Assembly: GCA_030266915.1 (NCBI GenBank)
Contig: JAJDIZ010000007.1
Span: 1 to 39,930 of the forward strand
Direction of reading: 5' to 3'
DNA from: Ruminococcaceae bacterium OttesenSCG-928-D13
GTDB taxonomy: Bacteria; Bacillota; Clostridia; Oscillospirales; Ruminococcaceae
DNA length: 39,930 bases
In this document: positions 1-39,930 of the stretch, in pieces
Numbering within the stretch: position 1 is the first letter of the stretch
How the letters are laid out: every line of letters starts with the position of its first letter
Notes under the pieces: model-generated
What the model was told of the DNA's origin: nothing
Seen by the model: the letters and a program-made list of their open reading frames with translations, nothing else
Databases searched by the model: none
Program-made: the position numbers and the translations under genes

Positions 1-1
1 G

Positions 2-520
2 CCCCCTGTGGAATTTAATGCCCTGGGGGCCATAAACCCGGATATATCCGGCTGGCTGGTTTGTGAGGGAACCGAGATCAACTACCCGGTGGTGCAGGGC
101 ACGGACAACGCAAAGTACCTCACCACCCTGTTTGACGGCGGTAGCGGCAAGGCCGGGTGCCTGTTCGTCGACTTCGAGAACAGCCCTGATTTTTCCGACA
201 AAAACACGGTGATTTATGGGCACAACCTCTTGGATGGGAGCATGCTCTCCAGCATCATCCGGTACGGTGAGTCGGGATACTTCGAGCTATATCCCACCAT
301 GACCCTGCACACCCCCGAGGGTAGCTATACCATGGAGCTGTTTGCGGGATACCCCGCACCTCCCACCAGCAATGCTCTGGCGCCTGATTCACCCTGGGCG
401 CTTGAATGGGCGGATGAGGCGGCTTTTGTCGCCTGGCTGGAAAAGGCACAGGCCCGCTCAGTCTTTGACAGCGACGTAGAGGTCTCAGCCAGCGATATTA
501 ATGGAAAGGTCAAAGTATGA
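2..520 (+). pseudogene. Class B sortase-like protein, truncated before the catalytic Cys (TLxTC) segment; open at left edge
   Basis: Translation ...INPDISGWLVCEGTEINYPVVQGTDNAKYL...VIYGHNLLDGSMLSSI... is typical SrtB with catalytic His (YGHN). ORF ends ...SASDINGKVKV*, just where the V-TLSTC strand is expected. Reading frame extends upstream of the GTG at 8. Confidence 0.75.
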
Positions 521-1029
521 CAGACTGTCGAGTGCTCCCCGGTAAAACTTCGGTGGAAATCACCTCTATTGATTTTTCTGCTTACGGCACCTTGTACAAC
601 ATGACCGATGGTGGAGTTTCAACCGGCAATGTCAATCACTGGAGCGGGCCCGGATATGAGGACATCAATACCACCGGCCCGCTCATAGATACATTGGGTT
701 ATCTGGGGCACACACGGGGCAGCGGCACTCCCTTCACAGTGGAGGCAATGGAACGTCACATGCACACCCAAGAGGCGCTTTTTTGCACCAATCAACCCAT
801 CGTTTTTGCTGTTGCCGCCTATTCCGCCGACCCACCACGAGTAGAGGATATTGTCCCAGTTATACTAAGGCCGGGCTATACCGCTGTGCTGCACCGCGGC
901 ACCTGGCACTCCTCCGCACATGGGTTGGATGGAGAGGCATGGTATCATTACCTTGCGCTGGTTTACTTTAACGAACCAACTGTACTATTGATGCCCCAAG
1001 ACGGTCCCTTTAATGTGTTTCATCCATAG
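517..1029 (+). CDS. Ureidoglycolate lyase family protein
   Basis: Motifs GTPFTVEAMERHMHTQEALFCTNQPIVFAVA and LHRGTWHSSAH resemble the ureidoglycolate lyase/cupin-like family; 4-nt ATGA overlap with the preceding ORF. Confidence 0.75.
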   Translation: MTDCRVLPGKTSVEITSIDFSAYGTLYNMTDGGVSTGNVNHWSGPGYEDINTTGPLIDTLGYLGHTRGSGTPFTVEAMERHMHTQEALFCTNQPIVFAVAAYSADPPRVEDIVPVILRPGYTAVLHRGTWHSSAHGLDGEAWYHYLALVYFNEPTVLLMPQDGPFNVFHP

Positions 1030-1111
1030 AGCACGATACCTGCAATTAACAAATGGCTGAGAAAAGCCGGTGAGAGCAGATATGAATTTACATGCAAAGC
1101 TCAAAAATTCG

Positions 1112-1178
1112 CCGATTTTTCAAAGTATTTCTTGCTTTGAAAAATCGGGACCGAACAAATGTTCGCCCCGATTTCAAA
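1112..1178. terminator. Two overlapping hairpins between convergent genes (terminator-like on both strands)
   Basis: CCGATTTTTCAAAG-N9-CTTTGAAAAATCGG (1112-1148) and AAATCGGG..CGAACA/TGTTCG..CCCGATTT (about 1142-1175); the minus-strand reading of the second ends in a T-run (CCCGATTTTT). Confidence 0.6.
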
Positions 1179-1317
1179 ACAATAAAGCATTGTGTTGTGG
1201 TTTTGGCGTAGCATGGGGGCGTAGCTCACCTGGGGGCGCAAAGCAGATAGTTACATACCCCCACTGATTTAGCGGTAATTCGCACATTAGCATTTTTCAA
1301 GACAATTTCCAGTGATG

Positions 1318-1352
1318 GACAGGTTGCTGGAAGTCCAAGGCGGTCAAAATAG
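1318..1352 (+). repeat. Left copy of an imperfect 35-bp direct repeat (31/35 with 26956-26990)
   Basis: GACAGGTTGCTGGAAGTCCAAGGCGGTCAAAATAG versus GACAGCTTACTGGAAGTCCAATACGGTCAAAATAG. Confidence 0.8.
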
Positions 1353-1474
1353 TCCTAACATATTGCGCAAGCCGAGCAGTTACAGCTGTTTTAGTGTTTG
1401 GCGTTGTGTTTGCCATGATGTTCGCCGCCATCAAGGAATTCATCACATAAGCACCCTCGTAACAGTGCCTGTTC

Positions 1475-2500
1475 TCAGCGCTGTACACGTCCGGAACCGT
1501 CACCCTCCATCAACTTTATCACCTCGGGTACGCCCACCCGGTTGAAGTCTCCATGGATCGAGTGTTTCAGGCAACTGGCCGCCACTGCGAATTCAAGTGC
1601 ACGCAAATGGTCGTCACAGTGATTGAGGCCATAGATAAGCCCAGCGGCAAATGCATCTCCGCCACCAACCCGGTCGATGATATCGTTGATGTGGTACTGA
1701 CGACTGTGGTAAAAGCCATTGCGATCGTTCAGGCAGGCGGACCAGCCATTGCTGTCGGCGCTGTGGCTTTGCCGTAGGGTGATGGCGATCATCCGCATTT
1801 TCGGGTATATTGCCAGCACCTTGTCGGTGAGGGCACGGTAGCTCTCGGCCTCCACCTTGCCCGTGGTCGGGTCGGCGTCGGCCTGGATGCCAAGGCATTT
1901 CTGGCAGTCCTCCTCATTGCCGATGGCCACATCCACATACCCCGTCACCTCGGGCATCACCTCGGTGGCCGCCTTGCCGTATCTCCACAGTTTGGCTCGG
2001 TAGTTGAGATCGCAGGATATCGTGATCCCCTTCGACCGGGCCGCTTGCAGGCCCTCCAGTGTCAGGCCCATGGCCGAGGGGGAAATGGCCGGGGTAACGC
2101 CGGTGAGGTGCAGCCAGCCCACATCAGCCAGAAGGGCGTCCCAGTCCACTTCGCCGGGGGCAGCCTGGGCCATGGTAGAGTGTTCACGGTCATACAGCAC
2201 CCTGCTGGGCAACTGGTTGGCCCCATTTTCCAGGTAATAGACTCCCAGCCTGCCCGGCCGTCGCAGTATCTTGCCGGTGCCCACCCCAAACCTGCGCAAC
2301 TCGCGCAGCGCCTCGTCTCCCAGCGTATTATCCGGCAGCACGGTGAAGTAGTCCACTTCCATCCCATAGTTGGCGCAGCTCACGGCCACGTTGGCTTCCC
2401 CTCCGCCAAAAGTGGCCTCCAGATATGGCCCCTGCATCAGCCGTTGGTGGTCTGGGGCGCGCAGGCGCAGCATCAGCTCGCCAAAGGTGAGTAATTTCAT
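1475..2500 (-). CDS. kdgK: 2-keto-3-deoxygluconate kinase (PfkB family)
   Basis: [16 protein letters not shown]...[15 protein letters not shown]...[14 protein letters not shown]...[12 protein letters not shown]: PfkB signatures and a KdgK-like N-terminus; start at ATG 2500, overlapping the upstream gene. Confidence 0.85.
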
Positions 2501-3165
2501 GATTCCCTCCCCTCCCGGGTCCGCGCGGCTTCTCGCCACACCGATGCCGCTTGGACGGTCAGCCGGGTGATTTCGTCAAAATTCTTCTCGCGTATTGCCT
2601 TGCGGCTGCACAGCCAGCTGCCGCCCGCCGCAAAAACGAAAGGCGCCGCTGCGTATTCAGCCAGGTTGTCGCTGTCTATGCCGCCGGTGGGCACGAACCG
2701 TATCCCGCCAAAGGGCCCTGCCAGGGCGGCCATTCCTTTCAACCCACCATATACCTGGGCCGGGAAGTACTTGAGGTGGTGCAGTCCCAAGGCTATGGCC
2801 CGACTGATCTCGGTGGGGGTAACACACCCGGGCAGTACCGCCACATCGTTTTCCATGCAAAAGGCCACCACGGCCTCATCCAGCCCCGGGGAGACGATGA
2901 ACTGTGCCCCGGCTTCCACACTTTGGCGGCATTGCTCCAGGGTAAGCACTGTGCCCGCGCCCACCAGCATGCCGGGGCAGGCGTCCGCCACATTTGCAAT
3001 GGCGACAAGCCCGGCCGGGGTGCGCAAAGTGAACTCCATCACCCCCACCCCGCCGGCCAGCAACGCCTGAGCGGCAGACACGGCACTTTCCGCTTCGTCA
3101 ATCACCACGGTGGGCAGGATACCTGTCTTTCCGATGATTTCAAACACGTTACTCGTCCTGCTCAT
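2497..3165 (-). CDS. eda: Bifunctional 4-hydroxy-2-oxoglutarate / 2-keto-3-deoxy-6-phosphogluconate aldolase
   Basis: [42 protein letters not shown]...[12 protein letters not shown]...VSPGLDEAV...[10 protein letters not shown]...[11 protein letters not shown]...FVPTGGI: KDPG aldolase signatures. Confidence 0.92.
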
Positions 3166-3905
3166 ACGCCCTCCCCATTAATATCGAGATGTTCAAAGCC
3201 CACAAAGGCCTTTGGCTCGGGGTATTTCCAGGTGTTGTGCTTGCTGGTGCGCAGGCCGATGTCCACCATGGCTTGCGCCATGGCCACCGCCGGCACCACC
3301 CCGTCCAGCACCGGCACCCCGAGGCTTTCATTCAGTGCCCGCATGAAGTCCACAAACCCGGCGCAGCCCAGCAGGATGCACTCGGCACCGTCCTGCTCCA
3401 CCGCAAGCCGGCTCTGCGCTTCCAGGGCGCGCATCCCTTTTTCCCGGTCGGCAAATTCCAGCACCCCAAGGCCGGTGGCCCGCACCGAGCGGCAGAACCG
3501 CTCCTTGCCATAGGCCAGCACCAGGTCCTGGGTCACCTTCACCGAGCGGTCCAGCACCGAAACCACCGAGAAGCTCGGCGCCAGCACGGTGGCCATAGCC
3601 ATGGCCGCCTCGGCGATGCCCAGCACCGGCTTGTCGGTCAGTTCCCGCGCGGCCTGCAGGCCGGGGTCACCAAAGCAGGCGATCACATAGGCGTCGGCCC
3701 CCTCTTCCCGCTCCCCCTTCAGCACCTCGGCTATCACGCCCTGCACCGCCAGGTAGTCGTCCACATAGCACTCGATGCTGGCCGGCCCGGTGGCCGGGCT
3801 GACGCAGAGTATCTCAGTGCCTGGCCGGGCCGCCCCCACCGCCGCCTGCCAGATGCTGTCCGTCATGGCGGCGGTGGTGTTGGGGTTGATGATTTTAATC
3901 TTCAT
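3162..3905 (-). CDS. Hydantoin/allantoin racemase (Asp/Glu racemase superfamily)
   Basis: MKIKIINPNTTAAMTDSI...ACFGDPGLQAARELTDKPVLGIAEAAM...ILLGCAGFVDF: two-Cys hydantoin racemase pattern. Confidence 0.85.
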   Translation of the reverse strand: MKIKIINPNTTAAMTDSIWQAAVGAARPGTEILCVSPATGPASIECYVDDYLAVQGVIAEVLKGEREEGADAYVIACFGDPGLQAARELTDKPVLGIAEAAMAMATVLAPSFSVVSVLDRSVKVTQDLVLAYGKERFCRSVRATGLGVLEFADREKGMRALEAQSRLAVEQDGAECILLGCAGFVDFMRALNESLGVPVLDGVVPAVAMAQAMVDIGLRTSKHNTWKYPEPKAFVGFEHLDINGEGV

Positions 3906-5086
3906 TCGATGAGTCCTCCCTCGTCCAGTTTTTGCAGGGCGCGGTACAGCACGTCTAGGCCGGCAGCGATGTCCTGTGGGCGGGAATACTCCCGCGGGCT
4001 ATGGCTGATCCCGCCCACACTTGGCACAAACAGCATCCCCACCGGCAGGTGCCGGGCCATCTGAATGGCGTCATGCCCGGCCCCACTGTGGATCGGCATC
4101 GCGGGCGTTCCCGCCTCGGTGCAGGCGGCCTCAAACACCCGCCTCAGCCCGGGGGCGCACACCGTGCTGGGGTCGTTCAGTATCTGCTCAAACAGCACGT
4201 TTGGGTATTTCCCGCGCACTTCCGCCACCACCCGCTCCAGCGGTTCCGGGTCGGGGTGGCGCAGGTCCACGGTGAAGCACACCCGGCCGGGTATCACGTT
4301 GACTGCCGGCTGCTCAATCTCGAGTGTCCCCACGGTGCACACCGTCCGGCGGTCAATGGCGCGGGCGGCGTCCATCAGGTCGACAATGAGGCGGCAGGCC
4401 TTTTCCAGCGCGTCGTCCCGCAGCCACATCGGGGTGCTGCCGGCGTGGTTGGCCTGCCCATCCACCGTGACCCGCCACCGGTGGATGGCCGCGATGCCCT
4501 CCACCACCCCCAGCGGGTAGCCGGCCCCCTCCAGAATGCCTCCCTGCTCGATGTGCAGTTCAAGGTAGCACAGGTAGTCAGCCATCCGGCGCTTCGCCGC
4601 GGCAACCGCCGCCGGCCCCAGCCCATGGGCGGCCAGCTTTTCCAGCTCAACCCCGGTCACCGGGGCGCCGGTGAAGCAGCGGGAACCAAACAGCCCGCCG
4701 ATGACGTTGCCCTCCTCCTCGGTGAAGCCGATCACCTCAAAACCGTGGCGGAAAGCCCGTCCCTCCGCCCCAAGGGCGCGCAGGCACTCCACCGCGCACA
4801 GCACCCCCAGCGCCCCGTCGTACAGTCCGCCGTTCGGCACGGTGTCCAGATGGGAGCCCACCGCGATCACCGGCCCGCCGCCGCCCTCAAGCCGGCCGGT
4901 CAGGTTACCCACCGCGTCCACCGCGCAGACCAGCCCGGCATCTTCCATCAGACCACGCACATAGTCCCGCCCGGCGTCAAAGGCCGGGCTGTAGGCCATG
5001 CGGAAGGCGCCCTCCCCCGGGCCGCGGCCCAGCTCGTCCAGCCGCTTCAGCTGCTCCAGCACCCGGGCAGCGTCTGGGCGGCTCAC
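3902..5086 (-). CDS. M20-family amidohydrolase (N-carbamoyl-L-amino acid hydrolase / allantoate amidohydrolase)
   Basis: AVGSHLDTVPNGGLYDGALGV, GFTEEEGNVIGGLFGSRCFTG, ELHIEQGGILE, GAGHDAIQMARHLPVGMLFVPSVGGISHSPREYS. Confidence 0.9.
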   Translation of the reverse strand: MSRPDAARVLEQLKRLDELGRGPGEGAFRMAYSPAFDAGRDYVRGLMEDAGLVCAVDAVGNLTGRLEGGGGPVIAVGSHLDTVPNGGLYDGALGVLCAVECLRALGAEGRAFRHGFEVIGFTEEEGNVIGGLFGSRCFTGAPVTGVELEKLAAHGLGPAAVAAAKRRMADYLCYLELHIEQGGILEGAGYPLGVVEGIAAIHRWRVTVDGQANHAGSTPMWLRDDALEKACRLIVDLMDAARAIDRRTVCTVGTLEIEQPAVNVIPGRVCFTVDLRHPDPEPLERVVAEVRGKYPNVLFEQILNDPSTVCAPGLRRVFEAACTEAGTPAMPIHSGAGHDAIQMARHLPVGMLFVPSVGGISHSPREYSRPQDIAAGLDVLYRALQKLDEGGLIE

Positions 5087-6255
5087 GCTTTGGCTCCCTG
5101 TGCGGCCGCCATGTAGTCGCGGATCCTGTCCAGCCCCTGCTCCAGCTGCGCCATCGAGGTGGCGAAGGACAGCCGCACAAATCCCTCGCCCCGCGCCCCA
5201 AAGGCGGTGCCTGGCACCACCACCACCTGCTTTTTGTCCAGCAGATCATAGGCGAAGGCCTCACTGGTGAGGCCGCTGCCCCCGATGTTGACAAAGGCGT
5301 AGAAGCTGCCCTCGGGCGGCAGGCAGGAGAGGCCTGGTATCTCCGCCACCCGCTTGCAGACATAGTCCCGCCGGGCGGCATACTGCGCCACCATGCGGTG
5401 CACGGCGTCCTGGCTGCCGGTCAGGGCCTTGAGCGCCGCGTACTGGCTGGGGGTGGCTGCGGCGGAATAGACGTTCTCCTGAAATTTGGTGATGCTGCCA
5501 ATGACCGGGGCCGGCCCGGCGGCATAGCCCACCCGCCAGCCGGTCATGGCGTAGGTTTTCGAGAGGGAATCGATCACAATGCACCGCTCCCGCATGCCCG
5601 GCAGGCCGCACAGGCCGAGGAAGGGGCCGTCGGTATAGCGGATGTGCTTGTATACCTCGTCAAAAATGACGTAGAGGTCGTGCTGCTCGGCGAGGGCCGC
5701 CACCCCGGCCAGGGTGGCAGCATCCAGCAGGGCTCCGGTGGGGTTGGAGGGCGAGTTCAGGATGATGGCCCGGGTGCGGGGTGTGATGGCCGCCCGCAGG
5801 CCGTCCAGGGTGGGGCGAAAACCGTCCGATTCCAGGGCGTCCACCCGCACCGGCACCCCGCCGCTCATTATCACCTGCTGCACGTAGTTGGTCCAGGCCG
5901 GGTCAGGGATGATCACCTCGTCCCCCGGGTCGAGGATGGCCTTCAGCCCCAGATACAGCGCCCCCATGGCCCCGGCGGTGACGGTTACTTCGGTGGCGGG
6001 GTCATAGGCCACCCCGTGCTCCGCCGCAAGCTTTTGGGCCACAGCCTGCCGCAGCGGCAGGATACCGGCGTTCAGGGTGTAGCGGGTGTGCCCGTCGCGA
6101 ATTGCCGCGCAGCCCGCCTCCGCCACCTCGGGCGGAGTGGAAAAATCCGGCTCACCCAGCGAGAAGCTGATGACAGTCTCGTACTCGTGGGCCTTGTTGA
6201 AAATCTTCCGGATGTCCGATGGCAGAACCTGCCCGGCACAGCGGGATAGTTTCAT
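5083..6255 (-). CDS. PLP-dependent aminotransferase class I/II
   Basis: SFSLGEPDFSTPPEV, NSPSNPTGALL, DSLSKTYAMTGWRVGYAAGP (Schiff-base Lys); ATG at 6255 after the overlap with the upstream gene. Confidence 0.92.
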   Translation of the reverse strand: MKLSRCAGQVLPSDIRKIFNKAHEYETVISFSLGEPDFSTPPEVAEAGCAAIRDGHTRYTLNAGILPLRQAVAQKLAAEHGVAYDPATEVTVTAGAMGALYLGLKAILDPGDEVIIPDPAWTNYVQQVIMSGGVPVRVDALESDGFRPTLDGLRAAITPRTRAIILNSPSNPTGALLDAATLAGVAALAEQHDLYVIFDEVYKHIRYTDGPFLGLCGLPGMRERCIVIDSLSKTYAMTGWRVGYAAGPAPVIGSITKFQENVYSAAATPSQYAALKALTGSQDAVHRMVAQYAARRDYVCKRVAEIPGLSCLPPEGSFYAFVNIGGSGLTSEAFAYDLLDKKQVVVVPGTAFGARGEGFVRLSFATSMAQLEQGLDRIRDYMAAAQGAKA

Positions 6256-7010
6256 GTCTGTTTTCCCTCCTGTTCCAGCCGCCACTCCTGGCGTAGCTGG
6301 CCGATGATCGTGTCGAAGTGTTTCCCCATGAGCAGGGCGGCCCTGCGGGCGTCTTTTGCCAGCATGGCCTTGAAGATATCCTCGTGTTCGCCCGAGTAGC
6401 GGGTGCCGTAATCCCGGGTGACCAGGTTTTCGAAGCCATCCTCGATGCACTTCTGCTCGAATACCAACATCTTGAGCATGGCCTCGAGAAAGCGGTTGTC
6501 GGCACACTCCGCGATGCGCACATGAAAATCCAGCGCGGGGTCGATGAAGTTCGCAGATTCCCGCAGCTGGTGGCGGTAGCTGGTAATGGTCTGGCGGATG
6601 CGATCCAGCTGGTGGCGGGTGGGTTCGTTTTCTATGGCCTGCCGCACCGACAGTGTCTCCAGCGCCCGCCGCACCCGGTAGACCTGAATCAGGTCTCCGT
6701 AGTTGGCCCGCACCGAGGCCTGCAGGTTGCGGTGCAGCGCCTCGCCGGTGGACATCCGGTCAAGCTGGGCCAGGGCGCTGGCGCCGGCGCCGGTCAGTCG
6801 GCGGCCCCGGTTGGAATCCCGCTCGGTCAGCCCGACGTGGTCCAGCTGCTTCAGGGTGCGGCCCACCGTGGCGCTGCTCACCCGCAGGCCCATTTTTTCC
6901 AGTTCCAGCTGCAGGGTGGTGCAGCCCACCGGCTGATGGCTGGCCACCAGCCCCAGCAGATGGTGGCGCAACCTGCCCTGGCCGGTCTGGTGTGGCCCCG
7001 GCCCACTCAC
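6252..7010 (-). CDS. Transcriptional regulator: NrpR/RNase R-like winged helix + FCD ligand-binding domain
   Basis: N-term HHLLGLVASHQPVGCTTLQLELEKMGLRVSSATVGRTLKQLDHVGL; C-term FCD-like helices ...DPALDFHVRIAECADNRFLEAML...EHEDIFKAMLAKDARRAALLMGKHF. GTG start overlaps the hydantoinase stop. Confidence 0.8.
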   Translation of the reverse strand: MSGPGPHQTGQGRLRHHLLGLVASHQPVGCTTLQLELEKMGLRVSSATVGRTLKQLDHVGLTERDSNRGRRLTGAGASALAQLDRMSTGEALHRNLQASVRANYGDLIQVYRVRRALETLSVRQAIENEPTRHQLDRIRQTITSYRHQLRESANFIDPALDFHVRIAECADNRFLEAMLKMLVFEQKCIEDGFENLVTRDYGTRYSGEHEDIFKAMLAKDARRAALLMGKHFDTIIGQLRQEWRLEQEGKQT

Positions 7011-8419
7011 AGCCCGGTGTAGCAGGCGCCATAGGGGCGGGTGCGCAGGAAGCGCCCCTGGCCGTAGCTGCCCACAAACCTAGCCTGCTCCACCACCACC
7101 TTGCCCCGCAGCAGCACCGTTTCCACCCGGCCCAGCTGCTCGAAGCCCTCGTAGATGTTGAAATCGGCGCCGTTGGGGTTGTCTGCCCAGCGCACCGCGC
7201 CGCGCCACGCACGGTCGTACAGCACGATGTCGGCGTCAAAGCCGGGGGCGATGTCCCCCTTGCCGGGGTAGAGGCCGCACACCTTGGCCGGGTTGGTGGC
7301 GGTGAACCGCACGAAATCCACCCGGGACAGCTTCCCCTTCTCCACGCCGTGGCTCCACAGCATCGGAATTCGGTCCGGTGCGCCCGGAGCGCCGTTGGGG
7401 ATGCGGTCAAACCGGTCCAGCCCCTGTCGCTTGATGTCCATGCCGATGCCCACGTGATCTGAGGCGATGGTGTGCAGGGTGCCGTCTCGCAGGGCCTGCC
7501 ACAGGTGCTCCTGCTCACACTTGTCCCGCAGGGCAGGTGAGAGCACATAACGGGAAGCCACCTCGAAGTCCGGGTTGGCCAGGTAGCTCTTGTCCAAAAA
7601 CAGGTAGTGGGCGCAGGTTTCCCCCATCACCGGCTGCAGGCGGCCACGGGCCTCGGCGATGACATCGCACACCGCCTTGCTGGTGTTGTGCACGATGCAT
7701 AGGGGCGTGCCGCCGGCCTGCTGGGCCAAATAGAGCGCCCGCTGGGCGGCCTCTCCTTCGCAGAAGCTGGGGCGGGTCTCGGCGTGGTATTTCGGAGCCA
7801 CCTCTCCCCTCGCGATGCATTCCCGCTGCATCTCGTCGATGACATCCCCGTTTTCGGTGTGAACAAACACCGTGATGCCGTGTTTTTTGCTCTCCTGCAT
7901 CACCCGGAACATCACCCCGTCATCCACGTGCAACGGGGAGTTTTTGTAGGCCATGAAGCACTTGATGGAGTGGATGCCCATCTCGCTGAGCCTGGCAATG
8001 TCCCGGTACAGGCCGCTGTTGTCGTCGGTCACATAAGTGATAAAGCCGTGCAGGGCATAGTCCACACACACCTTATCCTTCGCCCGCACGTCGATGCGGT
8101 ACTGCGCCGATTCGATCAGCCCCTTGCCCGGATCCTGGGGGGCATAATCCACCACGGTGGTGGTGCCGCCCACCAGGGCGCTGTCGGAGGTCTCGTAGCC
8201 GGCGGTGTCCTGGTCGCCGGTGTTGCACAGGGCGGAGTAATGGGTGTGCTGGTCCACCCCGCCCGGGAACACCACCTTGCCGGCGGCGTCGATGACAGTA
8301 TCCGCCGTGTTGCCCAGGTCGGCGCCCACCGCCGCGATCACCTCATCCTCGATCAGGATGTCCCCTCGGAACTCCGCCGACGAGGTGATGATCTCCCCAT
8401 TTTTAATTAATGTCGTCAT
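7007..8419 (-). CDS. Dihydropyrimidinase / D-hydantoinase
   Basis: PGGVDQHTHYS, SIKCFMAYKNSPL (carboxylated Lys), VHTENGD, IASDHVGI: cyclic amidohydrolase metal-site motifs. Confidence 0.9.
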   Translation of the reverse strand: MTTLIKNGEIITSSAEFRGDILIEDEVIAAVGADLGNTADTVIDAAGKVVFPGGVDQHTHYSALCNTGDQDTAGYETSDSALVGGTTTVVDYAPQDPGKGLIESAQYRIDVRAKDKVCVDYALHGFITYVTDDNSGLYRDIARLSEMGIHSIKCFMAYKNSPLHVDDGVMFRVMQESKKHGITVFVHTENGDVIDEMQRECIARGEVAPKYHAETRPSFCEGEAAQRALYLAQQAGGTPLCIVHNTSKAVCDVIAEARGRLQPVMGETCAHYLFLDKSYLANPDFEVASRYVLSPALRDKCEQEHLWQALRDGTLHTIASDHVGIGMDIKRQGLDRFDRIPNGAPGAPDRIPMLWSHGVEKGKLSRVDFVRFTATNPAKVCGLYPGKGDIAPGFDADIVLYDRAWRGAVRWADNPNGADFNIYEGFEQLGRVETVLLRGKVVVEQARFVGSYGQGRFLRTRPYGACYTGL

Positions 8420-8532
8420 TGTTTACGACCACCTTTCCAAAGCTGTCGGCATATCCATCACTCATCATTTGTGAGCGATGCCTTTCTGCGCAATTTGTAT
8501 CACCAAATAGTATTTGCGTCAAATTATACAAA

Positions 8533-8548
8533 ATAAAAATATTTTTAC
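8533..8548. promoter_or_regulatory. Palindromic element ATAAAAATATTTTTAC, copy 1 (candidate regulator binding site)
   Basis: Exact 16-nt match to 8673-8688; contains the perfect 14-bp palindrome TAAAAATATTTTTA. Confidence 0.6.
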
Positions 8549-8672
8549 CCGTGCTTTTGTAAGCTTTGTGCGGATCAGTCAAAGGGCTATCCTATGATCT
8601 TTTTGGCGTTCGTCCTTTTCGACACATTTTGACAAATGGGAAAGAATTTTTTATCAATACTCATGAATAGCG

Positions 8673-8688
8673 ATAAAAATATTTTTAC
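8673..8688. promoter_or_regulatory. Palindromic element ATAAAAATATTTTTAC, copy 2 (candidate UAS about 50 bp upstream of the -24 element)
   Basis: Exact 16-nt repeat of 8533-8548; flanked by further dyad AGCG...CGCT. Confidence 0.6.
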
Positions 8689-8739
8689 TACGCTCTTTTT
8701 GATTTTTGTCACATAGCGTATCATCGTTATTTTACCCTT

Positions 8740-8755
8740 TGGCACAGTGGTTGCT
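8740..8755 (+). promoter_or_regulatory. Sigma-54 (-24/-12) promoter TGGCAC-AGTGG-TTGCT
   Basis: Full match to consensus TGGCAC-N5-TTGCW with GG-N10-GC spacing, in the divergent intergenic region, 65 bp upstream of the ATG at 8821; a sigma-54 activator is encoded at the end of the cluster. Confidence 0.9.
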
Positions 8756-8820
8756 ATATTCCCTGATGAGGACGTAACCCTGGCAACAACCATCAATCAA
8801 GTGGAGAGCAGGTATTTTTT

Positions 8821-10245
8821 ATGAGCAGAATAGACACCATCATCAAGGCGCCCCATATGTATACCATGGCCGGAGACGGACTGGGATATATGGACTCCGC
8901 GGCTGTGGCCATCGACAGCGGGCGCATTCTGGCGGTTGGACCGGTGGCAGATATCGAGGCGGCCTACCAACCGGAGCAGACACTGGAAATGGAGCACCAC
9001 CTGCTGCTGCCCGGTTTTGTGGACGGGCACATGCACACCTCGTGCAATATCCTGCGGGGCCTTGCGCAGGACACCGACAACTGGATGATGAACGGGCTGC
9101 AGCCCTTCGACAACGCCGCCACCCAGGAAGAGCGGGACGCCGGCAGCCGGCTGGCCATCATCGAGGCCATCCAGGCCGGCACCACCACCTTGGGCGACTA
9201 CGACCACGACATGGACGCCGTCTGCGCCTTCATTGCCAAGGTGGGCGCCCGGGGCAACATCGCCCAAACCGTCCGCTCGGCCAAGCACCAGGTGTACAAG
9301 CCGGGCGAGCTGTATGTGTTCGACACCGACCAGGGGGAACAGTCCCTGGCGCGGAACATCGCCCTTTACAAGAAATGGCACGGCCATGACGGCGGACGCA
9401 TCCGGGTGCTGTTCGGCCCTCAGGGCGCCGACTTCATGGACACCACCTTACTGCAACGTTGCAAGGACGAGGCCAAAAAGCGGGGCACCCGGGTGCACAT
9501 ACACCTCCAGCAGGGCAGCCGGGAGCTGGCCCAGATGGAGATGCGCTACGGCATGCGCACCGTGGCCTTCCTGGAGCAGACGCACTATCTGGACGAGAAC
9601 TTCATCGTGGTGCACCTCACCAGCTGTGAGGAAGACGAGGTGCGCGCCGTGGCCAAAACCGGGGCCGGCATGGTGGTGTGTCCCGGTTCCATTGCCATCA
9701 TCGACGGGCTGGTGTGCCCCTCTATGGCCTTCCAGCAGGCGGGCGGCGCCTGCGGCCTCGGCTCGGACCAGGCCCCCGGCAACAACTGCCACAACATCAT
9801 CAACGAGATGAAAAACGTAGCGCTTTTCAACAAGATTATGCGGGCCGACCCCGAGGTGATGCCCGCCTGGGCCGCCCTGCGCATGGCCACCATCGAAGGC
9901 GCCCGTGCCATCGGCCTGGGCGGGGAGATCGGCTCGCTGGAGGCCGGCAAAAAGGCCGACCTGATCGCGGTGGACCTGAATTACCCGTCCATGCAGCCGG
10001 TGTTCACCCACCCGATGCGCAACATGGTGCCCAACCTGGTGTACAGCGCCCGGGGCCGGGAGGTGGCGCTCTCGATGGTGGACGGCCGCGTCATCATGCG
10101 CGACGGCGTGGTGCTTGGGGCCGATGCGGCGGACTGCCTGCGGGCGGTGGCCGCCTACCCCGACGGCATCGGCGCCCGCGCCGAAAAGGAGTTTTTCGCT
10201 ATCAATGGCACCAACGCCCAATACATGCGTAACGACCAACTGTGA
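8821..10245 (+). CDS. Amidohydrolase, AtzA/TrzN/SAH-deaminase-like
   Basis: LLPGFVDGHMHTSCNILRGLAQD, RVHIHLQQGSREL, VVHLTSCEEDEV, GLGSDQAPGNNCHN, GSLEAGKKADLIAVD. Confidence 0.88.
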   Translation: MSRIDTIIKAPHMYTMAGDGLGYMDSAAVAIDSGRILAVGPVADIEAAYQPEQTLEMEHHLLLPGFVDGHMHTSCNILRGLAQDTDNWMMNGLQPFDNAATQEERDAGSRLAIIEAIQAGTTTLGDYDHDMDAVCAFIAKVGARGNIAQTVRSAKHQVYKPGELYVFDTDQGEQSLARNIALYKKWHGHDGGRIRVLFGPQGADFMDTTLLQRCKDEAKKRGTRVHIHLQQGSRELAQMEMRYGMRTVAFLEQTHYLDENFIVVHLTSCEEDEVRAVAKTGAGMVVCPGSIAIIDGLVCPSMAFQQAGGACGLGSDQAPGNNCHNIINEMKNVALFNKIMRADPEVMPAWAALRMATIEGARAIGLGGEIGSLEAGKKADLIAVDLNYPSMQPVFTHPMRNMVPNLVYSARGREVALSMVDGRVIMRDGVVLGADAADCLRAVAAYPDGIGARAEKEFFAINGTNAQYMRNDQL

Positions 10246-10283
10246 CGGTAATCTAAGACAGCTTGAGCGAAGGAGCGAAGGGC

Positions 10284-11222
10284 ATGAAAAGGTACCTGGT
10301 AAAACGGCTGATTCAGCTTCCCATCATTCTGGCCGGGGTGTTGATCTGTGTGTTCCTGATCATCCAGCTTACCCCGGGCGACCCGGCCGCCACCCTGGCC
10401 GGCCCCAAGGCGGGCCCCGAGGAGGTGGAGGCCGTACGGCAGCAATTGGGGCTTGACCGCCCCGTTCTGGAACAGTTTTTCAGCTATGTTGGCAACGTGT
10501 TCCGGGGCAACTTTGGCCGCAGCTACACCCACAAAACCGACATCGGCTCCAGCATTGGCACGGCTCTGGTCAACACCGTCTACCTGATGCTGTTTGCCCG
10601 CATCTGGTCCATTCTGGCGGCCATTCCACTGGGCATCTACGCGGCGCTGCACCACAACACCTGGGTGGACAAGCTCTGCATGGGCACCTCGCTGCTGGGC
10701 ATCTCCATCCCCCAGTTCTGGCTGGGGCTCATCCTGATGAAGCTGTTTTGCTTCGACCTGGGCTGGCTGCCCTTCTCGGGCATGGGCAGCTCCTTCTGGT
10801 CCGCCGACGGGCTGCTGCACGTCATTCTGCCGGCCTTTATGCTGGGGCTGCCCCAGCTGGCCTCCATCGCCCGGCTCACCCGCTCTGAAATGCTGGAGGT
10901 GATGCGGCAGGACTACATTAAAACAGCCCGCGCCAAAGGGGTGAAGCAGCGGATGGTGGTGTACAAGCACGCCCTTAAAAACGCCGCCCTGCCGCTCATC
11001 ACCGTCATCGGCACCCAAACCGGCTACATGCTCAGCGGCTCGGTGGTCATCGAGAACATCTTCGCCTGGCCGGGCCTCGGGCGCTACTCCATCCAGGCCA
11101 TCATCGGCAGCGACTATCCCGCCATCCAGGCCAGCGTACTGCTTTTTGCGGTGATGTTCCTGGTGGTAAACCTGATCGTTGACCTCACCTACAGCCTGGT
11201 TGATCCCAGGATCAACTACTGA
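10284..11222 (+). CDS. Dipeptide/oligopeptide ABC transporter permease (DppB/OppB-like)
   Basis: MKRYLVKRLIQLPIILAGVLICVFLIIQLTPGDPA...RLTRSEMLEVMRQDYIKTARAKGV...FAWPGLGRYSIQAI. Confidence 0.92.
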   Translation: MKRYLVKRLIQLPIILAGVLICVFLIIQLTPGDPAATLAGPKAGPEEVEAVRQQLGLDRPVLEQFFSYVGNVFRGNFGRSYTHKTDIGSSIGTALVNTVYLMLFARIWSILAAIPLGIYAALHHNTWVDKLCMGTSLLGISIPQFWLGLILMKLFCFDLGWLPFSGMGSSFWSADGLLHVILPAFMLGLPQLASIARLTRSEMLEVMRQDYIKTARAKGVKQRMVVYKHALKNAALPLITVIGTQTGYMLSGSVVIENIFAWPGLGRYSIQAIIGSDYPAIQASVLLFAVMFLVVNLIVDLTYSLVDPRINY

Positions 11223-11239
11223 GAAGGGGGAAGCAGAAG

Positions 11240-12112
11240 ATGAATGAAAACACAGCCATCCCCGCCGAGCCCCAAAAGGCACGCCTGCGGGAGGACAGCA
11301 TCCCCTACAAAATCCTGCACAACAAAAGCATCATCGCGGGGGCCATCATCCTGCTCATCATGCTGGTGCTGGGCATCCTGGCCCCGGTGCTGACCCCCTA
11401 CGGCCCCGCCGAAACCAGCACCGCAAGCAAGCTAATGGGGCCCTCCGGCGAGCACCTGTTCGGCACCGACGAGTTCGGGCGGGACATCCTCAGCCGCATG
11501 CTGTACGGCATCCGCATCACCATCCCCTACAGCATCTACTCCCTTATTCTGGCCATCGTCACCGGGGTGCCCATCGGGCTGCTGGCCGGATACTTCAAGG
11601 GGCTGGACAACCCCCTGATGCGCCTGATGGACATCCTGATGGCCTTCCCCGGCATGCTGCTGGCCATCGTCATCGTGGCCACCCTGGGGCCGGGTCTGGG
11701 CAACGTCACCATCGCGGTGGGGCTGGGCACCATGCCAGCCTACGCGCGCCTCGTGCGCGGCTCGGTGCTCTCGCTGAAGGAACAGCCCTTTGTCGAGGCC
11801 TCCATCTCGGCCGGCGCTAAGAGCGGCCGCATCATCCTCAGCCACATTTTGCCCAACCTGATTTCCACCCTGGTGGTGTACTCCATGCTGGAGATGGCCT
11901 GGGTCATCATGTCCATCTCCACCCTCAGCTTCCTGGGCATCGGCGCCCAGGCGCCCATCCCCGAGTGGGGCGCCCTTGTGAGCAGCGGCAAAAACTACAT
12001 CCTCTCCGCCCCTCACATCTCCACTTTCCCGATGATCTTCATCTTCGCCACAGTCATGGCCTTCAACCTGCTGGGCGACGGCCTGCGCGACGTTTTGGAC
12101 CCGCGCCTATAA
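11240..12112 (+). CDS. Dipeptide/oligopeptide ABC transporter permease (DppC/OppC-like)
   Basis: LFGTDEFGRDILSRMLYGIRITI...LMDILMAFPGMLLAIVIVATLGPG...YARLVRGSVLSLKEQPFVEA...EWGALVSSGKNYI. Confidence 0.92.
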   Translation: MNENTAIPAEPQKARLREDSIPYKILHNKSIIAGAIILLIMLVLGILAPVLTPYGPAETSTASKLMGPSGEHLFGTDEFGRDILSRMLYGIRITIPYSIYSLILAIVTGVPIGLLAGYFKGLDNPLMRLMDILMAFPGMLLAIVIVATLGPGLGNVTIAVGLGTMPAYARLVRGSVLSLKEQPFVEASISAGAKSGRIILSHILPNLISTLVVYSMLEMAWVIMSISTLSFLGIGAQAPIPEWGALVSSGKNYILSAPHISTFPMIFIFATVMAFNLLGDGLRDVLDPRL

Positions 12113-12141
12113 CACCGCTGCCGCGGGAAAGGAGAACAGTT

Positions 12142-13128
12142 ATGCAAGAGGCACTATTGGACATAAAGAACCTGTCGGTTCAGTTTTTCACCCGAAAAAA
12201 CGACGGCCCCGCTGTGGCCGACGTCACCTTCCGGATAAACCGGGGCGAGGTGCTGGGCGTGGTGGGTGAGAGCGGCAGCGGCAAGAGCGTTTCGGCGCTG
12301 TCGGTGATGCGCCTCATCCAGGAGCCCGGCCGCATCACCGGCGGGCAGATCACCTTCGACGGCGAGAGCCTGCTGGACAAGAGCGAGGACGAGATGACCA
12401 AGATCCGCGGCAACAAGATCTCGATGATCTTCCAGGAGCCGATGACCTCGTTCAACCCGGTCTACACCATTGGCGGGCAGATTATGGAAGCCATCATCCT
12501 GCACCAGAACAAGACAAAGACCGAGGCGCGGGAGCTGGCCATCAGCCTGATGCGGGAGGTGGGCATTGCCTCCCCCGAAAAGCGGATGGACGACTACCCC
12601 CACCAGATGAGCGGCGGCATGCTGCAGCGCTGCATGATCGCCATGGCGCTGAGCTGCAACCCCGAGCTGCTGATTGCCGACGAGCCCACCACCGCGCTGG
12701 ACGTGACGATCCAGGCGCAGATACTGGACCTGATACGCAAGCTGCAAATCGAGCGCAACACCGCCATCATGATGATTACCCACGACCTCGGTGTCATTGC
12801 CGAGCTGGCCAAGTACGTGGTGGTGATGTACCTGGGGCGGGTGGTGGAGGAGGCGCCGGTGCGGGAGCTGTTCAAAAAGCCGCTGCACCCCTACACCGAG
12901 GGCCTGATGCGCTCGCTGCCGGTCATCGGGCAAAACACCGGCAAGCTCTATATGATCCCGGCTTCCAACGTGGAGCCGCGGGACATCAAGGGCTGCCGCT
13001 TCTGCCCGCGCTGCGCCTACGCCTTTGACCGCTGCAAAACCGAGGAACCGCCGTTGGCCCGGATGGGCGACGGGCGCAGCGTGCGCTGCTGGCTGCGCCT
13101 GGATGAGGAAGGAGGCGGACAGGCATGA
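12142..13128 (+). CDS. ABC transporter ATP-binding protein (DppD/OppD-like)
   Basis: Walker A GESGSGKS, signature MSGGMLQR, Walker [16 protein letters not shown]-terminal Cys-rich oligopeptide motif ([14 protein letters not shown]). Confidence 0.93.
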
Positions 13129-14126
13129 GTGAAAACACGTTGGTACAGGTGAAAAACCTGAAGAAATGGTTCCCTGTCAAGGACAAGCTGTTCGGCCGGG
13201 CCGACACCTTCGTCAAGGCGGTGGACGATGTTTCCTTCGACGTCTATGACGGCGAGGTGCTGGGCCTGGTGGGTGAAAGCGGCTGCGGAAAAACCACCAT
13301 CAGCCGCACCATGCTGGGGCTCACCAAGGCAACCGGGGGCAGCATCATCTTCGACGGCGAGGACCTGCTGAGCATGAAAAAAGAAGCGCTGCGCAAAAAA
13401 CGCGCCAAGCTGCAAATGGTGTTCCAGGATCCCTACTCCTCCCTCAGCCCCCGCAAACGAGTGGGCAAAACCATTGCCGAGCCGATGGAGATACACAACA
13501 TCGGCACCCGGCAGGATCGGGCCAAGCGGGTGGAAGACCTGCTGGAAACCGTGGGGCTGAACCGGGACTATTCCCACCGCTACCCCCACGAGTTTTCGGG
13601 CGGGCAGCGCCAGCGCATCGGCATTGCCCGGGTGCTGGCGGCCAACCCCCAGTTCATCATCTGTGACGAGCCGGTCAGCGCGCTGGACGTCTCGATCCGC
13701 TCCCAGATCCTCAACCTGCTGATGGACCTCAAGCACGAGTTCGGCCTCACCATGCTGTTCATCTCCCACGACTTAAGCGTGGTGGAGTACCTGTGTGACC
13801 GCATCATCGTGATGTACCTGGGCAAGGTGATGGAGATCGCCAAAAAGGACGACCTGTACAAAAGCCCGGCCCATCCCTACACCGTGGCGCTGATGTCGGC
13901 CATCCCCCAGCCGGACCCCGACGCCAAAAAGCACCGCATCATCCTGGAGGGCGACATGCCCAGCCCGATCAACCGGCCCGAGGGCTGCCTTTTCCGCACC
14001 CGGTGCCCGATGGCCCAGGAGGCGTGCGCGCAGATGCCCGAGCTGCGGGAGGTTGCCCCCGGCCACTGCGCGGCCTGCCACTTCGCCGAGAAGCTGGCCG
14101 CGGGTGATGTCTCCGTCACACAGTAG
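13125..14126 (+). CDS. ABC transporter ATP-binding protein (DppF/OppF-like)
   Basis: Walker A GESGCGKT, FSGGQRQRIGIARVL, IICDEPVSALDVS; ATGA overlap with the upstream gene. Confidence 0.93.
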   Translation: MSENTLVQVKNLKKWFPVKDKLFGRADTFVKAVDDVSFDVYDGEVLGLVGESGCGKTTISRTMLGLTKATGGSIIFDGEDLLSMKKEALRKKRAKLQMVFQDPYSSLSPRKRVGKTIAEPMEIHNIGTRQDRAKRVEDLLETVGLNRDYSHRYPHEFSGGQRQRIGIARVLAANPQFIICDEPVSALDVSIRSQILNLLMDLKHEFGLTMLFISHDLSVVEYLCDRIIVMYLGKVMEIAKKDDLYKSPAHPYTVALMSAIPQPDPDAKKHRIILEGDMPSPINRPEGCLFRTRCPMAQEACAQMPELREVAPGHCAACHFAEKLAAGDVSVTQ

Positions 14127-14158
14127 ATTTCCACCCCACGGCGGAAAGGAGGAGCCAC

Positions 14159-15613
14159 ATGGCCCCAAAGACCACGCTGTACAAGGCCAGAAACCTCATC
14201 GTCTGGCAAGGCGGTGAGCACCGGCAGCTGGAGAACGGCGTGCTGGCGGTGAAAGGCGACAAGATCGACGCCGTGCTGCCCGCCGTTCCCCCGGGCGCCG
14301 AGGTGATCGACCTGGGCAACGCGGCCATCCTGCCCGGCTTCGTCAACCTGCATTGCCACCCCTCCGAGGTGTTCTCGTCCAAGAGCTTTCGGGACGATAT
14401 CGGCAATCCGTATTTCTACAACTCCATCATGTACGATGACTTTCCGGTCATCATGGGCGAGGCCGCCGGCGAGATTCAGGCCAAGCTGAACCTGGCGGAG
14501 ATCATCAAAAGCGGGGTCACCAGCGCCCTGATCTTCGGCGGGCCCAACTCCCGCCTAGAGGCGGAGCTGGCCGGCAAGCTGGGCCTGCGCGCCTGGGTGG
14601 GCTGGGGCATCCGCGCTGGTGACAACCAGGAGGCGGTTCCCATCTGGGATTCCCCCGACGGCCACAACCTGAATTTCACCTACAACGAGCCTGAGGGCTT
14701 CCACCGGCTGGAGGAGGCTGCCCATTTCGTGCGCGAATACCAGGGCGCCTTCAGCGGCCGGATAAGCACCCTTTTGGCCCCCACCCAGACCATGACCTGC
14801 ACCCCGCCCATGCTGGTGATGACCCGCAAACTGGCAGACGACCTCGGGGTGGGCATCACCATCCACGGCTCGGAGGACTTCGTCGAGTTCGAGATGTCGG
14901 TACGGATGCACGGCAAAACCCCGGTGCGGATGATGTTCGAAACCGGTGTGCTGGGCGAGGACACCATCATCGCCCACTGCTGCTGCATCGAGGGCCACAG
15001 CCAGGTTTACCGCGGCGGCAACGACCTTGAACTGCTGGGCGCCAGCCGGGCCACCGTGGCCCACTGCCCCTGGGTGCTGATGCGCATCGGCGACACGCTG
15101 GAATCCTTCAGGCGCTACCTGGACGCCGGGGTGAACATCGGCATCGGCACCGACACCTATCCCTCGGATTTTATCCAGGAGATGCGCTACGCCGCCGCCA
15201 TGGGCAAGCTGGTGGACCGGGATAACGCCGCCGTCACCGCCCGGGACGTTTTCACCGCCGGCACGGCGGACGGGGCCAAGGCCCTGGGCCGCAGGGACCT
15301 GGGCCGGCTGGAGAAGGGCGCCAAGGCCGACTTTGTGGTGGTGGATCAGAACAATATCCAGATGGCCCCGGTGCGGGACGTGGTGAAAAACCTGATCTAC
15401 TGTGGCAGCCGCCACGTGGTGAGCCAGGTGTATGTGGACGGCGCCTGCGTGATGCAGGACGGCCAGGTGCCCGGGGTGGATGAGGCTGACCTGTGCGGCC
15501 AATTGCAGGAACTGGCCGAGCACGCCTGGAAAAACGCCCCGGCACACAACCGCGAAAGGCGGAGCCTGGACGAGATTTCCCCGCTGGCCTGCCCGCGGGC
15601 CGAAATTGTTTGA
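14159..15613 (+). CDS. Amidohydrolase (cytosine deaminase/chlorohydrolase-related), tandem paralog 1
   Basis: LPGFVNLHCHPSEVFSSKSF, APTQTMTCTPPML, ITIHGSEDFVEFE, IIAHCCCIEGHS, GIGTDTYPSDFIQEMR; GGAAAGGAGG RBS. Confidence 0.87.
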   Translation: MAPKTTLYKARNLIVWQGGEHRQLENGVLAVKGDKIDAVLPAVPPGAEVIDLGNAAILPGFVNLHCHPSEVFSSKSFRDDIGNPYFYNSIMYDDFPVIMGEAAGEIQAKLNLAEIIKSGVTSALIFGGPNSRLEAELAGKLGLRAWVGWGIRAGDNQEAVPIWDSPDGHNLNFTYNEPEGFHRLEEAAHFVREYQGAFSGRISTLLAPTQTMTCTPPMLVMTRKLADDLGVGITIHGSEDFVEFEMSVRMHGKTPVRMMFETGVLGEDTIIAHCCCIEGHSQVYRGGNDLELLGASRATVAHCPWVLMRIGDTLESFRRYLDAGVNIGIGTDTYPSDFIQEMRYAAAMGKLVDRDNAAVTARDVFTAGTADGAKALGRRDLGRLEKGAKADFVVVDQNNIQMAPVRDVVKNLIYCGSRHVVSQVYVDGACVMQDGQVPGVDEADLCGQLQELAEHAWKNAPAHNRERRSLDEISPLACPRAEIV

Positions 15614-15652
15614 CACACGGCCGCGTGGCCGTAGAAAGGGTAGAAAGGAAGG

Positions 15653-17104
15653 ATGGCAGTCATGTCAATGGAGACCGTTTTCTACAAGGCGAAGTACCTC
15701 ATTGTTTGGGATGAGGGACAGCACAAGGTACTGTACGACGGCTACCTCGGCGTCAAGGGCGACACGGTGGAGGGCGTCTACCGTACCCTGCCCGAGGGCG
15801 CCAGCTGCGAGGACCTTGGCGAGGCTGTTCTGTTCCCCGGCTTCGTCAACCTGCACACCCACCCCTCCGAGCTGTTCAGCATCAAAAGCTTTGTGGAGGA
15901 CAACGCGAACCCCAACTTCTACGAATCCTCCCTGATCGACAAGCCCATCCCCCACATGGGGCGGCGCGGGGCCGAATTGCAGACCCTGATCAACCTGGCC
16001 GAGCTGATCAAGAGCGGGGTCACCAGCGCCCTCATCTATGGCGGGCCCTACTCCCGCCTTGAGGCGGACACCGCCGGCAAGCTGGGAATGCGCGCCTGGG
16101 TGGGCGCGGGCATCCGCGCCGGCGACGCGATGGAGGACACCTGGATATGGCACTCCCCCGACGGCCACAGCGTGGAGTACACCTTCGACGAGGAGGCCGG
16201 CAAGGAGCGCCTCAAGGAGGCCGAGGTCCTTTTCAAGGATTACGACGGCGCCTATGACGGGCGCATCCACATCATGATGGGCCCCACCCAAACCATGACC
16301 TGCACCCCCTGGATGCTGGAGGAGACCCGCCGGCTGGCCGACAAGCTGGGCTGCGGCATCACCATCCACGCCTGCGAGGACATGACCGAGTACGAGTCCG
16401 CCGTGCGGCTGCGGGGCAAAACCCCGGTGCGGCTGATGGCCGACACCGGCATCCTCGGTGAGGACTGCGTCATTGCCCACTGCGTCTACATCAACGGCCA
16501 CAGCCGCGCCTGGATGCAGTATGACGACGACCTGGAGCTGCTGGCCAGGAGCAAGTCCACTGTGGCCCACAGCCCCACCCCCTTCGCCCGGGTGGGCGAG
16601 CGGCTAGAGTCCTACACCAAGTACAAAAACGCCGGCATCAACCTGGCCTTCGGCACCGACACCTTCCCCTCCGACTTCATCCAGGAGATGCGGCTGGCCG
16701 CCTTCATGGGCAAGATGACCGAGCACACCTCCACCGCCCTGAACGCCGGCGACATCTTCAACACCGCCACCATCGGCGGCGCGAAAGGCCTTGGCCGCAA
16801 GGACCTTGGCCGGCTGGAAAAGGGCGCCAAGGCCGACTTTGTGGTGGTCGGGCTGGACAACATCGAGATGACCCCCGCCCGGGACGTTGTCAAAACCCTG
16901 GTGTACACCGCCACCCGCCACAGCGTGCAGGACGTCTATGTGGCCGGCAAAAAGATCGTCAGCAAGGGAATGGTGGAGGGCTTTGACGAGCGGGCCGCCT
17001 GCGCCGAGCTGCGGCAGATTGCCCACGACGCCTACGCCGATGTGCGGGACGTGCAGGGCCACGGCATGGACGAAGTTTACAAGATGACCTTCCCCAAATA
17101 CTGA
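15653..17104 (+). CDS. Amidohydrolase, tandem paralog 2
   Basis: FPGFVNLHTHPSELFSIKSF, GPTQTMTCTPWML, ITIHACEDMTEYE, VIAHCVYINGHS, FGTDTFPSDFIQEMR; alternative start at 15662. Confidence 0.87.
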   Translation: MAVMSMETVFYKAKYLIVWDEGQHKVLYDGYLGVKGDTVEGVYRTLPEGASCEDLGEAVLFPGFVNLHTHPSELFSIKSFVEDNANPNFYESSLIDKPIPHMGRRGAELQTLINLAELIKSGVTSALIYGGPYSRLEADTAGKLGMRAWVGAGIRAGDAMEDTWIWHSPDGHSVEYTFDEEAGKERLKEAEVLFKDYDGAYDGRIHIMMGPTQTMTCTPWMLEETRRLADKLGCGITIHACEDMTEYESAVRLRGKTPVRLMADTGILGEDCVIAHCVYINGHSRAWMQYDDDLELLARSKSTVAHSPTPFARVGERLESYTKYKNAGINLAFGTDTFPSDFIQEMRLAAFMGKMTEHTSTALNAGDIFNTATIGGAKGLGRKDLGRLEKGAKADFVVVGLDNIEMTPARDVVKTLVYTATRHSVQDVYVAGKKIVSKGMVEGFDERAACAELRQIAHDAYADVRDVQGHGMDEVYKMTFPKY

Positions 17105-17133
17105 CGCCACTTTGAGAACAGGAGGACCCCCCC

Positions 17134-18588
17134 ATGAGCGAAGTGAAGTTCTACAAGGCGCGATACATCATCATCTGGCACGAAAACCAGCACAAGACAC
17201 TGGAAAACGGCTACCTGGGCGTCCGGGATGACAAGATAGAGGGCTTCTACACCCGGCTGCCCGAGGGCGCCCTCTGCGAGGACCTGGGCGACGTGGCCAT
17301 CACCCCCGGCTTCATCAACCTGCACACCCATCCCTCCGAGGTGTTCTGCCTGAAAAGCTACCGGGAGGACATCGGCAACCCCAACTTCTACGAGGGCACC
17401 CTGTATGACTACGCCCTGGTGCTGCCCTTCACCCAACGCAGCGGCTATTTGCAGGCCAAGCTGAACATCGCCGAGATACTCAAGAGCGGCTGCACCACCC
17501 AGCTGATCTACGGCGGCGGCTACTCCCGGGTAGAGGCCGAAATCGCCGGCGAGATGGGCGCCCGGGCCTATGTGGGCGCCGCCATCCGCGCCGGCGACCC
17601 GATGGAGGAGCGCAGCATCTGGGAATCCCCCGACGGGCACTCCATCGTCTACAACTTCAACGAGGAGGCCGGCATGGAGCGCCTGGCCGAGGCGGTTGAC
17701 CTGGTGAAGGAGATGAAGGGCGCCTATGACGGCCGCATCAACGCCATCCTGGCCCCCACCCAAACCATGACATGCACCCCCAAAATGCTCAAGGAGACCC
17801 GCAAATGGGCCGACAAGCTGGGCGGGCCCATCACCATCCACGGCTCCGAGGCCCCCACCGAGTTCGAGTCCTGCATCCGGATGTTCGGCCAGACGCCGGT
17901 GGAGTTCATGAACGAAAACGGCATGTTGGGCGAGGACACCATCATCGCCCACTGCCTGTACATCGCCGGACACTCCCACATCTACATGGCCGGCAACCGG
18001 GATCTGAAGCTGCTGGGCGACACCAAATCCACCGTGGCCCATTGCCCCTGGGCGCTGGCCCGCGCCGGCAACACCCTGCAAAGCTTTGCCCGATATAAAA
18101 AGGCCGGGGTGAACCTGGGCATCGGCACCGACACCTTCTCCTCCGACTTCATCCAGGAGATGCGCTTCGCCGCCTCCCTGGGCAAGGTGGTGGACCGCAG
18201 CACCTTTGCCGTGGGCGCAAAGGACATCTTCGACGCCGCCACCATCGGCGGGGCCAAGGCCCTGGACCGCAAAGACCTGGGCCGCCTTGAGGCGGGCGCC
18301 AAGGCGGACTTCGTTGTCTTCAAGCTGGACAGCATCGAGATGGCGCCGGTGCGCGACGTGGTGAAGAACATCATCTACAGCGCCACCCGCCACTCGGTGC
18401 GGGACGTCTACGTGGACGGCGCCTGCGTGGTGAAGGACGGCGCGATTGCCGGCTTTGACGAGAGCGCGCTGGCCAAGGAGCTGCAGGCCCTCACCGAGGA
18501 GGTGTGGCGCAACACCGGCAAGTATGACCGCCTGGGCCGCGGCGTGGACGAGCTCTCCCCGCTGGCCGCCCCCACATACACCGGCTGA
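17134..18588 (+). CDS. Amidohydrolase, tandem paralog 3
   Basis: TPGFINLHTHPSEVFCLKSY, APTQTMTCTPKML, ITIHGSEAPTEFE, IIAHCLYIAGHS, GIGTDTFSSDFIQEMR. Confidence 0.87.
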   Translation: MSEVKFYKARYIIIWHENQHKTLENGYLGVRDDKIEGFYTRLPEGALCEDLGDVAITPGFINLHTHPSEVFCLKSYREDIGNPNFYEGTLYDYALVLPFTQRSGYLQAKLNIAEILKSGCTTQLIYGGGYSRVEAEIAGEMGARAYVGAAIRAGDPMEERSIWESPDGHSIVYNFNEEAGMERLAEAVDLVKEMKGAYDGRINAILAPTQTMTCTPKMLKETRKWADKLGGPITIHGSEAPTEFESCIRMFGQTPVEFMNENGMLGEDTIIAHCLYIAGHSHIYMAGNRDLKLLGDTKSTVAHCPWALARAGNTLQSFARYKKAGVNLGIGTDTFSSDFIQEMRFAASLGKVVDRSTFAVGAKDIFDAATIGGAKALDRKDLGRLEAGAKADFVVFKLDSIEMAPVRDVVKNIIYSATRHSVRDVYVDGACVVKDGAIAGFDESALAKELQALTEEVWRNTGKYDRLGRGVDELSPLAAPTYTG

Positions 18589-18688
18589 ACCGCCAGCCAT
18601 GTCTTTTTTACAACAAGTTGTTCGGCAGACGCATCGCAAGGAGTGTTTGCACCTGATACAAACCCAGGAAAAGAAAGGAATGGAGAAA

Positions 18689-20386
18689 ATGAACCGACAG
18701 AAGATTCGCAAGCTTGTATGTCTGGCCCTTGCCTTCATGATGGCGCTCAGCCTGGCCGCCTGCGGCGGTGGCGGAGGCTCAAGCACCCCGCCCGCCGGCA
18801 GCACCGGCGGTGACGCCCCCGCCTCCACCCCGGCAGGCGACCCCAGCGAGGCCAAGGGCGCCCAGGACCTGGTGCTGGCCACCTACAGTGACGGCCATTG
18901 CTACATGGACCCCCACAAGACCACCTCCTACTTCGACTATCAGGTGCTGAACCAGACCGGCGACACCCTGGTGACCCAGGACTTTGACGGCGCCACCATC
19001 GTGCCGGGCCTGGCCGATAGCTGGGAGGTCAGCGACGACGGCCTCACCTACACCTTCCATCTGAAGCAGAACGTCAAGTTCCACTCCGGCAAGGCGATGA
19101 CCTCTGCCGACGTCAAGTACACCTACGACCGCTGGGGCGCAGAAGAAACCGCCTCCCAGACACGCTCCTTCGTGAGCCGGGTGGACAGCATCGAGTGCCC
19201 GGACGATTACACCGTGGTTTTCAATATGAGCCAGCCCGACAACAACTTCCTGGTTAACCTCACCGTGCCGGTGGCCATCATCCTGAACGAGGATGCCGTC
19301 AAGGCGGCCGAGGACGCCGGCCAGGTGTACGGCACCGAGTCTCACGACGGCACCGGTCCCTTCATCTTCGAGGAGTTCATCCAGAGTGACTCGGTGCGCC
19401 TGGTGCGCAACGACGAGTACGCCTGGGGCCCCGCCTGCTTCGAGAACAAGGGCGCCGCCCACCTGGATTCCATCACCTGGCGCTTTTTGCCCGAGCCCGG
19501 CACCCGCCTGATGGAGTTCCGCGCCGGCAACGTGCACATCCTTGGCAACGGCAGCCTGCTGGCCTCCGAGCTGGAGAGCGTGCTGGCCAGCGGCGACTTC
19601 CGCGCCGAATACTTCAACCCGCCCTACCCGGTGTTCATCCAGTTCCAGCTGGACCACGTCACCGACATCAACGTGCGCCGCGCCTGCAACATGGCGGTGG
19701 ACCGTGAGGAGATCACCAACACCGTCATGGCCGGCATTGCCGACCCGATGGTGGGCGCGCTGCCCAGCCACTACAAGTGGTACTGGGACGGCGCCGATAA
19801 CTACTATCCATACGACCGCGAGGCCGCCGGCCAGCTGCTGGAGGACAGCGGCTACAAGCTGGAGAGTGACGGTTTCCGCTACAAGGACGGTGAAAAGCTG
19901 ACCATCGACATCATGTTCTGCTCCTCCGACGAGGACAAGATGACCGCCGAGCTGTTCCAGGCCCAGATGCTGGAGATTGGCGTGGACATCACCGTGAACA
20001 CCGCCATGGTTTCCAACTTCTGGAGCCACATCAACACCAACGAGTTCGACACCCTGATCATGGGCCTGTACATCAACAGCCCCGAGGACATGCTGTATGA
20101 GTACATGTCCACCAACAACCTGCCCTTCCCCAACCGCCAGGGCTTCAGCGACCCCGAGGTGGACGAACTGCTGGGCAAGGCCCTTTCCACCGCCGACGAG
20201 GCCGAGCGCCAGGCCTGCTATGACCGCGTGCAGGAAATTGCCATGGAGCAGGCCATGTGGGTGCCGCTGTACAACCGCAACAGCTTCATCCCAGTGAGCA
20301 ACAAGGTTCAGGGACTGCGCTGCCATCCCACCATCGTGGAGGGCGAGCCCAAGATGCTGGACGTCTACATTGACGACACCAAATAA
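18689..20386 (+). CDS. ABC transporter substrate-binding lipoprotein, family 5 (dipeptide/oligopeptide type)
   Basis: Signal peptide + lipobox MNRQKIRKLVCLALAFMMALSLAACGGGG; DSWEVSDDGLTYTFHLKQNVKFHSGKAMTSADVKYTYDR; start chosen on the GGAG RBS. Confidence 0.9.
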   Translation: MNRQKIRKLVCLALAFMMALSLAACGGGGGSSTPPAGSTGGDAPASTPAGDPSEAKGAQDLVLATYSDGHCYMDPHKTTSYFDYQVLNQTGDTLVTQDFDGATIVPGLADSWEVSDDGLTYTFHLKQNVKFHSGKAMTSADVKYTYDRWGAEETASQTRSFVSRVDSIECPDDYTVVFNMSQPDNNFLVNLTVPVAIILNEDAVKAAEDAGQVYGTESHDGTGPFIFEEFIQSDSVRLVRNDEYAWGPACFENKGAAHLDSITWRFLPEPGTRLMEFRAGNVHILGNGSLLASELESVLASGDFRAEYFNPPYPVFIQFQLDHVTDINVRRACNMAVDREEITNTVMAGIADPMVGALPSHYKWYWDGADNYYPYDREAAGQLLEDSGYKLESDGFRYKDGEKLTIDIMFCSSDEDKMTAELFQAQMLEIGVDITVNTAMVSNFWSHINTNEFDTLIMGLYINSPEDMLYEYMSTNNLPFPNRQGFSDPEVDELLGKALSTADEAERQACYDRVQEIAMEQAMWVPLYNRNSFIPVSNKVQGLRCHPTIVEGEPKMLDVYIDDTK

Positions 20387-20411
20387 GCCAAAACCCATAT
20401 TGTTTATTCAA

Positions 20412-20445
20412 CAGGGCGCCGCGGAATCTTTTCCACGGCGCCCTG
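20412..20445 (+). terminator. Strong hairpin after the substrate-binding protein gene
   Basis: CAGGGCGCCGcGGAA-TCTT-TTCCaCGGCGCCCTG; little T-run downstream, so possibly a 3'-stabilising hairpin rather than a full terminator. Confidence 0.55.
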
Positions 20446-20463
20446 CCCTGCCTGTCTGTTCGC

Positions 20464-20491
20464 TTGATTTTATCAGGGCCGGTGGTATAAT
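20464..20491 (+). promoter_or_regulatory. Sigma-70/A-type promoter TTGATT-N16-TATAAT for the sigma-54 activator gene
   Basis: Hexamers at 20464-20469 and 20486-20491, 38 bp upstream of the ATG. Confidence 0.55.
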
Positions 20492-20528
20492 TGTCATTAA
20501 CTCCGCCGCCGGCCCCCAAGGAGTAGCC

Positions 20529-21899
20529 ATGGCAAAGCTGGACATCGAACGGATCCTTGACATGTACAATTACTTCGACGGCGCCATCATCACCGACGAG
20601 CAGGGTGTTATCCTCTACTACAGCAACTCCCGCTCCGACATCTACGATCATCGCCGCAGCGATATTATCGGCAAAAAACTGCTGGACCTCTACCCCTCGA
20701 TGGCCGAGGAGGAGAGCAGTATCATGCAGGTGCTGAAAACCGGCAAGCCGATTTATGACCGGGTGCAAACCCTGGTGAACGACCACGGGCAGCATGTCAC
20801 CAACATGTACAGCACCCTGCCCATCATCCGCAATGGGGAGATTGTGGGCGCCATTGACCTGTCCCGATGCATCAACCAGGGCATGGAACGGGAGAGCATT
20901 GTGCTGCCCCAAACCCGGGTGGAAAACGCCGACACCGTCTACCAGGTGAACGACATCATCACCACCTCCACTGAGATGAAGCGCATCAAGGCGCTGATTC
21001 CCAAGATTGCCAACACCGACTCGGCCGTGCTCATCTATGGCGAGACCGGCACCGGCAAGGAGATGGTCGCCCAGAGCATCCACGCCCATTCGGGGCGCTC
21101 CAGCCACAACTTCGTCTCCCAGAACTGCGCGGCCATCCCGCCCACCCTGTTCGAGAGCATCCTGTTCGGCACGGTGAAGGGCAGCTACACCGGCGCCGAA
21201 GACCGACCCGGCCTGTTTGAGACGGCCAACGGCGGCACCTTTTTCCTGGACGAGATCAACTCGCTGGACCTGAACCTCCAGGCCAAGATACTGAAGGCCA
21301 TTGAGGAGCAGCACATCACCCGCATCGGCAGCACCAGGCCGGTGAGTTTTGACATCAAAATCGTGGCGGCCGTCAACGAGGACCCCACCCGCTGCGTAGC
21401 CGAAAAAAAGATTCGGGAGGACCTGTTCTACCGGCTGAGCACGGTGTTCATCGAGATACCGCCCCTGCGGGAGCGGCTGGCCGACATCGAGGTGCTTACC
21501 GACTACTTCGTCAGCACCTTCAACGCCAGGATGAACAAAAACGTCATCGGGGTAGACGACGAGGTGCGGACAATCCTGATGAACTACAGCTGGCCGGGCA
21601 ACGTGCGGGAACTGAAAAACGTCATCGAGGGCGCCTTCAACATCATCGACTCCCGGCTCATCACCCGGCACAACCTGCCCCAATACATCTTCCGCAACTT
21701 CGACAGTGAGATCAAACGGCTGGAAATCATGGAGGAGTCCCTCAATCTGAGCGAAAAGGTGGACACCTTCGAAAAACGGCTCATCATCCAGGCGCTGGAC
21801 TCCACCCCAAGCACCAGCGCGGCGGCCACCAAGCTGGGCATCACCAAGCAATCCCTCAACTACAAGCTGCAAAAATACAACTTGAAAAAGAGCCTGTGA
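20529..21899 (+). CDS. Sigma-54-dependent transcriptional activator, RocR-like (PAS - AAA+ - Fis-type HTH)
   Basis: PAS-like N-term (AIITDEQGVILYYSNSRSDIY), GETGTGKEMVAQSIH, GSYTGA (variant GAFTGA loop), GGTFFLDEINSLDLNLQAKILKAI, C-term AAATKLGITKQSLNYKLQKYNL. Confidence 0.92.
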   Translation: MAKLDIERILDMYNYFDGAIITDEQGVILYYSNSRSDIYDHRRSDIIGKKLLDLYPSMAEEESSIMQVLKTGKPIYDRVQTLVNDHGQHVTNMYSTLPIIRNGEIVGAIDLSRCINQGMERESIVLPQTRVENADTVYQVNDIITTSTEMKRIKALIPKIANTDSAVLIYGETGTGKEMVAQSIHAHSGRSSHNFVSQNCAAIPPTLFESILFGTVKGSYTGAEDRPGLFETANGGTFFLDEINSLDLNLQAKILKAIEEQHITRIGSTRPVSFDIKIVAAVNEDPTRCVAEKKIREDLFYRLSTVFIEIPPLRERLADIEVLTDYFVSTFNARMNKNVIGVDDEVRTILMNYSWPGNVRELKNVIEGAFNIIDSRLITRHNLPQYIFRNFDSEIKRLEIMEESLNLSEKVDTFEKRLIIQALDSTPSTSAAATKLGITKQSLNYKLQKYNLKKSL

Positions 21900-21904
21900 A
21901 CAGA

Positions 21905-21943
21905 CAGACAAAAATGGCACCCGGCGGGTGCCATTTTTGTCTG
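21905..21943. terminator. Bidirectional intrinsic terminator
   Basis: Perfect 18-bp stem CAGACAAAAATGGCACCC-GGC-GGGTGCCATTTTTGTCTG between convergent genes. Confidence 0.85.
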
Positions 21944-22004
21944 CGCCAGAACCTGATGCCCCAATTCAAACCCTGGGTGAGATTGCCGGCCCGCGTCGCG
22001 CCTC

Positions 22005-23171
22005 TCACTCCACATCGGGCTTGCCAAGGGCCTGGCTTACCACCAACCGCAAGGCCGATTCCGGACTCACCATTTGCCCGGCCAGAATGTCCGCCTCGGT
22101 GATCCGGGCCATCAATATCTGGCGGTGGCGAACCCGCTCCCAGTCGTAGCAAATGCAGATGGAGCCATCCGGAGCCTGAGCAGCGTCGGGATAAGCGGCG
22201 TCGTTGCGCACATCCAGCAGCAGGGCGTAGGGCCAGGTGAGACCGTCGTCCTCGCTCAATAACGCGGTAAGGTGGGTACGGCCCTTCCAGCACTTCACAT
22301 CCCCCTGGGCCATGATCTCCTCAACACCCAGCCGCTCCCCAAAGCCATGATGGTTCACCATCAGCAGCCGGCCCGACTGCAGCCGGCCGATAAAAAAACG
22401 TGAGCACGGTCCCTCGATAGCACTTTTGCGGCCGGTGGACCAATGCCTGCCGCCATCACTGGAAAAGCTCTCCCCGATGCCGTCCAGGCAGCGCACCAGC
22501 ATCCACAGGCTGCCGTCTCCTCTTTCTACCAGCATATGTTCGTCGAAGCCTCTGTTTGGCACATCGGCGCTGCCAAGCAGGTAAAAGTGCTCACCTTCGT
22601 CCTCCGAACAAACCACATTGGAAAACTTTTGACTATCCAGGCCGTGATCCTCGGTAGGCGGCGCCCCGCAGCCGTCCCGCCACAGGGCACAGGGCAGCAG
22701 CCACCGTCCGGCGGAATCCACAATGGGCTTGTTCAGCATAATGCCATTGGCGATGCGCCTGGGTGCACCCCACACCGGCGTTGCGTCATCCGGCCGGGCG
22801 CACACCGAGCACCACACCCCGGCGCGCCCGTCGTTGAAGCCCCGTGCCTGGGCCCAAAAAACCCACAGGCGGCCACGCGGGTCTGTCCATAGGGCCGGGT
22901 CGAAGATGCGGCAGGCGGAATCCGGGTGTTCCACCGCAAGCCGAGGGATAAAACTGATGCCACCGTCATCGCTCGAGAGCAGCAGCATAAAGTTGCCGCC
23001 GGTTTCCGGCATCTGCCCGGCATAGAAATTGACGAAAATTCGGCCGCGGCCACTTACGGCGATGGAGGGCACCCCCTGCCACCGGCGCACCGAATCGGAG
23101 AAGCGCGGCGCCTCGGGTGCCGGGTAGAGCACCGCCGGGCAGGTGGCGGGATCATTACGGGCCACCCTCAC
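22005..23171 (-). CDS. Sialidase-fold (BNR/Asp-box) protein, predicted cytoplasmic
   Basis: RWQGVPSIAVSGRGRIFVNFYAG; several Asp-box-like motifs (SSDDGGISF, SSDGGRHWS, SEDDGLTW); no obvious signal peptide; GTG start overlaps the allantoinase stop (GTGA). Confidence 0.75.
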   Translation of the reverse strand: MRVARNDPATCPAVLYPAPEAPRFSDSVRRWQGVPSIAVSGRGRIFVNFYAGQMPETGGNFMLLLSSDDGGISFIPRLAVEHPDSACRIFDPALWTDPRGRLWVFWAQARGFNDGRAGVWCSVCARPDDATPVWGAPRRIANGIMLNKPIVDSAGRWLLPCALWRDGCGAPPTEDHGLDSQKFSNVVCSEDEGEHFYLLGSADVPNRGFDEHMLVERGDGSLWMLVRCLDGIGESFSSDGGRHWSTGRKSAIEGPCSRFFIGRLQSGRLLMVNHHGFGERLGVEEIMAQGDVKCWKGRTHLTALLSEDDGLTWPYALLLDVRNDAAYPDAAQAPDGSICICYDWERVRHRQILMARITEADILAGQMVSPESALRLVVSQALGKPDVE

Positions 23172-24523
23172 ACCTCCCTTCGCACAAGCTGGCCCCAGCC
23201 GGCGTTCACAGTTATCTCATCGCCGTCGTACACCCGGGCACCCCGCACATAGGTCGCCCGCACCTGCCCTTTCAGCGGCACGTCCTCATAAATACCCTTG
23301 GAGGAGTGCAGCTTGGTGAAAGATTTCAAGCCGTCAAAGGTCCAGTCCGCATCCAGGTCCACCACACAGAAGTCGGCGTCATATCCTGGCCGGATGCAGC
23401 CCTTGTGCCGCAGCCCAAAAATTCGTGCCGCATTGCCGGCAGTCACCTTGGCTATCTGCGCCAGCAGCATGCCACGCTTGTGGTAGCCCTCGCTCAGCAT
23501 CACGTGCAGCAGGCCCCACATACCGGCAAATCCCGCCAATGCCTTCCAGATGCTGGGTTCCGCCATCTTCTCCTCATCAGAATAGGGACCGTGGTCGCTG
23601 CCCAGGCAGTCCACCTGCCCGCCAAGCACCCGCTGCCAGAGTTTTTCCCTGTTTTCGGCCGGCCGCAGCGGGGGGTTACACTTGGCAAAGGCGCCCTTCT
23701 TTTTCATGGTGGTATTGTCGAACAGCAGGTAATGGGGACAGGTCTCGGTATATACCCGCTGTCCGCGGGCCTTGGCCTCTGCGGTGATGTCGTACCCCTC
23801 ATCGGCACACATGTGGCAAATGTACAGCGCCGAGCCTGCCGCCTCAGCCAACCGCACCACCCGGGCGATGGCCTCGGTCTCCACCAATGGCGGCCTCCCC
23901 TCGTGATAGCGCTCGGCCGCCGTCACGCCGGCCGCCTCCATACGCCGGCCGAACAGGTCTGCCAGATAGGCGTTTTCGGCATGTACCCCCACCAGTCCGT
24001 CAAAGGCGGCGGTCTTTTCCAATGCGGTGTACAACACGTCGTCGGTCACATGTGGGTAATCCGGGTTGGCAAAGGACATAAACCCCTTGTAAGCTACGCA
24101 GCCCAGCTCGTTCAGTTGCTCTATCTGCGACACAGAGGCCGGGATAAGCGCCCCCCACAGGGCAAAATCCACAACCGCAGATTCCTGTGCCGCCCGCAGC
24201 TTGCCCGCGTGGGATGCGGCGTCTACCACCGGCGGCACGCTCAGCGGCATCTCTATTACGGTGGTCACGCCCGCGGCGGCGGCGCAACGGGTGCCGTGAT
24301 AGTACCCCTCCCGGTAATTTTCAGGTCCCGGTTCCCAAAAATGGGCATGGGTGTCAATCAGGCCAGGCAAAATGTGCAGCCCGGTGCAATCCACCTCGGT
24401 CTCGGCCGAAAGCCCGCTGCCGGGCTGTGCCACAGCTGCGATTTTCCCCGCGCGCACCCCGATATCCGCCAAAAAAACGCCCCCATCCAGTACCACCATT
24501 CCATTTTTCAGCAGTAAATCCAT
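23168..24523 (-). CDS. Allantoinase / dihydroorotase-like cyclic amidohydrolase
   Basis: LPGLIDTHAHFWEPGPENYREG, CVAYKGFMSF (Lys), VGVHAEN, GSDHGPY; allantoinase-like. Upstream ATG at 24535 also possible. Confidence 0.82.
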   Translation of the reverse strand: MDLLLKNGMVVLDGGVFLADIGVRAGKIAAVAQPGSGLSAETEVDCTGLHILPGLIDTHAHFWEPGPENYREGYYHGTRCAAAAGVTTVIEMPLSVPPVVDAASHAGKLRAAQESAVVDFALWGALIPASVSQIEQLNELGCVAYKGFMSFANPDYPHVTDDVLYTALEKTAAFDGLVGVHAENAYLADLFGRRMEAAGVTAAERYHEGRPPLVETEAIARVVRLAEAAGSALYICHMCADEGYDITAEAKARGQRVYTETCPHYLLFDNTTMKKKGAFAKCNPPLRPAENREKLWQRVLGGQVDCLGSDHGPYSDEEKMAEPSIWKALAGFAGMWGLLHVMLSEGYHKRGMLLAQIAKVTAGNAARIFGLRHKGCIRPGYDADFCVVDLDADWTFDGLKSFTKLHSSKGIYEDVPLKGQVRATYVRGARVYDGDEITVNAGWGQLVRREV

Positions 24524-24536
24524 TTCGCCCTCCATT

Positions 24537-24700
24537 TGATGAGTTATTATTCATCAATTTCCATCCACTTCGTATAACTCATTATAGCAGGTCAAAGCTT
24601 ATTTTCAAACACTATATAGCATATTTTCGCATATATATTACTTGACTTTTCTTGTGCGATACATCTATAATATTAATGACTATTCATCATCATTGATCAG
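24537..24700. promoter_or_regulatory. Divergent regulatory region between allantoinase and FCD regulator genes
   Basis: TGATGA-N8-TCATCA (24537-24556); ATGAGTTAT (24539-24547)/ATAACTCAT (24574-24582) inverted repeat; TATTCATCA repeated at 24548-24556 and 24681-24689; TTGACT-N18-TATAAT (24642-24671). Confidence 0.65.
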
Positions 24701-24712
24701 TTGAGGATACTT

Positions 24713-25522
24713 ATGAAAGCAGAACCTCTCTTCGCCAAAAAGGACGCAGTTCGAAACAAAACCAAGGACGAGACCCTACGTTACTTTTTGCTGGACTACA
24801 TCGGCCGGCAGGCCCGGCCGGTCGGTGCATGGCGCCTGAAAGAAGAGCTCGGGGCCATCGGTGTGTCCTGCTCCAGTGCCACCATTGGGCGTATCTTGTC
24901 GGAGCTGGATGCCGCTGGTATCACTGTCAATCATGGCCGCCGCGGCCGCGCACTCACCGACGCCGGCCTGGCCTGGGTTGCACAGCATAAGCGTCGGTTA
25001 GACGATGACAAAGCCAGGGATACCATTTTCAACATGGTTAAAACCAACAGCTTTATGGAGCTTTTGGACATGCTGAAAACCCGCCGCATGCTGGAAACCG
25101 AGGCCGCCCACAGTGCCGCCCACCGCTCAAGCCTGCACCAGCAGGAGGTGATCAGGCAGGCGCTGGCGGCCCACAAGCAGGCGGTGGAGACCGGGGCCGA
25201 CCCCACCAGTACCGCGCTGGCGTTCCACCAGGCGGTAGCTGCCGCCTCGTGCAATAAGGCGCTGGATGCCACCATCTCCCTCATCTTGCTGGAGGAAGAT
25301 AAACTCGAGGCGCGTTTCCCCCGGCTGAACACTCGGGAAAAAGGGCCGGATTACGCCCCGGAGCACCAAGCCATCTATCAGGCCATCTGTGGAAGACGGC
25401 ACCAGGAGGCCGCCAACTTGATGTACCAGCATATCAACCGGCTGATCGAGACGGTGGACGAGCAGCGCCGTACCGGACAGCTCCTGTGGGAGGAGGAGAG
25501 CCATGCCCTGTCTGACCATTGA
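24713..25522 (+). CDS. Transcriptional regulator: NrpR-like winged helix + FCD domain (paralog of 6252-7010)
   Basis: LKEELGAIGVSCSSATIGRILSELDAAGITVNHGRRGRALTDAG; FCD-like C-term ...TALAFHQAVAAASCNKALDATISLIL...EHQAIYQAICGRRHQEAANLMYQHI; GAGG RBS before the ATG at 24713. Confidence 0.8.
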   Translation: MKAEPLFAKKDAVRNKTKDETLRYFLLDYIGRQARPVGAWRLKEELGAIGVSCSSATIGRILSELDAAGITVNHGRRGRALTDAGLAWVAQHKRRLDDDKARDTIFNMVKTNSFMELLDMLKTRRMLETEAAHSAAHRSSLHQQEVIRQALAAHKQAVETGADPTSTALAFHQAVAAASCNKALDATISLILLEEDKLEARFPRLNTREKGPDYAPEHQAIYQAICGRRHQEAANLMYQHINRLIETVDEQRRTGQLLWEEESHALSDH

Positions 25523-26768
25523 CTCTGACCGTCTGTGGGCACGGTTACATCAATTGGCCGCCCTGGCCGAAGACCCGGCAGGCGGCATCAGCCGGCTGGC
25601 CTGGAGCCCGTCCTACAAAGCTTCGGCACAGCTGTTGGCCAGGTGGATGGCCGAGAGCGGTTTAACGATTCGCAACGACACAGTGGGCAACTTATATGGC
25701 CGCCTGCCAGGGCAAGCTGCACTGCCCGCCGTGCTGGCAGGTTCCCACTTGGACAGTGTGCCAAATGGCGGCATTTTTGACGGCGCCGCCGGGGTGGTTG
25801 CCGCACTGGAAGCCCTGACCACACTGCGGGAAAATGGTGTTGTCCCGCTGCGGCCGCTGGAGATGGCAGCTTTTGTGAACGAGGAGGGCAGCCGCTTTGT
25901 GGGTGGGATGTTTGGCAGCCGTGCCGCCGCCGGCCTGATTCCAGAGGGCTATGTCGATACCTGTTGTGACTGGACAACCGGCACCCCACTGCGCCAGGTG
26001 CTGGACGGATATGGCCAGGGTGCCAACCCGGACGCCATTGCGGCCAGCGCCCTTAACCCTGCGAGTTATCTCTGTTTTCTGGAGTTGCACATCGAACAGG
26101 GTAAGCACCTGCTCGAAAAAGGCCTGCCGCTGGCAGTGGTGTCGGGAATTGCGGGTATCCGCCAGTTTTATATCGAGCTTGTGGGCGAAAGCTGCCACGC
26201 CGGCGGCATGGCCATGGCCCACCGCCACGACGCCATGGCCGGTGCAGCAGCAATCATTGCCAAAGCCGAGGCGCTGGCCCTCACCTCCCCCTCCGACACC
26301 CGGGCCACGGTGGGCAGCGTCGAGGTCCACCCCGGCGAGCACAACATTGTGGCCGGGCGAGTGCGGTTATCGGTGGATTACCGCGAAGCCGATCCAGCCA
26401 TCTGGCGACAATACTATGACAATCTGATGACCTTTACAGAATCCGAGTGTGCCCGGCGGGGGCTGGCCTACCACATTCAGACCACCGCCGAGGAGGCGCC
26501 GGCCCCCTGCCACCCCGCTCTAACCGGTCTGCTGAAGCAAGCGGCACAGCGGCGGCATCTCCCCCACACCACCATGGTCAGCTACCCTGCACACGACGCC
26601 GTTCAGATGGCCCGCATCATGCCAATTGGGATGCTCTTTTTGCGCAGTGGCAACAACGGGCTCAGTCACTGCCCACAGGAATATACCGGCAAGGAAGACC
26701 TGGCCTCCGGCGTTCAACTGCTGTGCGACACCCTGCTGGAGCTGGGCCAATCTACCGTCAGCCTGTAA
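25503..26768 (+). CDS. M20-family allantoate amidohydrolase / N-carbamoyl-amino acid hydrolase, second copy
   Basis: AGSHLDSVPNGGIFDGAAGVVAALEAL, FVNEEGSRFVGGMFGSRAAAG, ELHIEQGKHLLEKG, YPAHDAVQMARIMPIGMLFLRSGNNGLSHCPQEYT. Confidence 0.9.
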   Translation: MPCLTIDSDRLWARLHQLAALAEDPAGGISRLAWSPSYKASAQLLARWMAESGLTIRNDTVGNLYGRLPGQAALPAVLAGSHLDSVPNGGIFDGAAGVVAALEALTTLRENGVVPLRPLEMAAFVNEEGSRFVGGMFGSRAAAGLIPEGYVDTCCDWTTGTPLRQVLDGYGQGANPDAIAASALNPASYLCFLELHIEQGKHLLEKGLPLAVVSGIAGIRQFYIELVGESCHAGGMAMAHRHDAMAGAAAIIAKAEALALTSPSDTRATVGSVEVHPGEHNIVAGRVRLSVDYREADPAIWRQYYDNLMTFTESECARRGLAYHIQTTAEEAPAPCHPALTGLLKQAAQRRHLPHTTMVSYPAHDAVQMARIMPIGMLFLRSGNNGLSHCPQEYTGKEDLASGVQLLCDTLLELGQSTVSL

Positions 26769-26903
26769 AGTCCACTTGCACGCATCTGCTCGGCGTAAAA
26801 ATTGGGTATCCAAATGCATTAATGGATAAATCGGGAGCGCCCAGAATTGACAAGGGGCATCATTTTCAAGACTGCATCGTGCTTTATGACACTACTCCAC
26901 TAA

Positions 26904-26950
26904 AAAAGACTCAGTTCCTCGTTTGAAATGAACTGAGTCTTTTCTTTTTT
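26904..26950 (+). terminator. Intrinsic terminator
   Basis: 14-bp stem AAAAGACTCAGTTC ... GAACTGAGTCTTTT followed by CTTTTTTT. Confidence 0.88.
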
Positions 26951-26955
26951 TGATA

Positions 26956-26990
26956 GACAGCTTACTGGAAGTCCAATACGGTCAAAATAG
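26956..26990 (+). repeat. Right copy of the imperfect 35-bp direct repeat (31/35 with 1318-1352)
   Basis: Direct sequence comparison. Confidence 0.8.
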
Positions 26991-27005
26991 GCACACCAAC
27001 CATGC

Positions 27006-27506
27006 TTACCACAGCATCGATGATTTTTCCCGCCGCGACATCCACCAGGCCGCGGTCGGTTGGGCCGGATTGACCGGCACCGTAAAACTATCCGTCGAAA
27101 AGCCCGCCGGCAGTTGAATACTGTTCAAGTAGGCGGGCGCGGTGACGGGCGGCCGGATTTCTCCAATCAGCTTGCCCTGGCGGGCTGCCACCTTCCCGTC
27201 GGCGATCACGATTTCCGGCGGGAACTGGTCCAGCTCACGCAGCAGCACAATGTCAGCAAGCCGGCCTCCAAGCCGATGCGGAAGGGCTTGTCAAGGTAGC
27301 CAAAGCGCCAGCCGCCACAGGAAATCCGGCTCCAGGTTCAGAATTTTCGAGGAAACCGTCTCCCCGATGCTGACCACCTTGTCCCATTGCAGCATCTCGG
27401 CAATATCGGCTGAATCAATATCGGCAGCAGCCGTTTCCAGCTCCGGGTTCAGCGGGCCGCAGGCAAAGCCAACTTTTAGGCGGTCATTCAACTTGCAGGT
27501 CGCCAA
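27006..27506 (-). pseudogene. Fragmented adenine deaminase-like amidohydrolase
   Basis: Two minus-strand frames: ...AADIDSADIAEMLQWDKVVSIGETV... and ...LLRELDQFPPEIVIADGKVAARQGKLIGEI..., interrupted by stops/frameshifts. Confidence 0.5.
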
Positions 27507-27514
27507 TCATCGGA

Positions 27515-28040
27515 TCAAGGCTGCCAACCTTTTTCCAGTTCCTCGCGAATGATCTGTACATAGCGGACCACCTTTTGCGCGTCACCGCCCACGGTGTACA
27601 CATCCCGCTGGGTCACCTCCAGCGTGCAGCCGGTGGCCGCCTTTGCCGTAGCAGCGATATGCGCCCTCACGGTTTCCTCATCCAGATTGCTTGCCACCCC
27701 AAGGAAGTTGGTGAGGGCTTGCGGTGATAGATTATGCTGCTGCCGCGCAGCGCCTCCCCCATTTTTTCCTCGTTGCACCATGGGGAAATGGAAATCTTGC
27801 GCAGGTTTGGCAGGCGGCTCACCATGTCCCACACCGGGTCCACCGGCTCGCAGCAGCCGTAGGACAGTCGTCCGTACACCTGCGCAATGCGCTCATAGTA
27901 GGGAAAAACGAACTCAGCGTACATCTCGGTCCCTGTGAACAGCCGCGCCGCGGTGCCCGACAGAAAGGGATTGCCACGGCGCATGAAGAGCACTTGTTCC
28001 TGGATCTGTCCGCTTTCGTCCTTACGATCCCCATAGAAAG
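27515..28040 (-). pseudogene. Frameshifted, N-terminally truncated UroD-like (uroporphyrinogen decarboxylase superfamily) remnant
   Basis: Frame 1 ...FVFPYYERIAQVYGRLSYGCCEPVDPVWDMVSRLPNLRKISISPWCNEEKMGEALRGSSIIYHRKPSP continues in another frame as NFLGVASNLDEETVRAHIAATAKAATGCTLEVTQRDVYTVGGDAQKVVRYVQIIREELEKGWQP; frameshift near 27710. Confidence 0.65.
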
Positions 28041-28142
28041 CGTATGCAAACCGCTTAGTAAGATTATATCTATCCGGGTGGATGGCTCGGGCACACTGCT
28101 GGCGGTGGGTTCAGGCAAAGCGAAAACCTTGCAGATGGTGTA

Positions 28143-30479
28143 GTGGCCACCGGCAAGCACTTCCTCGGCTTTGGGTTTTCAGAGGGCGGGCTGAACATGA
28201 CATCCAACCCCATCCCCTCGCGCGAACTAAGGGAGGTGTACGCAAAGCCATTTCAGGCGGCCATCTCTCAAGCCGACCTTGGTGCAATCATGAATTCCTA
28301 CGGTGTCATCGATGGCCAGCTTATCGTCGGTGCAAAGGAGATTTTAATCGACCTTTTACGAAACGAGATGGGCTTTGAGGGTATTGTTGTATCAGACTAT
28401 ATGTCCATTGAGCACCTGATCGACCGTCGTGTGGCACCAGATATGGACGCGGCTGCCCTATATGCGCTGCAGGCCGGACTGGACCTTGAGTGTCCGGTTC
28501 CCAACGGTTACAGTACTGAGCGGTTGGTGAAAGCGGTGGATGATGGTTTTTTGGACGAAGCACTTATAGACCGTTCGGCCCTGCGGGTGATGGAAACGAA
28601 AATCCGGCTAGATTTACCCGAAAATCCTAAGCCACGTAAAACGCTTTTCGAAAGCGCATACAGAAACCCTATGGCCTTGGAGCACAGCTTGAAAGCCGCG
28701 CGAGAAGCTACCGTGCTATTGAAGAACGACGGACTGCTGCCTCTTTCCAAAACACTGCATCGCATTGCAGTCATTGGCCCTCATGCGGACAGCATCCGAC
28801 TGCTGTTTGGGGGCTATACCTTCCCGGCAGGCATGGAGATGGCACTAGGGCGCTCCATGGGTGAGATGGCGGGCATGTCGCAGGACTTTATAACTATACA
28901 GGACGATGATGATTTTACACCGATGGAACCCTTCCCCGACAGCACTGTCATTGCTGATGCCGAACAACTTACGCCCTACATGAAGCGCCGCATCAATGTG
29001 ACCGGCCGCTGCGACTACAACTGCGCGTACCGTGAAAAATGCCGCCACCGTTGGCATATAAAGCAGATGAAATCCAATACCTTTGATTTTCAAATCTGCA
29101 ACCACCAGCTCCTGTTGGCCGATACCTTCCACCGCCGTGATGGGCATACGCCGCTCATCCCACATTACCAGGCCGTTATCATCGATGAGGGCCACAAGTT
29201 CCTCGCTGCCGCCCGGCAGATGTATGGAGTGGAACTTGCCGGCACCGATATTCTTCCGGTGACCGAGGACATTCGTGGCCTTTCCTTCAAATCCAATGAG
29301 GGCGGCGCCAAGGTCTGTCGGGATGCAAAAAAGCTATGCGGGCAAGCCAAACGGCTGACAAAACTTTTGCTTACTAACGTAGATATGGAGGGCGCCGATG
29401 AAGCATCTGACCGGATTTCCGTGGCTCTGGATGCAACTGCGGTTCGACATCTTCGCAATATTCGGAGTATCAGCGCCGAGTTGCTCACCAGCTTGTCGGA
29501 AGAGCAGGTGGCGCCACGGCAGACAGGACGCCGTGCTCACATCCTTTGGGAACTGGAAGGTATCGGCCAGCGTGCCGGTGCTCTCGAAAAGCATGGCAAC
29601 CTAATATGCTGGCAGGAAAAGCGCGGCGATGATGTGGCCTTGTGCGCAATTCCCAATAACTTGGACGAGCTGCTGTACCAGCATTTTTGGAGCAAAGGCA
29701 TTCCGGTTGTTCTCACCTCCGGCACCTTGTCCGCCGGTGACGATTTTTCACACATCAAGCGGGCGTTGGGCCTGCACCGGCTGGTGCCGTCCTATCTGAT
29801 GGAAACCACCCAGCCCTCGCCATTTGACCACAATGCCAACACCCTGCTATACATCAGCAAGGGGATGCCTTTCCCCGACAACCGTAGCCGGGAGTATCTG
29901 GCCGTCATCACGGACGAAATCGAGAGGCTGCTTAAAGCCGCCCACGGTCATGCCGCGGTACTGTTCACTTCATACAAGGCCATGGACATTGTGTGTGAAA
30001 TGCTGGAGGGACGCAACTTGCCTTACCCGATATTTCAGTTGAACCGTGGTAAAACTGCAGCCATCGGCCAGTTCCGTGAAAGCGATGGTGGTGTTCTGCT
30101 AGCATCGGGCGCTCTGTGGGAGGGCATCAATATTCCGGGCGATGCCCTTTCTCTGCTGGTGATTGTACGACTGCCCTTTGCCGTACCTGATCCTGTCAGC
30201 GAATATGAGCAAACACTTTACCCGAGCATGGCCGCTTTCAAGGACTCTGTGGTGGTCCCCGATATGCTTGTAAAGCTAAAACAGGGTGCAGGCCGGCTGA
30301 TTCGCACGGAGACTGACACCGGCGTGATTGCCATCCTGGACTCCCGAGCACAGGAGGGCAGTCAGTATCATAATCGTATACTTCGTGCGCTGCCCACTTG
30401 TAGGGTTACTACCGACATAGCGGGTGTGCGTCGGTTTATTCGTTCAAAAAAAAAACATGCAATATTTTGTGAGGTATAG
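28143..30479 (+). pseudogene. In-frame chimera: truncated GH3 beta-glucosidase-like N-term fused to DinG/XPD-type helicase C-term
   Basis: GH3: VATGKHFLGFGFSEGGLN...GFEGIVVSDYMSIEHL...AREATVLLKNDGLLPLSKTLHRIAVIGPHADS. Helicase: GRCDYNCAYREKCRHR, FQICNHQLLLAD, IIDEGHKF, VVLTSGTLS, LASGALWEGINIPGD, QGAGRLIRTETDTG. No Walker A. Confidence 0.75.
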
Positions 30480-30481
30480 TC

Positions 30482-30679
30482 ATGGGCAAACATAAATTAA
30501 GCGTTGCTCCAGGAGGGCGCACATCGGTGTCTGGGTATCTGAATGGCAACCCGGTCACCATAAATTTTACGGAAACGACAAGCGATTTATTGGTGGAGCT
30601 GGTAAAGCGGCAGCTTGCTAGTTCCCACATACGAAGCATTGGTATTAAAAAAGAACAGAGAAGTGGCACAACCTTTTGA
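30482..30679 (+). CDS. Small protein, possibly TnpW-like transposon-associated
   Basis: 65 aa MGKHKLSVAPGGRTSVSGYLNGNPVTINFTETTSDLLVELVKRQLAS...; starts 2 nt after the helicase stop; resemblance is by eye only. Confidence 0.4.
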   Translation: MGKHKLSVAPGGRTSVSGYLNGNPVTINFTETTSDLLVELVKRQLASSHIRSIGIKKEQRSGTTF

Positions 30680-30681
30680 TT

Positions 30682-32223
30682 CTATTCGTTGTACATGCTT
30701 TTATTAAAAAGCATGACCTGGTTGCGCCCATTTTCCTTGGCTACGTACAGTGCCTTATCCGCATCACTGATAATGTCCTTGAGCGTATCATGTATCGCAC
30801 TGTCATAGGCCGCCACACCGACACTCATGGTTACCGGTATGCGGTGTCCTTCACACATGAAAGGTTCCACCTCAATACATTGGCGCAGCTTTTCGGCGAG
30901 TTCAACAGCGTTATCGGCTGAAATGTGCGTAAAAAAGGCACAAAACTCCTCTCCACCGTACCGGCCAAAGACATCGGTATCCCGAAGGCGTTTCGTCAAC
31001 CTTTGTGCCGCTACTTGTAGCACCTCATCGCCGCACTGGTGCCCGTAGGAATCGTTCACGTTTTTGAAGTAGTCGAGATCGAACATCATGATCACCGCTT
31101 GCCCGCCCTGCTGAATAATCGTTGCGAGCTCCATGTCGGCAATTTGAAAAAAGGTACCCCTGTTGTACACTTGTGTCAGCGCATCATGGGCCGCCTTTTT
31201 ATCTAATGTATGTATTAGGTTCTGAGTTTCAGTTGTATCGTAAAGCATAATGCAAGTGCATACAATTTTCCCATTATGCGCGATGTTGGTTTGCGAGACA
31301 TGATAATATCGTCCATTGGCAGCGCGTACTGGCGGGTAATCTTCTTCTGAACCAAAAGGAACAAAGTTGCTCTCGGAAAAATCATCCAGTTCAGTAAAAA
31401 TATCGCCTACCTCTACCGCTTTTAATGAGGGATATATTTCCATTGCTGCACGATTTGCCTCAAGAAAGCGGCACTGGCTATCCACAATGATGAATGCATC
31501 CGTCATCTTCTCCACAATAGTCGATTTGGCGAATGGAAGAAGCTGTAACAAATTGAGCCGTTGTACCGCAAAGACAACCAACCCAGATGTGATGGCCAAC
31601 ACAACGGGCGTCACATCCCATCCATAAGGTGTAAAACCAAACAGGTATAGCAAGTTCGAGAGGATTGGCAGGCCAATTGCAATGAACAGGGACACCTCCC
31701 GTTGATGTCTGTGACCTTTGCGCTCTTTTATCTGCATGAGTATCATGCCCTGCGTTAAGAGAAGCAGCACCAATGTGTAGCTGACCGACAAAATGTACAG
31801 CGGTGTAGGCTCCACAAGTAAATGTGGCAGAGGAGGACCCGTAACAAAGCTGGTGCTCCGGTAGAACAAATTGTAAGGGTTGCCGGTAGCAACCAGAATA
31901 CAGCATAGCCACGGGAAAACAAAAAGTGACCTGCGCAGATGAATATTGATTCTTCTGTCATAAAAATCCGCAAAAGCTAGAAATGCATGGGGTGCGATGA
32001 AGGGAAGGCCCACGTATTCCACAATGATGGCGCGATAGGCCGAGAAGTGGCTATTTGCCGTGGCTTCAAAGATGCTGCCTGCGATATAGACACACGTACT
32101 TAATATCGCAAGGCTAAGGTGCTCCGTTTTTTGAAACTCCCGTTTTGTTGAAATGATAATAAAGGCCCCAAGTGACAAAACGCCGGAAAGTATAAGCAGG
32201 GCAATCATAAAATGCACATTCAT
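30682..32223 (-). CDS. Membrane diguanylate cyclase: N-terminal 7TM region - PAS - GGDEF
   Basis: Hydrophobic N-term; PAS-like DAFIIVDSQCRFLEANRAAMEI; GRYGGEEF active site with RDTD (RxxD I-site) 5 residues upstream; start at ATG 32223 behind AGGAGAG. Confidence 0.88.
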   Translation of the reverse strand: MNVHFMIALLILSGVLSLGAFIIISTKREFQKTEHLSLAILSTCVYIAGSIFEATANSHFSAYRAIIVEYVGLPFIAPHAFLAFADFYDRRINIHLRRSLFVFPWLCCILVATGNPYNLFYRSTSFVTGPPLPHLLVEPTPLYILSVSYTLVLLLLTQGMILMQIKERKGHRHQREVSLFIAIGLPILSNLLYLFGFTPYGWDVTPVVLAITSGLVVFAVQRLNLLQLLPFAKSTIVEKMTDAFIIVDSQCRFLEANRAAMEIYPSLKAVEVGDIFTELDDFSESNFVPFGSEEDYPPVRAANGRYYHVSQTNIAHNGKIVCTCIMLYDTTETQNLIHTLDKKAAHDALTQVYNRGTFFQIADMELATIIQQGGQAVIMMFDLDYFKNVNDSYGHQCGDEVLQVAAQRLTKRLRDTDVFGRYGGEEFCAFFTHISADNAVELAEKLRQCIEVEPFMCEGHRIPVTMSVGVAAYDSAIHDTLKDIISDADKALYVAKENGRNQVMLFNKSMYNE

Positions 32224-32349
32224 CTCTCCTACAATAATATTAGCGGTTAAGGGCACGGTAGCCAGCCGTGCTCTTTTCCGTCTTGTTGCCAAAGCTGTAG
32301 AATGAGTGGGCAATCGGCCTGACATTTTCACCTTGGACTAACCACGTCC

Positions 32350-33850
32350 GTTCAGGAGCCAGTCAGCCATCCCCTCATTCGCAGCGTTCGATTGATACAG
32401 GTAGAACTGCCCTTGGGTACGTTCGTGTAATCACAGGAGATTGAATCGGCAATGAGAAAATGGTGGATGCCATTGCAAAAACAATCGATGGGAGGATGTA
32501 CATGAACGCAGTTGGTATCGACATTTCCAAGGGAAAGTGTATGGTAGCCGTGTTGCGGCCCTTGGGAGAAGTAGTGAAAGAGCCTTTTGAAGTGGAACAC
32601 GACTATGGAGCGCTGGAATCACTGGCCTACACGCTAAAAGGATTGGAAGGTGAAACCAGAGCCATTATGGAGAGCACAGGCCGCTACTATGAGCCGGTGG
32701 CCCAGGTTCTCCATGAAATCGGTGTGTTTGTCAGCGTAGTAAACCCCGGCCTAATCCATGACTTCGGGAACAACTCGCTGCGGCGGGTAAAGACCGACAA
32801 AAAGGATGCCTTAAAGATTGCGAAATTCGGGCTTGACAACTGGGCCGCTCTGCGGGAATATACCCCTATGGAAGCGGTAAGGCAGCAACTGAAAAATGCG
32901 TCCCGGCAGCTTGCGTTGTACACCAAGATAAAAACCGGGCTGAAAAACAATCTCATCGCCCTGCTGGACATGACATGGCCGGGCGTAAACACCCTCTTTA
33001 ACAGTCCCGTCCGTTCCGACGGGCGCGAGAAGTGGGTGGATTTCGCCTACACATTTTGGCATGCTGACTGCGTTTGCTTGTTGACAGAGGCAGTGTTCGT
33101 TGAAAAATACCGTAAGTGGTGCAAGCGCAAAGGCTACAATTTTAGTCAGTACAAGGCCGAAGACCTCTACATCGAGTCTCTGGGCCACTTCACCACCTTG
33201 CCCAAAAACAGGAGCACCAGAACCCTTATCCACGAAGCAATCACAGCACTTAACTCTATTTCTCGCACCGCAGAGGTGTTCCGGGCGGAGATGCAGCGCT
33301 TGGCCGAGTTGTTGCCAGAGTATTCCGTCGTGATGGAAATGTATGGTGTTGGCAAGTCTATCGGCCCGCAGCTCATGGCTGAAATTGGGGATGTGCGACG
33401 GTTCGCCCACCGGGGCGCGCTCATCGCTTACGCCGGCGTTGACCCACAGCCTTCGCAGTCCGGCAAGTACGACCGTAACAGTAACCCTATCTCACGAAAG
33501 GGCTCTTCCAGCATACGCAAGAGCCTATATCAGGTAATGGTCACCCTGCTGCGGAAAGCACCTGCTAACGAACCGATCTACCAGTTCATTGACAGAAAGC
33601 GAAGCGAGGGAAAACCTTACTTTGTATACATGACCGCTGGGGCTAACAAGTTCCTGCGCATATACTATGCCCGTGTCAAGGAACATCTGAGCAAGCTGGA
33701 TGAATCGTCCACGACATAGCGGATAGCCTTTTCATTCGCCAGCGTGACTTTACGGTGGCTTTTTTGTTGTGCGCACTTTTTTTTGTTGCTGGCTATTACA
33801 ATTTTTTTTGAAAAAGGCTTGACTTTATATTTACAGGCTCCTGACAGCTT
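32350..33850 (+). mobile_element. IS110-family insertion sequence (boundaries approximate)
   Basis: IS110 transposase plus flanking non-coding DNA on both sides; 9-bp inverted repeat TCAGGAGCC (32352-32360) / GGCTCCTGA (33835-33843) is a tentative subterminal IR. Confidence 0.55.
32502..33719 (+). CDS. IS110-family transposase/recombinase (DEDD + C-terminal transposase_20)
   Basis: MNAVGIDISKGKCMVAVL, MESTGRYYEPV, RRVKTDKKDALKIAKF, and C-term YGVGKSIGPQLMAEIGDVRRFAHRGALIAYAGVDPQPSQSGKY...KGSSSIRKSLYQ. Confidence 0.93.
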   Translation: MNAVGIDISKGKCMVAVLRPLGEVVKEPFEVEHDYGALESLAYTLKGLEGETRAIMESTGRYYEPVAQVLHEIGVFVSVVNPGLIHDFGNNSLRRVKTDKKDALKIAKFGLDNWAALREYTPMEAVRQQLKNASRQLALYTKIKTGLKNNLIALLDMTWPGVNTLFNSPVRSDGREKWVDFAYTFWHADCVCLLTEAVFVEKYRKWCKRKGYNFSQYKAEDLYIESLGHFTTLPKNRSTRTLIHEAITALNSISRTAEVFRAEMQRLAELLPEYSVVMEMYGVGKSIGPQLMAEIGDVRRFAHRGALIAYAGVDPQPSQSGKYDRNSNPISRKGSSSIRKSLYQVMVTLLRKAPANEPIYQFIDRKRSEGKPYFVYMTAGANKFLRIYYARVKEHLSKLDESSTT

Positions 33851-34322
33851 ATGCATACTTGTCGATGATTTAGGCTGCTTAGGCAGCCATGTGTCGGTTT
33901 TCTGCACCCATCAGAGCAAATCTGGGCCTACGATTCCCCTCAACTTTATTATACCACAACAGACATCCGCTGGAGTAAGTACACGATGAAAACTACAATC
34001 TGACACTTATCTTTCTCTGTAGGCGTGTAAAGTTGTCTGCTTTCATGTATAATAAGACCATCATGGATGAACGGTACTACGCCGTTGAGTTTCTCGCCCT
34101 TTCATATAAAAAAACAATCTGGAAAGATCGGTGCATTCCCTATTACAGTGAACATCTTTTACCTTCCACATTCAACCTCAATGTACGTCCATGCCATTGC
34201 GTTGCCATTTTCTTGCCGACATGTAGCCACAACATTTGTTTGCAACAAGGTATAGATGCCATAGATCTACTATCTAAACGCCTGTTTCCTTTTTGCTCCT
34301 GCGCGTAGGGAGGAGGTTTTAC

Positions 34323-36878
34323 ATGAGACGTCAAACATTGCCCTATAGCCCCGAGCTTCCAGCGCGGCAACGGATCGACAGCTATTTTGAACAGGGCTTG
34401 TCGAACAGCCTCATCACAGTTTCCGCAGCGCCGGGCTATGGCAAAACTCATGAAACGGCGCGCTGGCTATCCAGCGCAAATGTCCGACTGGCTTGGATGC
34501 GCCTGACCCGCCTTGACAATCTGCCGCTTCGTTTTTGGAGCAATTTGGTCGAGTCCTTCCGGATGGAGTTTCCAGACATGGCGGACAAGTTGGAGGAGAT
34601 GGGTTTCCCGGATAGTCTGGCAAAAATGGATGCTTTTGTAAGGATTCTGGCAGATGAGGTGTATTCAGGCGCCTTGGCTGTTTTGGCAATTGACGATTGC
34701 AATACACTGGAATCGCCGGAAATTGAACAGCTGTTTGAATTTCTGCTTGAAGCGGAGATGGAGAACTTCTGTATCGTGCGTATCAGCCGTACCGAAATGA
34801 GGCTATACGAAAAAAACCTGTACGGCGGCGGTATTTCCCGAATCACTCAGGACATGCTCGCCTTTACCCTGGACGAACTACGCGATTACTGCACGGCCTT
34901 GCAGCTGGGGCTTTCAGAGCAGACGGTGGTGCGACTGCATGAGGATACTGGCGGATGGCCGCTGATGATCCACCTGCTGGTGAACCAGATACGCACCGAG
35001 CACACTTACCGCAAATCTTTAGACAGCAGCCAAAAACAAATCAGCAGCCTGTTCGAAAAGGGGCAGTTTTCCGCATATAGCCTCGATGTTCAAAAGTTTC
35101 TGGTGAGGCTTTCGCTCACCCCGATTTTCTCCCTGGATATGATTCGACAGCTAGCCGGGCCAGGCATGGACGAGTTTGTACAGGTCCTTATCCGCAACCC
35201 CTACGTAGCATACGAGCCATCCACCGGCTTGTATACCTTCCAGAATATGTACCGGGATTTTTTGATAAGCAAACAGGACATGATTGCTCCAAAAGAGCGG
35301 GAGCGGACCTTTAGGGCCGCCGGGGATTCGGCACTGGCATACGGACACCTGCTGGACGCCACTGATTACTACAGCAGGTGCGGCCGGTTTGAGGACATGG
35401 TTGGGGTCATCGTCAAATATATCGCGGGGCAGTTTGCTGTTAGCCTGCCCCAATGCGAGTTTTTTTTGGACAAGCTGAACCATCTGCCGACGGAGTTTTC
35501 CGCAGGGCATGACCTGGTGGATTACTGCAAGGCTTGCATTTACATTCAGCTTCTGCAGCCGGACCGGGCAATGGAGACTTTGGAGGCAATGGCGGCACGG
35601 CTTGAAGACAGCGCCGACCCAAAAGCAAAAAGCATGCTTGGCGAAGTGTATGAGCGCATGGCCGGCGTCTACATGATTTGGACTCGTGAATGCTTCATGG
35701 ACTATTACAAGAAGGCGGCCAAGCTGTTGCCAAGCGGCTCTGCCTTCAAACCAAAGGGCATGCTGAGGTTCAAAAATTACAACATCATCTCCGTAGAGGA
35801 AAATGTGCCCGAAGCCCTGCAGCGCATGGAGACGAAAATACACGAGGGTATTTCGGCGATGGTCCAAGTGGAGGGTGGCGCCGCAGCCGGCTTCCAGTAT
35901 CTTTTCTCCACAGAGGCCGCCTACAATACCTTGAACCTCGACCGCGCGAAACAGATGGCGCATCGTGCCATCTACGACGCAGTTACAGCCGACCAGCACG
36001 ATATTGTGTGCAGCGCCTACTATATGCTGGCAAAGGCTTACTGCATGGAAGGCGACCAACTGGGCATGCGGGAACAAATAGCGCACCTATGCAGCTACGC
36101 CGATGGACTCAGATTACAGGAAATCAACGAGATACGCGATTACGCCTTAAGCTGGTACCGGTTTGTGCTGGGCGATGTGGAGCAAATCACTCCATGGATC
36201 GTTTCAGCCCAGAGGGGTATCGCTTCCTTAATGCCCTTGGCCATTGGCCGTGCCGAAACCCTTTTTGCGGATTATCTTTATTCGGGAGAGCGATACAATG
36301 AGATGATTGCGCTTCTTGAACATGCACGAAATCTGTATCGGATGAAAGGATGGGGGGACCTCGTCAACACCCACCTGTTGCTGGCCCTGGGCTACCACAG
36401 CCTGGGCGACGGCGCGAATGCCATGCAGTCCCTTCTGGATGCCTATAGCATGACCTGGCAAAACCAGATACTGGCCCCATTTGTGGAACGGGGAGAGGAT
36501 ATCCGTGTGCTGCTGCGCTATGCCGTCAAGCAGGATTGCCCGCTGGACAAGGCGTGGGTTGAGACGGTATCGGACAAGGCCCAAGCCTATAGCAAGGCGC
36601 TTGCCCAGATGAAAAAACAATATAAAAGCGACAGCAAATCGGAGAAAATAGCGCAAGAAAACCCCCTGACAAAACGTGAAACCGTTATTCTGGCTTACCT
36701 TGCACAGGGGATGATGCGTGAGGAGATCTCCGCGGTGGAATACGTGTCAATCAACACGGTAAAGTCGCACATCCGAAGCATTTACAACAAGCTTGGCGCC
36801 ATAAACCGGGCCGACGCAGTCAGAATCGGCATTCAACTTGGCATTATTGAACCCGACCAGGGCGACACCATGACATAA
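34323..36878 (+). CDS. STAND/MalT-like ATP-binding LuxR-family transcriptional regulator
   Basis: Walker A VSAAPGYGKT; C-term LTKRETVILAYLAQGMMREEISAVEYVSINTVKSHIRSIYNKLGAINRADAVRIG (LuxR HTH); GGAGGAGG RBS before the ATG. Confidence 0.9.
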   Translation: MRRQTLPYSPELPARQRIDSYFEQGLSNSLITVSAAPGYGKTHETARWLSSANVRLAWMRLTRLDNLPLRFWSNLVESFRMEFPDMADKLEEMGFPDSLAKMDAFVRILADEVYSGALAVLAIDDCNTLESPEIEQLFEFLLEAEMENFCIVRISRTEMRLYEKNLYGGGISRITQDMLAFTLDELRDYCTALQLGLSEQTVVRLHEDTGGWPLMIHLLVNQIRTEHTYRKSLDSSQKQISSLFEKGQFSAYSLDVQKFLVRLSLTPIFSLDMIRQLAGPGMDEFVQVLIRNPYVAYEPSTGLYTFQNMYRDFLISKQDMIAPKERERTFRAAGDSALAYGHLLDATDYYSRCGRFEDMVGVIVKYIAGQFAVSLPQCEFFLDKLNHLPTEFSAGHDLVDYCKACIYIQLLQPDRAMETLEAMAARLEDSADPKAKSMLGEVYERMAGVYMIWTRECFMDYYKKAAKLLPSGSAFKPKGMLRFKNYNIISVEENVPEALQRMETKIHEGISAMVQVEGGAAAGFQYLFSTEAAYNTLNLDRAKQMAHRAIYDAVTADQHDIVCSAYYMLAKAYCMEGDQLGMREQIAHLCSYADGLRLQEINEIRDYALSWYRFVLGDVEQITPWIVSAQRGIASLMPLAIGRAETLFADYLYSGERYNEMIALLEHARNLYRMKGWGDLVNTHLLLALGYHSLGDGANAMQSLLDAYSMTWQNQILAPFVERGEDIRVLLRYAVKQDCPLDKAWVETVSDKAQAYSKALAQMKKQYKSDSKSEKIAQENPLTKRETVILAYLAQGMMREEISAVEYVSINTVKSHIRSIYNKLGAINRADAVRIGIQLGIIEPDQGDTMT

Positions 36879-36900
36879 AAGCGCTCAGGGGCGCCTGCCA

Positions 36901-39572
36901 TCACCGCAGAAAGACATGAAGCTTGGATACTAACTCCTCAAAATCGATGGGCTTGCCCATATGGTCATTCATGCCGCAGGCAAGGCAGCGCTCCACATCC
37001 TCCTTGAACACATTGGCCGTCATGGCCACTATGGGCAGCTTACGGGCGCGCTCGTCCTCCAAACGGCGGATGGTTTTTGTGGCTTCGTAGCCATCCATGT
37101 TTGGCATGTGGATGTCCATCAAAACCAGTTGGTACCTGCCTGGGTCGGATCGGACCATGTCCACCGCCTGCAGGCCGTCACCCGCGTTTTCAAGTTCAAT
37201 ACCGGTATCGGCCAACATGGCAGCCAGTATCTCCCAGTTGATTTCCACATCCTCCGCCACTAATACACGCTGGCCCACAAATATGCCATCGGTGGTACCC
37301 TCACTGCGGAAGTCCAACTCTTTTGCTGGCTCCGCTGTATTCTGTAGTGCGTTTTCGGCGGACAGGTGCTTATTCAAGCAGTCGAACAGCAGGGACGGCA
37401 GCAGCGGTTTTGCCAGTATCTCATCCACGCCGGCACTGCGGGCTTCCGTCTCAATTTCGTTGGATTCCGCCGCTGTGGCCAGCACGATGGTGATCTGTTG
37501 TCCATATTTTTCACGCACGCGGCGTGTCAACTCAAGGCCATCCATTCCGGGCATGCGCCAATCCGTCAGCATCAGCTGGCAGGGCGGGCCCTTTTCCAGC
37601 GCAGTCAAAGCTTCGGCGCCGCCGGTGGCCACCATGCAGGATATCCCCGCGCGTTTAGTGATGGTCTGCACATATTCCAGCAGGTCCGGGTCGTCGTCCA
37701 CTGCCAGCATCCTTACGCGGTTCCAGTCTACCCCTTCACTCAGCCGGCCAGAAAACACCGACTTCCCCACCGGGATTTGGATGGTGAACCAGAAGCGGGA
37801 ACCCTTGCCCACCTCAGACTCCACCTGGATTTCGCCGCCCATCTGCTTCACAATATTTTGGGATATGACTAGCCCCAGCCCCGTACCTCCAAACCGCCTG
37901 GAGATAGTGTTGTCTGCCTGCTGAAAGGACTGGAACAGCTTGGCCTGGTTTTCGGCCGAGATGCCGATTCCGTTGTCCTCGACCTCGAATGTGAGCGAGC
38001 ATGCGTTGTCCGGAAGTGGGCTGCTGCGAACGGTCAGCTGCACTCGCCCGCCCTCGGGGGCAAACTTGATGGCGTTTGAAAGCAGGTTTGTAAGTACCTG
38101 TGCCAGCCGCTGATTATCAGCAACGATGGAGACCGGCACATCCGGCTCCACGCGGATTAGGTACTCCTGCCGTTTCTGCTCGGCCCGGAAGGCCGTGACA
38201 GTGCTGACCCGTCGTAACATTTTTTCCAACGGAAAGTCGATGGCAGAGAGTTCCATGTGACCGGCATCAATCTTGGACATATCTAAAATGTCGTTGATGA
38301 TCCCCAACAGGTGCCGCGAGGCGTCGTCCACCTTGTCCAGGCAATACAGCATCCGCCCAGGTTCGCCACTAGCCCGCGCCAATTCTGTCATGCCAATGAT
38401 GGCGTTCATCGGCGTGCGTATCTCATGGCTCATGTTTGCCAGGAAATTGGATTTAGCCCGCGAGCTTTCTTCAGCGCGGGCCATGGCATCGCGGAGCTTG
38501 TCCTGGGTACGCTCGCGCAACAGCACACCGCCAATCAGGTTGCCAACCATCCGTGCGGTGTCAATCTCGTTTTGGTCGGTACCCCGCTGTCGGGAGCACA
38601 TCTCAAGGCACAATATCCCCCAGTGCTCGTTATCCACAATCAGCGGCACCGCGACAAAGCTAATGGTACCGCGCGTTACCATGGGCGCATACAGCGGGTC
38701 GTCTGCGGCATTATCGCAGGAAATATAGGATTGGCCCTGTTCGGCGAAGGCCCTGTGCATGGCCTGCATGGGGCTGGGTGCCGGGGTAGCCGGATAGGCA
38801 TAGGCTTCATCACTGACCCAGGTCGCTTCGAATTTGGCGGGAAGACCATCTGAGCCATACCGCCGGAGGGATACCCGGTCAGCCTTTAAAAATTCGCCCA
38901 CCGTCCGCATAGCGTTTTTAACAAGCGTCTCGGTGTCCTGATCGGAGATAAAGCTGCTGGACATGGCACTCATCAGTTCATGTTGGTGCAGACGGACCTG
39001 CAATGCCTCCCGTATCCGATGGCTGTCGGTCACGTCAACGCCCTGCTGCAGATGCACCATTCGGCCGTCGGTCCAAGGAATGATCGAATCCCGATTCAGG
39101 TACCAACGGTCTGCGCGCTCGTCGTAATGCTCCCAAACAACAGGGACATCCGGCTCGTTTTCAAGCTGTGTAATTGGGCAGTAGCTGCAACGGGCGCTTT
39201 CCCGCTGGAAGACATCCCAGCACTGCTTTCCGATTGGGTTATCCACATCATAGCACTCGTTCATTTTGTCGTTGGTAAAAAGAACAGAATCGTCCACCGG
39301 GTCGCAGACCATCAGCTGCACGTCGATACCCGAAAGTACGCTGAGAAAATCCTCGCTAAGTTTCTGTGTCCCCCGAGACCTTTGGCTGTCTCGCTGCTTT
39401 AGGCGGCCCATCAGCACGATGATGGTGGTGACGGCGAGAATGATGGTGGATATCTTTGTGAGGTTTTCACGGCTGTAAGCGTGTAAACCACAAGAACTGC
39501 CAGCGCTGACAGCGGAACGCTGAGTGCACGATTTATGAGACGACGCGTGTGAGGTTTGTTCTTCACCGGCAT
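36901..39572 (-). CDS. Hybrid sensor histidine kinase (2 TM - PAS - GAF - HisKA - HATPase - REC - REC) with an apparent -1 frameshift near 39464-39467
   Basis: NFLANMSHEIRTPMNAIIG, DNGIGIS, GGTGLGLVIS, MLTDWRMPGMDG, VLMDIHMPNMDG. RBS (GGAGG) + ATG 39572 and TM1 lie in a different frame from TM2 and the rest. Confidence 0.85.
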
Positions 39573-39930
39573 GACCCTCCTTTTCACCTTTTGTACGCCA
39601 TATATTTGGCCAAGGCAAATAAGCAGGGGCAATTTGCCCCCGCGCGTCAGATGGAACTTGTTTATATTTATTAAAGCGTTGCTTACATTACGATTCAGTC
39701 CACTGCAAGGTACGACTATCAGCCCTTGGAACGCTTCCACGGCTTTGTATTCACCGATACACCGATGCGTGCAATTGGGAGAATTCATTTTGGACATCGC
39801 ACCACTATAATATCATTTTGGGTCGTGATATTTCTGCGTCACCTTTCGATAACCGCTATCTAGCATTGTTGCAGGCCAATAGCAGGCCGCCGCAGTCCTC
39901 ATATAAATCATTAACCTGTTGGTTCAACTG

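Follow-up and report, generated by a model that had tools for sequence, protein, structure and literature searches.

Organization of the locus

The window analysed here, a stretch of 39,930 nucleotides from Ruminococcaceae bacterium OttesenSCG-928-D13, belongs to an assembly of 2.37 Mb that is 67.6% complete. Two gene clusters diverge from an intergenic stretch of 401 bp, which runs from the start of a hydantoinase gene (8419, minus strand) to that of the amidohydrolase gene AH1 (8821, plus strand) and holds the element under study. The plus-strand cluster encodes the amidohydrolases AH1 to AH4, an Opp-type transporter with its solute-binding protein and, at its far end, a sigma-54 activator (Table 1). 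The genes from AH1 through the activator are separated by short gaps. On the plus strand, the stretch from AH1 to the binding-protein gene showed no sigma-A-like promoter; a single weak terminator-like hairpin is located at 18583-18598. The NCBIfam matches of AH1 belong to the TRZ/ATZ family and fall below the equivalog cut-offs; its relatives in the PDB are deaminases and chlorohydrolases, and known members of this amidohydrolase group deaminate or dechlorinate heterocycles.

Table 1. Coordinates of the features in and around the intergenic stretch (strand "." for features placed on neither strand)
Feature	Position	Strand	Basis
Divergent operon	1475..8419	-	Pfam, NCBIfam; gene order in relatives
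UAS1, proposed activator site ATAAAAATATTTTTAC	8533..8548	.	Centre ~200 bp upstream of -24 GG
UAS2, proposed activator site ATAAAAATATTTTTAC	8673..8688	.	Centre ~60 bp upstream of -24 GG; repeat and genome-wide search
Putative sigma-54 promoter element TGGCACAGTGGTTGCT	8740..8755	+	Direct sequence; perfect match; equivalents before homologous operons
AH1, TRZ/ATZ-type amidohydrolase, 474 aa, first operon gene	8821..10245	+	PF01979, PF07969
OppB-type ABC permease	10263..11222	+	PF00528 + PF19300
OppC-type ABC permease	11240..12112	+	PF00528 + PF12911
OppD-type ATPase	11965..13128 (ORF limits; true start probably near 12100)	+	PF00005 + PF08352
OppF-type ATPase	13125..14126	+	PF00005 + PF08352
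AH2 amidohydrolase	14159..15613	+	PF01979; best NCBIfam NF004801, below cut-off
AH3 amidohydrolase	15653..17104	+	PF01979
AH4 amidohydrolase	17134..18588	+	PF01979
Extracellular solute-binding protein, family 5, of Opp transporter	18680..20386	+	PF00496
Candidate sigma-A promoter of activator gene, TTGATT-16-TATAAT	20464..20491	+	10/12 consensus positions; consensus match only
Sigma-54 activator (bEBP), PAS - AAA+ - Fis-type HTH	20529..21899	+	PF00158 E 1.9e-60; PAS_4; HTH_8; tree
Perfect hairpin GACAAAAATGGCACCCGGCGGGTGCCATTTTTGTC after activator	21907..21941	.	Direct sequence

The divergent operon encodes a D-hydantoinase, an FCD/GntR regulator, an aminotransferase, an M20 carbamoylase, a hydantoin racemase, a KDPG aldolase and a PfkB kinase, with the D-hydantoinase (TIGR02033), the carbamoylase (TIGR01879) and the KDPG aldolase (TIGR01182) scoring over the NCBIfam cut-offs. 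A separate group of genes at 22005-26768, adjoining the sigma-54 island, encodes a BNR-repeat protein, an allantoinase-like enzyme, an FCD regulator and an M20 carbamoylase.

The activator has the architecture of an enhancer-binding protein (bEBP): its AAA+ domain scores 203.8 bits against PF00158 and carries the Walker motifs GETGTGKE and GGTFFLDE, flanked by an N-terminal PAS_4 sensor domain (PF08448) and a C-terminal HTH_8 domain (PF02954). Its loop reads GSYTGA, a variant of GAFTGA that is also found in the orthologs of loci L041 and L074. The single-position variants GSFTGA and GAYTGA are reported to be functional (PMC6615313); the double variant is not named in that paper. The gene probably has its own sigma-A promoter and need not depend on the sigma-54 promoter for transcription. 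The hairpin that follows it is likely a bidirectional terminator.

The -24/-12 element and its genomic setting

Positions 8740-8755 read TGGCACAGTGGTTGCT on the plus strand, with the GG at 8741-8742 and the GC at 8753-8754, and hence 10 bp apart, inside TGGCAC-N5-TTGC. The complete match to the -24/-12 consensus with correct GG-N10-GC spacing, as claimed in the initial annotation, is borne out by the direct sequence at 0 mismatches. Neither strand of the window holds another such match to TGGCAYRNNNNTTGCW, and the AH1 start codon lies 65 bp downstream. A perfect TGGCACRNNNNTTGCW arose in 1 of 5000 dinucleotide shuffles of the intergenic stretch, and shuffles of the whole window gave a mean of 0.05 perfect matches.

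Genome-wide, the motif count is not significant. The 2.37 Mb assembly holds five perfect TGGCACNNNNNTTGCW sites, near the roughly three expected by chance as scaled from shuffles. The motif by itself is therefore no proof; we rejected motif counting alone as evidence, and the argument rests on where the sites lie. In fact, three of the five are intergenic, face a nearby start codon and are situated at the three activator loci of the assembly, while one of the others falls within a gene (contig C58) and one faces no gene (C220).

The assembly also encodes the cognate sigma factor. An RpoN gene, cut by the contig end, is present on C224 (Sigma54_DBD, E 1.2e-48), and its translated C-terminal domain contains, as read by eye, the RpoN box-like sequence SRRVIVKYRE. 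RpoN is patchy among relatives: of 61 genomes searched, 8 gave strong matches. Strong Sigma54_activat matches are confined to three proteins in the assembly, each beside a perfect and correctly placed -24/-12 site. The window activator had been described as the only one in the window, encoded at the downstream end of the cluster; this holds for the window, but the genome contains two others. One, on C160 (L023, 1-4791), is a receiver-type activator accompanied by a histidine kinase with a solute-binding sensor domain, and its perfect site follows the activator gene and precedes a gene for a solute-binding protein. The other, on C155 (L022), is followed by a perfect site before an NhaC/ArcD-like transporter gene. 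We note that the stretch 827-6016 of L022 has two -24/-12 sites near the activator, one before an FMN reductase/SDR pair and the other before the NhaC/ArcD-like transporter gene, which is followed by an amidohydrolase gene.

The same genome has a second AH1-like gene (51%) on C167 (L032, 9359-12140), followed by an allantoinase/hydantoinase-like gene, in a stretch that holds neither a -24/-12 site nor a palindrome of the kind described below. The same-genus genomes G001-G004 gave no AH1 match at the threshold used.

Paired palindromes and co-conservation with the activator

A repeat search reveals two identical palindromes, ATAAAAATATTTTTAC, upstream of the element, which we propose as activator sites (UAS1 and UAS2). 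Across the assembly, RTMAAAATATTTTKAY at up to one mismatch matches at these two places only. The backward-read control pattern likewise gave two matches, and the weight therefore falls on both true matches sharing one 320-bp stretch; two palindromes arose in 0 of 20000 shuffles of the intergenic stretch. Such palindromes are common in AT-rich relatives, where counting them stays at background (Geosporobacter, 23 vs 21 for the control pattern) and was not used. Activator sites of sigma-54 promoters are usually paired and palindromic, as the two proposed here are, and these are kept with the activator's clade, as follows.

A scan of genome contigs yielded 37 loci encoding AH1 relatives. In five of these (L041 from Geosporobacter, L043, L045, L046 and L047), AH1 is preceded by an ortholog of the window activator (53-66% identity), and a -24/-12 site lies between the two genes; in L041, and equally in L045 and L046 (duplicates L127 and L137), a gene for an Na+/H+-antiporter-family transporter stands between activator and AH1. 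Two or three GTMAAAAWWTTTTKAC palindromes occur within 300 bp upstream of the -24/-12 site in each of the five. Palindrome and site were thus found together in 5/5 AH1 loci with an activator ortholog vs 0/32 without one (Fisher p 2.3e-6), the absence being less certain in a few of the 32 that span less than 2 kb upstream of AH1. The UAS consensus had been drawn from some of these counted loci, and orthologs fetched after the consensus was fixed were therefore used as a fairer test. In this later set, 14 of 18 orthologs have a UAS at up to two mismatches ahead of a -24/-12 site, vs 3 of 27 paralogs from activator loci of three genomes (p 1.6e-5); at up to one mismatch, the UAS is found in six orthologs and no paralog. 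Paralog loci have other palindromes, such as GTGCAAATATATTTGCAC in L087. One ortholog of 58% (L122) has no -24/-12 site in the locus stretch examined.

The tree places the window activator together with those of L041, L043, L045 and L047 (100/98 support), next to the L074-L076 activators. Most activators of this sister kind adjoin genes homologous to one protein of L074, which we take, naming it by eye, to resemble arginine deiminase/DDAH. Related activators of about 50% identity (L074, L125, L126, L128-L133, L135, L136, L138), many with GTAAAA..TTTTAC-like UAS, adjoin such arginine deiminase/DDAH-like genes. This suggests a role in handling modified arginines for the wider activator group.

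An equivalent -24/-12 site precedes the homologous operon in G1261, G1219, G1099, G1150 and the five loci above. Almost the entire island is present in G1261 and G1219, with genes 45-72% identical to those of the window: KDPG aldolase, PfkB kinase, aminotransferase, carbamoylase, hydantoin racemase, hydantoinase and the activator, followed by the UAS, the -24/-12 site, OppB, C, D and F, AH2, AH3, AH4, the binding protein and AH1. At the score used, each has exactly one -24/-12 site, before oppB, and the UAS 16-mer of G1261 (L123) is identical to that of the window, its first base lying 90 bp ahead of the homologous promoter. The order in the window differs, with AH1 at the front, the hydantoinase module divergent and the activator at the far end. 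By this comparison of gene order, the window is a rearranged version of the G1261/G1219 island, and the transporter/amidohydrolase operon has kept the UAS and the predicted promoter at its head. In G1099 and G1150, the island has an antiporter-family transporter instead of Opp. We regard the persistence of the predicted promoter unit through rearrangement as the strongest single argument for the circuit.

These data bear on three other readings of the locus. The first is that the operon has an ordinary sigma-A promoter and matches -24/-12 by coincidence. The -12 part of the element is indeed overlapped by a sigma-A-like extended -10, TGCTATATT, a TTTACC-18-TATATT candidate with a preceding TG agrees with 9 of 12 sigma-A consensus positions, and chance perfect -24/-12 matches do arise in a genome of such size. 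However, relatives keep GG-N10-GC while the bases after it form no consistent -10 (L041 TTCTAATT, L047 AATAGCC, L123 AAAATATA), and the palindromic UAS and the activator travel with the site, which makes this reading exceedingly unlikely. We consider it extremely unlikely, too, that the promoter is sigma-54-dependent but served by a different enhancer-binding protein, the neighbouring activator having another target. The assembly does encode two other activators and, at 67.6% completeness, its genome may encode more; yet those two have their own perfect sites adjoining, the palindrome tracks the clade of the window activator rather than its paralogs, and in relatives the activator gene directly precedes palindrome and promoter.

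The third reading assigns the palindromes to the divergent hydantoinase operon, or to a GntR/FCD repressor, rather than to the sigma-54 promoter. UAS1 lies 5 bp upstream of a minus-strand TATAAT that faces the divergent operon (8523-8548) and has no good -35, and that operon encodes an FCD regulator. Against this, the palindrome precedes a sigma-54 promoter in G1261, G1219, L041, L045 and L047, where no divergent operon is present at that place, and UAS2 is far from the divergent start; we therefore hold this assignment to be very unlikely. No sigma-54 site faces the divergent operon, since the minus strand from 8420 to 8740 lacks GG-N10-GC. Given the position of UAS1 near the divergent TATAAT, the activator might also affect that operon, which is conjecture; UAS1 serving both operons would fit the sigma-54 circuit that we favour.

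In sum, we conclude that 8740-8755 is very probably the sigma-54 promoter of AH1-OppBCDF-AH2-AH3-AH4-SBP, switched by the activator at 20529-21899 via the two UAS. The initial proposals that the element controls the transporter/amidohydrolase operon and that the activator forms a dedicated circuit with it gain support from the RpoN gene, the paired UAS, and the co-conservation in Clostridia of activator, UAS, -24/-12 site and amidohydrolase/transporter genes despite changed gene order. From these observations we infer the following course. RpoN holoenzyme would bind the -24/-12 element and stay there as a closed complex. The PAS-AAA+-Fis activator, presumably made from its own sigma-A promoter, would bind UAS1 (8533-8548) and UAS2 (8673-8688), with its PAS domain sensing a small molecule. 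DNA looping and ATP hydrolysis by the activator would then open the complex, and transcription is predicted, from the spacing to -24/-12, to start near 8766. A relative of the operon's substrate is the probable inducer; plausible candidates are an arginine derivative, cyclic or modified, and the ornithine released from such a compound.

Known systems, likely substrate and meaning

A layout of this kind is usual, since 23 of 30 -24/-12 promoters in C. difficile adjoin an activator gene (PMC7438776). A close frame of reference is the set of bEBP/sigma-54 regulons of Clostridiales described by Nie et al. 2019 (PMC6615313). These resemble the window in having a PAS-AAA+-Fis activator beside the one operon that it controls, UAS that mostly lie 100-250 bp ahead of a TTGGCATNNNNNTTGCT-type promoter, targets in amino-acid catabolism and tolerance of GAFTGA variants. 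The window differs in that UAS2, at about 60 bp from -24, is closer than the usual range, and the groups in Table 1 of that paper include no Opp/amidohydrolase or antiporter/amidohydrolase target operon.

Two known activators invite comparison. PrdR, the proline reductase activator, has the same domain order and is the best NCBIfam model for the window activator, but the score of 349.7 bits against an equivalog cut-off of 795 indicates that the protein is not PrdR, and the PrdR-type UAS given in PMC6615313 is TGT-N10-12-ACA vs GTAAAA-N4-TTTTAC in the window. OrdR of C. difficile and Geosporobacter (ord-ortBA-oraSEF-orr-nhaC) is likewise a sigma-54 activator, one linked to the catabolism of ornithine and to a transporter of the NhaC family; in C. 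difficile, a -24/-12 promoter ahead of ord has been mapped (PMC7438776). In a comparison by gene content, OrdR loci carry ord/ort/ora genes, whereas none of these is among the annotated genes of the window, and the window and orthologous loci hold amidohydrolase operons instead. The next-best Geosporobacter activator (L081, 44%) was considered as OrdR and rejected, its neighbour being the lysine-fermentation enzyme Kdd, not Ord.

The neighbouring metabolic genes offer a clue to the substrate. In relatives, the same metabolic genes as in the divergent operon adjoin this circuit. Hydantoinase, hydantoin racemase and carbamoylase repeatedly accompany AH1; the window, G1261, G1219, G1150 and several Oscillospiraceae loci add the aminotransferase, KDPG aldolase and KDG-kinase-like PfkB protein to this set. 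The enzymes of the divergent operon look like a route by which a hydantoin becomes 2-keto-3-deoxygluconate and pyruvate. By general chemistry, the hydroimidazolone of arginine and 3-deoxyglucosone would give ornithine and 5-(trihydroxybutyl)hydantoin; hydantoinase and carbamoylase, followed by transamination, would convert the latter to 2-keto-3-deoxygluconate, which serves the last two enzymes, PfkB kinase and KDPG aldolase, as substrate. We tentatively suggest that the substrates could be hydroimidazolones, which are cyclic derivatives of arginine, and that the divergent operon perhaps breaks them down to 2-keto-3-deoxygluconate; creatinine and the methylglyoxal-derived hydroimidazolone are alternatives.

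Taken further, the locus would represent a new activator group that has a UAS code of its own, GTAAAA-N4-TTTTAC, and governs how arginine-derived advanced glycation products are taken up and opened; gut Clostridia would then possess a complete anaerobic pathway for the 3-deoxyglucosone hydroimidazolone, an extension that we regard as possible but doubtful. In such a pathway, the amidohydrolases would release ornithine from hydroimidazolones, and the neighbouring hydantoinase, racemase, carbamoylase, aminotransferase, KDG kinase and KDPG aldolase would convert the hydantoin derived from 3-deoxyglucosone first to 2-keto-3-deoxygluconate and from there to pyruvate and glyceraldehyde-3-phosphate. 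No description of a bacterial hydroimidazolone or creatinine route like this was found in the open-access literature by title and abstract, which is weak evidence of novelty.

The kind of system, a dedicated bEBP/sigma-54 circuit, is already known. The activator group, its UAS and the island under its presumed control look undescribed in the open-access literature examined, including Table 1 of PMC6615313, although the group may overlap with one that is unnamed there. Promoter, two putative operator sites and activator are open to direct testing, and this apparent regulatory unit has been kept while the gene cluster was reshuffled, recurring in distant relatives with different gene order. An uncharacterised catabolic island would thereby be tied to one inducible switch, so that identifying the inducer would give a lead to the substrate. 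Should this prove to be a glycated arginine, the island would account for the use of a major class of dietary glycation products by gut Clostridia.
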